From contig CAUJNA010001247.1 in NCBI GenBank assembly GCA_963377175.1, positions 525,606 to 589,605 of the forward strand: a DNA stretch of 64,000 nucleotides, written 5' to 3'. The notes under the pieces were generated by a model. That model searched no databases, was not told where the DNA came from, and saw nothing but the letters and a program-made list of their open reading frames with translations. The number at the start of each line of letters is the position of its first letter. The stretch's first letter is position 1. The position numbers and the translations under genes are program-made. Shown here piece after piece: positions 1 through 64,000 of the stretch. The DNA comes from Effrenium voratum. Its lineage: Eukaryota; Sar; Dinophyceae; Suessiales; Symbiodiniaceae.

Positions 1-3000
1 AAAAGCTTCGTAAAACAAGGTCCCATTTTTCTGCAGGCTTAGGACCGACAGGCCATCGACAGCCTTTGGTAGGTTGCCCCTTGATTTGATTTGAGCCTCA
101 ACATTTTCTGGAATTCCATACCACACCACGAAGTTTCGGGTCCCGACTCGCCAGGGTGGTCGGGGCATCTACAACCCTCCGCGCCCCACGGACGCAGTGC
201 AGGCGCAAGCTAGCGTAGGAGCTTGACTGGCCGAAGGAGTTTTTCGACCCCCCCAAAAAAAAGAAGGACCCCCCATTTTTGAGGGTCCCCTACATTTCTG
301 AAACCGTTCGGTGGTTTTAGACATCTTTGATGGCATCCCTCGGTCCAAGCTTGGCTTTGTGTCAGTTTCATACCTTTGGAAAGAGAATCGAAGGGGAAGG
401 ACACCACAATGCTTACGTTTATGCTGACAATTGGGAATCGCAGCGAAAAGAGCGAAACAAACTTAGGAGCTACGATGCCTAACTGCAATCAAGGATCGGG
501 CAAGGCAGCTGAACGAATGTGCACAAAGGCCTGCATTGATTTGACTTGATGATGGTGATGAACGGTGCAACCTTTACATGGACGGGAGCTGCACTGTGCA
601 TAAAACACTTGTAGACAATTGCGCGCGGTATGCAGTCTTTGCTGGGCATATATAACATTGTGCAACAATACCTGCATGAACTTAGAATCCCTGCAGTGTT
701 CCAGTGCCTTGCAACTTCAAATGTGGCATGCGATCAGACGATTAATGGAGCAGAGCTTTGTGTTTTAGTACATGCTTACAAAGCTGCAAAAAGAAAGGCT
801 ATCCACCCGGATAGCTCTTCTGCGCGCAAAGTCTGTCCATCTCCCCAACATCCACTCGCAGCAGGCTAGATGTTTAAAACCCTCCACGGGGAAGCAACTG
901 GCCCTGTCCGTGGAGGCTGTTCCTCAGCGCCAGAGAACACCCTGCGGTTCCTGGCAGGGAATCGATCGCGGCTGTCCAAATGCGGCGCCGGACCGTCGTT
1001 GCCACCAGAGCTACGCCTCTCGTTTTGGAGAGTTGTCTTTTCTTCCCCCGAGTTTGTGAGTTTCCTTTTGGCGGGATGTTCAAAGGGCAATAGGGAGCCC
1101 GACAGGAAGGGAATGAGTGGGAATGATACCTTTTCCAAACCTGACCTGGCGGGGGGACTTTTGGGTTGTGCTGACGGGAAACCTCAGGAAAGCCCCGTAT
1201 TTGGGTGGCTCACTCCCTTGAAGAAAAAGGCTGAATCAAAAAGGGACATGACACCATTAAAATAGCTATTCCCTCCGAACTACATGTTGTGTGTTGATTT
1301 GCTGAGAACATTTCTCATGAATTGCTTTGAAGGGGTTGGCTTCAGGAAGGAGGCCGTGCATTTACAAAATGCTAGATGTTTTTCAGCGTTTCAGGAGCCG
1401 TTTTTTGACGATAGCCTTTCAGGCGCGTTTGTGTTGAGGGTTATACCTTTCAAAGGGAAAAGGAGAGTTTGGGCGCTCTTTTTCTTTTGGGGAGTCTTTG
1501 TTTCTGTTCAAAGGGAAAACCAAAGGTGTTCGGGTTCAAGAAGCCTGTAGTTCCTAAACCAAACCAAAGCACCTGTCCAAACCATTTCTGGGGAAGCTGA
1601 GCTATGGAGGGGGACCCATTGGAGACAGACTGCAATGGAGGTTTCCCTCAGCGTTCGCAAAGTACCACAACAAAATAAGCCGGTTTGCTTGGCTGGTTTG
1701 CCCTTGCCGAGTTTGACCAGTCAGATCTCCCTCCATTTGTTAACATCCACTTACATTTCTTCGCGGATGTTTTTGGGTGCTACGCAAGGGCTTAAGATAC
1801 ATTGGACAAAACACAACTTCTCCCCTTGTGGAACGTGCACCACCATGCATGTGCTGACACCAAATGGATTGGGACATCATATCTATGCATTCTTTTTTAA
1901 GTAGGATCCATCCAGTCTCAGGCTGACATTTTAAGAACTTATTTGCAGAGGGAGCCAACTTTTCCCAAATGGGTGCGGGAGCTGTCTGAAACCGAGGGTC
2001 TGCGATGGGAACCGGCGGCTCCATGAATGACAGCGACGGTTTTCATTTCCACAGTATTTGGCCGTTCGAACGTGCTTTGTAGGCCATTAACCATATTTAT
2101 TTGTGTGTGTTGGTTCATATTGTATACAATATGTGATATCATGACTGCTACATTACATGACTGTTCATTTCCTGCTTGTGATGATCCTTCGTGCTCCTTG
2201 CCACGTGCAATGTACCCTAAACCCATCCTTTACACCCTGCCCGGCAAAATGGCCGGATTACCATCCCTTTTAAACTTTGCGCGTTGGGGGTGGGGGTTCG
2301 TGATGATGGGACACACTCAGAAACTATCTTGCAACCGCCTACTTTCGGGCTGAATTTTCGGGGCGTTCGTGGCTTTCGGGGAACAGATCTGCTCTTGAGG
2401 GTTGTTACCTCACCAGTTTTGGGATATTTTGGGTGATGTGGCAAACATTCTTCAATCAGTTGTGGAGCGATGTTTAAGTGTAAGCAAGGGGTTGTTTCGA
2501 AATAGGGGAAGCCCCGAAACCCTTGTTTCTTGTTTCCAGTTTTTTTTCTTCTTCAAAACCAACCAACTGGGGGGTGGGGGGGTTGGGGGGCCGGGGGGCC
2601 TTGGGGAACTGTCTGTGCCCCTTCACCCTCCAAAAGACACGCTTAGGTTCTCACTCAAATGGGGGTGCCTCCCCCCCCAAAAAAGAGTCTCATTCAAGCC
2701 AAATCCAACAGGCTCAGATGACAATATCATAGTAGCCCCGTTTGGACGTGGGGGGGCTACCCAATTTTCTTTTGGTTCCTTACAAACGCAGGGAGCCTAC
2801 AAATGAGCATTAGTAAGTAATATTGCCCGTTGATCAGAAACGCCATTGGAATTCCCATAGAGTCTCTTGCCAGCAGCTGGGGGAGCCTTGAGGTGAAAGA
2901 CTTGGACAAGTTCCTCGTGGTAGTCGGGGGGGCTCCCCATGAGCTGGAGAAGGAGGTGGCAAACAGGCTCTCGCTCTGCCGCGGTAGGGCGTCAGTGGGG

Positions 3001-3960
3001 GCCGCAAGCCCAAAAGGAATAGGGGCAAATAGCGACTAGTGAGGCCGATTGGAGGCTCAGCAGGCATATTCGGGTTCCTCTTGGGGATCACGAAAGTTGT
3101 CTTAAAATCAGGGCCCTTCTTTGGATCCGCGGGCAACCAGCTGTGGGGTTTTGGGGATTTCTGTCGAGCTTGAGCCTTCTTTGCCCGTCCAAGCCGGCCA
3201 CAAGCTTGGAAATTCCCGAAGGGGAAGGTACCCCAGGCCCCTTCACGGGGGTTCCCTCAGTTCCACAGTTTGGGGTTTTTAGAACTTCTTCCCGCCCTAA
3301 CGCGCGCTACTCTTGCTCTTTGGGGGGATTGGTTCTATGACTTTGGTTTGCGGGAACCTGCAGGAGGGATTCCTGACACCTCCACCGACAAACATTTACT
3401 TCGGGTATGCCTGTGAGCGGCCCTTCTGTTGTTTGGGCCAAATACCTGGTGAACGCCATGCTGATCCACAAAAAATAAACAACAGCAAGCCACGTCAAAA
3501 CCCTGGCGTATTGCGGCAAGCTTCGATGCCTCCAATGATTCTTGACTTGAAAGGGCATTTGTTATGTCAACTTCGGAGTCATCCGAAAGAATCAGAGGAC
3601 CCTTAGAAGTGAACCTACCTGTTTCAAGCAGTTTTATTCAGTTCAATGCGAGAATCTTTTTGGTTTATATATCACTTGGAGATTGATTCTCCATGAATTT
3701 CTGGTAGTTCTCGTCTTCAACTGTTTGTTTTCCCTTTCGGGAAAGTCACCAAACACTAGAAAACCATATATTTTGTTGATTCGGCATGTGAGATTTCAGA
3801 ATTGGTCCCTTCATATGTTTGAAGAGACGTTTTTTGGGTTTGGGGCCGCAACTCCCAACACGCCCCAAACTACCAGAAAACCAAAACAGCTAGGAATGGC
3901 CGGAGAAGCAATCTCCAGGTAGGTATGCTCCAGCGAAGTCACCGAGTAATTGCAAAGAAC

Positions 3961-4205
3961 TTGCAACATTCGAGCCGGAGCTCCGGGAGTGTACTTCGAG
4001 CAGTACAATCGTACTTAAAAGTTGCGAGTTCCGAGCTGGAGCTGCCGGAGTGTACTTCGCGTACTTTCGTGCTTAAAAGCTGCGACCTTCGAGCCAGAGC
4101 TCTGGGATGGTACTTTGAGTACTTCTTTCGTGCGTAAGAGTTGCGACTTTCAAGCCGGAGCTGCAGGAGTGCAATTCGCGTTCTACTTTCGTACTTAAAA
4201 GTTAC
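3961..4205. repeat. ~60-bp tandem repeat, four degenerate copies
   Basis: Four successive copies of a unit that begins GAGCCGGAGCTCCGGGAGTG and ends CGTACTTAAAAGTTGCGA start near 3,972, 4,033, 4,092 and 4,153. Copies differ by substitutions and small indels. No coding function is seen. Confidence 0.8.
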
Positions 4206-5062
4206 GATGATCCCTGCAGAGGGGTCATCGGGCGAAGCGCGCTGAGGCAGTGTGAGCCCGCGGCGAACCCGCCCGCGAAACCGAGGTAGCCTTCGCGATC
4301 TCGCCATCCTTCTTCTGTCTTTTCTATCTCCTTCTTTGTACTTCTTGCTTAGTTTCTCACTTTCTTCGTGTGACTCCTTTGTTTCTTTTAACTTTTCGTA
4401 GTACGGAAGTTTCCTAACTATACTTCCTTTGATGAGTTCACCTGAGGGATCCCAGGAAAAAGAGTGTGGAATCCAGTCAGCGGTGTCACAGGTGGAAGAC
4501 TCGAGTTAGAGGTGCGCAATTTGGGAAATTTCAACCTTGCCCCGACCCGACCCCCCTTTCAAGCTTGAAAGGTGAAACAACATGATGCGAGAAGCAAACG
4601 GCGTACCTTTGGAAGTTCGGGGCTCCGATCGGAAGCCTATGGGCCTACAGCAATTCAAGCTCAGCGCTCCTCTATTGGAACTTGGGTGAACATTTTGAAA
4701 TGGGAGCATGGGGCATTTCATTTGACATCAATCCCTTTGTGACCCCGGTACGTGCCGGTACATGCCGATACCCGGGACAAGTTTTTGAGGACCTGGTTTG
4801 GATGGGCCTGGTTGCTGGGGATGTTCCAAGAGAAGGAAGAGAGAAGGGGGCTAGAAGGGAAGGGGAGAGAAAGGGAGAGAAGGGAATGGGGGAAAGAAGG
4901 GACGGAGGGAAGCAGGAAAAAAATCATCACAGCTAAGGCTAAGGCCCAAAACCTGGTTTCATGGAGAGCTCCCGCTTGCCCTCAACGCCCCGCTACAGTT
5001 CCCAACCCCCCTCCCCCCACACCAATCCTGATCCCGCCCCACACTCCCAGCCAACGAACCTT

Positions 5063-5280
5063 AGACCCCCCTAAACCACCCCGAAGTCTCCAGACTGACC
5101 GCCGTAACCCAATCTTCTATCTCCCCAACCAACCCTAAAGCAACCACCCTAAACTAAGCTTAAAGCCACCGACACCAACCATATTACTTAAACCAACCCG
5201 AACACAACCTTAAATACACCCTAAACCCACCTAAACCAACTCTAAGTACCCCCCACTAAACTAACTGTCGAACCCTTCCC
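5063..5280. repeat. Degenerate CCCTAAA-rich tract (interstitial telomere-like)
   Basis: CCCTAAA and one- or two-base variants (CCCCTAAACC, ACCCTAAAC, ACCTAAACC) recur many times in an A/C-rich strand. This matches the complement of the plant-type telomere unit TTTAGGG, which dinoflagellates share. The copies are too degenerate to be an active chromosome end. Confidence 0.5.
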
Positions 5281-8200
5281 AAACTAATCTCCGGGTTGTT
5301 TTGGTGTTTGTCGGGTTCTTGGTCAAAAATTCACCCGGAAACGGGGCTGCGTTTTCCGTATCTCTCTTGCATATTTTTTTGTGTGGCATATCCACCCCTG
5401 GGACCCAACACTCGAGTTCTCTTCACCCATCCTAAATCCTGCAAAACGAGAATGGTCCAGACAACAAAGCTTGATATCGAACTCCCATTTAGTGTTGAAT
5501 TTGGGTCTCTTTGAGAGAGGGTTTCTCCAAAGCCACATTATTTGCTCCCCGTTTGTCCTCGCCGCTGCGCATCGTGAGTCAGGCGCCGCTTCCGGTTCCC
5601 TTCGCGCCATGCACGTGTGCATGCTGTGCGAATCGAGGCAGGGCACAGGCTTTTGGCCGAAACGGCTCGTTTGAGAAGGATGTTAATATTAGGGGACTTG
5701 CTGGACATTTGGGAATGTCCACAAGTTCCTCTTGCAAAAATAGAGGTTTCCCCTCAGTGTTTTTGCAGAGACTGGGGTGAGTGGTAGAAATCTTCATTCC
5801 GAAGAAGCCAATTTGGTTTATTTGCTTCAGGTGGTGTTTCCTCAAGTAAGTCCGCTCCAAATCTACTTTTGTTTTCTTTCAGCCTAAGCCCATTTTGCAT
5901 TCACCTTGCATTCGGAGAACTGGCCAGCTGCGGGTTGGCGCATTTTCGCTTTGGTGCCAGGCCACCCCCATTGCAGGAGAGCGGTCAAATGCCCGTTGAG
6001 GCGGGTATCGATCTGCGCAGAGCAAGTGCTGCAATGCTGTTGCCTCAATGCGATCAGAAATGCGGCAGGCAAGGAGCCGGATTTTCTCACCAACAAGTGG
6101 GGTGGTTCCCTTTGGTTGCCTCTTACAGAGAACTGAAAGGTGTTTTGGACGGGCGCTTTCACAGCAATTTGTACCCAAGTGAAAGTAGATGGCATGATTT
6201 CATTCATCTGCGCAAGCAAAGATAATGATAAGTCCTAAATGGGGTGGTTGTGCCGTCTACTTTTACATTTTCTGCAATGCAGGAATCACTTCAAATCCTG
6301 ACATCCAATCAGTTGCTGGAGTTTGTTAGTGGAAAGATCATTTTGGTCGGTTTGACAAAGCACCAAATGGTTCGCGGAGGTTTGGCTGACGGATACAGTT
6401 GGGTGAAAGGTGGTCACTCGTGATCCCCAGTTCCCATTGTGACGCATAGAGCCGTCAAAAAGTGGTGGTAGGGGTGTCATGAGAAACCGCGAAGGTCGCC
6501 ACCTTGCCCACCAATTTTGATTTGTCCATTTGGCTGTAATCTTTTTTTTGGCAACCGTTTTGGTTGGTGGTTTCATGCAAAGGACAGCCAAAGTACAACA
6601 CCAGGAGCTGGATGGTTTGAAGCTAGCTGCCTGATGGGTTCAGGTTGATTCCTGGATAGCAGAAAAAGTAAAATTGGTTCTCAGCGGGGAATGAGGGAAT
6701 GATCCCTATAAACCATGCCTTGGGTATGTCTTCTACTAGGGGACCTCCCCAAAATGGAGGTTCTCCTTTTTGTCGCCTTTCAAAACAACCAAACAAGGGG
6801 TACCCTCAAACAAATGACAACCATATTTTTTTTTGTCTATCATGAATTATGGTAACCAATGCTGACACCTGACTTTTTGCCCACCCGCCCACATCTTACT
6901 AAGAGTCGCTTTTGAGTGGGCATTCCTTTCTTCCAGGGGACTGTGCCCACTGCTCATCGCTATGAGTCTGGAGCTCCGGGATCCTTCTTTCCAGACCTGG
7001 CCCGAAAAAGAAAGGCAATCGCAGAAGCAGCTGGTGTTGAAATTCATGAGTCATGTGGTAGAATTGTGTATGTGTGTGTGTGTTTCTTTGAGGTCACTCC
7101 TTTTTAGGTTGTTGAAAGGGAAATCCTAAACAAAGTTATCGGGGGGGGGGGGGTGCGTGATTTCCTCATTTCCCTTAATGCCATCGCTCAGGCCCCGCAG
7201 AGCGCCAAGCACGGCCTGCTTTGCGGACAAATCTTGAGGGCAAGATATGAGTGTGTTTTATAGTCTCCTCAATATGGTGGGGTTTTCTTTGGATTTGACC
7301 ACAAAACAAATGTACTTTCAACACAACACACACACACACAGCCATGTCGGGCTGCCCCTTTCCAGGTTGGTTTGAGAGGACGTTCCCTATGACGGCAGCC
7401 ATACTGGTCCCCTTTGTGGGACCAGGAATGAACATCCAGGACAGCATCCCCAGTGTGTTTCAGAGGGATCTTGGCTGATCTTGGACCTAAATTTTAAGCG
7501 TGCGATTTAACTCGAGGTAGAGCGCTCAGACCTGAGCACTTGCACCCAGCGAGTAACCATCAGTTAGCAGATGGATTCCCGATTGTGGCGCGTTGGGAAT
7601 TCTCCTTGCATATGTGCTTGTGTGTACTGACTGCTGGCAACTGACTGCTATACTCACTTCATTTTATGAAATGACCTTGGCTGACGCGAAGCTGTTGCAG
7701 CAAGACCCGTGGGACCATGCACCTTCCCGGCGGTGCCAGGTGCCTTCTTAATGGAAGTGGACGGGGGTTTGGAAGACTATCCCCTTGACAAGGCCTCTCC
7801 ACTTTCAATTCTTCGGAAAAGGGATATCAAATGAGTTCGTCTATGGTTTTGTCAAAATGGGCCAGAGGAAAGTTGTGTATATACCTATTTCTTCGGTGTT
7901 TTTTCAGCTGTGGTATGTTTCGTCGGGTGCAGTCCAGTCAGAATAAGTGGTTCTGAAATTCAATCAGAAAGCGGGCAGCTGTTTTTGGACATATTATTTG
8001 TTGTATATTTATAAAATATTCCCAATCAAACATGGGAACACATCCAGCGGTCTCGGTGGGGAAAAGGGGGACGAGCTCCAATTGTCCACAACCCCCATAT
8101 GCTCCCGGTCTTCATGTGATGGAAAGGTGCTGAGACCTGTCATGTAAAGGGTGCAAAAGCAACGGATAATGAGAGGATGGCATATGCCCTCAATCACCAA

Positions 8201-11200
8201 CTGGTGTTACATTGAATGTTATGGGCACATGGAATGCGCGGCTATACAAGAGGGGATTTTCTCCAACCTCACAGCTTGGTTTTAACGCTCGACCTTCCTC
8301 TTGGTTTTGGGGTCCAAACAACAGGCTGGGGTGGTTGGCCGAACAAAAACAGGGAACGGCCCACGGACTTCGGCTGTTTTCGGAGACTTGCATAGCTCAG
8401 GAATCCAGGAAGTTTGGAGGTATCGAGCTTATTTTTTGCGGCTCATATCACAGGCACATACTGCCTCACACGTCTACGGGCGGCGCATAAGCCATAACTT
8501 CAACCTGTACCTCCAATGGCGTTGAACATAAGGCCAAGGGGCCAAGGACTGTTGACCCTGGATTCATCAAGGCGGATTAGGGTGGGTGTTTCTTCAAATG
8601 GCACCGAGTGATATCCTGAGACGTGGCGAGTGGACATCACCCCCCCCTGGTAAATTATGTCCACCAAAGGGCCCCGAAGTAAAATTCGCACCCCAATCCG
8701 AGCTGCAAGGATCTTGCCCTTCAGAACCGGAGATTGCTCCGGAAGGTCCAGGGTTTGCTCATTTTATCAGCTTCGTGCCCGATTCGAATTCGGTGCTGTC
8801 AGGCTAGTTGGGCAGAATACTGATGTGGGGTACAACGAGCTCACTTTGACCCCTGTCTTGGGTTCCTCAAGTCAGCGTGAATTCTAGTAGGACACAGGAC
8901 TTCGCGATGTTTGGCGCTTGTTCGGGATCGTGGAGTCTTTCAGGGGTTGCATGAAGGTACCCATCTATTCCCCAAAAAACAACTTGCCTCTTTTCAGGTC
9001 CAACTGACTCTTTGTGCAACCAGTTCCAGCCAGGGCGCCAAAACGAAAACAGGGGCCAGTGTACCCATTGTATGTTTCACTCTCCACAAGGGTATTGGGT
9101 GAAAGTAGATGGCATTCACCCCCTTTTTGCTTGGTCATCCCCTTTACTTCCGCTCTTTGAGCCGGGAATTGCACCATCCATTTTCACCTAGCCAAACAGT
9201 ACCCTAAGCCTGCGGTTTGGATTGGATGGGGCTTCTCGCTTTGGTTCGTTGCCCCTGGGGAGGCTCTAGTAGCTCAAGTGCGCAGCTTTCGGTGTTCATA
9301 AAGTATCAAGGGAGCCCGCCATCTCAGCCCCGGGGAGTGCAAGCCATTTGAGCCATTCTCCTTCAGGCACGTTGTCGGGTTCAGTATCCTGCAAATGTAG
9401 CCCTTCTGCTAGACAACTTTTCATCACGTGCCGAAGCAAGCTCGGCCCTGTGCCGTTTTGCACGACACAAGAGGCCGCCCTAAATCACCTTCGACTCCAG
9501 GTAAGGTGACTTGGCGGAATCTTTTCAGAGTATCTGTGATTTTTCCAAGGGAGACTGGGAGCGAAGCCTTAGAACTACCAAGGAGAACATGGGCTCTTGA
9601 TTTCTTCTTTTGCGGTTTTCAGGCAAAAGGGGCTTCCCCAAAATGCCGCAGTTTTTTGCATATGCAGTCAGGGTGTTCTTCAGAAGTTCTGAGTGCAGTG
9701 CTCGATGGTAGCCGTGAGGCGACTCCCAAGTCTCAATGCAGGGTTTCCTCTTCTGAGGTACGGCGTCCCAACCCAAACCTTAGGCCCAGCTTTTGTCATT
9801 CCTTGTTTGTCCTCTTTTTGGTATCTAGACCTTTCACAAGGGCCAGCTATCGATGGAGTTTCTTTTTGATGGCTCATGCTTCAAGCGGTTGAGCGTCGAA
9901 CATCTGTGGAAATCCTGTACCTTGCAAGTGGCGACGCCGAGATTCGTTTTTCAAATGGCTGGTTGATTCTCCTAAATGCTGGACTTGTTTTCTGGATGTA
10001 TACAATTGACGGTACTTTGCTGGTTCCGTTTGTTTCCTAGCAATGTTTGTAATTGTGGCACATGTGCCATGGTCTCTGTACCCCTCTGCTTGGGGGTTGG
10101 AAAGGATGGTCACCAACCCCTCAATATGGGTGTTAGATCACCATGCTATAAGTTGGGTACCATGACCATGGCACATTTTGTTTTGCCCATGGCACAACAA
10201 ATTCATTGGTAGGTTATTTTTCGTTCACTGAGGACGAGGAGTGGGGCTTATTGCAAACCTTCCACGGGGCCAAAGCTGAGCTAATCTTCCAATGAATACT
10301 TGGCAATCTGTAGTCTGAGATAAGAAGCGTTTGGTCCTGCGAGAAACACCCAGCTGGCGATTTTTGAAAATCTGGGGCAGCTGCGCTGAGCCCTTGGGTT
10401 GGTTGCAACATTTATCAACGCCCAGGTATCTGTTAAAAGGAAAACCAAGGGGTTGTTCATGCAACAATTTTACGCTGAAACCGGGGCTTGGTCCCACCCT
10501 AACTCTCCAGTGGAGTGACACACCAGTTGGATCAAACCTCTTATTGTTGGGGGCATATCGAAGGGACCCCACACGTGAAAGCCACTTGGGATGCTCTGCA
10601 TCGGTTTTGAGACATCAAGACAAATTGAGAATGTGCTGTTTAACCGTTGTGATTCGTGAACTTTGTTTCCGTTTGGTTTTTTCTTGAACGACGCCTTCTT
10701 TCGGAACATCGTCAAGCCCTTGGGAAAGGATGGGGGGGAAACAAGTGATTCCTTGCCGCCAAGTCATGAAACTCACTTTTTTCCAGGTCAACTGGACCAA
10801 CCCAATTGAGACGCAGTCTCAAATAAAAGAAAGGCACCCAAGTCTTTGATGGATGCCTGTCGCAAGGGGGGCGCAGTGAATGGTGGCTGCAAACGGACCA
10901 ACGGAGGGTTGGGCCAAACCCTTGTTCAACAGGTCGGTTTGAGCCAATTTTTGGACCAACACCGTCCCTTTGAACTGCGGACAGAGGGTAATTTGGAGGA
11001 TGTGTTACTCAAATGGACCTTCAACTCTGGGCTCAATTGTTGCAGCGGCCACAGTTGCCCATGCTGAAGTTGCCCACCGGGCTGGAATCCCCCCGATTTG
11101 TTTGGAGGGGCTGCTCGGGTTTTGGCCAACTCGTTTTGGGACGCAGAAATCGCTCAGCTCTACATGCTGACAAGCGGATGCCGATCTGCGCTTTATGTCC

Positions 11201-12401
11201 TTAACAACGAAAAGAGACGCCAACGTCGACGGAATGGAACCCACCACAAACTCACAAATGGACCCCAAGATGAACCCGTTGCCATTTTTTTGGCGTGTGG
11301 GTGTGCGCGCGTGTTTTTGGAGTTGGTATATGTATATATACCCCCCTTCCTGCTTGGTTTGAAGGGACATTTGGGTCCCCCTGTTTCGAGACGTACTCAC
11401 ACATACACACACACACACATTTGCGCCTTTTTTGGTCACTGGTTTCCCATCATAAAGTGGCTGATTAACCAATGTGCTAGGGGTTCATAGCAGAGGTTCA
11501 TCATACATCGGGTTGTACATGTGTAGGTTCCATGTGATACGCTTTTTTGAACAGAGGTTGCTTTTCCCTGAAGAACCCGCGTTCGGAGTGCAACCTTTCC
11601 CTTGATTTTGACGGACAACGTGGCCCAATAAACTCGATTCGGAGGTTTCTCTGACAGAACAGTTAGCAACTGACCAGATTGGTACATGGGGTGGGGGGTT
11701 TAGACCATTCAATTTTCCAATGGTTGTAAGGAAACGAGGGGAACCCTCTAAAACCCAAAGTAAAGTGCTTCGTGGTTGGTTTGCAGCTTGCAAAAACGGC
11801 TCCAAACTTTTTCCGCTTGATCAACCCCTGGTCCTGTTGAGATATGTGTGGTAAAATGGAGTCAACTTGTCATGTTTAGACTTCACGCAGCTTTCGGCTC
11901 AGCGATCATTCACATTGGCAATATGCCGCGCGGTGAAGCATGGCACAAAGTATCCAACAAGCGGAAGCCAACAGGAAGGCCAGTTGAAAGGGACGCCAAA
12001 AAGGAAAAAACAGATGCTCTTTCAACAACGAGCTTCCTTAGAGGCAACACCATGTCTTCAAGAATCAAGGATCCTCGCCCAATTACTTTCTGGGACAACT
12101 GGAGAACTTTCGATATTCTGCGCATGGTTCAGAAGCGGGATCTGAACCCTTCATTTCCCTTTTTTGAAGGTTTCAAAGATGGTTTGTTTGGGTTTGCGAT
12201 AGATTGGCTTCCTTTGGGGTTGATGTGGTGACATTTGTAGGCTGGACATATGACAATGAATGTAAATGGGGAACCCCCTCAAAAGCGTTTGGTGGAGAGA
12301 CATCCCCATCTAAACGGTGCCCACCGGAGGGTCCCAATGCAAACCACGCAAACCCGTACCATAGATCTCTTGCCGTTTGCCCCTTGCCGCGTCATGCGGC
12401 A

Positions 12402-12486
12402 ATGCAGAGCGGGTTTGAGCCGCTGGCCGCAGAGGTGAAGCCCTTGCTGCTGCATGAATCGGTGGAGCTGCTGATGCAGGTTGGAG
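12402..12486 (+). CDS. rsmH: rsmH exon 1 (N-terminal block)
   Basis: Encodes [18 protein letters not shown], matching the family's N-terminal HxPVLLxE helix. Methionine 12402 is the nearest in-frame start before the conserved part, but the frame stays open upstream to 12,204, so an upstream exon or acceptor is possible. The donor is a non-canonical GA (AG|GAGTCC), phase 1. Confidence 0.7.
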
Positions 12487-15400
12487 GAGTCCAAACGTCT
12501 CGCAGTTTGAGGCGTTCGGAACCTCGGCTTCCTCAGGACTTGTACCAGACTTCAGTCCCTGGAAGAAACCAATCCAGCTACCTTGAGGTGCCACGTTAGA
12601 AGGGAGGGTAACAAAGGTTGAGGTTGCTGGTTTCTTCATGATTTGAATCAAGGCCGGAAAAGTTTAGACTTGAGGAGGAATCTCCCGTTCCAACGCGGTT
12701 TTGGGGGAAGGTTTCGGGCAGGTTGATTTGCAGGGAGGTATTTGTCGCAATATCTTTTCCTGTAGGAAATGCCAGGAACTTGCCTGAGGCAAACTTTCAG
12801 GACCAAGGAGGGGACGCGTGGCCCTTGTTTTGTGTTTTGCAGTTCACTCTTTGCCAGGTTCGGAAGAGTTCCATGACTTCCGATGCAACAGTAACCGAAT
12901 GTGGAATACAGGGCTTCACGTCTGTTCGATCGAAAGGAAGGGTGGCTCCTGGAGATGTCTTTGAAGGTAGGGATGGTTGGGAGCGTGTCATGGCACGTTC
13001 AGCTTAATTGCGGGAACGAACGGTCCCAGGCCAATGTTTTCTCTGACCTGCGGTGGCAAACTGACCTGAGAGAGTCAAATGAGACTGGGTTTTCGAGCGA
13101 TCTTCAATTTCCTATTCAAAGGACTCACATTTGGCCCTACTTCCCTTTTGAGTTAGCACACTTCTCTCGCTTATTTTGGGTGTTGTCACCGTTGTCAAGA
13201 CTCGGCAAGTTCGAGCTTTTCCTGCCCAACCGGGCAGTGAAGTACTTGAATTACGGGAATCTGCTGAGATCGGACTTGAATTGCTGGCTTGCTCTAGAGC
13301 CATCTCAATATTGCAAGGGAATAAGTTGGAAGCCCATGGAAATCCTGTAACTTTGACGCAGTTGGTGCACTTGCAATATTTGAGAAATCAGCTGTGCAAA
13401 AGAGAACTGTTTGGGGCTGTACCAAAGCCGAAAGGAGGCCTCCCAAGTTTTTCCATGACAAGGGACCCCTGCAATGGTGGGTCTCCGTTTGGTTCCTCGC
13501 AAGCAAATTTAGTTCCCTGCTTCCTTTCAACAGCCAGAAGGTGTTGCCGGCAGAGTTGGGCAACGTTTTCCTCACACATCCCAGTTTTTGGGGAAAAGCA
13601 AAGGATGGTTGTTCAAACAAGCTGGCAGACTTGTTCGTTTTGCCTTCAGGACCTGCCGCGCTGTATGTGGACGGATCCTTTGGCCAGGGAGGCGAGCTTG
13701 AGGGAAGCGAAAAGGACGAAGTGCCTTCAGGGACCTCTACAAAAAGGGACCGCACATGTGTGTTTTTTTGACCTCTTCAAACATGTGCGAAACCGCCAGC
13801 TTTTCAACGGGCCTAAGCCTGAGGGCCAAGTGGATGCAGAGGTGATGTTGGGGATGTGAAATGAGCTAATGAAACAATCCATGCTTATGGGAACCCGTGC
13901 ACAGGTCTCCTGGACAAAATGCACTTGGCACATGTGAAACTCGATCTGAATACTGACTAACCACCAGTTCCTGCATCCGGATTTTGACCATCCAAGTGGT
14001 CCCGAGTTTGGGCAAATGAGAGCATCTTTTTGTAGAATCGCTGGTTTCCCTTTAGAATCGCCAAACAAAGGGGGTGCCCTCAAGACACAGCCCACTGATC
14101 CCCATCGGGAGAAAGCCGCAGGGCACTCGGCGGAGATCTTGCGGCACCTGGCGCCGGAGGGGCGCCTCGTGGCGCTGGACGTGAACCAAAAGGCCGAGGC
14201 AAGAGGAACAGAGAAGCAATGTGTGTATGTAGACATATATGTATATACATATGTATGTATAGATTATATATATATATATATTTACACATGTATATAGAAT
14301 ATATACATATATATATATATACTTATATATATATATGGTACCCCCCCAAAACAAAAACCCACCTGTTTGCAGAATTCACGGGTATTTCCAGTGAATTTAG
14401 CGTTTTTTGGGGGTCTGAAAACGACGCAACAAGGGCAATTGCTCAGGACGTTTCATGCTTTGGCAAACTCTCAAAAAAAAGAAAGAAATCGGAAAACCAG
14501 ACTCTCTGAGGGAAAGGTAGCTGGAAACCGGAAAAAAAACCGAAAAACAAAAAAATACGAAAAACAACAAACAACAGACAAAAAACAGAAACACATACTC
14601 TTTGAGGTAGCTGGCAGACATTCTCCCACACGAGTATGGTTTTTCGTTTTTTTCTTCTTCCTCGGTTTTCCTGCTTGTCTGATCTAGCAAAACCACATCT
14701 GCCAAGTAGGCTTCTTCAGGTCTCAAGCTCAATCTGTCTGACTTCCTTTTTGTTTTATGATATTGTTTTCATTCACTGGCTTAAACATGTAATCATCAAG
14801 GCTTAGGAATCTAGTATTTATTATTTGGAATTAGTATCAGTCCTTATAAGAATGTAATTATATTCATCAGGAAATAGATAGGATTGTATACCTCCATAAA
14901 ATCATAACTTCTATAGTATAAGATTGCATTGCTTTCTTATGATCTTCTTTTCAGAAATGCCTGTCTTGTTTAGGATTTCGAAGTTATGTTGTAGCTTTCA
15001 AGGATCTCCAGAAGTGGTATATCCTAGAGTTAGTAACTGTTTCCATCATAATTCTTTTGCTTTCACATCTTGTCTTAACCCTTTCTTTAACCTCAGAATT
15101 TGGAGGTGGTACAGGATGGACATTGATTCCACCATTATCCACTTATTTTATGCCTTCATCACCTTCAAGTACTGGTATTCCAGTGAATTTTGGCCTTTTT
15201 TTGGGGGTCTGAAAAAGACGCAAAAAAAGGGCAGTTCCAAGGGCAATTACTCTCTGGACGTTTCATGCTTTGGCAGACCCTCAAAGAAAAGAAAGAAATC
15301 GGAATCCAGACTCTTTGAGGGAAAGGTAGCTGGAAACTCAAAAAACCGAAAAAAGAACCGAAACAACCAAGAAAATAGGAAAAACCATACTCCCTGAGGG

Positions 15401-15811
15401 AAAGGTAGCTGGCAGACATTCTCCCACAGGAGTATTGTGTTTTTTTGTTGTTGTTTCCTCTGATTTTTTTGTTTTTTAAGCGGTTTTCCTGCTTGTCTGA
15501 TCTAGCAAACCATATCTGCCAAGTAGGCTTCTTCAGGTCTCAAGCTCAATCTGTCTGACTTCCTTTTGGTTTTATTATATTATATTCATTCATTGGTTTA
15601 AACTTGTAAGGCTTAGGAATCTAGCAAATCCTGCAGTGGATCTAGGATTACATGACACATATCATGTTGTAGCACATGTTCATTGTGTTCTTGCTTTAGG
15701 AGCTATAATTGCTATCTTCTCTAGAATTATCTTCAATGGAGAATAGATTGTTGGTACTAAGAACTGATTACTTTCATCCTTATGTACACACACACACTCT
15801 CGCTCGCTCGC

Positions 15812-15894
<83 letters not shown>

Positions 15895-18800
15895 ATCATT
15901 GCAATTTAATATGCATCTCCTGGAATTAATGTTATGCCAAGAAGAATCCCATCCTTTCCAGATTCTGTTCATTCCCCCCACAGATCAAACAGTTTTATTT
16001 TTTCCCAACAGCTGAAAGCTTTGGGGTCTCAGCCCAGATAGGCTCCGGGGTGGTTCGGGGCGACCCAGCTAAGGTTCCACCAGGGTTCCACCAGGGTTCC
16101 ACCAGAGTTCCACCAGGGTTCCACCAGGGTTCCACCAGGGTTCCACCTGGGTTCCACCAGAGGTTCCACCAGGGTTCCACCAGAGTTCCACCAGGGGTTC
16201 CACCAGGGTTCCACCAGGGGTCCACCAGGGTTCCACCAGGGTTCCACCAGGGTTCCACCAGGGTTCCACCAGGATTCTACCAGGGTTCCACCAGGGTTCC
16301 ACCAGGGTTCCACCAGGTTCTGCAAGGGCGGGGTGGTCTGGGGTGGTTTGAGGTAAGGTTTCACGAGGGTTCCACCAGGGTTCCACCAATTTCTTCGAGG
16401 GCTGCGTGTTTGAGGAAGGTTTCACGAGGGTTCCGCCAGGGTTCCACCAGGGTTCCAGGCTGTGGGGTGGTCTGGGTGGTTTGAGGTAAGGTTCCACGAG
16501 GGCTCCACGAGGGTTCCACCAGGGTTCCAGCAATTTCTTCGAGGGCTGGGGTGGTCTGGTTTGAGGAAGGTTCCACGAGGGTTCACCAGATTTCCACCAG
16601 AATTCTGCCAGGTCACCAGGTTCTGCGAGGGCTGCAGGGTGGTCCGAGGTGGTTTGAGGTAAGGTTCCACGAGGTTTCCACCAGGGTTCCACTAGCCCGT
16701 CGTGCTCCGGACGAGGGTTCCACCAATTTCTTCGAGGGTGCGGCGTGGTCCGGGGAAGGTTCCACGAGGGTTCCACTGGGGTTTCACCAGGGTTCCACCA
16801 GCGGTCGGGGCCGGTTTTGAGGTAATGTTCCATGAGAATTCCACCAGAATTCCACCAGGTTTTGCAAGGTAAGGTTCCATTCCAGCACAGTTCTAGCAGG
16901 GTCCCACGAGGTTCTGCGAGGGCTGCGGGGTGGTCCGGGGTGGTTTGAGGTAAGGTTGTATGAGGGTTTCAGGGTTCCACAAGATTCTGCGAGGGCTGTG
17001 GGCCCTGAGGTTTGACAGGGTTCCACAAAGCTCTGCAAGGATTCCACACGGGTTCCACAAGGCTCCACAATGCTCCACCAAGGGTGTGTCGTGCGCCCGT
17101 CGTCTGAAAAGCCATCGGATCAAGATCGCTTTGCTCATGGGCGGAGCACTAAGCAAAACCGAAATCAATGGTTTTGATCACACTTTCACTGTTTTGTGAC
17201 TTGCTCACTTGCTCAGGCAAATGTTGGCTTTGTTGCAAATCAGATCACGTCGCTGCGGAACTCACGGTGCAGCAGAGTAAATGCTTGGCATTGCTGCTTG
17301 GTGGGCTTTGGGTTCCAAGAATTCCACGAGGCTGCGAGGGCTATGAGGTCAGACACCAAATTCTGCAAAAGCTATGGGGCAGCCCTGCCACAAAAGTTGC
17401 GTGAGAACGGTTTGCAAGGTTCACCGGGCCTATAGGGTCGGGGCCCGATTGCACTGTTGGGGCCTTTGGGCCCGATCGGCCCCGATTGCGCCATCGCGCC
17501 CCGATCGGGGCCCGACTCAGTCGCGCCCCGTCAATTGTACCAAGCTGGCATCGCCTAGTTTTGCTACAGACACAGTTGCAATCCGCATGCTAAGGAAAGC
17601 CGGCGTTGAGGTATAATATGGGTGGTTGGACGGGACGATCGGGGCCCGATTGCACCGTCGGGACCCGATCGGGCCCCGATTGCACCGTTGGGCCCCCGAT
17701 CGGGCTCCCACCAGGGTTCCAGTTCCAGCAATTTCTTCGAGGGCTGGGGTGGTCTGGTTTGAGGAAGGTTCCACGAGGGTTCCACCAGATTTCCACCAGA
17801 ATTCTGCCAGGTCACCAGGTTCTGCAAGGGCAGGGTGGTCCGAGGTGGTTTGAGGTAAGGTCCCACGAGGGTTCCACCAGGTTTCCACCAGGGTTCCACC
17901 AGCCCGTCGTGCTCCGGACGAGGGTTCCACCAGGGTTCCACCAATTTCTTCGAGGGTAGGGCGTGGTCCGGGGAAGTTCCACGAGGGTTCCACTAGGGTT
18001 TCACCAGGGGTCCACCAGCGGTCCGGGCTGGTTTGAGGTAATGTTCCATGAGAATTCCACAAGAATTCCACCAGGTTTTGCAAGGTAAGGTTCCATTCCA
18101 GCACAGTTCTAGCAGGGTCCCACGGTTCTGCGAGGGCTGCGGGGTGGTCCGGGGTGGTTTGAGGTAAGGTTGTATGAGGGTTTCAGGGTTCCACAAGATT
18201 CTGCGAGGGCTGTGGGCCCTGAGGTTTCACAGGGTTCCACAAAGCTCTGCAAGGATTCCACACGGGTTCCACAAGGCTCCACAATGCTCCACCAAGGGTG
18301 TGTCGCGCCCGTCGTTTGAACAGCCGTCGGATCAAGATCGCTTTGCTCATGGGCGGAGCACTAAGCAAAACCGAAATCAATGGTTTTGAGCACACTTTCA
18401 CTGTTTTGTGACTTGCTCACTTGCTCAGGCAAATGTTGGCTTTGTGGCAAATCAGATCCCGTCGCTGCGGAACTCACGGTGCAGCAGAGTAAATGCTTGG
18501 CATTGCTGCTTGGTGGGCTTTGGGTTCCAAGAATTCCACGAGGCTGCGAGGGCTATGAGGTCAGACACCAAATTCTGCAAAAGCTATGGGGCAGCCCTGA
18601 GGAAAGGTTCCAGCAAAGTTTCACGCTGAGCTCCACGAAAGTTGCGTGAGAACGGTTTGCAAGGTTCACCGGGCCTAGGTCGGGGCCCGATTGCACTGTT
18701 GGGGCCTTTGGGCCCGATCGGCCCCGATCGGGGCCCGACTCAGTCGGGCCCCGTCAATTGTACCAAGCTGGCATCGCCTAGTTTTGCTATAGATACAGTT

Positions 18801-21800
18801 GCAATCCGCGTATTTTTTGGGTGGTTGTTAGAACTGTCTAACTTTGAAGACAATTTGAATAGGAGTTCCTTTTCAAAGGAAAACAAATAATTGGACTTGT
18901 TATTCCAAACTAGATTTTGAAGAGGGTTTCCTTGCTTAGGGTGAGCTGATGCTGGTCAAGTCGCATGGGGCAATCCAAATAAAACAACTGCATTCTACCT
19001 CCAAGAAGGCCTTCAAACGGCAAAGAGGTAGATCCATCCGGGGGGTAGCATCTACACACATATATATATATAGAAAAATATATATATATATATATGATAT
19101 CTATATCTATATACATAAATATATATATATATATATACATGCTACCCCCCAAAAAAAAATAAGCTCAGGTGACATCCCCAACAGCATGTGGAACCCTGGT
19201 GCAACCCTGGTGGAACCCTGGTGGAACCCTGGTGGAACCCTGGTGGAACCCTGGTCCCTTCAGCTGTTGGGGAAAAAGAGAACAAATAACTCCCAGAATC
19301 CTCGCGGAACGCCCTGGGACCATCCTTGCCACCGGTGTTGCTGAGGAGGCCGCCTTGTAAAGCTACGAGTGACAGCGCAATCTCGCCCTGATCCGAGCCC
19401 GACGGCGCAATCGGGGCCCGATCGGGGCCCGACGGCGCAATCGGGGGAATCGGGGCCCGATCGGGCCCCGACGGTGCAATCGGGGCCCGATCGGGGCCCG
19501 ACGGTGCAATCGGGCCCCGATCGTCCCGCCAGCCACCCATATTATAGCTCAACGCCGGTTTTCCTTAGCGTGCGGATTGCAACTGTATCTATAGCAAAAC
19601 TAGGCGATGCCAGCTTGGTACAATTGACGGGGCCCGACGGCGCAATCGGGGCCCGATCGGGGCCCGACGGCGCAATCGGGGCCCCGATCGGGTAGATTCC
19701 ATTTAAGTTGTAGATAGAAAATGGAGAAGCAACATCCTGGGCAAGGAAGTTCTCTTTCAAATGTATTTTGAAGTAAGAATGCCAACCAACAACATTCTTT
19801 TAAAGGAAATCCTATTCAAATCGTCTTAAATTCCCAGAAACTTTCTTTTTGGTTTTGTTCACTTTTAGTTTCTATTTGAATTCTACTTAGAAAATTGAAC
19901 AAGTCATTTTGAAAGCGAACATTCCTTTGAACATCTAATTTGACATACGAATTCCAAAGAATAAAGCACATATTTGAATTCTCTTTAAACTGGAAATTAT
20001 ACTAGAATTACATCCTTTACTAAATTTTATTTAAGCTATGGCAAACAAATACAACTCGCTTGAACAGCTAATTTCAAACAATAATTTTGACTACAAATCT
20101 TCTTTGCAAAGGAAATCCTATTTCAGCTCTCTTTAACTAGAGACTCTACTGTCTACTTTGTTTCTTTCCTGAGTAAATTCTATTTCAATGTTAATTAGAA
20201 CATTGAACAAACAAAATCCTAGCAAAAGACACCCATCTAACTTCGTCATTAAAACAATGTTGACACAATAATTCCAATTGAAACTTATGTAAATCCTTGT
20301 CGAATCCTTGTTGAATTCTAAGCAGAAAGCTATAGCAAGTCAAAAGCAGTGAGCTTATTGAACAGAATTCACTGAAAACACATCTACGAGAACTAAGCCC
20401 GATTCCTGTAAGTGAGTTAATGAACCCTAAACCCTACACCCTAAGCCTGTCAATTGTAAGCTGAGGTTTGATCAAAGGATGCAAACACAATAGCTATATT
20501 GGAGCCAGAAGTGAAAAGGGAAGGACCTAATACGGTAAAATCATGGAGCCAATGGCTCAACAGTAAAAAATGTAAAGAAGTAAAGGAGTAAAAAGCAACA
20601 TTCTGGAGCCAACTACCCAAAAGGAAAAAATAGAGAAGTAAACAAGTAGAAGAGTTTTTTGTAAAAATCAGGAGCCAATGGCCCAAAAGTAAAGAAAATG
20701 CAGTAAACATGTAAAACAAACGGTAGACACCGTAGAACAAAGTAACACATTTCGGTCCTGAAGTAAAATGCTCTGGCCATGGACTTTTTTCTTTTATTTT
20801 TTTGTTACGTTTTTACCTTCTTGTTTTAATATATATATATAAAATAAACAAATGACACCATACTAATAAATAAATATTTTTTTTGCCTTTTCACTTTTGG
20901 GTCACTTGCTCCTGAATTTTACTTTTACTTTTTCACTTGTTTACTTTTTTTACTTTTGGGTCATTGGCTCCAACATAGCTGTTATTTTGCATTTTCTGAC
21001 AAGGTCTCGAGTAGAAACAGGACAGAGGTAGATCCAAATCGACTGAAGCTTCATTCGGCATGGATTCAAGATTCCCTGGCAAGGTTTGGCCTGAAGCTTC
21101 CAGTTTGTCTTTGAACATGCGCCTTTTTTGGCTGCTGTCCCGAAAGTCCCAATTCAGTCAGAACACACTGCAAATACCGGTGAATTCTGAAGGAAGGTTG
21201 GTCCATGGGGTGGGCGCCATATATATAGAAATATATAGATATATCATAGCCAGTATTTGATTATTATTCTCATTCTCATTGTCTTTTTGTGGCTAGTGCG
21301 TGTGGGTGTGTCTCAAACAAAATGGGGACCTGAAACATAGTGGGGTTTCCCAAGGGTTTCTCTTTAATTCAACCCCAAAGACAGTAGCCTGAAAACAAAG
21401 ACCCATGTTTGGTCCGTTTTGGGCTCCGGATCACAGCAGGGTCCGTGCTCGCTTTCGGCAGGCGGCGCGGTCCCTTTCAGACGCACGGCTGCGCTTTGTC
21501 CAGCGGTCCTGCCGGGACTTGTGCCAGCTCTTCGGGGAAGAGGACCCATGGCCTTCAAAACACCACCGTTTTTTTCCCACCCGACAGGAAGGGGTTATGT
21601 TGCAATCCGCGTTTGCGATGCTTCTGCACCACGCCCCCACCCAGTGTCCCGCCAGAGCAGCTCGCCCCGCCGAGTATCTCGCCAGAGCGGCTCGCCAGTA
21701 AATCCCGCCAAGTATCCGCCAGAGCGGCTCGCCAGTGGATCCCGCCGAGTATCCCGCCAAGTATCCCAGAGTAGCTCGCCAGTGGATCTCTAGCTCGCCA

Positions 21801-24800
21801 GCGTATCCCGCCGAGTATCCCGCTGAGTATCCCTTGCCGGTATATCGTGCCGAGTATCTGGCCAGTATCAAGCCGGAGTGGCTCGCCAGCATTTGCCAGT
21901 GGATCCCGCCAGTATCTCGCCAGAGCAGCTCGCCAGTCTGGTTTTGCTTAATCCCGCCCGTTGGTGCCTTCGTGTTTTCAGTGTGCCCTGAGGCTCGGAA
22001 AGGGTGATGCTTTTGGGTTGCTTTGGGTTGTGAATAAGCAACTTCGTTTAATCCCCCGTCGGGTTTCTTGTTGGAAGGGGCTTGGCTTTGTTAACGGAGC
22101 CGCTGTTTGAGTTCTCGAGATCGGAATGCAAAGCTTGTTGAGCAGTCATAGGCCCCAAGGGTAGTAGAACCACCCTGCTAGAATTGAGAGTTTTGGGAAC
22201 TTCTTTTATGGGCAACCCTATGCAAACCACTAGGAACCCAAAGCCGATTTTGAGGGTTCCAGTTCCTCATGTGACACAAACCCATATTCTGGTGGGTGTT
22301 CGACTTGTTGGATCGGAACTCACGCCGATCGCTTGCAAAGGGCCACCAATGTGGACAAGCCCATCTGAACATATTGCAACGAGCTGAAAAATACTGCGCT
22401 TTGAGCAATCCCACCCTCCACACTCACGAGCTTACGACCGTGAACACGGTTGTGTGAAGTCAAACATGAAGCATGGTCTTCGAGTTTGCGTACAGCTTGT
22501 TTTTTCTTTATGGCCATTTTTGTTGGCCCCGAAGTAAAATGGGTTTGGTCGCTGCGCATATGAGGTCACTTGCAAGTCTAAGTCAGGCCAAGCGGGCTCC
22601 TCCTCAGGCTGGAGAAAATGCGGGGCGTAGGAAACGGGGCTGTCGTTTGTCTTAGTGCGAAAAGGGCGCATCTCATTCTGAAGGCACCAGCCATAGCTGA
22701 CCTTTTCGGTCAGCTTGGTTGAACATAGTCGGCGCTGGTTCCGCTGGGATCACAATTTGCTTATTGCGACGTCAGCCATAAGACTCCTTTCATATTTCAT
22801 AGAGGTACCTTGCCAGATTGCTGTTAATCTTGTGTTGAAAAGGGGATGGCCTCCAGCCCTGATGGACTTCGAGTCCACATGCACCAGTTGGTCAGGTGGA
22901 TCAACCAGTCAAATCGAGTTTCAACTGAGCGCCCGAAACCCCACTGGCCAACTTAGTTGGTTCTGCAGTACCTGGTTGAATTGGGGCTATTAGTAAAGCC
23001 AACAATTGGGTGAGTCCTTTTCCCCAATATGGTGGTTTGCCTTTAAACTCGCAAAAGCTACCTGCGTCACCATCTAGAACATTTACAGACTTATTTCTTC
23101 GGAGCATTTCTCAGGAGCCGGCTGGCGTCCTGCTGGACCTGAGCGTCCAGCTCAGCGCGCAAGAGGAGCTTTCAGCGTGGGTCTGGGGGCGAAAGCTACA
23201 GTACGAGAATTTGTAGTTTCATGGGATGACTTGTTTGGCACATTCACCAAACTACTAGCAGGAAATAGTAGTACTCAGATTCCACGTCTTTTTGGGGGAC
23301 ATCATGTTGTTTGACGTGTGGCTCAAATGGAAGCCAGACATCTTTGGTCCACAAGCCTAAGCCCTTCAAGGGGCTTACGTAACGAGTGTAGTTTTCTGGT
23401 TGGCAGCAGTAAGCCGAGATCCAACACAATCCTTGCGAGGAGACAATTTGTGATTTTTCCACACCTTGTGCTTGTTGGCTGTACCCAGGCACCCCCTTTC
23501 CGGTAATCCATAAACTAAAGCCACCAAACAAACACGACCAAACCAAGACACCAAGCCAAACCGTCAAACCACAACCGCCAAATCCAATCAACAAACCAAG
23601 CCACCAACCCACCAACCAAGCCACCAACCAGGCCCCCAAGCCAAGCCAAGCCACCAAACCACAACCACGAAATCAATCACAAAAAAACCCTGAGGTTTCA
23701 AGGGACACAAACTTCCCCCTGCCCTTTACGAGGTCAGCATATATGCAAGAGACTACCCCTTCGCAAGGTCATGAACTATGAACTGTTCAGGGAGTCTTGG
23801 CAACCAAGGATCTGCGTCAAGCTATGTCCCAATGAAGTTCGCTACGTCTCATCCTTAGAGCAAGAGAATCATTATTTGGTGCTGCGGACTAACGTGGAAC
23901 CCACAAATTGCAACCCATTTTAGGAGTTTGTCTTAGCCGCTTTTTGGGTTCCTTCCGTTTAATTCTGTTCCCGTTGAAGCCCTAGGTATGGCATTGAGCG
24001 AAGTGCAGAGCTTCTTGGAGCATGCCATGTGGGTGAGCTTGTCACAAGTGGAGCTCAAAATTCGCAAGCAATTCACATCAATACATATATACATTTTTTG
24101 GTGAGGTACCCTTTTTGGCGTCAAAGGGAAGCCGAGCGAACACAGCCAATTTTTCAGGTCCCATTTTGACACCATCCCACATGCTCTAACACACCTTTGT
24201 CCCCAAAGCCGGTTGAAACAAGGTATGTCTTTCTCTCTTGCTTTCTTGGTTTTTTCCCCAGATAGCCTATAGCTGCAAGCTATAGGGGTTCTACATTCTA
24301 ATAAAGAGGGGAAAGTGAGTGACGGCTGGGTGCCGGTCTGTGGTGCTGGTGTAGGGGGGGTTGCTGTTTGGGGTGATGGTGGTGGTGCGGGCGAGATTGC
24401 TAGACGGGTTCTCTGGAGGTGCTGCTCTTCGGGGGGTGTTGTCAAAGGTGCTGGTGTGCAACCATTGGCCTGATTTTGGCTATCTGGGGTCTATGCTGGC
24501 GTATCTTTGAAAGGGACACTCACCACTTTGTTCCTTTTTTCTTTTAACTTAGGTGGTTGGGGGTTCTAACAACAAGACACACCCACCAATCTTCAACCAA
24601 AAACGAGTACTTGGAACCCTTCGGTTCGATGCAACGCCCGGCGGTTTCCTCGAGAGGAGCGCGCCAAAGGGCTGAGCTTTCAGGCGGACGCGTTGGACGG
24701 GCGCCTCACGCCCTGGGCGCGGCGGGCGGACGAGTGGCTAAAGCAGGTCCGCGCCAGGGAAGGACGTCGACCGATTCAGAAACCGATTCAGAAACTATTT

Positions 24801-27800
24801 CGCCCGATTCAGAACCTATTCTTTTTTCCGATTCAGAGACTCTTCTCTCTATTTTCTCCCGATTCAGAAACTATTCTCGCGCGATTCAGAAACTATTTAC
24901 ATTCATTGCCCTGGCACATGGTAAGCACACCCGGTCAAGTGCACCCGCTCAGCTCTGCACACATGCCTGGCACATGGTAAGCGCACCCGCTCAGGTGCAC
25001 CCGCTCAGCACTGCGCGCATGCCTGGCACATGGCACGCGCACCCGCTCAAGTGCACCCGCTCAGCACTGCACATGTAAGCACACCCGCTCCAGTGCGCCG
25101 CCTCGCACATGGTAAGCAACCCGCTCAAGCGCGCCCGCTCGCACGCATGCTTGGCACATGGTAAGCACACCCACTCAAGTGCAGGCGTTCAGCGCTGCTT
25201 GGCACATGGTAAGCGCACCCGCTCAAGTGTCAAGTGCGCCCGTTCAGCGCTGCGCACATGCTTGGCGCATGGTAAGCGCACCCGCTCAAGTGCACACGCT
25301 CAGCAATGCACACATGCCTGTCACAATGCGCACGTGCCTGTCACATGGTCAGCACCCGCTCCAGCGCTGCCCACATGCCTGGCACATAATAAGCCCGCTC
25401 CCGCGCTCAGCACTGCACACATGCGTGGCGCATGGTACGCACACTTGCTCAAGCGCACTCGTTCAGCACTGCACAAATGCTTGGCACATGGTAAGCACAC
25501 CCCCTCAAGCGCACACGCTCCGCGCGCCGGTGCGCGCGGCCACTCCAACAGCAAACGTAGTTCTGCTTTGACCGGGGTCCAGACAGCCAGTTGCCAGGTC
25601 CAGTCTGGCAGCTGGCAGCTCCAGACTGGAAGGTTGGGCTGGCAGCTTCTCTCTGCCAGTTTGAGGGCAACCAACCTGGCAGCTTTAGACTGGTCGAGAT
25701 TGGCGCCAGTCTCGACCTTGAAAGTTGGGACTGGCAGCTAAAGCCTGCTCCAGACTAGAAAGTCGGGACTGGCAGCTCCAGATTGCCATTTGTTTCTGAA
25801 TATTCGTTTCCAAATTCCAGTTTCCGAATCCCCTGCTTTGGTTTTCGAATCCTCGTTTCCCAGCCCTAGTTTCCGAATCCGTCGCTTGTGTTTCCGAATC
25901 CGGCGCTTTAGTCTTCTTAATTTCTAAACCCTAGTTTCGAGTCCGTCGCTTTAGTTTCAAAATCCGCCGCTTTAGTTTCCGAATCCGCCGCTTTAGTTTC
26001 CAAATCCGTCGTTTCTAGTTTTGCAAATCCTAGTTTCCGAATCCGACTTTCTAGTTTCCGAATCCGTCTTTTTAACATTTAGTTTCCGAATCATAGTTTC
26101 CGAATAATGCGCCCCATTAGTTTCTGAATTCGCTGTTTTAGTTTCCGAACACTTAACCTAAAAAAAACACGGGTGATTTGCGGTCAGTGAGGGCAGTCAC
26201 CAGTTGGTGGTGCTTTGTTGTGATGGCTACAGGAAACATTTGTAAGAGTGATGGTCGGAAGGCATGGTCCTTTCCTTTGCGGTTTAGATAGCCGCAAAAG
26301 GGCAACCATACGAAATCAGAGATTTTGTTGTTGTGAAAGCTCATGGAGAAAGGGGATCCCATGAAATTGTTTTTGGTGGACACCAAAAGGACAGGCGAAA
26401 GGTAAAGCGGCTAACATCAAAGGGATGTCCCCTTCTCGATGGTCAAGGTTGTTTTCTGACTGATGGACACATGCTTTGTTTGGTTCAAGAAAACAGGAGC
26501 CAAAGGAGTTTTTTTTTAGATGGTTTAAGGGAAATCAAAAGCGGTTGGGTAGTTTTTTAAAGGCAATGTTGAAGAAACACTTTATCTTTGGCGTTTCTTT
26601 TTGTTTTTCTACAGGGACACCAGAAGGACACATACCTAACAATTTCAATCTCGGAAGGTCATGCATCCAGGTCAAAGACAGGACGAATATGTGTTTTGAA
26701 AGGCTTTCCAACTTTAAACATGTGTTTGGACGTTTTTCGAGACCCCTGCATGGTCATTGGTCTGGGCCCTTTTGGACCTTTTGTCCAAGGGAAAGCCACA
26801 CCGACTCACAGGGCGAAGAATGGAATGCTCGAACGAGGGATCTGTTCAATGTATCAAAGTGCTCATGCAGAGTCTTCAAGAAGGATGCCCCCATCACCCC
26901 CCCTCCCCCTCCCCCAAACACACAGCCCCCCAAAAGACCCTGCTGCACACCCGAGAATCACAAAAGCAGTTCTGAACCACAGGTCACAGCAGCAGAACTG
27001 GCCTGGGTGCTGCAGGAGTACCTCGTCCGGGTAGTTTCTCCGGTGTTTTTTTTTTAATGTGAGGGATTTATGACTCCTGCTAAAAGTTGACTTTTTGACC
27101 CGAGAAACCACTCAGTTTTGTTGGATACTTGATGTTCGGTTTGTGGCGATATTTTTGGTTGGTTGTTGTCTGCCCTCCTTGCTGCAACAGTCGCAAGCTA
27201 TGGGGCCGTTGCAGCTTGGGGCTGGGGCTCCGGAATTGTTCCGACAGCTGCTGTTGGGCATCTGAGAATTCGGTGGGTTTCGTCTATCTGCGAGGTGAAA
27301 TTTGTTCAGATCAAAGGAAACCATGGCAATCGCCCTTTGCTGGGAAGCGCAACCGATCTCGTCCACGTGCATCCGCAACCAGGGGTTCCCAACAAGGTAC
27401 GGAGAGCAGAGCTCGCTGCTCGCTTGGCGCCTAGCGGAAGCGATTCTGCACCGCCAGGCAGCGCCGGGACGTCGCCTTTTGCGAAACGTGATGACTTTGC
27501 CTTTGGTTTCGGATAAAGCTACATGGGCCATTGGCAGTTTTTGGGCGGCCCATGAAGTGCCATGCCAATTGTCTCATGTGATCATATCGAATTTCTTAAA
27601 GCTGAGGCTTCTTTTGGATCTCTGGTCGGGTTTGGCCCGAAGTGAAATCTCTGCAGCATATTGCTTGTCCTTCTAGTGAGACTGGCCCATACCAACAAAA
27701 GGCGGTGGTCTCTTCCCCAGATCAAACGCATCACTTGAGACCTGACACCCTCCCCATTTTCCATTTTGGGCACCACAGCGCTCCCGGAGCCGCTTCGGAT

Positions 27801-29430
27801 CGCGAGGCCGAAAAGGGGTCAGCTTTGACATCCGCAGACCTGGCGGAGGTCTGCCGCGCGGTGCCTCGATGCGAGAGGTCATGAAAGGCACCCAAAGTGG
27901 GGGTGTCTCAAAGGGATTCCTTTTACAGAAATTGGGTTACCCTTTTTGAAAAACACACCCTCTATTCGAGAAACATGTCCTGGATCACACTCGTTTTTCA
28001 TATCATTTGCTGAGGGGGTGTGTCCAGACGGGTGACTGAAGGGAGGTTGAAACAAAAGTTGTTGAGCAGATGTTTTAACAAGGATGAATTGCCCAAGCCT
28101 GCCTGTGCCAACCATTTGAGAGGATGCCCTCTCTTCCAAATTGCCACACTCAAATGGGTTATGAAGGGCTTGTACAAATACAATCCAAAATACCCCAAAA
28201 ACCATGGCATCCCGACAGAGCACGTTCGTTTTCCACGAAAGTGGTGGATCCGCATATCAAGCATAAGCTAACGGGAATGGGGGGGGGTTCCGTGGGTTTA
28301 GCGGGGAATCATCACTCTTGGAGGTTAATTAATCCAAGGTTTAGATTAGCGAAAACCCCTGGCACGGACAGCTTTTGTGGCTTGGATCTATTTGGATTCG
28401 ATCACATTTTGCTTACTTTCGCTCTTTTTTCCCTCCCTGTTCGAATCAAGCCTGATATTTTTTGATTTGGGGCTCTCAAAGTGACCGAGCAAGGTTCCAA
28501 TTGCAGGAAAGTCTCCCCCCCCCCCCAACCAGCACCACCATCCATGGACAATTTTGCAGCACCGCCCTTGTTGAGGGGTTCCGCATTTGGTGGGGTACGC
28601 TATTTTCCGTGTTCCCCTCAGCTGAGATTCCTGCAGCATGGAAACAAAGTAAAGCCTGACTTCAAACAGAACTTGGTATTAACCCAGTTTACCCGAATTG
28701 CTCACCCTTGATTTGCTAGTTTCGGTTCTGAGCCAGGCCAGTGGAGGTTTATGTTAAAGTCCTTGACAACCATAGGAAGTCGCTTTCTCGCGTTTATTCT
28801 GCGTGGCAGGGTGTGTTGTTATTAATGGCTGTTATTTCTTTGGCGTTGTTCGACGTGGGCCCTTCGCTACCAGAGAACGAGCATCGGTCGCATGAATGTG
28901 CTACAAAGGGGATGACATTGGGCACAGTCAGCATCATCGTGTGGATGGACGGAATCCTGCACCACCTGAGAAACCCTGGAATGATTTGATTCCAGTTGAA
29001 ATACCAACAAACAATGGTTTCCCATTGTTTCCTAGTGGGGGAACTGGGGGTGGCTCACCAACAGCATATGTCAGCTGGGGATACATTTTTTTGTTGATTG
29101 AATGTTTCTCTCTTTCTCTCTTTCTCTCTTTCTCTCTTTCTCTCTTTCTCTCTTTCTCTCTTTCTCTCTTTCTCTCTTTCTCTCTTTCTCTCTTTCTCTC
29201 TTTCTCTCTTTCTCTCTTTCCCTCTTTCCCGCTTTCGCTCTTTCTCTCTTTCTCTCTTTCTCTCTTTCTCTCTTCCTCTCTTCCTCTCTGTCTCTCTTCC
29301 TCTGTTTCTCTCTGTCTCTCTTTCTCTCTTTCTCTCTTCCTCTCTTTCTCTCTTTCTCTCTTTCTCTCTGTCTCTCTTTCTCTCTTTCTCTCTTCCTCTC
29401 TTTCTCTCTTTCTCTCTTTCTGTCTTTGTC

Positions 29431-29474
<44 letters not shown>

Positions 29475-29569
29475 TTTTCTTTCTTTCTCTCTGTCTCTCT
29501 TTCTCTCTGTATTTCTTTCTCTCTTTGTCTCTTCCTCTCTTTTTCTCTTTCTCTCTTTCTGTCTTTGTC

Positions 29570-29624
<55 letters not shown>

Positions 29625-32600
29625 CTCTGTCTCTCTTTCTCTCTTTCTCTCTTTGTCTCTTTGTCTTTTCCTCTCTTTCTCTCTGTCTCTCTTTCTCTTT
29701 TTCTCTCTTTTTCTCTTTTGTTTGTCTCTTTTTCTCTTCCTCTCTTTCTCTCTGTCTCTCTTTCTCTCATTCTCTCTTTCTCTCTTTGTCTTTTTGTCTC
29801 TTCGTCTCTTTCTCTCTGTCTTTCTTTCTCTCTTTCTCTCTTTCTCTCTTGCTCTCTGTCTCTCTTTTTCTCTTTCTCGCTTTCAAACTTCTGATTTTCC
29901 TCATTCTCTCTTTCGCTGTTTCGCGCTTTCGCTCTTGCTGTCTTCTTTCGTTTTCTCTTGCTCGCTTTCAACACTTTCTGCCTTCCCTCCTTCTCTCTTT
30001 CATGCTTTCTCTCTTTTGGTATCATTCTCTATTTCTCTCTCTCTCTCTCTCTCTCCGTCTCTCTCTGTATCTATCTGTCTCTCTGTCCCTCTCTCCACCC
30101 CACACACTTTTGAAGGTCGTCCACCCTAGAGTCCGCAGAGGTTGCGCGAGCGAAGTGAATGACACAAAAACAGCAATAGTTCTTCAAGCTTGATCCCAGA
30201 AGGTTCACGGTTTGCTCGGTTAAACGTTTGTGAACATACAGGTTCGGGGTTGGAAGAATGTCCCATGTTGCTGGGAAGCCAAACATGTTTTGCTTAGCTG
30301 CTTCCAAAGCCAAGGTTTGGGAGCATTTTTGTTTTAAATACAATTTGGGTAAATTATTTGAGTTTTGCTTTTGGGGTCTTTTTGACTCAGGTGAAGATCG
30401 TGGACGACCGGGGGCTGCACCCGGCCAAACAGGTCTTCCAGGCAATCCGTGTGCACCTCAATGAGGCGAGGGCTGGCTGTGACCGCAAAAGCCCCTGGAC
30501 CTGTTGGTTTGACAAATGGGTGTGTCGTTTTTTGAGGGTACCCAATATATGTGGTTTCAAAGGGACACCAACAGGAAAACCATAATTTTTGGGGACCTCT
30601 AAGAAGAGACACGCCCAAAGGCTCAACAAGGGTCCCCTTTGTGCTCTTGGGTTAATTTCCAAAGCTCTTGTTGGATCCTTACTGAGAAACAGCAATACAC
30701 ATATGTGTATATATATATATATATGTACATATATATATATATATATTAGATATACATATCTACGGGCTGCCGCCCAGTGCAACCGACCCCAAGCACTTTC
30801 AGCATAGGGAATCTGTCATAGGTTGTCATTGTTGTTTACAGGGCCACTTTCGCAGGGCCTGCTATATTTCCCTGTTTTGGGAAACTATCGCGACATGTAC
30901 ATTTAGTAAGCGGAGAACATTTCCTTTACACAAGTCACTGGTGATGCGGGGGTGTCGAATACAGCCTCACCACGGGTGGTTAGTGGGACATTTGAACTCC
31001 ATGCAATAAGAAATTCAGAAAATGATGACCCTGAACGAAGACGACGACTATTCGAAACACTGCTTTGCTGGGCAGTTGGTTAAGTTTCAAAAGCCTGTCG
31101 CCAACATTTGGGGTACGTAGAAAGAAAACAGTGCTGATGCCCCCCTCGCCCCTCCCCCCTCCCCCGGCCACAACTCGCTACCCTCCAAAAGCCCCAGCCC
31201 TCACTTCGCCAGTTAGGAGATCCGCGAGCTCCGCGCCGCCCTGTGCAGCGCCTTGAAATCGCTGCGCTGCAAGGGCCGCCTCGTGGTGATCACTCTTCGG
31301 CGCCAGGAGGCCTCCGAGGCCCGGAACTTCTTCGACTCACTCCCCGAGTTCCTAGGCTTTAACCACTTTTCGGGTTGTTCGGGCTTGGACCATAAAAGTG
31401 GCAAACAATTCATTGATTCATCGATTCATTGACTCGTTGATTCATCGATTCATTGACTCGTTGATTCATCGATTCATTGACTCGTTGATTCATCGATTCA
31501 TTGACTCGTTGATTCATCGATTCATTGACTCGTTGATTCATCGATTCTCATTGATTCATCGATTCATTGACTCGATTGATTCATCGATTCATTGACTCGT
31601 TGATTCATCGATTCATTGACTCGTTGATTCATCGATTCATTGACTCGTTGATTCATCGATTCATTGACTCGTTGATTCATCGATTCATTGACTCGTTGCA
31701 TTGACTCATCGATTCATTGACTCGTTGATTCAATCGATTCATTGACTCGTTGATTCATCGATTCATTGAGCTCGTTGATTTCATCGATCATTGACTCGTT
31801 GATTCATCGATTCATTGACTCGTTGATCTCATCGATTCATTGACTCGTTGATTTCATCGATTCATTGACTCGTTGATTCATCGATTCATTGCTCGTTGAT
31901 TCATCGATTCAATGACTCGATTGACTCGTTGATTCCTCGATTCATAACTCGTTGAGTCACGATTCATTACTCGTTGATTCATCGAATCAATTGACTCGTG
32001 ATTCATCGATTCATTGACTCTGGATTCATCGATTCATTGACTCGTTGAATCATCGATTCATTGACTCGTTGATTCATCGATTCATTGACTCTTGAATCAT
32101 CGATTCATTGACTCGTTAGATTCATCGATGCATTGACTCGTTGATTCATCGATTCATTGACCTCGTGATTCATCGATTCATTGACTCTTGATTCAGATCG
32201 ATTCCATTGACTCGTTGATCTTCATCGATTCATGACTCGTTGATTCATCGATTCATTGACTCGTGGATTCAACGATTCATTGACTCGTTGATTCATCGAT
32301 TCATTGACTCGTTGATTCATCGATTCATTGACTCGTTGATTCATCGATTCATTGACTCGTTGATTCATCCGATTCATTGACGCGTTGAATCATCGATTAC
32401 ATTGACTCGTTGATTTCATCGATTCATTGACTACGTTATTCATCGATTCAAAGTGACTCGTTATTCATCGATTCATGGACTCGTATTGATCTCATCGATT
32501 CCAATGACTCGTTTTATTCATCGATTCATTGACTCGTTGATTCATCGATTCATATGACTCGTTGATTCATCGATTCATTGACTCGTTGATTCATAGATTC

Positions 32601-35600
32601 ATTGACTCGTTGATTCATCGATCATTGACTCGTTGATTCATCGATTCATGTGACTCGTGATATCCATCGATTCATTGACCGTTGATTCATCGATTCATTG
32701 ACACGATGATTCATCGATTCATTGACTCTTGATTCATCGATTCATTGACTCGAGATTTCATCGATTCATTGACTCGTTGATTCATCGATTCATTGACTCC
32801 GTTGAATCATCGATTCATTGACTCGTTGGATCCATCGATTCATTGACTCGTTGATCTCATCGATTCATTGCTCGTTGATTCTCATCATTCATTGGACCTC
32901 CGTGATTACGATTCATTGACTCGTTGATTCATCGCTCTCATTGACTCGTTGATTCTATCGATTCATTACTCGTGATTCCATCGATTCATTGACTCGTTGA
33001 TTCATCGAATTCATTGGACTCGTTGATTCATCGATTCAATGACTCGTTGATTCATCGATTCATTGACCTCGTTGATTCATCGATTCATTACTCGTTGATT
33101 CATCGATTCATTGACTCGTTGATTCATCCGATTCATTGACTCGTTAAAAAAAAAAAAAAAAAAAAATATTCATCGATTCATTGACTCGTTGAATCATCGA
33201 TTCATTGACTCGTTGATTCATCGATTCATTGACTCGTTTGATTACATCGATTACATTGACTCGTTGATTCTCGATTCATTGACTCGTTGATTCATCGATT
33301 CATTACTCGTTGATTTCATCGATTTCATTGACTCGTTGATTCATCGATTCATTGACTCGTTGATTCATCGAATCATTGACTCGTTGATTCGCATCGATTC
33401 ATTGACTCGTGATTCATCGATTCATTGACTCGTGGATTCATCGATTCATTACTCGTTGATTCTATTCGATTCATTGACTCGTTGAGTCATGATTCATTGA
33501 CTCGTTGATTCATCGATTCATTGACTCCGTTGATCATCGATTCATTGACTCGTTGATTCATCGAATCATTGACTCTTGATTCATCGGATTATTGACTTCG
33601 CTGATTCTTCGATTCATTGCCTCTTTGATTCATCGATTCATTGACTCGTTTGATTCATCGATTCATTGACTCGTTGATTCATCGATTCATTGACTCGTTG
33701 ATTCATCGATTCATTGACTCGTTGATTCATCGATTCATTGACTCGTTGATTCATCGGTTCCATTGACTCGTTTGATTCCATCGGATTCATTGACTCTTGA
33801 TTCATCGATTCATTGACCCTCGTTGATTCCATCGATTCATTGACTCGTTGATTCATCGATTCAATTGACTCGTTGATTCATCGATTCATTGACTCGTTTG
33901 ATTCATCGATCATTGACTCTTTGATTCATCGATTCATTGACTCTTGATTCATCGATTCATTGGACTCGTTTGATTCACGATTCAATTGACTCGTTGATTC
34001 ATCGATTCATGTGACTCGTTGATTCATCGATTCATTGACTCGTTTGATTTCAACGAATTCATTTGACTCGTTGAATCATCCGAATCATTGACTCGTTTAT
34101 TCATCGATTCATTGACTCGTTGATCATCGATTCCATTGACTCGTTATTCATCGATTCATTGACCATCGTTATTCATCGATTCATTTGACTCGTTGATATC
34201 ATCGATTCATTGACTCGTTGATTCTCGTTCATTGACTCGTTTGATTCATCGATTCTTTGACTCCGTTGATTTCAATCGATACATTGATCGTTGATTCATC
34301 GATTCATTGACTCGTTGGATTCTCGAATCATTTACACGTTGATTCATCGATTCATTGACTCGTTTATTCATCGATTCAATTGACTCGTTTGATTCATCGA
34401 TTCATTGACTCGTTGATTCATCGATTCATTGACTCGTTGATTCATAGATTCATAGACTCGTTGATTCATCGATATCAATTTGACTCGTTGATTCATCGAT
34501 TCATTGACTCGTGATTCATCGATTCCATTCGACTCGTTGATGTCATCGATTCATTGACTCGTTGATTCATCGATTCATTGACTCGTTGATTCATCGATTC
34601 GATTGACTCGTTGATTCATCGATTCATTGACTCGTTGATTCATCGATTCATTGACTCGTTGATTCATCGATTCATAGACTCGTTGATTCATCGATTCAAT
34701 TGACTTCGTTGATTTCATCGATTCATTGACTCGTTGATTCACGATTCATTGACTCGTTGATTCATCGATCATTGCTCGTTGATTCATCGATTCATTGACT
34801 CGTTGATTCATCGATTCATTGACTCGTTGATTCATCGATTCATTGACTCGTTGATTTCCTCGAATTCATTGACTCGTTGATTTCATCGTATTCATTGACT
34901 CGTTGATTCATCGATTCATTACTCGTTGATTCCATCGATTCATTGACTCGTTTGATTCATCGAATTCATTGACCCCCTCCCCCGGTTATTGAATCATTCG
35001 ATTCATTGACTCGTTGATTCATCGATTCATTGACTCGTTGATTCATCCGATTCATTGACTCGTTGAATTCATCGATTCATTGACTCGTTGATTCATCGAT
35101 TCATTGACCTCGTGATTCATCGAATCATTGACTCGTTGATTCATCGATCCTGGGCTCAAGGACCTTCATCGATCATTTGACTCGCAATCGCTCAACTCAC
35201 GTGCCCCTTAGGGTTCATCATTCATTGACTCTTGATTCATCGAATCATTACTCGTGATTCCTCGATTCATTGACTCGTTGATTCATCGATTCATTGACTC
35301 TTGATTCATCGATTCATTGACTCGTTGATTCATCGATTCATTTGACACGTTGTTCCATCGATTCATTGACACGTTGATTCATCGATTCATTGACTCGTTG
35401 ATTTCATCGATCATTGACTCGTTGATTCATCGATTCATTGACTCGTTGAATTCCTCGATTCATTGACCTTGCCGTTGATTCATCGATTCATTGACTCGGT
35501 GATCATTGATTCAAAGATTCATTGACTCGTTGGATTCATCGATTCATTGACTCTTTGATTCATCGATTCAGTGACCTCGTTGATTCATCGATTCATTGAC

Positions 35601-38600
35601 TCTGATTCATCGATTCATTGACTCGTTGATTCATCGATTCAATGAACTCGTATGAATTCATCATTCATTGACTCGGTGATTCATCGATTCATTTGACTCG
35701 TTTGATTCATCGATTCATTGCTCGTATTGATTCATCGATTCATTGACTCGTTGATCATCGATTCATTGACTCGATGATTCATCGATTCATTGACTCGTTT
35801 GAATCATCGATTCATTGACTCGTTGATTTCGAGCGATCATTGACTAGTTGATTCATCGATTCATTGACTCGTTGATTCATCGAAATTCATTGGAACTAGT
35901 GATTCATCGATTCATTGACTCGTTGAGTCATCGATTCAGTGACTCGTTTTGAATCATCGATTCATTGACCTCTTTGATTCATCGATTCATTGACTCGTTG
36001 ATTCATCGATTCATTGACTCGTTGATCACGATCATTGACTCGTTGATTCATCGATTCATTGACTCGTTGATTCATCGATTCATCTGACACGTGATTCATC
36101 GATTCATTGACTCGTTGATTCATCGATTCATTGACTCCTTTGCTTCATCGATTCATTGACTCGTTGATTCTTCGATTCATTGACCGTTGATTCATCGATT
36201 CATTGACTCGTTGATTCATCGATTCATTGACTCGTTGATTCATCGATTCATTGACTCGTTGATTCATCGATTCATTGACTCGTTGATTCATCGATTCATT
36301 GACTCGTTGATATGTCATCGATTCATTGACCTCGTTGATCTCATCGATTCATTGAACCCTCGTTATTCATCGATTCATTGACTCGTTGATTCATCGATTC
36401 ATTGACTCGTTGATTCATCGATTCATTGACTCGTTGAATCATCGAGTCATTGACTCGTTGATTCATCGATTCATTGACTCGTTGATTCATCGATTCATTG
36501 ATTCGTTGATTCACGATTCATTGATTCGTTGAATTCATCGATCATTGACTCGTTGATTCATCGATTCATTGATTCGTTTATTCATCGATTCATTGACTCG
36601 TTGATTCTCGATTCATTGACTCGTTGATTCATCGATTCATTGACTCGTTGATTCATCGATTCATTGACTCGTTGATTCATCGATTCATTGACTCGTTGAT
36701 TCATCGATTCATTGACTCGTTGATTCATCGATTCATTGACTCGTTGATTCATCGATTCATTGACTCGTTGATTCATCGATTCATTGACTCGTTGATTCAT
36801 CGATTCATTGACTCGTTGATTCATCGATTCATTGACTCGTTGATTCATCGATTCATTGACTCGTTGATTCATCGATTCATTGACTCGTTGATTCATCGAT
36901 TCATTGACTCGTTGATTCATCGATTCATTGACTCGTTGATTCATCGATTCATTGACTCGTTGATTCATCGATTCATTGACTCGTTGATTCATCGATTCAT
37001 TGACTCGTTGATTCATCGATTCATTGACTCGTTGATTCATCGATTCATTGACTCGTTGATTCATCGATTCATTGACTCGTTGATTCATCGATTCATTGAC
37101 TCGTTGATTCATCGATTCATTGACTCGTTGATTCATCGATTCATTGACTCGTTGATTCATCGATTCATTGACTCGTTGATTCATCGATTCATTGACTCGT
37201 TGATTCATCGATCATTACTCGTTGATTCATCGATTCATTGACTCGTTGATTCATCGATTCATTGACTCGTTGATTCATCGATTCATTGACTCGTTGATTC
37301 ATCGATGACTCATCATCGATTCATTGACTCGTTGATTCATCGATTCATTGACTCGTTGATTCATCGATTCATTGACTCGTTGTTTCATCGATTCATGACT
37401 CGTTGATTCATCGATTTCATTGACATCGTTGATTCCATCGATTCATTGACTCTTGATTCATCGATTCATTACTGTTGATTCATCGATTCATCTGACTCGT
37501 TGATTCATCGAGTCATTGACTCGTTGATTCATCGATTCATTGACTCTTTGATTCATCGATTCATTGACTCGTTATGCATCGATTCATTGATTCGTTGATT
37601 CATCGATTCATTGATTCGTTGATTTCATCGATTCATTGACTCGTTGATTCATCGATTCATTGACTCGTTGATTCATCGATTCATTGACTCGTTGATTCAT
37701 CGATTCATTGATTCGTTGATTCATCGATTCATTGATTCGTTGATTCATCGATTCATTGACTCGTTGATTCATCGATTCATTGATTCGTTGATTCATCGAT
37801 TCATTGATTCGTTGATTCATCGATTCATTGACTCGTTGATTCATCGATTCATTGACTCGTTGATTCATCGATTCATTGAACACGTTGATTCAATCGATTC
37901 ATTGACTCTTTGATTCATCGATCTCATTGATTCTTGATACATCCGATTCATTGATTCCGTTGATTCATCGATTCATTGCTCGTTGTTTCATCGATTCATT
38001 GATTCTTGATTCATCGATTCTTGATTCGTTGATTCATCGATTCTTGATCGTTGATTCATCGATTCATTGACTCGTTGATTCATCGATTTCATTGACTCGT
38101 TGATCATCGATTCATTGACTCGTTGATTTATCGATTCATTGATTCGTTGAATTGTTGATTCAGTGATTCGTTGATTCAAATCGATTCAATGATTCGTTGA
38201 TTCATCGATTCATTGATTCGTTGATTCATCGATTCCATTGACTCGTGATTCATCGATTCATTGGACTCGTGTGATTCATCGATTCATTGACTCGTTGATT
38301 TACGATTCATGATTCGTTGATTCATCGATTCATTGATTCCGTTGATTCATCGATTCATTGACTCGTTGATTCATCGATTCATTTGACTCGTTGATTCATA
38401 GATTCATTGACTCGTTTGATTTATCGATTCATTGATTCGTTGATCATCGATCATTGATTCGTTTGATTCATCGATTCATTGATTCGTTTGAATCATCGAT
38501 CATTGACTCGTGAATTCAACGATTCATTGACATCGTTGATTCATCGATTCATGGACTCGTTGATTCATCGATCCATTGACTCGTTGATTCATCGATTCAT

Positions 38601-41600
38601 TACTCGTTATTTATCGATTCATTGATTCGTTGATTCATCGATTTCATTGATTCGTTGATTCATCGATCATTTGACTCGTTGATTCATCGTTTCTTGACTC
38701 GTTGATTTATCGATTCATTGTTTCGTTTATTCATCGATTCATTGAGTCGTTGATTCATCGATTTCATTGATTCGTTGATTCATCGATTCAATTGATTCGT
38801 TGATTCATCGATTCATTGACTCCGTTGATTCATCGATTCCATTGACTCGTTGATTCATCGATTCTTGACTCGTTGATTCATCGATTCATGACTCCGTTGA
38901 TTCATCGATTCATAGACTCGTTGATTCATCGATTCCAATTGACGCGTGGATTCATCGATTCATTGATTCGATGAATCATCGATTCATTGATTCGTTTGAT
39001 TCATCGATTCATTTGATTCGTTGATTCATCGATTCATTGATTTCGTTGATTCATCGATTCATTGACTCGTTGATTCACGATTCATGACTCGTTGATTCAT
39101 CGATTCATTGATTCGTTGATTCAATCGATTCATTGATTCGTTTGATTCATCGATTCATTCATGCATTGATTCATCGTTCATTGATTCTCAGATTCTCACC
39201 TTCATCGATTCGTTGATTATCGATTCCATTGATCGTTTGATTCCTCGATTCATTGACTCGTTGATTTATCGATCATTGATTCGTTGATTCATCGATTCAA
39301 TGATTCGTTGATTCAACGTTCATTGATTCGTTGATCATCGATGTCATTGACTCGTAGATTCCACGATTCATTGACTCCGTTGATTTATTCGATTCATTGA
39401 TTCGTTTAATCATCGATTCATTGACTCGTTGATTCATCGATTCATTGATTTGATTCGATTCATTGATTCGTTTCATCGATTCATTGATTCGTTGATTCAT
39501 CGATTCTTTGATTCGTTGATTCATCGATTCATTCGTTGATTCATCGATTCATTGACTCGTTGATTCATCGATTCATTGATTCGTTGATTCATCGATTCAT
39601 TGATTCGTTGATTCATCGATTCATTGATTCGTTGATTTATCGATTCGTGATTCATCGATTCATTGATTCGTTGATTCATCGATTCATTGACTCGTTGATT
39701 CATCGATTCATTGACTCGTTGATTTATCGATTCATTGATTCGTTGATTCATCGATTCATTGATTCGTTGATTCATCGATTCATTGATTCGTTGATTCATC
39801 GATTCATTGATTCGTTGATTTATCGATTCATTGACTCGTTGATTCATCGATTCATTGATTCGTTGATTCATCGATTCATTGACTCGTTGATTTATCGATT
39901 CATTGACTCGTTGATTTATCGATTCATTGATTCGTTGATTCATCGATTCATTGATTCGTTGATTCATCGATTCATTGACTCGTTGATTTTCGATTCATTC
40001 GTTGATTTATCGATTCATTGATTCGTTGATTCATCGATTCATTGATTCGTTGATTCATCGATTCATTTCGTTGAATCGATTCTCGTTGATTATCGATTCA
40101 TTGATTCGTTGATTCATCGATTCATTGATTTTATCGATTCATTGACTCGTTGATTTATCGATTCATTGATTCGTTGATTCATCGATTCATTGATTCGTTG
40201 ATTCATCGATTCATTGACTCGTTGATTTATCGATTCATTGACTCGTTGATTTATCGATTCATTGATTCGTTGATTCATAGATTCATTGGTTGATTGATTT
40301 GATTTGACGTTGATTTGGAACATATTTGTTTAAATTTTGATTTGATTTGACTGGTTTGCTTTGTTTTGATTTGGTTGTTTGGTTTGGTTGGGTTGGGTTG
40401 GGTTGGGTTGGGTTGGGTTGGGTTGGGTTGGGTTGGGTTGGGTTGGGTTGGGTTGGTTGGGTTGGGTTGGGTTGGGTTGGGTTGGGTTGGTTGGTTGCTT
40501 AGTTGCTTGGCTACTTTGCTGCTTGGCTGGTTCGTTGGCTTGAATTGACTTGGTTTGTTTTTGTTTTGTTTTGGTTTGATTTGGATTGATGTGAAGGTCT
40601 ATGGTCCTTTCCTTCCTGGTTCTCAGCAGGGACCCATGAGCCATTCCTTATGCTTTTCTAGGGGATCCAGTGGTTTTTTGGAATCCCCCTATTGATTCCT
40701 TACTGACTGAGAACCAACAAGTTTTGGGAGGAACTCTTGCCGGCCTGATGGAAGTTGACACTCATCAAGCACGCTGAGTTGACACGTCCGACTCAACCCA
40801 CAGCAGAACCTCATTTGTCAAACCTTTTAAAACTTGGACACACAGGTGTCCTTTTTGGTTGTTTTGTTAGACAGTAGATGGCCCTGGTTGACCTGGTTGT
40901 TTCATTATCTACCAGGGCCATCTATGTTCCCAAAATTGACAAACTTGAAACTTGGACAACCAGAAAAAGCAGGGTCTTTCTACCACCCCAGTTTTGTTTG
41001 AGGTCCGCCTCCTGCTTTCAGGTGAAGCGCTTTCTGCGGGAGCACGAGGCCCCGGACCTGCGCTTTGCGGCCTTTGTGACGCCCAGGCCGACCAAAATCG
41101 GTTGCTGATTTGGGTGTGTCTTTTTTCAGAGAACCCCCCCCCTCCCAAAGTGGTGCTTTCCTTTTTGGTGTTCCTTCAAAACTATTAAGAAAAGGGGGCC
41201 CTCAAAAATGGGCAGCCCCATTTGCACCATTGGTCGCGTTGTTTCCCAGGACGCCCCTTGAGATTCAAGGGAAGTGAACTTTCCGTCCTACTGCGGGTGG
41301 ACAAAATGCGCTTCACACCACTTGGGATAGATGAAACCCTATACATAAAGGAATAAACCACCCACCAATCCAATTGGTGCCGGATTTTGTCCATCCACAT
41401 TATGTCCATCATGTTGCTTTGACTCACTTGCCCAAAGCGAATCGGCCCAACGGACCGTTTGATTTGAGAACAGTTTTGGTCGAGTCATGGCCCCAAAGCG
41501 TGATGGTCTTTTGTTTTTACGTCTGGTTCAAAGGGAAGACAAATGGACCACATCTCATTTCGGGAGTCAGATTTTTGAGACACACCCCAGTGGCGAAGGG

Positions 41601-42162
41601 TGGGCCAAAATGTCCGAAGGCAAGGGCGGGAAGGCGGGTCAAAATGGTTGTGAGAAAAAGCGTACCCTTCAGCGGTTATGGGAACCAAATGGAAACCGCT
41701 CGGAAGTCCCCTATGCCCAGGCTCAGGACCCCTTGAAGTCCCCTATACCACTGGGCAAGTCATCCTGACGAAACTCTGGCACCCAGATCCGAGCCCAAAA
41801 AGGGAAGCGGGGCCCCACAACTGATAGGGCACTTTGCTTTTTGGTTATGTTTCAACATGCTTTTTGGGACGCGAAAAAGCCGGATGAGCCTGCATCACAG
41901 CCTCAAAGCCCGGCTGGGCAGATTAAAACCCTTTGAACTTTTGGAGTGTACTGATTCTTGGCAAAACGATTTGAGAAGCCCACCACCTTTTCCGCGGAGT
42001 GTCGTTCATCAGAAGCCCCTGCACCATTTCTACCGACCTGTTTCGATGTGATTTGGTTCGATGTGGTTTTGGAGTTTCCTTGTTGCCCATTTTTCTATTT
42101 CAAACTCTTCACTATGAATCTACCCCCTGTCAGTTTCAATGTTGGCATGCTCCAGGGGATTG

Positions 42163-42217
<55 letters not shown>

Positions 42218-42288
42218 CAGCAGCAGTAGCAGTTTTCGTAGTCGTAGTCGTAGTCGTAGTCGTAATCGTAGTCGTAGTCGTAGTCGTT

Positions 42289-42337
<49 letters not shown>

Positions 42338-42366
42338 CACTTAGTAGCAGTAGTAGTAGTGGTAGT

Positions 42367-42398
<32 letters not shown>

Positions 42399-42407
42399 GA
42401 GGAGGAG

Positions 42408-42458
<51 letters not shown>

Positions 42459-45072
42459 TATTAGTAGTGGGAATAGTAAAGTGCTGAACTCGGTCCAGGC
42501 GCTTGGTGGAGCTTTGGCCCCTCGCGAGCACGGACTTGCCTTACGCCTGCCGCCAACTCTGCAGCTCGATGTAAACAAGGGCACGGACGATTCGAGCCCT
42601 ATCTAAAATGCAATATCTGTTTCGAGCCCACCGAAAACTCCGATGAAGGTCCCTTATCTCAGGGCGGGACATGTATTCGCATGTGTATGTCCATATGTTT
42701 GCATTTAAATATATATATATATATATATGTATACCTGGTACAGAAACCAGAAGGAACCCATGAGCGAACTGTTTTCATTACACACAATTAATCCACCCCC
42801 CTTCCTTTTAATCCACCCCTTTTTTTTTTTAACCGTACTTCAACCTGCTGGATGATCTTTCATATGAAAACCAAACAGAGGTTCAAAGCCATCCTTTCTC
42901 ACTACACAAGTGATCCGCACCCCTCTTGTGGATGATCTTTGATATTGAAACCAACAGGACACCCACACTGTTCAAAGTGATCCTTTTATTACATAAGTGC
43001 TCCAACCCCTTTTTTTAAATACAGACACTGCCTGTCAACGTGATCCGAGCCAGCGCCCTTTAGCTGGCCACACCGTTTCAAGTGGCTTTTTAGTTGCACA
43101 AATACTCCAACCCCGTTTTTGCTGATCTTAAATATTGCAACCAAACGGACACCCACGCTTTTCACAGCGGGCCTTTTAATTTTACAGGGAACCCATACTT
43201 TTCAAAGTGAGCTTTGTTGCTTGCAAACGTGCTGTAACCTTTGTTAGATGCTCCTGAATGGAGAAACCACAAGGACACTCGTACTTTTCAAAGTGATTTT
43301 GTCATTTATCGTGATCCACCCCTTCTTGGATAGTGTTCAATATGGACACCAAAAGGACACACACCCACAATTCACACGTGACCCACCCTCTTTTAAAGGA
43401 CTTTCTCCACTCTGGATGCCTATTATTTCACAGTTGTTCCTACCTCTTTCGCGTTGTTTGGATACCAAAGGGACACCCACCACCAAAGCAAAGCCCGCAC
43501 TTTTCCCTTTTCACTTTGAACGTGCTCCAAACCCTGTGAGATGACTTTCTATGAAGCCAAAACGAACTCACACTTTGCAATGTGATCCTTTTTCATTTTT
43601 ACACGTGAGCCAGCCGTTTTTGAATGCTGGAAACCGAACGGGTTTTCATACTTTTCACAGTGGTGCTTTTTGGTTCCAAAGTGATCCAACCCCCTTTTGG
43701 ATGATGTCTAATATGGACATCAACAGAAACCCCGTTGCAAATTGATCCTGGATGCTCTTTAATGTGAAAAGCACAAGGACACCCACACTTTTCAAAGTGA
43801 TCCTTTTTCAATCCCAAAGTGAACCAACCCGTGTTTGGTTGAGTTTTATTCTGGACTCCGAAGGAAGCCCACACTTTTCAGAGTGATCCTTTTATATTAA
43901 AATGTAATTACATCCTTTTGGGACGATCTTTAATATGGAAATTCACAGGACACATGGACTTTTCAGAGTGATCCTGTTTCATTTCAACAGTGATTCGCTC
44001 CTGCTTTGGATGATCTTTAAAACTGACACCAAAGGAGACCCTACACCTTGTGCAGTGATCCTTTTTCATCTCACACGTGATCCAACCCCTTTGTGATTTT
44101 TTCTTTTCTAGAAAGCAAAAGCACACACACACACACTTTTCAAAGCCATTTGTCATATCACCAGCGATCCAACCTCTTTCGGATGATCTTGAATATGGAA
44201 TCCACAAGGAATCCCTCACTTTTCAACGCGATCCTTGCTCATTTCATAAGTGCTCCACTCCTTTTGGATCATCTCTAACATGTGATCCTTTTCATTGCAA
44301 ACCTGTTCCATCCCTTCTTACAGATCTTTGATGTGGACACCAAAAGCAGACGTTTCCGAGTGCTATTACACAAGTGATTTCTAGCCTTTGGATGATCTGT
44401 AATATTGAAACCAAAGGACCCCCCCCACTGTTTAAAGTGATCCTTATTTGCTTCACAAGCGTTCCAACTTTTTTTCTTTCTTTTGTACACCAAAAGGAAA
44501 CCCACACTTTCCAAAGTCAACTTCTTTTGAGCGAAGTGACCCGCTTGTTTTGTCCAAAGGAAGCGCCCGAGTGTCCCGGCGCGGCTCAGGCGAGCCCATT
44601 CGAGCTTCCGCCCACGAGGTGGCTCGGAATCCCAGGGCCAAAGTCGCCCTCTTGCACGTGCCCGGGCCTTGGCACGTGGGAAATCAAGCCTGGAGCATTG
44701 GGCATGACTGCAGTGCCATGAGCCTTGGAAAAGGCCCTGCCTAGATTTCGATGTGACACCCAGGGAATCGTCCTGAACGGGAAGTTTGTGGATGGGAATT
44801 CCACTTTGGTATCACAGAAAATCCGCTTGTTTCCACGACAACCATAACCATGTCCCCCATCAGGCACATTTTGGTTCAAAAGGCCGGGGACTCCAAAGTT
44901 TGTTTTAGTGGTGGGTGTCTTTGGATTACATTCGCAGGCTGCAGAAGGAAGCCCGGCCGCTCGAGCCGTGCAAGAAGCTGGGGCTGATTGGGCTTCAGCC
45001 GCGCCCCATGGAGTCCCAGTTCAGGACACCGTCACCAGCACCTTTGGGTCCGACAACCGGGAGGCGGCCTGA
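12402..45072 (+). CDS. rsmH: RsmH/MraW/METTL15-type rRNA (cytosine-N4)-methyltransferase, 14 exons
   Basis: The family transfers a methyl group from S-adenosylmethionine to N4 of a decoding-site cytosine of small-subunit rRNA (C1402 of 16S in bacteria; METTL15 in mitochondria). Exons: 12402-12486, 13650-13691, 14122-14198, 21462-21542, 23115-23165, 24657-24746, 26983-27017, 27397-27470, 27823-27860, 30391-30465, 31217-31318, 41022-41086, 44564-44657, 44938-45072. Joined length is 1,044 nt, 347 residues plus stop, with no frame break. Recognisable family blocks appear in the right order: [12 protein letters not shown] (SAM site), [84 protein letters not shown]. Odd point: the family's HSLED signature reads RRQEA. 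The first exon's 5' limit is uncertain, so a mitochondrial or plastid targeting peptide could lie upstream. Family assignment is firm; exon ends were chosen by frame, splice signals and recalled family spacing. Confidence 0.88.
13650..13691 (+). CDS. rsmH: rsmH exon 2 (SAM-binding motif I)
   Basis: Encodes [13 protein letters not shown], the S-adenosylmethionine site equivalent to bacterial YIDGTFGRGG. The acceptor is TTGCCTTCAG|G and the donor a GC type (AG|GCGAGC). The 42-bp exon keeps phase with both neighbours. Confidence 0.88.
14122..14198 (+). CDS. rsmH: rsmH exon 3 (GGHS and acidic SAM loop)
   Basis: Encodes [19 protein letters not shown], closely matching bacterial HSRLILSQLGEEGRLLAID. 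The acceptor is CCGCAG|G and the donor GC (GAG|GCAAGA). The intron that follows is 7.3 kb and contains the cox1 insertion and the composite repeat. Confidence 0.92.
14219..14337. repeat. AT/TATG microsatellite
   Basis: Interrupted (TA)n and TATG tract followed by GGTACCCCCCC. Comparable TA tracts occur at 19,055-19,139, 30,704-30,750, 42,710-42,731 and 50,240-50,270; the one at 19,055-19,139 is followed by GCTACCCCCC, suggesting those two belong to one repeat family. Confidence 0.75.
14371..14812 (+). repeat. ~440-bp module, copy 1, joined to cox1 fragment
   Basis: Shares an extended match with 15,172-15,620. Common landmarks are CCAGTGAATTT, GGACGTTTCATGCTTTGGCA, GAGGGAAAGGTAGCTGG, CTGGCAGACATTCTCCCACA and, at the end, AAGGCTTAGGAATCTAG. 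Each copy is fused at that last motif to a different part of cox1. It may be mitochondrial spacer DNA, which in dinoflagellates is repeated and carries short inverted repeats. Confidence 0.75.
14813..15180 (+). pseudogene. cox1: cox1 N-terminal fragment, nuclear mitochondrial insertion
   Basis: Cytochrome c oxidase subunit I motifs appear spread over several frames: [15 protein letters not shown] near 14,930, [12 protein letters not shown] near 15,005, and [19 protein letters not shown] from 15,093. The frames are broken by indels, so this is a decayed copy. It is AT-rich compared with the host exons on either side. It corresponds to roughly the first third to half of the protein and stops abruptly at the second module copy. 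Confidence 0.88.
15172..15620 (+). repeat. ~440-bp module, copy 2, joined to cox1 fragment
   Basis: Second copy of the module at 14,371-14,812, with the same order of landmarks and a longer T-rich spacer near 15,430-15,480. A short inverted pair, TACTCC and GGAGTA, brackets 15,387-15,434. Confidence 0.75.
15621..15985 (+). pseudogene. cox1: cox1 C-terminal fragment, split by a CT microsatellite
   Basis: The first part reads [20 protein letters not shown] then [17 protein letters not shown], the haem-copper helix region of cox1. After stops and the microsatellite, a shifted frame reads [15 protein letters not shown], the next conserved cox1 block. The middle of cox1 between this and the preceding fragment is missing, replaced by the module copy. 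Confidence 0.88.
15798..15892. repeat. (CTCG)n then (CT)n microsatellite inside cox1 remnant
   Basis: A short run of CTCG units passes into about 35 CT units. It sits between two adjacent conserved blocks of the cox1 pseudogene, so it expanded after, or during, transfer to the nucleus. Confidence 0.95.
16070..16860. repeat. 11-bp GGTTCCACCAG minisatellite
   Basis: Near-perfect 11-bp units up to about 16,320, then more diverged units mixed with TTTCTTCGAGGG and GGTCTGGGGTGG spacers. Open frames of [11 protein letters not shown] type on the plus strand and [11 protein letters not shown] type on the minus strand are by-products of the repeat, not genes. Confidence 0.92.
17440..17705. repeat. 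GGGGCCCGATCGGGGCCCGA palindromic runs
   Basis: GGGCCCGAT and CGGGGCCCGA units, each self-complementary at GGGCCC and CGATCG, repeat here and again at 18,680-18,745, 19,372-19,530 and 19,622-19,695. They always flank the same unique piece containing GCTGGCATCGCCTAGTTTTG. Confidence 0.8.
19515..19640 (-). repeat. Inverted copy of 17,515-17,645
   Basis: Reads the reverse complement of the earlier block, with landmarks GGCGATGCCAGCTTGGTACA, GCGTGCGGATTGCAACTGTA and CCACCCATATTATAGCTCAA. This puts inverted copies about 1.9 kb apart. Confidence 0.8.
19700..20445. other. AT-rich intronic stretch, no gene
   Basis: A/T-rich DNA with recurring GAATTCTATTT-like words and no open frame of note. A short run of three CCCTAA-type units (20,425-20,444) is telomere-like. 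Confidence 0.5.
20480..20980. repeat. ~60-bp repeats in inverted arrangement
   Basis: Units containing GGAGCCAATGGCCCAAAAGT and A-rich tails repeat at 20,490-20,715. Their complement (ACTTTTGGGTCATTGGCTCC and relatives) follows at 20,895-20,972. The AT-rich stretch between would form the loop of a large imperfect hairpin. Confidence 0.7.
21462..21542 (+). CDS. rsmH: rsmH exon 4
   Basis: Encodes [20 protein letters not shown], the segment before the DGILLDLG motif in the family (RFxxxxxxFxxL pattern). The acceptor is TTTCGGCAG|G. The donor is taken as GA (GAG|GACCCA); a donor one codon earlier (GAA|GAGGAC) also fits, so one residue is uncertain. Confidence 0.78.
21640..21935. repeat. CGCCAGTATCCCGC minisatellite
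   Basis: Degenerate 11-16-bp units built from TATCCCGCCGAG, CAGAGCGGCTCGCCAG and similar words. It begins about 100 bp after rsmH exon 4, inside intron 4. Confidence 0.8.
23115..23165 (+). CDS. rsmH: rsmH exon 5 (GVLLDLS motif)
   Basis: Encodes [17 protein letters not shown], corresponding to bacterial DGILLDLGVSSPQLD. The acceptor is TTTCTCAG|G and the donor GA (GAG|GAGCTT). Confidence 0.88.
23518..23680. repeat. (CCAAGCCACCAAA) imperfect repeat
   Basis: A/C-rich imperfect units of 9-13 bp (AACCAAGCCACC, AAACCACAACC). Intronic, no coding signal. Confidence 0.65.
24657..24746 (+). CDS. rsmH: rsmH exon 6 (GFSF...LDMRM block)
   Basis: Encodes [20 protein letters not shown], then the ADEWLKQ helix, matching bacterial ERGFSFMRDGPLDMRM and AAEWLQ. 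The donor is a classic CAG|GT and the acceptor GAGAG|G. Confidence 0.92.
24773..24900. repeat. GATTCAGAAACTATT short tandem repeat
   Basis: Seven or so units of 12-20 bp containing CCGATTCAGAAACTATT with variable spacers. It begins about 25 bp after rsmH exon 6. Confidence 0.8.
24903..25545. repeat. ~58-bp GCACATGGTAAGC minisatellite
   Basis: About ten units carrying CTGGCACATGGTAAGC, CACCCGCTCAAGTGC and CGCTCAGCACTGCACA. Spacing varies by partial unit deletions. Each unit contains a splice-donor-like ATG|GTAAGC, which could matter for intron recognition, but no conserved protein is encoded. Confidence 0.85.
25570..25790. repeat. CTGGCAGCTCCAGACTGGAA repeat
   Basis: About six imperfect units of 30-45 bp, each with GGCAGCT and CCAGACTGGAAAGT-type words. 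Confidence 0.75.
25795..26155. repeat. TAGTTTCCGAATCC repeat
   Basis: Some 16-18 degenerate units of about 17-23 bp with the core GTTTCCGAATCC followed by CGCTTTA-like spacers. Confidence 0.85.
26983..27017 (+). CDS. rsmH: rsmH exon 7 (35-bp micro-exon)
   Basis: Encodes [11 protein letters not shown], equivalent to EADIAWVLK in the family. It was found because the spacing between EWL and YGE required it. The acceptor is ACCACAG|G and the donor GT in phase 2 (CAGGA|GTACCT), which recreates EYGEQ with the next exon. Confidence 0.86.
27397..27470 (+). CDS. rsmH: rsmH exon 8 (YGEE block)
   Basis: Encodes [20 protein letters not shown], matching YGEERFAKRIARAIVERN of bacterial RsmH. The acceptor is CAACAAG|G and the donor GT (GGGAC|GTCGCC). 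Confidence 0.9.
27823..27860 (+). CDS. rsmH: rsmH exon 9
   Basis: Encodes [12 protein letters not shown], the family's T-T-x-x-L-A-E-V segment. The acceptor is GGGGTCAG|C and the donor GT (GCG|GTGCCT). This donor restores the exact bacterial spacing to the HPA...FQA motif in the next exon. Confidence 0.84.
29098..29890. repeat. CTCTTTCT / CTTT pyrimidine tract
   Basis: Nearly pure pyrimidine on the plus strand in (CTCTTT)n, (CTTT)n and CTCTGTCT variants, trailing off to 30,090 through (CT)n. The long Ser/Leu/Phe frames on the plus strand and Arg/Glu/Lys frames on the minus strand are repeat artefacts. It lies within rsmH intron 9. Confidence 0.95.
30391..30465 (+). CDS. rsmH: rsmH exon 10 (FQAIR motif)
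   Basis: Encodes [18 protein letters not shown], matching HPATRTFQAVRIWVNSE. The acceptor is TTTTTGACTCAG|G and the donor GC (GAG|GCGAGG). Confidence 0.93.
31217..31318 (+). CDS. rsmH: rsmH exon 11 (GGRL...SFHSLED block)
   Basis: Encodes [19 protein letters not shown], then [11 protein letters not shown]. The GRL strand is well kept, but the usual SFHSLED reads TLRRQEA. The donor is GC (GAG|GCCCGG). The satellite begins about 90 bp beyond this exon. Confidence 0.85.
31405..40290. repeat. 9-kb satellite of 24-bp units, inside rsmH intron 11
   Basis: The unit is the 12-mer ATTGACTCGTTG followed by the 12-mer ATTCATCGATTC, with a central ATCGAT palindrome. Some 370 units are expected from the length. 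Three unit types are visible: GACTCG (all of the left part), GATTCG (from about 36,500, frequent after 37,600) and TTTATCG in place of TTCATCG (mostly after 38,100). Units between about 36,610 and 37,210 are identical, while 31,700-36,200 is full of one-base indels. The frames it opens (IHRFIDSL on plus, MNQRVNES on minus) are not genes. Confidence 0.97.
40378..40497. repeat. (GGGTT)n pentanucleotide array
   Basis: About 22 units of GGTTG with one short unit at 40,454. It follows directly after the 24-bp satellite through a TTGATTTGATTTG-rich transition. Confidence 0.93.
41022..41086 (+). CDS. rsmH: rsmH exon 12 (VKRFLRE)
   Basis: Encodes [20 protein letters not shown]. It continues the previous exon with exactly the bacterial residue spacing (SFHSLEDRIVKRFMRE). 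The acceptor is CTGCTTTCAG|G. A GC donor (CAG|GCCGAC) is likely but less certain than the others. Confidence 0.85.
42163..42475. repeat. (TAG)n trinucleotide array with variants
   Basis: Long TAG/AGT runs interrupted by TCGTAG (42,236-42,290), CAG (42,368-42,394) and AGG (42,394-42,410) blocks. Homopeptide frames in all six phases are artefacts. Confidence 0.95.
42840..44520. repeat. ~105-bp degenerate tandem repeat, about 15 units
   Basis: Each unit carries CACACTTTTCAAAGTGATCC, then a T-rich word with CACAAGTGATCCAACCCCTT, then TTTGGATGATCTTTAATATG and ACACCAAAAGGAC. Units are heavily diverged. The array ends just before rsmH exon 13. Confidence 0.85.
44564..44657 (+). CDS. rsmH: rsmH exon 13 (NPRA motif)
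   Basis: Encodes [20 protein letters not shown], the conserved C-terminal EEVAENPRARS block. The donor is GT (CAC|GTGCCC). The acceptor is uncertain: GGAAG|C fits the chosen phase, while CAAAG|G four bases upstream would need a different donor for exon 12. Confidence 0.82.
44938..45072 (+). CDS. rsmH: rsmH exon 14 (terminal)
   Basis: The acceptor CATTCGCAG|G joins in phase to give [13 protein letters not shown], like LRIAERT at the end of bacterial RsmH. A GC-rich tail of about 37 residues follows to TGA at 45,070-45,072. The tail itself is not conserved. Confidence 0.72.
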   Translation, partial: AAEGSPAARAVQEAGADWASAAPHGVPVQDTVTSTFGSDNREAA

Positions 45073-46680
45073 AGCAAACCAAGCCATCTCCCAACAAGGT
45101 CTCCCAAATGGATGTTTGGGACATCGCTATTCGTACCGTGGCTTTTCTCTCATATTTCATGTCACAGGTAGGTCAGGTGCAAAAGGTCGCTTGGTTTTGC
45201 CACAAGCGTCAATATTTTGCCATTGTCTCAAATAAACACCTCTCTTTTTTTGCCCGGAAACCCAAACAACGCCGAGAAGCCTGGAACAACATCGAAGACA
45301 CTCCCTCAAATAACTTTCGTGTCGGCAAGGGTCGAAGCGCCCAATTTTCCTGTTGTCTTGAGACTTCAGGACACCGTCCTAATTTTTCGTACTTGGCTCA
45401 TCCAAACGGATGGCCTTCCACTCACTTAAGCAGGCTGTTTTCCACAACGCAGGACTCCTGCAGCGCTGCCCTTGTTCGAGGCAGCCGAAAGCGCTGAAAA
45501 AGGAGAGTGACGACTACTCGTTCTTGGACTTGAACTATTTGGGCAGTGCGAGTACATCATTTTTGACAAATGCTTTTTTCATGTTTTTTTTTTTTTTTTT
45601 GCCGAAAGCATCGCGAAGGCTTCTTGGGAGGCCTTGGACCAACTTGCACAGAGCATCTTGCACAGTGTCTAGAAATTTGCGCAGATAATTTTCGGAGAGA
45701 ACTTTGCAGACAGGACTTGTTTTCCATCAGGCATTTCTGGGTGTGGGGACAATCGCTGGCATGGTTGGATTGCGTTGCGGTCTTTTCCCCCGCAACTCGC
45801 ACCTCATTTTTCACGCATTGAATGCCCCCGCTTGTTCTTCTCTTGTCATCGACACAGAGAGCTACTGTAGCTGTTACTGCAATTAGTTGGCGTACCACAG
45901 AAGTTCCTTCTAAACTTCCCTTGACTATGGAGGATGCGAGTACTGCTGCAGGCTCGGACGACCACATACACGTTTCACATTATAATTATAGCGAAAAAGG
46001 GCAACTGGTCTTTCTTGGTTTCTTTTGGGATTTGGTTCCCTCTTTTTCTTTTGCCCCTGAGCGGGCGTGTGGTTTTGGGGTGAGGCTTGCCCGAAGGCAA
46101 ATATTGGCAAGATGTCGTGAAGCACCCGTGGCCCTAGGGTCCTGGCAATCGGGCGGTTGTTGCGAGCTACAATTCTGCGCGGTTTCTCGTAGTGAAAGTC
46201 GGTCAGCCAAATTGGCAGCAAAAAAGGTCCACCATTCTGAGAAAACCTCATGCGCACAAGAGTCAATCGGTTGACGGCGACTATGTCCAAAGGTTCAGAG
46301 TGAACGCGTAAACTGTTCTAGCTCCCCCGGTTAGAACAACTTGATGTCGGGGACAGGGTTCAGCCCGACCGACTGGATCAAGATCACCTCAGCTGCTGAG
46401 GTGGCCGAAAGTTTCGGCCAGAAGACGCATCGCACCCTCCAAATCCAGCTGAAACTTTTCGAGAGAACCTTGGGATGACTTGAACTGGGCAAACTATTGT
46501 GCATTTTAGGGTGGACATGCAAAACATAGTTTAAGAGCATTCTTTCAGTGTACCCCAGCTGTGGGCCAAGTTGTTAAAGGGGGTCAAAGATTCAGGGGAT
46601 AAGGCGGGGAGACGAGCACTGATGCAGATGGGCGGCTGAAGCGATGGCATGGCCTTCGTAGCGCGCTCCCCATTGGGCCA
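45073..46680. other. Downstream of rsmH; possible unassigned exons
   Basis: Holds the 3' end of the transcript and perhaps the start of another gene. Patches at about 45,450-45,545 and 45,600-45,665 read like coding DNA (for example AESIAKASWEALDQLAQSIL), but I cannot join them or name a family. A poly-T run lies at 45,586-45,600. Confidence 0.35.
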
Positions 46681-46689
46681 TTGTCGGTT

Positions 46690-47085
46690 TTCCAAGTTGG
46701 GATGATGGGGTGAGAGGGCGAGGTGGGGTGAGAGTAAGTTGAGGCGGGGGTGAGAGCGGGGTGAGAGTGGAGTGAGAGTGGGGTGAGAGTGGGGCAAGTG
46801 GGCGTGAGAGGGGTCAGTCCGGTGAGCTCAGGTGAGACTGGGGTGAGAGCGGGGTTGAGAGTCGGCGAGAGTGGTGCGAGTGGGGTGAGAATGGGGTGAA
46901 AGTGAGGTGAGACTGGGGTGAGAATGGGGTGGCAGTGGTCCGAGCGAGAGGGGTCAGAGTGGGGTTAGACTGGGGTGACAGGGGTGCGAGTGAGAGGGTA
47001 AGAAGGGTGAGAGGGGCGAGAATGGGGTGTGGGTGGGGTGGGTGCGAGTGGGTTCAGAATGGAGTGAGAATTGGTGTCGTGAATT
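46690..47085. repeat. GGGGTGAGAGT minisatellite, left arm
   Basis: Degenerate 10-11-bp units GGTGAGAGTG on the plus strand. It is the inverted partner of 47,338-47,710. Confidence 0.85.
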
Positions 47086-47337
47086 GGGATTGGCCCAACC
47101 TACCTGACAATCAACTGTTTGCGACTCATGCCACATGTCCGAAATTTGTTTCTTCTTCTCAACATTAAACGTGGATGTTCATCAACTCAAAGCAACACAT
47201 GCCATGTCAATACCTCCACCACTGTTGGGAAATAGGGCGATGATTTGCTCAATTGGACCCAAATGGACATGTTCTGAACAGGCCCCCGCCCCAAGTCAAG
47301 CCACATCATTTGTGGCTGTCCTAGCCTTCTCACCTTA

Positions 47338-47710
47338 CCGGCACTCTCACCTCAGTCTCACCTCGCTCCTCACTCTCGGCACTCTCACCTCACTCTTGCC
47401 TACAACTCATTCTCACCTCGCTCCTCACTCTCGCCTCACTCTCACCTCGCTCTCACTTTACTCTCGCTTGTGACTCAGACTCACCTCACTCTCACCTCAC
47501 TCTTACCACACTCTCACTCTCACCTCACTTTCGCTTCACTCTTACCTCACTCTCGCTTCACTCTCGCTTCACTCTCTCTTCACTCTTAACTCACTCTCAC
47601 CTCACTCTTAACTCACTGTCACCCACCTACCTCTCACCGTACTCTCACCTTAGTCTTCCCCCACCTCATCATTGCCTTACTTTCACCTCACCCCACCTTA
47701 CCCCTCACCC
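47338..47710. repeat. CACTCTCACCT minisatellite, right arm
   Basis: Units CACTCTCACCTC are the reverse complement of the left arm. About 250 bp of non-repeat DNA separates the arms, so this strand could fold into a long imperfect hairpin. Confidence 0.85.
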
Positions 47711-48716
47711 CACCACACACACACACACCCATATTCCTCCGACGAAACAATCAAGGCATGCTAGGTTGCTGCGCTGCATCCCAGCCCATTCCCTTGAGGC
47801 GCCTGGACAGCGGCCATGGGTCGGACCCGAACAAACGCAAGGCTGGGGAGTTCAGAAGGCTGGCCTTGGGGTGGATTTCTGGTGAGCTACCACATTGCGA
47901 TTCTGGATACCATGGAGTTTTTTAGCTATTCCTTTAAATGAAGCGCGGTCAAAATTACTTCTGTTGAATTTAGTATTCGGCGTTGCATTGATGGTACGGA
48001 AATGCACACAACTATGGCAAACGATAGGGGACTCTCAAAAAAACAATACCTTTGAGCAATTTAGTTTATGTTCGCGTGCTTGTTGTTTCTGTATGGGATT
48101 GCAATTTTTCTGCTGATTGGACTCAGATGAGGCACTCCACTTTATTTGAAAAAGGGCACTCTCTTTACACAGGCTACTTGTGCTGGGGCACGCCTTCAAT
48201 TCAAGTGGCTCCCGCCTTTCTGTAGACCCTGGCCCAGCCAGCGTTTGCTCCCTGTTTCCCACCTCGTTCAAAATGCAGCCTTAGTCTTCATGCCCAATGG
48301 CAAGGGGTTACGCACGGACCTTTTATAAAGATGGAGGTGCTTCTTGCCTGCGCCGGGTGCTCCGAGATGGGAGGGGTGGTGAACGCTTTTTGGGCAAGCT
48401 CTTTGGGATGCGCGCTCTCCTTGTAGTTCCGTGGAAGCGTGGCAAACGGACACTTCATGGGTGGGCACGAATGCCAGAACAGGATAACCAACCACCAAAT
48501 CGTCGGGCAGCAGCGCGGGTTGCGAGGCGCACGCATGCAACGCATGCGTAGGTTGTTTCTTGCGCATGCTTGGGCCAAGGGAAGCTTAGCAGAGTTTTCT
48601 AGTCTTGGCAGGCGGTTTGAACGATACCCCGAACGATACCTAAACGATAGCCGGAAAACACAAGAATACGGCCAGACCACCGCGTACCGCTCACACTACC
48701 ACATTTGGCTGTTCCC

Positions 48717-48966
48717 ACTCGGCCTCCTCTCCTCTCCTCCTCCACCCCCTCCCTCTCCGCTCCTCCCCCTCCTTCTCTCCTTCTCTCCTTCCTTTCCTTT
48801 CCTTTCCTTCCCTTCCCTTTCCTTCCCTTTCCTTTCCTTCCCTTCCCTTCCCTTTCCTTCCCTTCCCTTTCCTTTCCTTCCCTTCCCTTCCCTTTCCTTC
48901 CCTTCCCTTCCCTTCCCTTCCCTTTCCTCTTCCTCTTCCTCTTCCTCTTCCTCTTCCGCTTCCTCT

Positions 48967-49007
<41 letters not shown>

Positions 49008-49790
49008 CTCTTCCTCTTCCTCTTCCTCTTCCTCTTCCTCTTCCTCTTCCTCTTCCTCTTCCTCTTCCTCTTCCTCTTCCTCTTCCTCTTCCTTTCTTCC
49101 TTTCTTGCTTCCTTGCTTCCTTGCTTCCTTGCTTCCTTGCTTCCTTGCTTCCTTGCTTCCTTCCTTCCTTGCTTCCTTGCTTCCTTGCTTCCTTGCTTCC
49201 TTGCTTCCTTGCTTCCTTGCTTCCTTGCTTCCTTGCTTCCTTGCTTCCTTGCTTCCTTGCTTCCTTGCTTCCTTGCTTCCTTGCTTCCTTGCTTCCTTGC
49301 TTCCTTGCTTCCTTGGCTTCCTTGCTTCCTTGCTTCCTTGCTTCCTTGCTTCCTTGCTTCCTTGCTTCCTTGCTTCCTTGCTTCCTTGCTTCCTTGCTTC
49401 CTTGCTTCCTTGCTTCCTTCCTTCCTTCCTTCAATCCTTCCTTCCTTCCTTCCTTCCTTCCTCCTTCCTTCCTTCCTTCCTTCCTTCCTTCCTTCCTTCT
49501 TCCTTCCTCTTCCGCCTTCCTGCCCTGCTCTTTCGCCTTGCTTCATGCTTTCATTCCTTCGTTCCTCCTTGCCTGTCCTGCTTTTCTCCTTCTCTTCCTC
49601 CTTGCCATTTCTCCTTTGTAACTCCTCCCTGTCTTCCCTCTCTGCTTTAATTCCTTTCTTCACTTCCCGTCTTCCCTTCTTTTCTTCTTCCCTTCTTTTC
49701 TTCTTTTCTTCTTCCCTTCTTTCCTTCCCTTATTCCTTCCCTCCCTGCTCCTTCTCTGCCTCTCTTTCTGCTCCTCCTCGTCTATTCCCG
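48717..49790. repeat. 1-kb pyrimidine tract (CTTCC, TTCCTC, CTTGCTTC)
   Basis: Ordered blocks of (CCTTT/CCTTCC)n, then (CTCTTC)n, then a homogeneous (CTTGCTTC)n run (about 49,110-49,415) and (CTTC)n. The 350-residue frames over it are artefacts. Confidence 0.95.
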
Positions 49791-52700
49791 CAATGCTTGC
49801 AGAGTGAGAAGTGTCAGAAAACACAAAACGCTGGAAAACGATAGGGGGCTCTCAAACTAAGTAGCGAAACGGCCGCAAATCGTTGTGATTCTTCTTTTGC
49901 ACAGGGGCAGCTGAGTTTTTCTGTGCATGTTATTTTCTGTGCGCAAGCGCTTCTTTGAGCAAGTTCTCTCAGTAAGTTTTTTCTGAGCAAAAGAACACTT
50001 GGGTATCTCTTGCACAAAAAGGCAAACATGATTCAACATCGCCCATGAAGAAAGCTTTTCCACAGTCTCGACTCCAGAATAATGTAGAATCCGTTTAAGA
50101 GTGTATGAAGCCATTTAATGTGCTTGGACGCTGGATTCATGGAAGACCTCCTGAGACTGTATTTCGACATATAAATACCCCTCCTGGGTTCCCCTTTTGT
50201 CTATTTTTGGTCTAGAATTGCCTGAACAATTGTATGTATGTATATGCATGTGTATATATATATATATAACTATAGGTGTGGATGGTCGAATGTGTTGCTC
50301 TCTGCGTATGGAATGGTTCCACGGATCGAACCAGCACTTTGGCGCCAACCAAACCTACTGCCTTGCAGATCAACCTGCAACCTAAAAAGAGGGTGCCCCA
50401 AAGGAAGCTCCGCTAGAGTTGATGCTTTTCGGAGTCAATCTGCAAGGGAGTAACCCGCAGCAACCCCACCACAAACATCACAACAGGACCGGACCACAGG
50501 GGAACGCCCTCTGACCCATGACCATTGGGAGGGTACGCTGTACCGTAAAGAATAGCATATGTATACACTTGTATGTACATACTTCCAAACCCAGATCCCG
50601 CGTTGCTGCGCAGATGCCGAGAATAAAACTCTGGCCTTGCCGGGAGCTGCCGCAAACGTGCATGTCGGCTGACCAGCTAACCATTGTAAAACTTTCAATG
50701 GCCATAATTAGGCCTGTCAATGATTTGAAAGGCAAATGAAAGAAGCAACAGATTCCGATTGGGACCCATAGAATAAGCAATGATTTGTAAACACTGGCAA
50801 CAGATCCTTCCGCATGTTTGAACAACCATAAACGATTTCCTCTTATTGCTAAACATGTTTGCTCACACACACACACAGCAAAGAAAACATAGATGGAAGC
50901 AGCAGCCAGTGCGGCGTCGCCCGAAAGTGACACGCCCTAGTCACGCGGAGGGGTTGCGATGCGTGTGGCGACTTCAACAGGCATTCTAGTCTACGGTTCT
51001 GTATATGGATGTATTGTTTTGAGGGTACCCGTTTTCAGGTAACCATTAGTTGGTGGTTTGGAACTGTGGTTTGGGGATTTGAACCCCTGCTTCTTGCAGA
51101 GGTTTTGATTTCGAGGATCCTTCCAGTGCCCTGGTCAGCACGTTCAGGTCTTTTCCCTGGTCGGACAACTTGTGCTTTCCTGTCGGATGGGTGAAGGTCA
51201 CCATGGGAGCCACTAAAACTGCCGGATGCTACATGTTTCGCCTTCAAATTTGATCCTGTTTTGCAGGGTCCAGCGCTATTTCCCCATGCTCTCTTTTTTT
51301 TTTTGAGAACATCCGATCTCAATTTTCATGTACACAACACAAGCCCTCCTTGTTTTTTTTCCCCAATCGGACGAGACATCTGCAGCCCCTTCAGCACCCA
51401 GAAAGGTTCGCGTACCCTTCGATCATACATGTTTCTGAGGTCCGGGTCTAAACGATTGCACTTGGTAGACTAGATATGTGCTATGGTCAAAAGATCGGTT
51501 TCTTTTGTCGGGTTTAACAGGGATCACCTGGCAGTAAGGATCCTTGATAACCACGGGAACCATGACCATATGACAAATCTGAAGATCTGATTTTCGGTGT
51601 ACCCCTTTTTTGTGGGAGGGTGGAAGGGACCTACAGGTGTTGCTCCGTGTCGACCCGGGCGTCCACGTCGACAGGCCGGAGGTTGAAACAGTCCAAGGAA
51701 TCGAAAGACCAGGGTAGAGCCGGTTTGAACAAGCATATGAGCATGTTCAAGAACCCGGGTTATGATTTGAGTTTCTTGGAGCCTTTGGTGGATTCCAGAC
51801 AGACAACCATTCATGCGCACTGACCAGTTTTGAGGGCGTTCCAACTATAAAGCTTTGTTTTGACCATCTCGGCTAAGAGTAGTGGGACCTCGGCACCTTG
51901 GAACAGCAAATGAGTGTGTATTTTGTTGACGGCACCCTTTTTGGGTTGTCTTTGAGGGAAACCAGAGGGACACCACATATATTGTCTTCAACATGTTTTC
52001 TTTATTACCCCTGTTGGATTGAAATGGAATCTATCACTACTGGATGTGTTTTTTCAGGGAATTTACTGTAAGCCAATGAACGTTTGGAGGTTCCATATTT
52101 GGAGACGGAGCCCAAATGCCTGGAGTCTGCTTGGAGGGCACGTTTGAGCCTTGTGCCATGTTTCGTGCCTTGAAGCTGTTCAACGTTTGCCTGCGACCTC
52201 GAGTGCCATGTGCACAACTAACAGCCCACAGTTGACCCACTTAGCAGGCGGCTGATGACTAGTTTCATGGGGTTTGCGCGCCGGACTGGTACTGACTTTT
52301 TTTTGCCATGTCAGCTGATATGAGGCAGTCAACGTTTGCTTCTTGTATCTTGTGGGGTCTTGCGTGTGCTCCTGAGTTGGTGCGCTTTGTCATCTGGCAG
52401 GCATGTGTGCCGTGCTTGGTTTCCTGACTGGGTGTGCTTATTTATCAACTGACAAGCACGTATAAAATACTGAGCATATACTCTTAAGCAGGTGTCTTAT
52501 CATTGGGCAGGCATTTGTAAAGTGCTGGGCTTGCGGGGCGTGCTTCTCATGTAGGAGGCATGCGTGCAGCGCTTAGTGTGTGCTCTTGAGGCGGGCGTGC
52601 TTCTGATTTGGCAGGCATGCGTGGAGTCTGAAAACACGGCGGTTCAGTACCGTCCGGTACCTTATGGTAAGGCCGATCTTTACCAACCTCCAACAGTCAA

Positions 52701-53745
52701 TGGGCTTTTGGGCGATGCTCACATGTGCAGTGCCCTGGTGCATGTCCCTTGTTTGACGGTGCAATCTCTTCGCGCTAAGTCCCTCTACTTCACTTTGGAT
52801 GTGACAAACAATTTAAATGGATAATTCGCCAACGTGGTTGATGGGAATGCATTTCCCATGGTTAACGTGCTCTACTACCAAGGGCCCCCCCCCCAAAAAA
52901 AAAAACTCACGCCCGGCCTGGCCAGGCCCATGATCCGCGATCAAAGCTGTGCTTCGTCCTGATTGCAGCTACATGCAGCATACCTCAGCGGTGTGGATCC
53001 CTGGAAATGAAATGGGAGCGTTGCCCCTGCCAAAGGGGCTGGGAACCGTTCGAATTCCCATTAGCTGTTTTTTGTCCATTTGTTTAAACATATTGTTGGA
53101 GTTACTCATGATTGATTCTCGACCAAGTCCAACCAAAAAAACACCCCGGTTCCATTCGGCTCCGTTTCTTTTTGGAAGTCGCAGAAGTTGGACTTGCATT
53201 CTCAAGGCCCTAGTTTTTCTTGGATTCACGCCCTGGGCAGGAAACACGGACCTCGCTCGAGTGCCTGGCGTTTTTTGGGATTCGACCGGCAGCAGGGCTC
53301 GCTCGAGATAAACATCTGCCCCAGGTGCCAAGATGTTGTTGCGTGATTGTGTTTTGGCTGGCAACGGTAATGAGCACCCTGCGCTAAGTACGGTGGATTG
53401 CATGAATCACTCCAGTAGGTCAGTGAGAGGAATTGTGAATCCTGGAGCGCAATGGCAGACCTGGGTTAGCTCCCTTGTAAGCATGGTTAGAAACTATTTG
53501 CTACGAGTTGTTTTGAAGGGACACCCAGAGGAAACAACTGTATTTCTTGGGGTCCTGTTGTGTACCGGATGATTTTTGTTCAGGGCACCTTCTTCAGGTT
53601 GGTTGACGCAGAGGGCCATGGAAATCCCAACAAGGCACCAGAGGCGCCATCTTTTTCGGGAACAGGCCCAAAAACGAGGGAATATTTGTTAATGTTGAAA
53701 CACATGTGGAAACATGAACTGTGTTGGCAATGCTTGACCACAATG
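49791..53745. other. Host non-coding DNA, no supportable gene
   Basis: Mixed-composition DNA without recognisable coding blocks. A degenerate repeat of about 60 bp containing GGCAGGCATGCGTG and GGGCGTGCTTCT occupies 52,330-52,625. Confidence 0.45.
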
Positions 53746-53751
53746 GCGCAT

Positions 53752-53767
53752 GCCATTTTGGCTCAAG
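53752..53767 (+). other. Relic dinoflagellate spliced-leader sequence
   Basis: GCCATTTTGGCTCAAG is identical to the last 16 bases of the 22-base leader that dinoflagellates trans-splice onto nuclear mRNAs (recalled sequence ends GTAGCCATTTTGGCTCAAG). Upstream bases no longer match. It lies 78 bases before the ATG of an intronless GC-rich frame. A genomic leader at the 5' end of a gene is the known mark of a reverse-transcribed, reinserted mRNA. Confidence 0.8.
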
Positions 53768-53845
53768 CTTTGCCCTGGGTTCTCTGAACCCAACTTGTGT
53801 GAAAAATTTGAGGTGAATCACTTCCGAACTAACCCCGAACCAGCA

Positions 53846-56800
53846 ATGGCCTCCTCGGCAACCTCGGCAACTTCCTTCGAGCTGATTGAGGACCAGACGC
53901 TCACTGCGGAGGAGGTGGAAATGGCCAGCCAGGCGGCCCAGGAAATCCGCACACGCGAGGCGGCAGTGGCGGCCGGCCTGGTGTTGGACGAGCCCGAGGC
54001 CCCCCCGTCGGCTTCGGCCACCGACGTGATGAACGACCTCTCCAGTGCACTGGAGCGTCTCCGTGTGGCTTTCTCCACACCGACTTCCGGCTTGGGTGCC
54101 CCTGGCCCCGCCGATGAGGAGGACCAGGACATGGACGATGCGGACGCCACGGAGAAGGCTACTCCACCAACGAAGAGGCTGAAGGGTTTCGTGGCGGCTT
54201 CCCAGAAGACCTCGGCTCCGGTGAACAAACCGGTCTCCCTTGTGCCGGTGGAGGGCCGTCCTGGCTACTTCAAGTTAGTGGACCTCCCCGACCTCTTCCC
54301 GGTCCTTCCGGCATCGGCGGCCACGTTGCTGAGGGACGTCACGGTGGAGGAGGCGGTCTCCCTGTTCCACAAGTTTGTCGGGAAGAACCTCACGGAGGAC
54401 TTGGTGATTCGCATCCTGGAGGCCTATGTTCCGATGAAGATCCAGATCCGGCAGGAGGAGGTCTGGGCCTCACAGTTCCAGAGGAACAAGGCGTGCATTG
54501 GCACCCAGCGGATGCACAGACTCAATGCCGGCCACTCAGACTACAAATTCATGTGCAAGGCGTGCGGCACGGGGTGGCCGGAGGCAGCCAATCAATGCTG
54601 GGTCTGCCCGGGCAAGGAGTTTGTCCCCTTCCAGGCACCCTCGGCTACCTACAAGGCGGACGGCGTCACTTACAACCTGCTCATTGTGGAGGGCAAGCCG
54701 ACCTGCTGGGAAGAGCCCCTCCGAAAACGGACACGGCAGAGGAGATCACCATGGCAGACGTGGTCCCGCTTAACAGGCGGGTGGACATCCGGCAGGAGAT
54801 CCTGTCCATGGAGGCGGACGACAAGGCGTTGAAGGTCCGGGAGCGCCAGGAGGTCAAGGTCAAAGTGCAGCGGTCCCTGCAGGAGGCAGAGGCTCAGAGC
54901 TTCCAGCTCTACCACCCCCAGGTGGACCAGGCGATCCGGAAGAAGGGCCTTGAGGGAGCACCGAGCCGACCCCGGAGGAGTCCTCGGCCAGGCGGCGGCA
55001 CAAGGAGCTGGTCACGGATGAGATGCTGGACAATGAGATGGCTATCCTGGCGCCTCTCCAGGAGGGCATGCAGGCCCTGCCGTCAGAGGAGGTGGCCAAT
55101 GAGGGAGGTCAACCTGGAGCGATTCAAGGCCAAGCTGAGAGACCAGTATCTGGAGGGGAAGGGCGTTGACGCCAGCCAGGCACTGGCTGAGGCCATGGGC
55201 TCCATCCAGGAGGCGCAGGAGGCGAACAAGCGCACCCAGGACACCAACCAGGCATGGATGCTCAACCACACCCGCAAGCCCTTGGAAGTGTCGGCGTGGC
55301 CGGATGATCTCAGGAAGGCTCTGGAGAGGGGGCTGTTCTGCCCCCTGGAGCTGGATGACCCCGAGGACATCCCCAACGTGGGGGACATGAAGGAGAAGTA
55401 TGTCCCCTACATCCGGAGGCTCAGAGAGGCGCAGAACCCATGGAACCAGGAGGCGCTGCTGGAGGAGATGCCCGATCTGGCGACGCCGGCCCCCTATCAA
55501 GGGTGCCACTGGCCCCGGGGGGGACCAGTCAATGCCACCGCAGGACCTGGACTCGGAGGAGGGCAAGTTGTCCCTGCTCCTCTGGGCGATGAAGAGGCAC
55601 CAAGGGGAGCTGCGGATGTTTGGGGGGATCTGGAAGAAGCACTCCAGCGGTGAGATCCCCAAGGGCGCGGACCAGCAATTCAAGCTCACGCCGGAGGAGC
55701 TCCTGGCCCTGGAGCGCAGGACGCACCCGCTCACGTGTGAGCGGGACCACATCGACCCAATCATCTACTCGGCCTTGGAGATCCGAGCGCAGGTGAACCG
55801 GGGCGAGCGCCCGGCGCCGGAGCAGGTGGTGGGGATCTTCTGGGCGAAGGGCGATGGAGTGTTTTGGACGAGGCAGACGAGAACGTGGGACCTGCCGAGC
55901 TTGACGGGGGTGTACGCCCACAGATTCACCTTCAAGTACATCTACTCGGCCTGGACCACATTCCCGCTGGTCGTGAAGACGCAGCGACGGGGCCGCAATG
56001 CGGAGGGCTCGGCCTCGGATAAGTGGATGGGCAACATCCTCCAGATGAGGAAGGAGGCGGTCCCCTTCCTGGAGAGCCTGGGCATCCCCAAGCCGAGCAA
56101 CAAGGCGGAATGGAGCTACATCTTCAAGGAGATGGGGACGTTTCTGGCGGCCAAGAATTTCATCGTTAACTGCCCATTGCCGGTGATGGAGATCCCGGTT
56201 GCCCCCGTCCACGACAGCAAGGAGGCGTTGCGCTTCCGGGCGGTCTGTGACGAGCGAATCACCCTTCCGCTGTCATCGCTGAGGGCTTGTACACCAAACT
56301 TGTGTCGGGCCTGAGTAAGTCCTCCATGGTGGAGGTCAAGGTCAACTGGCGCTGCAACGTGGTCCATGACTGGGTGGAGCAGGTCCCGCAGGAGGCGGCG
56401 GGGGCCCTGTATGACCGGCTGGGCTACTCCCAGGACATGATCAGGCAGATGGGTTGCTCCCCCCCCTTGGGTGCCTCTGGCCCCGGGGGCGGAGCGGCTA
56501 AGGAATCGGACCCCAAGGCCAAGATTCTGGGGGGAGCGGACACCACGCTCCGCACGCCGGACCAGGGTACCAGGCAGTACCCTCCGATCACCGCGTCCAC
56601 GGTCACGGCGGTTGCGGGCCGGAAGTACATCAACAAGCACTTCCCGAAGGAGACGAAGCACGTGTTTTGGGCCTCCGTGGAGTGTGGGCAAGGAGAAGTT
56701 CAAGACCACCGGAGGCTACATGTGCAGGTTCTGCAGCAACTGGCTCACGGAGAGCACGGCAGATGTCTACGTGCGGGAGAAGCGCAACGTGGTTGTGGAG

Positions 56801-57435
56801 ATCTGGGGCCAGGTAGCGCAGAAGGTCCCCAACCTGAACCTCGGGCCAGGCAGGGAACGCATGAATCACCCGGACTGGGCGGACCCGCTCCCGCCGCCAG
56901 CGGTGGACATCACGGACGCAGGACCGGAGGGCCGCGAGGACCAGACCGAAAAGGAAGGGGAGGCACCCCCTTCGGTACCCTCTGGGAGCGCGCCATCGAC
57001 CCGCTCCTGGTCAGTGGTGGAGCACGGGCCCGAGGACACACCAGTCAAGGCGAAGGACCTGTTTCCCGCCACACCGGACCTCCCCCTTCGGGTGGTGGCG
57101 GCGGTCAAGCGCACAGGCAACGCCGGCCAGTCCAGAATCCACCTGCTGAATGTCGAAGGCACGGCTGTGGGGTGTGGTTGGCGACCGGCGGCTTCCAAGG
57201 TCCAGGAGCTCTCGGTGCTAGACTACATGACGGAGCAGGAGGCCTATGGCAAGTGCGAACGCTGCTTCAAGAGGCATGGCTTCCCGGCGGACTGGGCACT
57301 GGAACCGGCGGAGGTCCCCACGCTACAGGAGGACTCGGACTCCTCGACGGACTCGGGCTCTGAAACGGATGACTCGGTGGACACCCAGTCGGAGACCGAG
57401 GTGGTGGCCCTACCGTTGGTAGCCCAGGTGCCCCC
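53846..57435 (+). pseudogene. Intronless GC-rich retrogene, frameshifted, unknown function
   Basis: Starts at ATG 53,846 and reads MASSATSATSFELIEDQTL. Continuous coding character over about 3.6 kb (roughly 1,190 residues) requires frame changes near 54,725, 54,955, 55,100, 55,510, 56,290 and 56,690. Visible parts: an acidic, disordered N-terminus; a RanBP2-like zinc knuckle with CKAC then CWVC ten residues apart (near 54,555-54,610); a charged coiled-coil-like middle; a Trp/Tyr-rich region with WAKGDGVFWTRQTRTWDLP; a second CRFC cysteine pair (near 56,725); a Ser/Asp/Glu-rich C-terminus. I recognise no enzyme, reverse transcriptase or gag signature. High third-position GC and lack of introns, with the relic leader upstream, favour a retrocopy of a host mRNA. 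The 3' end runs into the AT-rich viral segment, so it is probably truncated there. Confidence 0.65.
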
Positions 57436-57486
57436 AAAAAATAGTAAAAGGAGAATTCAAAGAATTATTCTTTCTACTATTTTTTT
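57436..57486. other. Imperfect 23-bp palindrome at the host/virus composition boundary
   Basis: The left arm AAAAAATAGTAAAAGGAGAA and right arm TCTTTCTACTATTTTTT pair with few mismatches around an AATTC centre. It sits exactly where GC-rich sequence stops. It may be a viral end, a terminator or a recombination junction. Confidence 0.6.
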
Positions 57487-57896
57487 CCAACAGCAACACA
57501 ACAAACAGAAAACAAAATCCAGAACAACAAGCAAACAAAATAAATAATCACAACCAGCAACAAAAATATTTAATCACAGCATGCAACATTAAATAATTCA
57601 AACAAGCATACCAACAAAACAGCAACACTCTAAATCATCAAAGAACCCAAACTCAAAAACACACATCAACAAAAAACAAAGCAACATACCAACAAAAAAT
57701 ATCACAAGAGCATCAAACAAAACAAAAACAAACAGCCAAAGCACGAAAAAATTGAAGAAGCATGCCAAGTCTAAACAACGCACTTTGAAAGAGATAAGCA
57801 AATTATAATAATTCAATCTTTACAAACGATAAATATATTACAATTATAACATATAATAGTTTACATGTGATAATCATAGTATGAGTAAACCTGTTT
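57487..57896. other. A/C-rich viral-side spacer
   Basis: Low-complexity CAACA/AAACA DNA up to about 57,790. The minus-strand frame at 57,598-57,816 (72 residues, nearly all hydrophobic Phe/Leu/Val/Cys) follows from that composition; a small membrane protein cannot be excluded. Confidence 0.4.
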
Positions 57897-58319
57897 TCAG
57901 TGTTTCCAGTCGCCTATGTTGTTCCAAGAACTGCTCAAAATGTTTCTGATATTATACCAGATTAAGTTAACGTCATAATCTTTCATTGGTGCTCTTTGTT
58001 GTATTAAATAACGCAACACTGATAACAAAGTATAATAATTACAATGCATTGTTGTCATTCCTCCTCTTTCATTAATACTATTACCATTACGTTTAACGAG
58101 TTCTTCTTTCATTATGTTTTCGTAAATCTCTTTTATCCATTGATGATTTTGTTCTCCATACTCAGCGAACATATCTGGATATATATCTTTCATTGTTTTA
58201 TCGTTTTTAATTATTTCAATGACTTGTTTATACGATGGATAGGGATTATCCTTAATGAAACTCAATATTATCTTTCTATCCAGTTCCAGCTCTTTTTCTG
58301 TCACTCCTATCATTGGCAT
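57897..58319 (-). CDS. Hypothetical viral protein, 140 residues
   Basis: I do not recognise the family. The protein starts MPMIGVTEKELELDRKIILS, is charged in its first half (DNPYPSYKQVIEIIKND), and has a second half rich in Tyr, Trp and Asn (NYYTLLSVLRYLIQQ). It looks soluble and mostly helical, with no signal peptide or membrane span. Codon use is AT-rich like its neighbours to the right and unlike the host gene to the left. It is the last gene before the host boundary. A direct repeat of about 45 bp flanks it on both sides. Confidence 0.75.
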   Translation of the reverse strand: MPMIGVTEKELELDRKIILSFIKDNPYPSYKQVIEIIKNDKTMKDIYPDMFAEYGEQNHQWIKEIYENIMKEELVKRNGNSINERGGMTTMHCNYYTLLSVLRYLIQQRAPMKDYDVNLIWYNIRNILSSSWNNIGDWKH

Positions 58320-58537
58320 TTTCCTCTTATTATATTAAGTCTTTATTCCTTTAAGTCATTTTACATTATAATTATAACATATAAGGGTATAAATGTTATA
58401 ATCATAGTATGGTTTTAAAAACTCATGTCTCAAGACAGATAATAATACTGCTGTCCTAAGGATTGTTCTATTCCATTTAGCAGTATACCACTTGACTGAA
58501 AACAGTAGACCACTTTACTGAAATCAAAATCCTTAAT

Positions 58538-58652
58538 CCACCAAAATCAGTGATTTCACCACCAAAATCAGTAATTTCACCACCAAAATCAGTGATTTCA
58601 CCACCAAAATCAGTGATTTCACCACCAAAATCAATAATTTCACCACTATCAG
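58538..58652. repeat. 21-bp tandem repeat, about five units
   Basis: The unit core is CCAAAATCAGTGATTTCA; single-base variants (GTAATTT, AATAATTT) mark individual units. ATCAGTGAT makes each unit partly self-complementary. It lies in the longest non-coding gap of the viral segment. Confidence 0.95.
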
Positions 58653-58680
58653 TTCAATAGTTGCACCAGAACCGGTAGCC

Positions 58681-58936
58681 ACACACACACACCAATACCG
58701 CTAGCCGCACACACCAATACCGCTAGCCGCACACACCAATACCGCTAGCCGCACACACCAATACCGCTAGCCGCACACACCAATACCGCTAGCCGCACAC
58801 ACCAATACCGCTAGCCGCACACACCAATACCGCTAGCCGCACACACCAATACCGCTAGCCGCACACACCAATACCGCTAGCCGCACACATCAATACCGCT
58901 ACCACACACACCAATACCGATGGACATACACACCAA
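58681..58936. repeat. 22-bp tandem repeat, about eleven units
   Basis: The core CACCAATACCGCTAGCCGC repeats with almost no variation until the last two units. It is GC-richer than its surroundings and directly follows the 21-bp array. There are no spacers, so it is not CRISPR. Such arrays in small viral genomes may be replication or regulatory sites. Confidence 0.95.
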
Positions 58937-58990
58937 TTTGGCATGTATTCATTTTGGCTGGGTTTTCAAGTTTCAAGCCCAACCCCAAAC

Positions 58991-59605
58991 TTAATCCACC
59001 AAACTCACCAAGATTTCACAAATTAATTCGCTAGGTATTTTATATAGGTCTTCCTGTTTATGTATTGTTGGATTGTCTCCCCATTTTTCCTTGTTTCCAT
59101 TTGGCAGTCTCTGCGCAGTTTCAATATGTCTATTATTCCTGATGTTACCACAATCCTTTTTACATAAATCTCTAGGTTTCCAAGTTGTAATGTTATTCCA
59201 GAGCCTAGTGCGTTTTCTGTAAGGCATTCCATATTTACAATAATCAACATCTTTAAATTCAAACTCATCCATAAACTCCTGATGTTTTAATAATCCAGTT
59301 TGTGGATTTTCGATTACAAAATATTTAGGATTGAAATATTTGATAATCTCAATAGTTTTTAAGACAATACTATTTGCATATTCGATATTCCTAATTCCCC
59401 TAGTTTTTGCTACACTGTATTCAGTGCATGGGGGACTACTCCAAATAAAATCAAAATGGTTTCTGTCAAACTGTTTGTAATCCCACTCCAAAATATCAGT
59501 GTTGATATCAGCATTTTTCAAGTCTAATGATATCACATTAAATCCAAGCGACTTTGCTATGGTTCCGACGCTTTTTGTTCCGCTAAATAATTCTAATAAA
59601 TTCAT
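58991..59605 (-). CDS. Dcm-like DNA (cytosine-5) methyltransferase, short form
   Basis: The 204 residues carry the C5-methyltransferase order of motifs. Motif I, LLELFSGTKSVG (residues 3-14), binds S-adenosylmethionine. Motif IV, SSPPCTEYS, holds the catalytic Cys60. Motif VI is VIENPQTG with Glu99. YRKRTRLW (129-136) resembles motif VIII, and IPSELICEIL near the C-terminus resembles motif X. It is shorter than bacterial enzymes (usually over 300), with little room for a target-recognition domain, as in many phage and viral relatives. It probably methylates viral or host DNA; target unknown. The start ATG lies 5-15 bases after two TCTA motifs and 25 bases from the preceding gene's stop. Confidence 0.88.
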   Translation of the reverse strand: MNLLELFSGTKSVGTIAKSLGFNVISLDLKNADINTDILEWDYKQFDRNHFDFIWSSPPCTEYSVAKTRGIRNIEYANSIVLKTIEIIKYFNPKYFVIENPQTGLLKHQEFMDEFEFKDVDYCKYGMPYRKRTRLWNNITTWKPRDLCKKDCGNIRNNRHIETAQRLPNGNKEKWGDNPTIHKQEDLYKIPSELICEILVSLVD

Positions 59606-59607
59606 TT

Positions 59608-59623
59608 ATTAGAATTATTTAGA
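59608..59623 (-). promoter_or_regulatory. TCTA promoter-like motif (two copies) for the methyltransferase
   Basis: Reads TTATCTAAATAATTCTAATA just before the ATG on the minus strand. Two TCTA tetramers lie in an A/T-only context. Confidence 0.5.
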
Positions 59624-59630
59624 TAATTAA

Positions 59631-59962
59631 TTATTCAAATAATACATATACTCCATCATCATTTTTTGAAATTTTGTAAAATTCTAAAGTGGTGCTTTTA
59701 GGTTGTTTGATTTTTCCTGTATTCAACATATCACAGTATTTCTTTTGCTTTGTAGGGTAGTCGCCCGATGGTCTTCCTATAGATTTTGCTTGAAATATCT
59801 TTTCGATTTCTCCTTCTCTTCGTTGCTTTGTTGTTCGCGTTCAACTGGTTTCATTTTGTCATCAATGGATTTAATCATATCATTTAAGGTTTTGATATTT
59901 TTACCAATTAATGTTATCTTCTTCATTAAATCATTAATAGTGTAATTCTCATTTTCAGACAT
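59631..59962 (-). pseudogene. Small basic viral protein, one frameshift
   Basis: The N-terminal frame (MSENENYTINDLMKKITLIG, helical, likely coiled coil) stops at 59,777. The -1 frame is open from about 59,830 and continues with AKSIGRPSGDYPTKQKKYC and ends YKISKNDDGVYVLFE at 59,631, just before the methyltransferase gene. The two parts together fill the gap between neighbours, so they are probably one gene of about 108 residues, broken or read by a -1 shift near 59,795-59,815. The basic GRPSGDYP stretch recalls DNA-binding AT-hook cores, but this is weak. Family unknown. Confidence 0.6.
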
Positions 59963-59977
59963 TACTATATATTTATT

Positions 59978-59981
59978 TAGA
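59978..59981 (-). promoter_or_regulatory. TCTA promoter-like motif
   Basis: AATTATCTAAATAAATATAT lies 16-19 bases before the ATG at 59,962, in the same context as the methyltransferase motif. Confidence 0.5.
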
Positions 59982-59992
59982 TAATTATTTAT

Positions 59993-60325
59993 TTAATTAT
60001 ACGTTTTATTATATAATTTACCTGAATAATTTAATGTTATATATGTAAATAAATTATATTCTAAGAGTCTTTCACCAATTTTATTTTTCAATTGTATTAA
60101 ACCTTCATCGTTACCTGTAATTTCAAAAAACTTCAACATTTTATCAAATTTATCTGGTTTAGTTATACCTTTCATAAAATATTTATTGTTAAATTTAGCA
60201 TCTAACCAATAAAAATATTCTATACTCAATTGCCTAGCAAAGTTTTTATCACCATCGAATAGGTCTTTAATTTCTTCATCGTCAAAAGTTATAATTCTAT
60301 GGTCTTGTCCATTCATAGTTGGCAT
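59993..60325 (-). CDS. Hypothetical viral protein, 110 residues
   Basis: Unrecognised. Starts MPTMNGQDHRIITFDDEEIK and contains an acidic stretch followed by aromatic-rich segments (EYFYWLDAKFNNKYF) and a C-terminal helix-strand region ending in NYSGKLYNKTYN. No membrane segment or metal ligands. It lies 30 bases upstream of the next minus-strand gene. Its leader ATATAATCATAATGCC is shared with the gene at 61,705. Confidence 0.75.
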   Translation of the reverse strand: MPTMNGQDHRIITFDDEEIKDLFDGDKNFARQLSIEYFYWLDAKFNNKYFMKGITKPDKFDKMLKFFEITGNDEGLIQLKNKIGERLLEYNLFTYITLNYSGKLYNKTYN

Positions 60326-60343
60326 TATGATTATATAAATAAT

Positions 60344-60347
60344 TAGA
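60344..60347 (-). promoter_or_regulatory. TCTA promoter-like motif
   Basis: AATATCTAATTATTTATATA lies 19-22 bases before the ATG at 60,325. Confidence 0.5.
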
Positions 60348-60414
60348 TATTTATTTAAATATTTATTTATTTATATTTATAAAGTGCAATTATGTTAAAT
60401 CTACTCTTTAAATA

Positions 60415-60777
60415 CTAATTTTTCATGATTTGTTTAACAGTTTCCTGAGTTTCGTTTTCATTATTATCGGTTGGTGTTGCTTGCCTACCAAATTTAAAAG
60501 TTATACTATGGACATCAGTTTCTAAGTTGATACTGTCTTTAGTTTTATCAATACTCATTTTCTTATCATTTTTACTTATTTTGAAACTTGTTGGAATACA
60601 TGAACATTTACATGTTTTATTATTTTTTATTTCTAATTCATTTTTAAGTTCTAACATCTTTTTGCACATAGGACAAGCAATCTCAAATACTGATGTTTCT
60701 TTAACAATTTCTCCGCTATCTTCTGTTGAAGAAACACTTAAACCTGTCTTATTCTTTTTGTTTTTCTTTTTTGGCAT
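60415..60777 (-). CDS. Zinc-ribbon-like viral protein, 120 residues
   Basis: The lysine-rich N-terminus (MPKKKNKKNKTG) could be a nuclear signal. Two cysteine clusters follow: CPMC at residues 35-38 and CKCSC at about 56-60, spaced like a four-cysteine zinc ribbon. The remainder is charged, with a Thr/Asn/Glu-rich tail. It may bind nucleic acid or another protein; the specific family is not recognised. Its 5' end overlaps the 3' end of the next upstream frame. Confidence 0.75.
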   Translation of the reverse strand: MPKKKNKKNKTGLSVSSTEDSGEIVKETSVFEIACPMCKKMLELKNELEIKNNKTCKCSCIPTSFKISKNDKKMSIDKTKDSINLETDVHSITFKFGRQATPTDNNENETQETVKQIMKN

Positions 60778-60937
60778 TTATATTAGCATTTATATTTTTA
60801 ATATATTGTATCAAAAACTTAATTAATTCTAAAATAAAATAACATATTTTTTTACATCTATTATCAGTTATTAGTACTTGTTCTATATTCTCCATTTCAT
60901 CTATTATATTAATATAATCTGTATAACTCCTTTTCAT
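60749..60937 (-). CDS. Small hypothetical protein, 62 residues, possible membrane helix
   Basis: Contains a hydrophobic run CYFILELIKFLIQYI near residues 31-45 and a basic end. Its 3' end overlaps the zinc-ribbon gene by 29 bases. It is the only candidate for the 60,778-60,937 stretch and has a TTATCTTATTAT leader like the gene upstream, which favours it being real. Confidence 0.55.
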   Translation of the reverse strand: MKRSYTDYINIIDEMENIEQVLITDNRCKKICYFILELIKFLIQYIKNINANINAKKEKQKE

Positions 60938-61116
60938 ATTAAATAATAAGATAAATTATTTTTCATTTCTGTCTTTCTTTTCCTGTAAAGTTTTTTCATT
61001 GTATCGTCTTTATTCCATATGAATTTTACAAATTTCTGATGATGTTTTGAATTTAGATGTTTAAATAAATATTTGTCATCATAAGTTTTACAACAATTGC
61101 AATGGATAACAGTCAT
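60934..61116 (-). CDS. C2H2-type zinc-finger protein, 60 residues
   Basis: CNCCKTYDDKYLFKHLNSKHH near the N-terminus has ligand spacing C-x2-C-x11-H-x5-H, like single U1/matrin-type C2H2 fingers that bind RNA or DNA. A basic tail (KKLYRKRKTEMKNN) follows. The stop overlaps the next gene's start by four bases, typical of tight viral packing. Confidence 0.72.
   Translation of the reverse strand: MTVIHCNCCKTYDDKYLFKHLNSKHHQKFVKFIWNKDDTMKKLYRKRKTEMKNNLSYYLI
60943..60954 (-). promoter_or_regulatory. TTATCTTATTAT leader motif
   Basis: The same 12-mer occurs before the ATGs at 60,937 and 61,116, six and four bases from the start codon respectively. Confidence 0.5.
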
Positions 61117-61119
61117 ATA

Positions 61120-61131
61120 ATAATAAGATAA
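61120..61131 (-). promoter_or_regulatory. TTATCTTATTAT leader motif
   Basis: Second copy of the 12-mer, directly before the zinc-finger gene. It resembles the TCTA motifs with one base changed. Confidence 0.5.
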
Positions 61132-61149
61132 AATAATTATTTAAATTAT

Positions 61150-61357
61150 TTAATCTTATTATTTTCATGCATGATAGAATATTCGGAGGGCACAGCACTT
61201 GGGGTTTTCATTGCACGCGAGAGAGATACAAACTAATTAGCTTCAATGCTTACTGATTGAAGCAATGGAAACCTGTTCCATTATGTTATTCACCGCCACT
61301 CATAACATAATGATGGTCGCGTTAGCACGCGAGGCTCGTTCCTCGCGTCCATTAATA
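61150..61357. ncRNA. Candidate structured non-coding RNA with three hairpins
   Basis: No frame crosses this patch, which is clearly GC-richer than all viral genes around it. Three perfect stems occur in a row: GCTTCAAT/ATTGAAGC (61,240-61,263), CATTATGTTAT/ATAACATAATG (61,279-61,312) and ACGCGAGG/CCTCGCGT (61,327-61,348). GCACGCGAG occurs twice (61,213 and 61,325), which would allow alternative pairing with CCTCGCG. The strand is unknown. It is not a tRNA: no T-arm or acceptor stem is seen. Confidence 0.5.
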
Positions 61358-61705
61358 TTAAATAGAATATTTATTTAAATTATTTTCTTTAGTAAGTTTT
61401 AATGCAGTTGGTATATCAACATCTAGAATATTATTATTAATAATTTTTTGTACACCATTTATCATTTCATTTGTATATCTATCGGGATAATCTTTCATAA
61501 AATTCAATAATTTATTACAATTTAAAATATCCTCATTTTCGATTGATGATTTAGGTATTATATTTTTTTTGTTATTAATCATCGATAAAAACGTTAAAAT
61601 CGTATCATAATACATTTGGCCAGTCTCTGGAACTAAAACATCACCGAATTTATATATCGTCTGAATACTAATAACTTCATTTGGATTAATAGATATTCTT
61701 GGCAT
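61358..61705 (-). CDS. Hypothetical viral protein, 115 residues
   Basis: Unrecognised. Begins MPRISINPNEVISIQTIYKF and looks like a mostly helical soluble protein with Asn-rich stretches (ENEDILNCNKLLNFMKDYPD). Divergent from the packaging ATPase across a 62-bp A/T-only spacer. Its leader ATATAATCATAATGCC is shared with the gene at 60,325. Confidence 0.75.
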   Translation of the reverse strand: MPRISINPNEVISIQTIYKFGDVLVPETGQMYYDTILTFLSMINNKKNIIPKSSIENEDILNCNKLLNFMKDYPDRYTNEMINGVQKIINNNILDVDIPTALKLTKENNLNKYSI

Positions 61706-61767
61706 TATGATTATATAAATATTTATATATTTTTTTATTTATAAGTATTTATAATATTATTTTTATT
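61706..61767. promoter_or_regulatory. Divergent A/T-only promoter region
   Basis: 62 bp of almost pure A/T between two divergent start codons must hold both promoters. No TCTA is present, so these two genes may belong to another expression class than those with TCTA. Confidence 0.45.
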
Positions 61768-62535
61768 ATGCCTGATGTAAAACCAATTGATGAAATCAAA
61801 TATGACTTTAAGCAAAGTAAGCATGAGGTCGTCCCTAAATTGCCAATGAGAGCTATGATTGTCGGTCCATCTGGAAGTGGAAAATCAACTTTACTTGTAT
61901 CAATGATACTTGATATTTATAGAGGAGCATTTGAAAGAATTTTTATCTGGTCTCCATCTGTAAATTTAGATAGTATTTGGTTGCCTGTTAAAAAATACAT
62001 TAAAGAAGGTTTGAAAGTAGATAATGATAAAGAACCGTGTTGGTGGGATGAGTTCAATGTTGAAGATTTAGAAAGAGTTATAGAAACTCAAAATAAAATA
62101 ATTGAATACCAGAAAAAACAAGGAACGAAGAAATTATTTAATATTTTGGTAATTTTGGATGATGTATCTGATAATCCAGCAATAACAAGAAATAACAAAT
62201 TGTTAAATTCTTTATTTTGTAGAGGTCGTCATAGTGGAATATCAACACTTGTAAGTCTTCAAAAATCATCAACCGTACCACCAATTATTAGGGTAAATAT
62301 AAGTCATTTGTTTTATTATAAAGTTAGAAATTTTAAAGAGATAGAAATATTGCAAGATGAATTATCAGCAATTGTTAGAAGCGATAATTTACATGAAAGC
62401 AAGAAACTAATTTATAAAATATATGAGACTGCCACTGATGAACCGCATAGTTTTTTATATATTAACCTTTTAGAAAAGAACCCAGATAAAATGTTTATGA
62501 AAAAGTTTTCTCAATATTTGAAAATTACTAATTAA
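61768..62535 (+). CDS. A32-like DNA-packaging ATPase (FtsK/HerA superfamily)
   Basis: The 255 residues fit the usual 230-280 of viral packaging ATPases that pump dsDNA into capsids. Walker A is GPSGSGKST (residues 33-41), Walker B ILVILDD (126-132), followed by the family's RGRHSGIS segment (152-159, likely arginine finger) and SLQ sensor (163-165). It closely resembles the A32-type ATPases of nucleocytoplasmic large DNA viruses, virophages and polinton-like viruses. This is the strongest evidence that the segment is viral. The frame is intact and uses AT-rich codons. It heads the plus-strand pair with the next gene. Confidence 0.93.
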   Translation: MPDVKPIDEIKYDFKQSKHEVVPKLPMRAMIVGPSGSGKSTLLVSMILDIYRGAFERIFIWSPSVNLDSIWLPVKKYIKEGLKVDNDKEPCWWDEFNVEDLERVIETQNKIIEYQKKQGTKKLFNILVILDDVSDNPAITRNNKLLNSLFCRGRHSGISTLVSLQKSSTVPPIIRVNISHLFYYKVRNFKEIEILQDELSAIVRSDNLHESKKLIYKIYETATDEPHSFLYINLLEKNPDKMFMKKFSQYLKITN

Positions 62536-62576
62536 ATAATTAAATAATTAAATAATTAAATATATATTAATATTAT
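62536..62576. repeat. AATTAAATAATT short tandem repeat between plus-strand genes
   Basis: Four units of AATTAAAT/AATAATTA follow the ATPase stop and lead into the next start. Probably part of the promoter of the following gene. Confidence 0.6.
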
Positions 62577-63065
62577 ATGATATTTTATGATTTACCAATA
62601 GAAATTAAAGACATAGTATTATCTTATAGTTTAGGCGATGTTAGATTATTAAAAATAAAAAATAATAATATTATTAAAAATTATATTAATAAATTTAAAC
62701 CAGTATATAAGTCTTACAAATTAAATAACCTAGATTGTTTTGAAATTGATAATATCAATATTAATAATGGATTATCATATGTTTTTAATTTAAGTGAGTT
62801 AGATAAATTACATAAAATATATACACCATTAAATTTATTAATTGAATATGGGTTAATTATTACATCTACATCATCTAAATGTTTGAATCAAGATCGTTTT
62901 CGTACTATAACATCAAATAATTTATTTGATATTTATTATTATCTTAATAAATATCTTTATGAAATTGAATTAGTGTATAATGATAATATGGTTAATTTTA
63001 TTTCATTACAAGTAAAAAAAATAACTATTAAAGTCATCAATGATGACTTTTATAAATATTTTTAA
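62577..63065 (+). CDS. F-box-like N-terminal viral protein, 162 residues
   Basis: Starts MIFYDLPIEIKDIVLSYS, the LP-x-EI-x-x-I pattern of short F-box-like helices common in large DNA viruses, where such proteins can recruit host ubiquitin ligases. The rest is Asn/Ile/Tyr-rich, with no zinc ligands or ankyrin repeats recognised. It follows the ATPase by 42 bp on the same strand. The stop codon lies inside a perfect hairpin. The F-box reading is an inference from about 18 residues. Confidence 0.72.
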   Translation: MIFYDLPIEIKDIVLSYSLGDVRLLKIKNNNIIKNYINKFKPVYKSYKLNNLDCFEIDNININNGLSYVFNLSELDKLHKIYTPLNLLIEYGLIITSTSSKCLNQDRFRTITSNNLFDIYYYLNKYLYEIELVYNDNMVNFISLQVKKITIKVINDDFYKYF

Positions 63066-63108
63066 ATTAATAATATTAATATATTTTTTGTAATATTATT
63101 AATTTAAA
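63061..63108. terminator. Perfect 18-bp hairpin between convergent genes
   Basis: TTTAAATTAATAATATTA (63,061-63,078) and its exact complement (63,091-63,108) enclose a 12-base loop. It overlaps the plus-strand stop codon and ends two bases before the minus-strand stop. This is the expected position for a bidirectional 3'-end signal, as with hairpin-directed transcript ends in mimiviruses. Confidence 0.75.
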
Positions 63109-63110
63109 AT

Positions 63111-63323
63111 TCAAAATAATGAATACGAACAGAGATTGAGAGCAGGTAATTTATATATTAATTTGTCACATTTAGTTGCCTCTAGTTTTTCTAATCGTTC
63201 ACTCACTTGCTTAATTGCTTTCAACTGTAATTTATCAATATTACTTAAATCTAATTTTTCTATATCAATATCATTAATTTTATCAATAGATGAAGTTTCA
63301 ACATTACTATTTGAATTACCCAT
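63111..63323 (-). CDS. Small viral protein with myristoylation-like N-terminus, 70 residues
   Basis: MGNSNSNVETSS fits the N-myristoylation consensus (Gly2, Ser6). A charged amphipathic helix follows (DIEKLDLSNIDKLQLKAIKQ), probably a coiled coil. If modified, the protein would associate with membranes. No family recognised. Confidence 0.68.
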   Translation of the reverse strand: MGNSNSNVETSSIDKINDIDIEKLDLSNIDKLQLKAIKQVSERLEKLEATKCDKLIYKLPALNLCSYSLF

Positions 63324-63338
63324 TATATATTATTTATT

Positions 63339-63342
63339 TAGA
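63339..63342 (-). promoter_or_regulatory. TCTA promoter-like motif
   Basis: ATAATCTAAATAAATAATAT lies 16-19 bases before the ATG at 63,323. Confidence 0.5.
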
Positions 63343-63355
63343 TTATAATATAATA

Positions 63356-63413
63356 CAATAATAAATATTCAAAGATATGCCATACAATAATAAATATTCA
63401 AAGAGATATGCAA
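63356..63413. repeat. Direct repeat of ~28 bp at the end of a viral gene
   Basis: AATAATAAATATTCAAAG followed by ATATGC occurs twice in tandem (starting near 63,356 and 63,385). The duplication contains the stop of the minus-strand gene and adds a few residues to its C-terminus. Confidence 0.75.
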
Positions 63414-63698
63414 AGGAATTAGAATAGGCCAACAAAAAACCCACGCAATAGGAGCACATATTTTATCACACTTCACCACTCGTCTGTCAAATTCCTCTTC
63501 TCTTCTTTGTCTTTTTAATTCTTTAATTTTTTCATCAAATTTAGAATGACTAAAATCACATTCTTTATTATTACATTTATCTAATGTAAATTCATCTTTA
63601 TTTAATTTAGTAATTTTACAACCACAATAACAAATTTTTTCTCTCATACTATCATTCTTAAATAATACTTCTATTTTAACTTTTCTGTCAATGTCCAT
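63369..63698 (-). CDS. Cysteine-rich viral protein with C-terminal membrane segment, 109 residues
   Basis: CYCGC near residues 23-27 and CNNKEC near 40-45 could form a zinc ribbon. A highly charged helix (KIKELKRQRREEEFDRR) follows, then a hydrophobic end (APIAWVFCWPILIPLHISL) that looks like a tail anchor. No family recognised. Confidence 0.7.
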   Translation of the reverse strand: MDIDRKVKIEVLFKNDSMREKICYCGCKITKLNKDEFTLDKCNNKECDFSHSKFDEKIKELKRQRREEEFDRRVVKCDKICAPIAWVFCWPILIPLHISLNIYYCMAYL

Positions 63699-63707
63699 AT
63701 ATATATC

Positions 63708-63711
63708 TAGA
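63708..63711 (-). promoter_or_regulatory. TCTA promoter-like motif
   Basis: ATATATCTAGATATATATAT lies 10-13 bases before the ATG at 63,698. Here the motif is a palindromic TCTAGA. Confidence 0.5.
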
Positions 63712-63772
63712 TATATTAATTATTTATTTATTTATTTATTTATTTATATATTTATATATTTTTATATTTAAA

Positions 63773-64000
63773 TTATTTATTTTTTTCTTTTTTAAATTCC
63801 TTAATTTCTTTTTCAAGTTTATCTACTTTATCATTTAATTCTAATACTGCTTTATGAACTAACACGGGTAAAACTAAATAATTTAATCCTAAATACTCTC
63901 TGTCTTTACTAACAACATTTTCAAATTCTTTCGGGATTGCTTTTAATACTTCATCTGCTATATATCCTATATGAGTTTTACCGCCATCATTTCTATCGTG
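63773..64000 (-). CDS. C-terminal S74 intramolecular chaperone domain of a fibre-like protein (partial)
   Basis: The last 75 residues of a gene that continues past the window edge. HIGYIADEVLKAIPKEFENV, then LGLNYLVLPVLVHKAVLEL and a final coiled coil, match the C-terminal half of peptidase S74 domains (G-x-I-A-E-V-x-x-x-x-P, then Y-x-x-L-x-x-x-x-x-x-A-x-x-E-L). Such domains fold and then cleave themselves from trimeric tail spikes and fibres of phages and are also found in eukaryotic dsDNA viruses. The catalytic Ser/Lys part would lie outside the window. Probably a receptor-binding surface protein. Confidence 0.82.
   Translation of the reverse strand, partial: HDRNDGGKTHIGYIADEVLKAIPKEFENVVSKDREYLGLNYLVLPVLVHKAVLELNDKVDKLEKEIKEFKKEKNK

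Follow-up and report, generated by a model that had tools for sequence, protein, structure and literature searches.

The window, the whole 64,000-base stretch of DNA that was analyzed, ends in an AT-rich region that is probably part of a small DNA virus settled in the dinoflagellate genome in many copies. The region from 58,991 to 64,000, possibly beginning at 57,436, very likely comes from an endogenous polinton-like virus (PLV), probably from its left portion, and is likely to be one among many related copies in the nuclear DNA of dinoflagellates. An earlier note on this DNA had proposed part of a polinton-like virus or virophage-type element in dinoflagellate DNA. This proposal is supported by a tree, in which the packaging ATPase forms a set with the dinoflagellate protein Skav208681, within a larger set that takes in the ATPase of the viral contig L001, and by four contig sizes common to the relatives of the ATPase and of a methyltransferase. 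The features of the window are as follows.

53753..53767, plus strand: 15-base relic (CCATTTTGGCTCAAG) that matches the dinoflagellate spliced leader exactly
57436..58990, no strand: left margin, AT-rich and of low complexity, containing tandem repeats of 21 bases (58538-58646) and 22 bases (58686-58937)
57897..58319, minus strand: ORF of 140 aa inside the low-complexity margin, no family (ORF list, Pfam, PHROG, NCBIfam)
58991..59605, minus strand: short C5 cytosine methyltransferase, 204 aa (PF00145, PHROG 757, relatives)
59777..59962, minus strand: small ORF of 61 aa, weak coiled-coil-like matches only (ORF list, Pfam, PHROG)
59993..60325, minus strand: ORF of 110 aa, no family (ORF list, Pfam, PHROG, NCBIfam)
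60415..60777, minus strand: ORF of 120 aa in which a CxxC...CxC pattern may form a zinc ribbon (CpXC match under the Pfam cut-off, none at 0.01)
60749..60937, minus strand: ORF of 62 aa overlapping both neighbours (ORF list)
60934..61116, minus strand: ORF of 60 aa with a C2H2-like pattern read by eye (no Pfam match)
61184..61361, no strand: 178-base stretch with G+C above its surroundings, flanked by an exact 10-base repeat ATAGAATATT (61174-61183 and 61362-61371)
61358..61705, minus strand: ORF of 115 aa reading away from the ATPase gene, without a named family (ORF list, Pfam, PHROG, NCBIfam)
61768..62535, plus strand: A32-type genome-packaging ATPase, 255 aa, intact (Pox_A32, homologues, alignment, tree)
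62577..63065, plus strand: ORF of 162 aa, previously called F-box-like, a label unsupported by Pfam, PHROG and fold
63111..63323, minus strand: small ORF of 70 aa (ORF list; no Pfam match)
63369..63698, minus strand: ORF of 109 aa with Cys pairs (sub-threshold Pfam match only)
63773..64000, minus strand: fibre-like protein, C-terminal 75 aa with an S74 (chaperone of endosialidase) domain, frame running past the window end

The ATPase matches Pfam Pox_A32 above the cut-off (E=1.8e-15) and retains both Walker motifs (GPSGSGKS for Walker A and ILDD for Walker B), as expected from its earlier description as A32-like. Among the best 120 of its 200 homologues, at least 20 clusters with at least 89% identity are found, each on a separate contig of 18.6 kb to 1.24 Mb. 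These contigs belong to ENA records, and the presence of so many near-identical clusters on distinct contigs is the multicopy state looked for in a PLV. The sequence is partial in 12 of the 20 closest clusters among the matches listed, suggesting that many copies may be decaying. A named relative, Skav208681 (67% identity), is located approximately 308 kb along the annotated scaffold775 in a dinoflagellate 'Skav' gene set, in which the prefix presumably stands for Symbiodinium/Fugacium kawagutii.

In the ATPase tree (36 rows, including L001, L005, L006, L008 and Skav208681, none of them a named giant-virus ATPase), 12 rows including the window and Skav208681 form one set with support of 100/99. 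This set is nested in a larger one that takes in the L001 ATPase, and the L005, L006 and L008 ATPases lie outside. The window protein is an A32-type ATPase related to a PLV ATPase, when L001, itself classified in the present analysis, is used as the PLV reference. As a single-sequence query the ATPase finds no confirmed relative in IMG/VR; its search gives no match at 1e-5 in the phage collection and, by sequence in PDB, a best value of 0.0055 to the P-loop region of a phosphate-loop protein.

The methyltransferase, described previously as short and Dcm-like, matches PF00145 above the cut-off (E=6.7e-10) and PHROG 757 (2e-15). Its PPC and EN motifs are present, and its motif I reads SGTKSVG, in which the K is replaced by G in 19 of the 22 aligned rows. 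Four exact contig sizes are common to the lists of ATPase and methyltransferase relatives, which contain 46 and 94 distinct sizes above 20 kb, respectively; approximately 0.008 coincidences are expected if the sizes are log-uniform. On four of the five viral contigs matched by the methyltransferase, a packaging-ATPase relative is also located within 2.2 kb of this gene; two of these contigs appear to be near-copies. Multicopy C5 methyltransferases carried by LINE and DIRS retrotransposons are described for Symbiodinium (PMC5890265). A retrotransposon origin of the window gene is set aside on context, because this gene lies in a viral block, because four contig sizes are shared with the ATPase list, and because its relatives are found near ATPases in viral contigs. 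The two systems are alike in that multicopy C5 enzymes are carried by dinoflagellate mobile elements, whereas the window gene is a short one within a block of viral genes, as far as descriptions alone can be compared.

A likelihood change point in G+C falls at 57,435 (scan limited to 55,500-58,500), a possible left edge of the region. The G+C content is 0.637 at 53,753-57,435, 0.349 at 57,436-58,990, 0.308 at 58,991-59,962 and 0.227 at 59,963-64,000, and its mean is 0.469 across 1-53,752. An AT-rich block beginning at 57,436 and unlike the host, as initially reported, is therefore confirmed with respect to the break, but the step is exaggerated, because the adjoining left DNA is unusually GC-rich (0.637) and atypical of the remaining window (0.469). 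The segment 57,436-58,990 may be either one end of the element or repeat DNA distinct from it. Third-position G+C is 0.30-0.35 in the leftmost three ORFs, as compared with 0.09-0.21 in the other ten. A search of the window, which holds at most one end of the element, for a terminal inverted repeat gives nothing beyond short AT-rich matches of at most 52 bases. The Rfam search of 57-64 kb with E up to 5 gives five matches, every one under the gathering score; the best of them, Gut-1 (35.7 bits against 50 required), is taken as an artefact, as it sits on the 21-base tandem repeat. A tRNA scan of 53-64 kb detects none, and an exact pattern scan of IMG/VR detects neither the 22-base repeat nor the GC-richer stretch at 61184..61361, which is possibly a small insertion.

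The DNA to the left of this break is read as host DNA and is perhaps a retroposed gene copy: a GC-rich coding-like stretch runs from the spliced-leader match at 53753 to 57,435. This relic supports a dinoflagellate host. Direct repeats of at least 8 bases are not detected around the retrogene-like stretch, and Pfam gives no match for nine host frames.

Small genes compactly arranged on both strands, another claim of the earlier note, are present, but they start at approximately 58,991 rather than at 57,436. Of the 11 gaps between the 12 ORFs from this position onward, seven are 30-89 bases long, so that the claimed spacing of a few tens of bases applies to these, but not to two overlaps and two longer gaps (171 and 241 bases). 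A compact gene layout and a G+C content distinct from that of the surrounding DNA, both looked for in a PLV, are thus found together. The zinc-finger proteins reported previously are visible by eye as Cys/His patterns, but Pfam gives sub-threshold matches or none. The F-box-like label of the ORF at 62577..63065 is unsupported rather than excluded, with no Pfam match and a single-sequence fold that failed (pLDDT 28.8). NCBIfam searches of six window proteins give dcm and two P-loop families, all under the cut-off. In the window, which cuts the element, Pfam and PHROG recognize no gene for a major or minor capsid protein, a penton, a protease, a polymerase, a helicase or an integrase, and this counts against the PLV reading; capsid and replication genes were predicted in the earlier note to lie to the right of 64,000.

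The S74 domain is under the cut-off in Pfam (E=0.007), but the fragment matches 24 PHROG families (E up to 0.1), of which 19 are labelled tail and the best gives 5e-10, so that the S74 fibre chaperone domain noted earlier is upheld. These matches are at the C-terminal ends of the families where the family is long. The alignment score of the fragment with the L001 fibre (47) is equalled by only one of 500 shuffles, although this similarity is overlooked by searches at E 0.01.

The nearest viral contig to the window is L001 (IMGVR_UViG_3300028392_002905), a PLV-like contig of 17.4 kb. It resembles the window in that its ATPase is of the same family (45% identity over 243 aligned positions) and its S74 fibre gene (8.6e-6, above the cut-off) is located downstream of the ATPase on the opposite strand. 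It also encodes an rve integrase (Pfam 6.4e-8, above the cut-off) and a 477-aa protein, the model of which (pLDDT 72.4) resembles capsid chains of PBCV-1, with E values from 1.3e-17; this protein is predicted from its capsid-like fold to be a double-jelly-roll capsid. By sequence, this protein has no match in PDB up to E 1, and a search for further relatives in IMG/VR gives only L001's own contig again. In a separate search with this protein, none of the best 120 of 607 relatives sits on a contig exceeding 15.1 kb, which counts against the PLV reading of the window. L001 differs from the window in that no methyltransferase of the window family is found and that convincing matches to the window ORFs are limited to the ATPase (searches including one at E 0.01) and the aligned S74 domain; this, too, counts against the PLV reading. 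The only other ATPase-matched viral contig, L002, has an rve match just under the cut-off (1.3e-6). In the IMG/VR contigs L005-L008, as in the window, a member of the methyltransferase family (33-36% identity) is found no more than 2.2 kb from a packaging-ATPase relative. They differ in that their ATPases are remote, scoring 37-47 bits to the family profile as compared with 377 for L001. L005 matches the L001 capsid profile weakly (E=1.4e-6), Pfam gives nothing informative for nine proteins of L005-L008, and these four contigs, which may be virophage- or PLV-like, are virophage-like in layout by eye only.

Giant viruses have A32 ATPases too, and they may carry C5 methyltransferases in AT-rich genomes. 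It is very unlikely that the region derives from an endogenous giant virus, either of the Nucleocytoviricota or of a mriyavirus-like group, even though Pox_A32 is the best Pfam match of the ATPase and the window stops before any capsid gene. The argument against it is indirect: the nearest ATPase with a readable context belongs to a contig of only 17.4 kb that also encodes an rve integrase and an S74 fibre. PMC12721341 reports an affinity of the ATPase to Mininucleoviridae in another dinoflagellate PLV, in favour of a giant virus, whereas S74, a common PLV feature (PMC12220804), argues against it.

A mavirus-like virophage, rather than a PLV, is still less likely. In its favour, PMC10120064 reports that two Symbiodinium genomes contain mavirus-like capsid genes, and the methyltransferase relatives near ATPases in L005-L008 have a layout that is virophage-like by eye; in contrast, the ATPases of these contigs, which are only candidate virophages, are remote, and the three in the tree fall outside the window's group. 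A PLV is tentatively preferred to a virophage. The least likely explanation is an assembly chimera or contamination, in which a free virus contig is joined to dinoflagellate DNA. The sharp composition break and the low-complexity DNA of the margin are consistent with such a join, but the near-identical ATPase clusters (at least 20, on as many separate contigs 18.6 kb to 1.24 Mb long, among the best 120 of 200) and the 67% relative at approximately 308 kb of an annotated scaffold are as integration predicts.

For an endogenous PLV, the ancestor would have been a small DNA virus that reached the nucleus and inserted itself there with an integrase of its own. Genome packaging into a double-jelly-roll capsid would be driven by the ATPase, and attachment of the particle to a host cell would be the task of the fibre, with S74 acting as its trimerization chaperone; the methyltransferase may mark viral DNA against nucleases or host silencing.

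A TCTA box is thought to let the virophage mavirus answer to its giant virus. This box, known beforehand, is found upstream of 5 of the 11 genes, as compared with a dinucleotide-shuffle mean of 4.9, indicating no enrichment. A TATCTWA-like box, a motif picked after looking, starts at an almost constant distance of 14-24 bases before the start codon of 7 of the 11 genes; of 12 start codons, the 11 to the right of 59,000 are counted, and the box is absent at the remaining one (58,319). ATCTA (5 of 11 genes) is equalled by 321 of 2000 shuffles, while TATCT and ATCTWA (6 of 11 each), also picked after looking, are equalled by 26 and 16, respectively. On the opposite strand, TCTA, ATCTA and TATCT are each found in 1 of 11. 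By analogy with mavirus, these elements might form a dinoflagellate-specific PLV lineage with genes sharing a mavirus-like promoter box, and integrated copies could be a giant-virus-triggered defence; this is unlikely. If the box is real, what wakes these elements becomes a testable question.

With the present analysis, the growing record of small DNA viruses settled in dinoflagellates gains a clade of ATPases and methyltransferases found on many long contigs, and these two proteins can serve as markers for counting and dating copies. Endogenous PLVs are described in published reports for Polarella glacialis and Symbiodinium (PMC10120064, PMC12220804) and, as OmPLV, for Oxyrrhis marina (PMC12721341). 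Compared by description only, these dinoflagellate PLVs resemble the element in the window in being integrated, often multicopy, low-G+C small DNA viruses, and OmPLV resembles it also in its A32 ATPase; S74 domains are reported to be ubiquitous among the PLVs of most groups of eukaryotes. Dinoflagellate PLV insertions are already published, and the probable element in this window adds one more case of a known kind.

The AT-rich block at 58,991-64,000, which possibly begins at 57,436, is by far best read as part of an endogenous polinton-like virus (PLV) in dinoflagellate DNA. We hold this reading with high confidence, and it upholds the proposal of a polinton-like virus or virophage made in the earlier note. 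Twelve AT-rich ORFs were scanned with Pfam, and the curated cut-off is passed by two of the 12, the A32-like packaging ATPase and the Dcm-like methyltransferase, both as claimed in that note.

Features of the AT-rich block and its left margin (window positions)
58538-58646, tandem array with a 21-base unit, 95-96% matches
58686-58937, adjacent tandem array with a 22-base unit, 95-96% matches
58,991-59,605, C5 methyltransferase (Pfam, above curated cut-off)
61,184-61,361, GC-richer stretch of 178 bases between viral genes, with an exact 10-base direct repeat on both sides
61,768-62,535, A32-type ATPase (Pfam, above curated cut-off)
63,773-64,000, S74 end (Pfam E=0.007, below cut-off; PHROG matches)

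The S74 domain claimed previously falls short of the Pfam cut-off, but the S74 end matches 24 PHROG families at E<=0.1 (19 of 24 labelled tail; best 5e-10). Its alignment with the S74 part of the fibre of L001, the nearest ATPase-matched viral contig (IMGVR_UViG_3300028392_002905), has a score of 47, which is equalled by 1 of 500 shuffles. The F-box label given to one gene product is unsupported. Capsid, replication and integration genes are not recognised within the window, and its inverted repeats are short AT-rich ones only.

The base composition of the window shifts sharply at 57,435, from a G+C of 0.637 at 53,753-57,435 to 0.349 and then 0.227 rightward. The break itself is sharp, but the size of the step is exaggerated, because the flanking stretch is GC-rich compared with the mean of 0.469 across 1-53,752. 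Low-complexity sequence and tandem repeats make up the leftmost 1.5 kb (57,436-58,990), a candidate part of the element. Third-position G+C is 0.30-0.35 in the leftmost three ORFs versus 0.09-0.21 in the other ten. The two tandem arrays, the first of which gives a Gut-1 RNA match below threshold, may belong to a terminal repeat. A 50-base repeat of 86% identity (57834-57883 and 58362-58411) flanks a 140-aa ORF.

The GC-rich, coding-like stretch to the left starts directly after a 15-base relic at 53,753 that matches the dinoflagellate spliced leader exactly. With two mismatches allowed, 25 of 100 shuffles contain at least one match, but the one here is exact; at its full length of 21 bases, the leader is not matched even at up to three mismatches. 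Long open frames at 53,753-57,435 switch between two forward frames, and Pfam gives no match to four forward frames and one reverse frame of this stretch, which may be a retroposed host gene, apparently decayed. The host part also contains an 8.9 kb tandem array with an 8/24-base unit (31408-40299) and long pyrimidine arrays (29105-30095 and 48787-49742).

The stretch at 61,184-61,361 may be a small insertion. Hairpins are predicted in it, and its fold is somewhat stabler than those of shuffles (z -1.99; 5 of 200 equal). A TATCT box lies at -14 to -24 upstream of 6 of 11 genes, the opposite strand has it at just 1 of 11, and a seventh gene has AATCTA at -20; this motif was picked after looking, and 6 of 11 is reached by 26 of 2000 shuffles. 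The box is compared with the TCTA box of mavirus (excerpt of PMC8547959); a test of the window genes for TCTA itself is negative.

The ATPase search gives 200 proteins at E 0.001. The best 120 include at least 20 clusters with 89% or higher identity to the window ATPase, each on a separate contig; these contigs are between 18.6 kb and 1.24 Mb long. Coverage of the window ATPase is at least 97% in 8 of the 20 closest listed clusters and 52-91% in the other 12, pointing to decay or incomplete gene models. The named protein Skav208681 (scaffold775), presumably from the dinoflagellate Symbiodinium (Fugacium) kawagutii, is 67% identical, and most of the listed relatives at 45-55% identity come from short contigs. 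A tree of 36 ATPases, built without named giant-virus or confirmed virophage ATPases, places the window ATPase and Skav208681 together in a set of 12 (100/99).

The methyltransferase search gives 2,373 proteins at E 0.001, and 94 of the best 120 are on contigs >20 kb, as compared with 46 for the ATPase (120 and 119 sizes entered). Four contig sizes (152,949; 189,695; 510,517; 1,236,176) are identical in both lists, whereas about 0.008 such coincidences are expected by chance, assuming log-uniform sizes. Therefore, these contigs very probably carry both genes, though not necessarily as neighbours. Methyltransferase relatives (33-42%) are also found on five IMG/VR contigs. On four of them (L005-L008, virophage-like by eye) the gene is no more than 2.2 kb from a packaging-ATPase relative; no ATPase is found in the fifth, L004. 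L006 and L007 are near-copies by appearance. The ATPases of L005, L006 and L008 form long branches outside the wider group of the window ATPase, Pfam identifies none of nine other proteins of these three contigs, and L005 weakly matches the L001 capsid profile (E=1.4e-6). The window methyltransferase keeps the PPC and EN motifs; in motif I it has K, as does P0241, versus G in 19 of 22 aligned rows.

The ATPase alignment matches two IMG/VR contigs, L001 and L002. L001 (17.4 kb) encodes an rve integrase, ATPase, S74 fibre and GIY-YIG protein. Its 1,286-aa protein, for which Pfam gives only two other weak matches below cut-off, is by eye a putative PolB. Its 477-aa protein has no Pfam match. In the PDB, the model of this protein (mean pLDDT 72.4) matches double-jelly-roll capsid proteins, that of PBCV-1 among them, with E from 1.3e-17 and TM-scores of about 0.5-0.6; it also matches viral capsid models. 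The best 120 of 607 matches to this putative capsid protein are all on contigs of 15.1 kb or less, and therefore show no dinoflagellate capsid relative. L002 may hold a chromosomally integrated PLV. Its rve domain, just below the Pfam cut-off, matches the L001 integrase (E=7e-8, two-sequence comparison), and a second L002 protein is similar to one from L001 along 38 N-terminal residues (E=0.001). The region 9012-14756 of this 84 kb contig contains the A32 ATPase match, inside a longer open frame, the rve domain and a candidate minor capsid protein.

The window and L001 have the ATPase and S74 domain in common, whereas the other window ORFs have no convincing L001 match. This kind of element is already published. 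Excerpts of PMC10120064 give a count of 2,535 capsid genes for Polarella glacialis and report a 'Dino' capsid group, two Symbiodinium genomes with mavirus-like capsids and G+C drops at insertion boundaries. Passages of PMC12220804 mention Symbiodinium and Polarella PLVs and describe S74 domains as ubiquitous in the PLVs of most eukaryotic groups; Oxyrrhis PLVs are described in part of PMC12721341. According to similar extracts, more than half of the virophages and PLVs in one data set have DNA methyltransferases (PMC7805220), Symbiodinium has methyltransferases borne on retrotransposons (PMC5890265), and Maverick elements are enriched at domain boundaries in Breviolum (PMC11071213).
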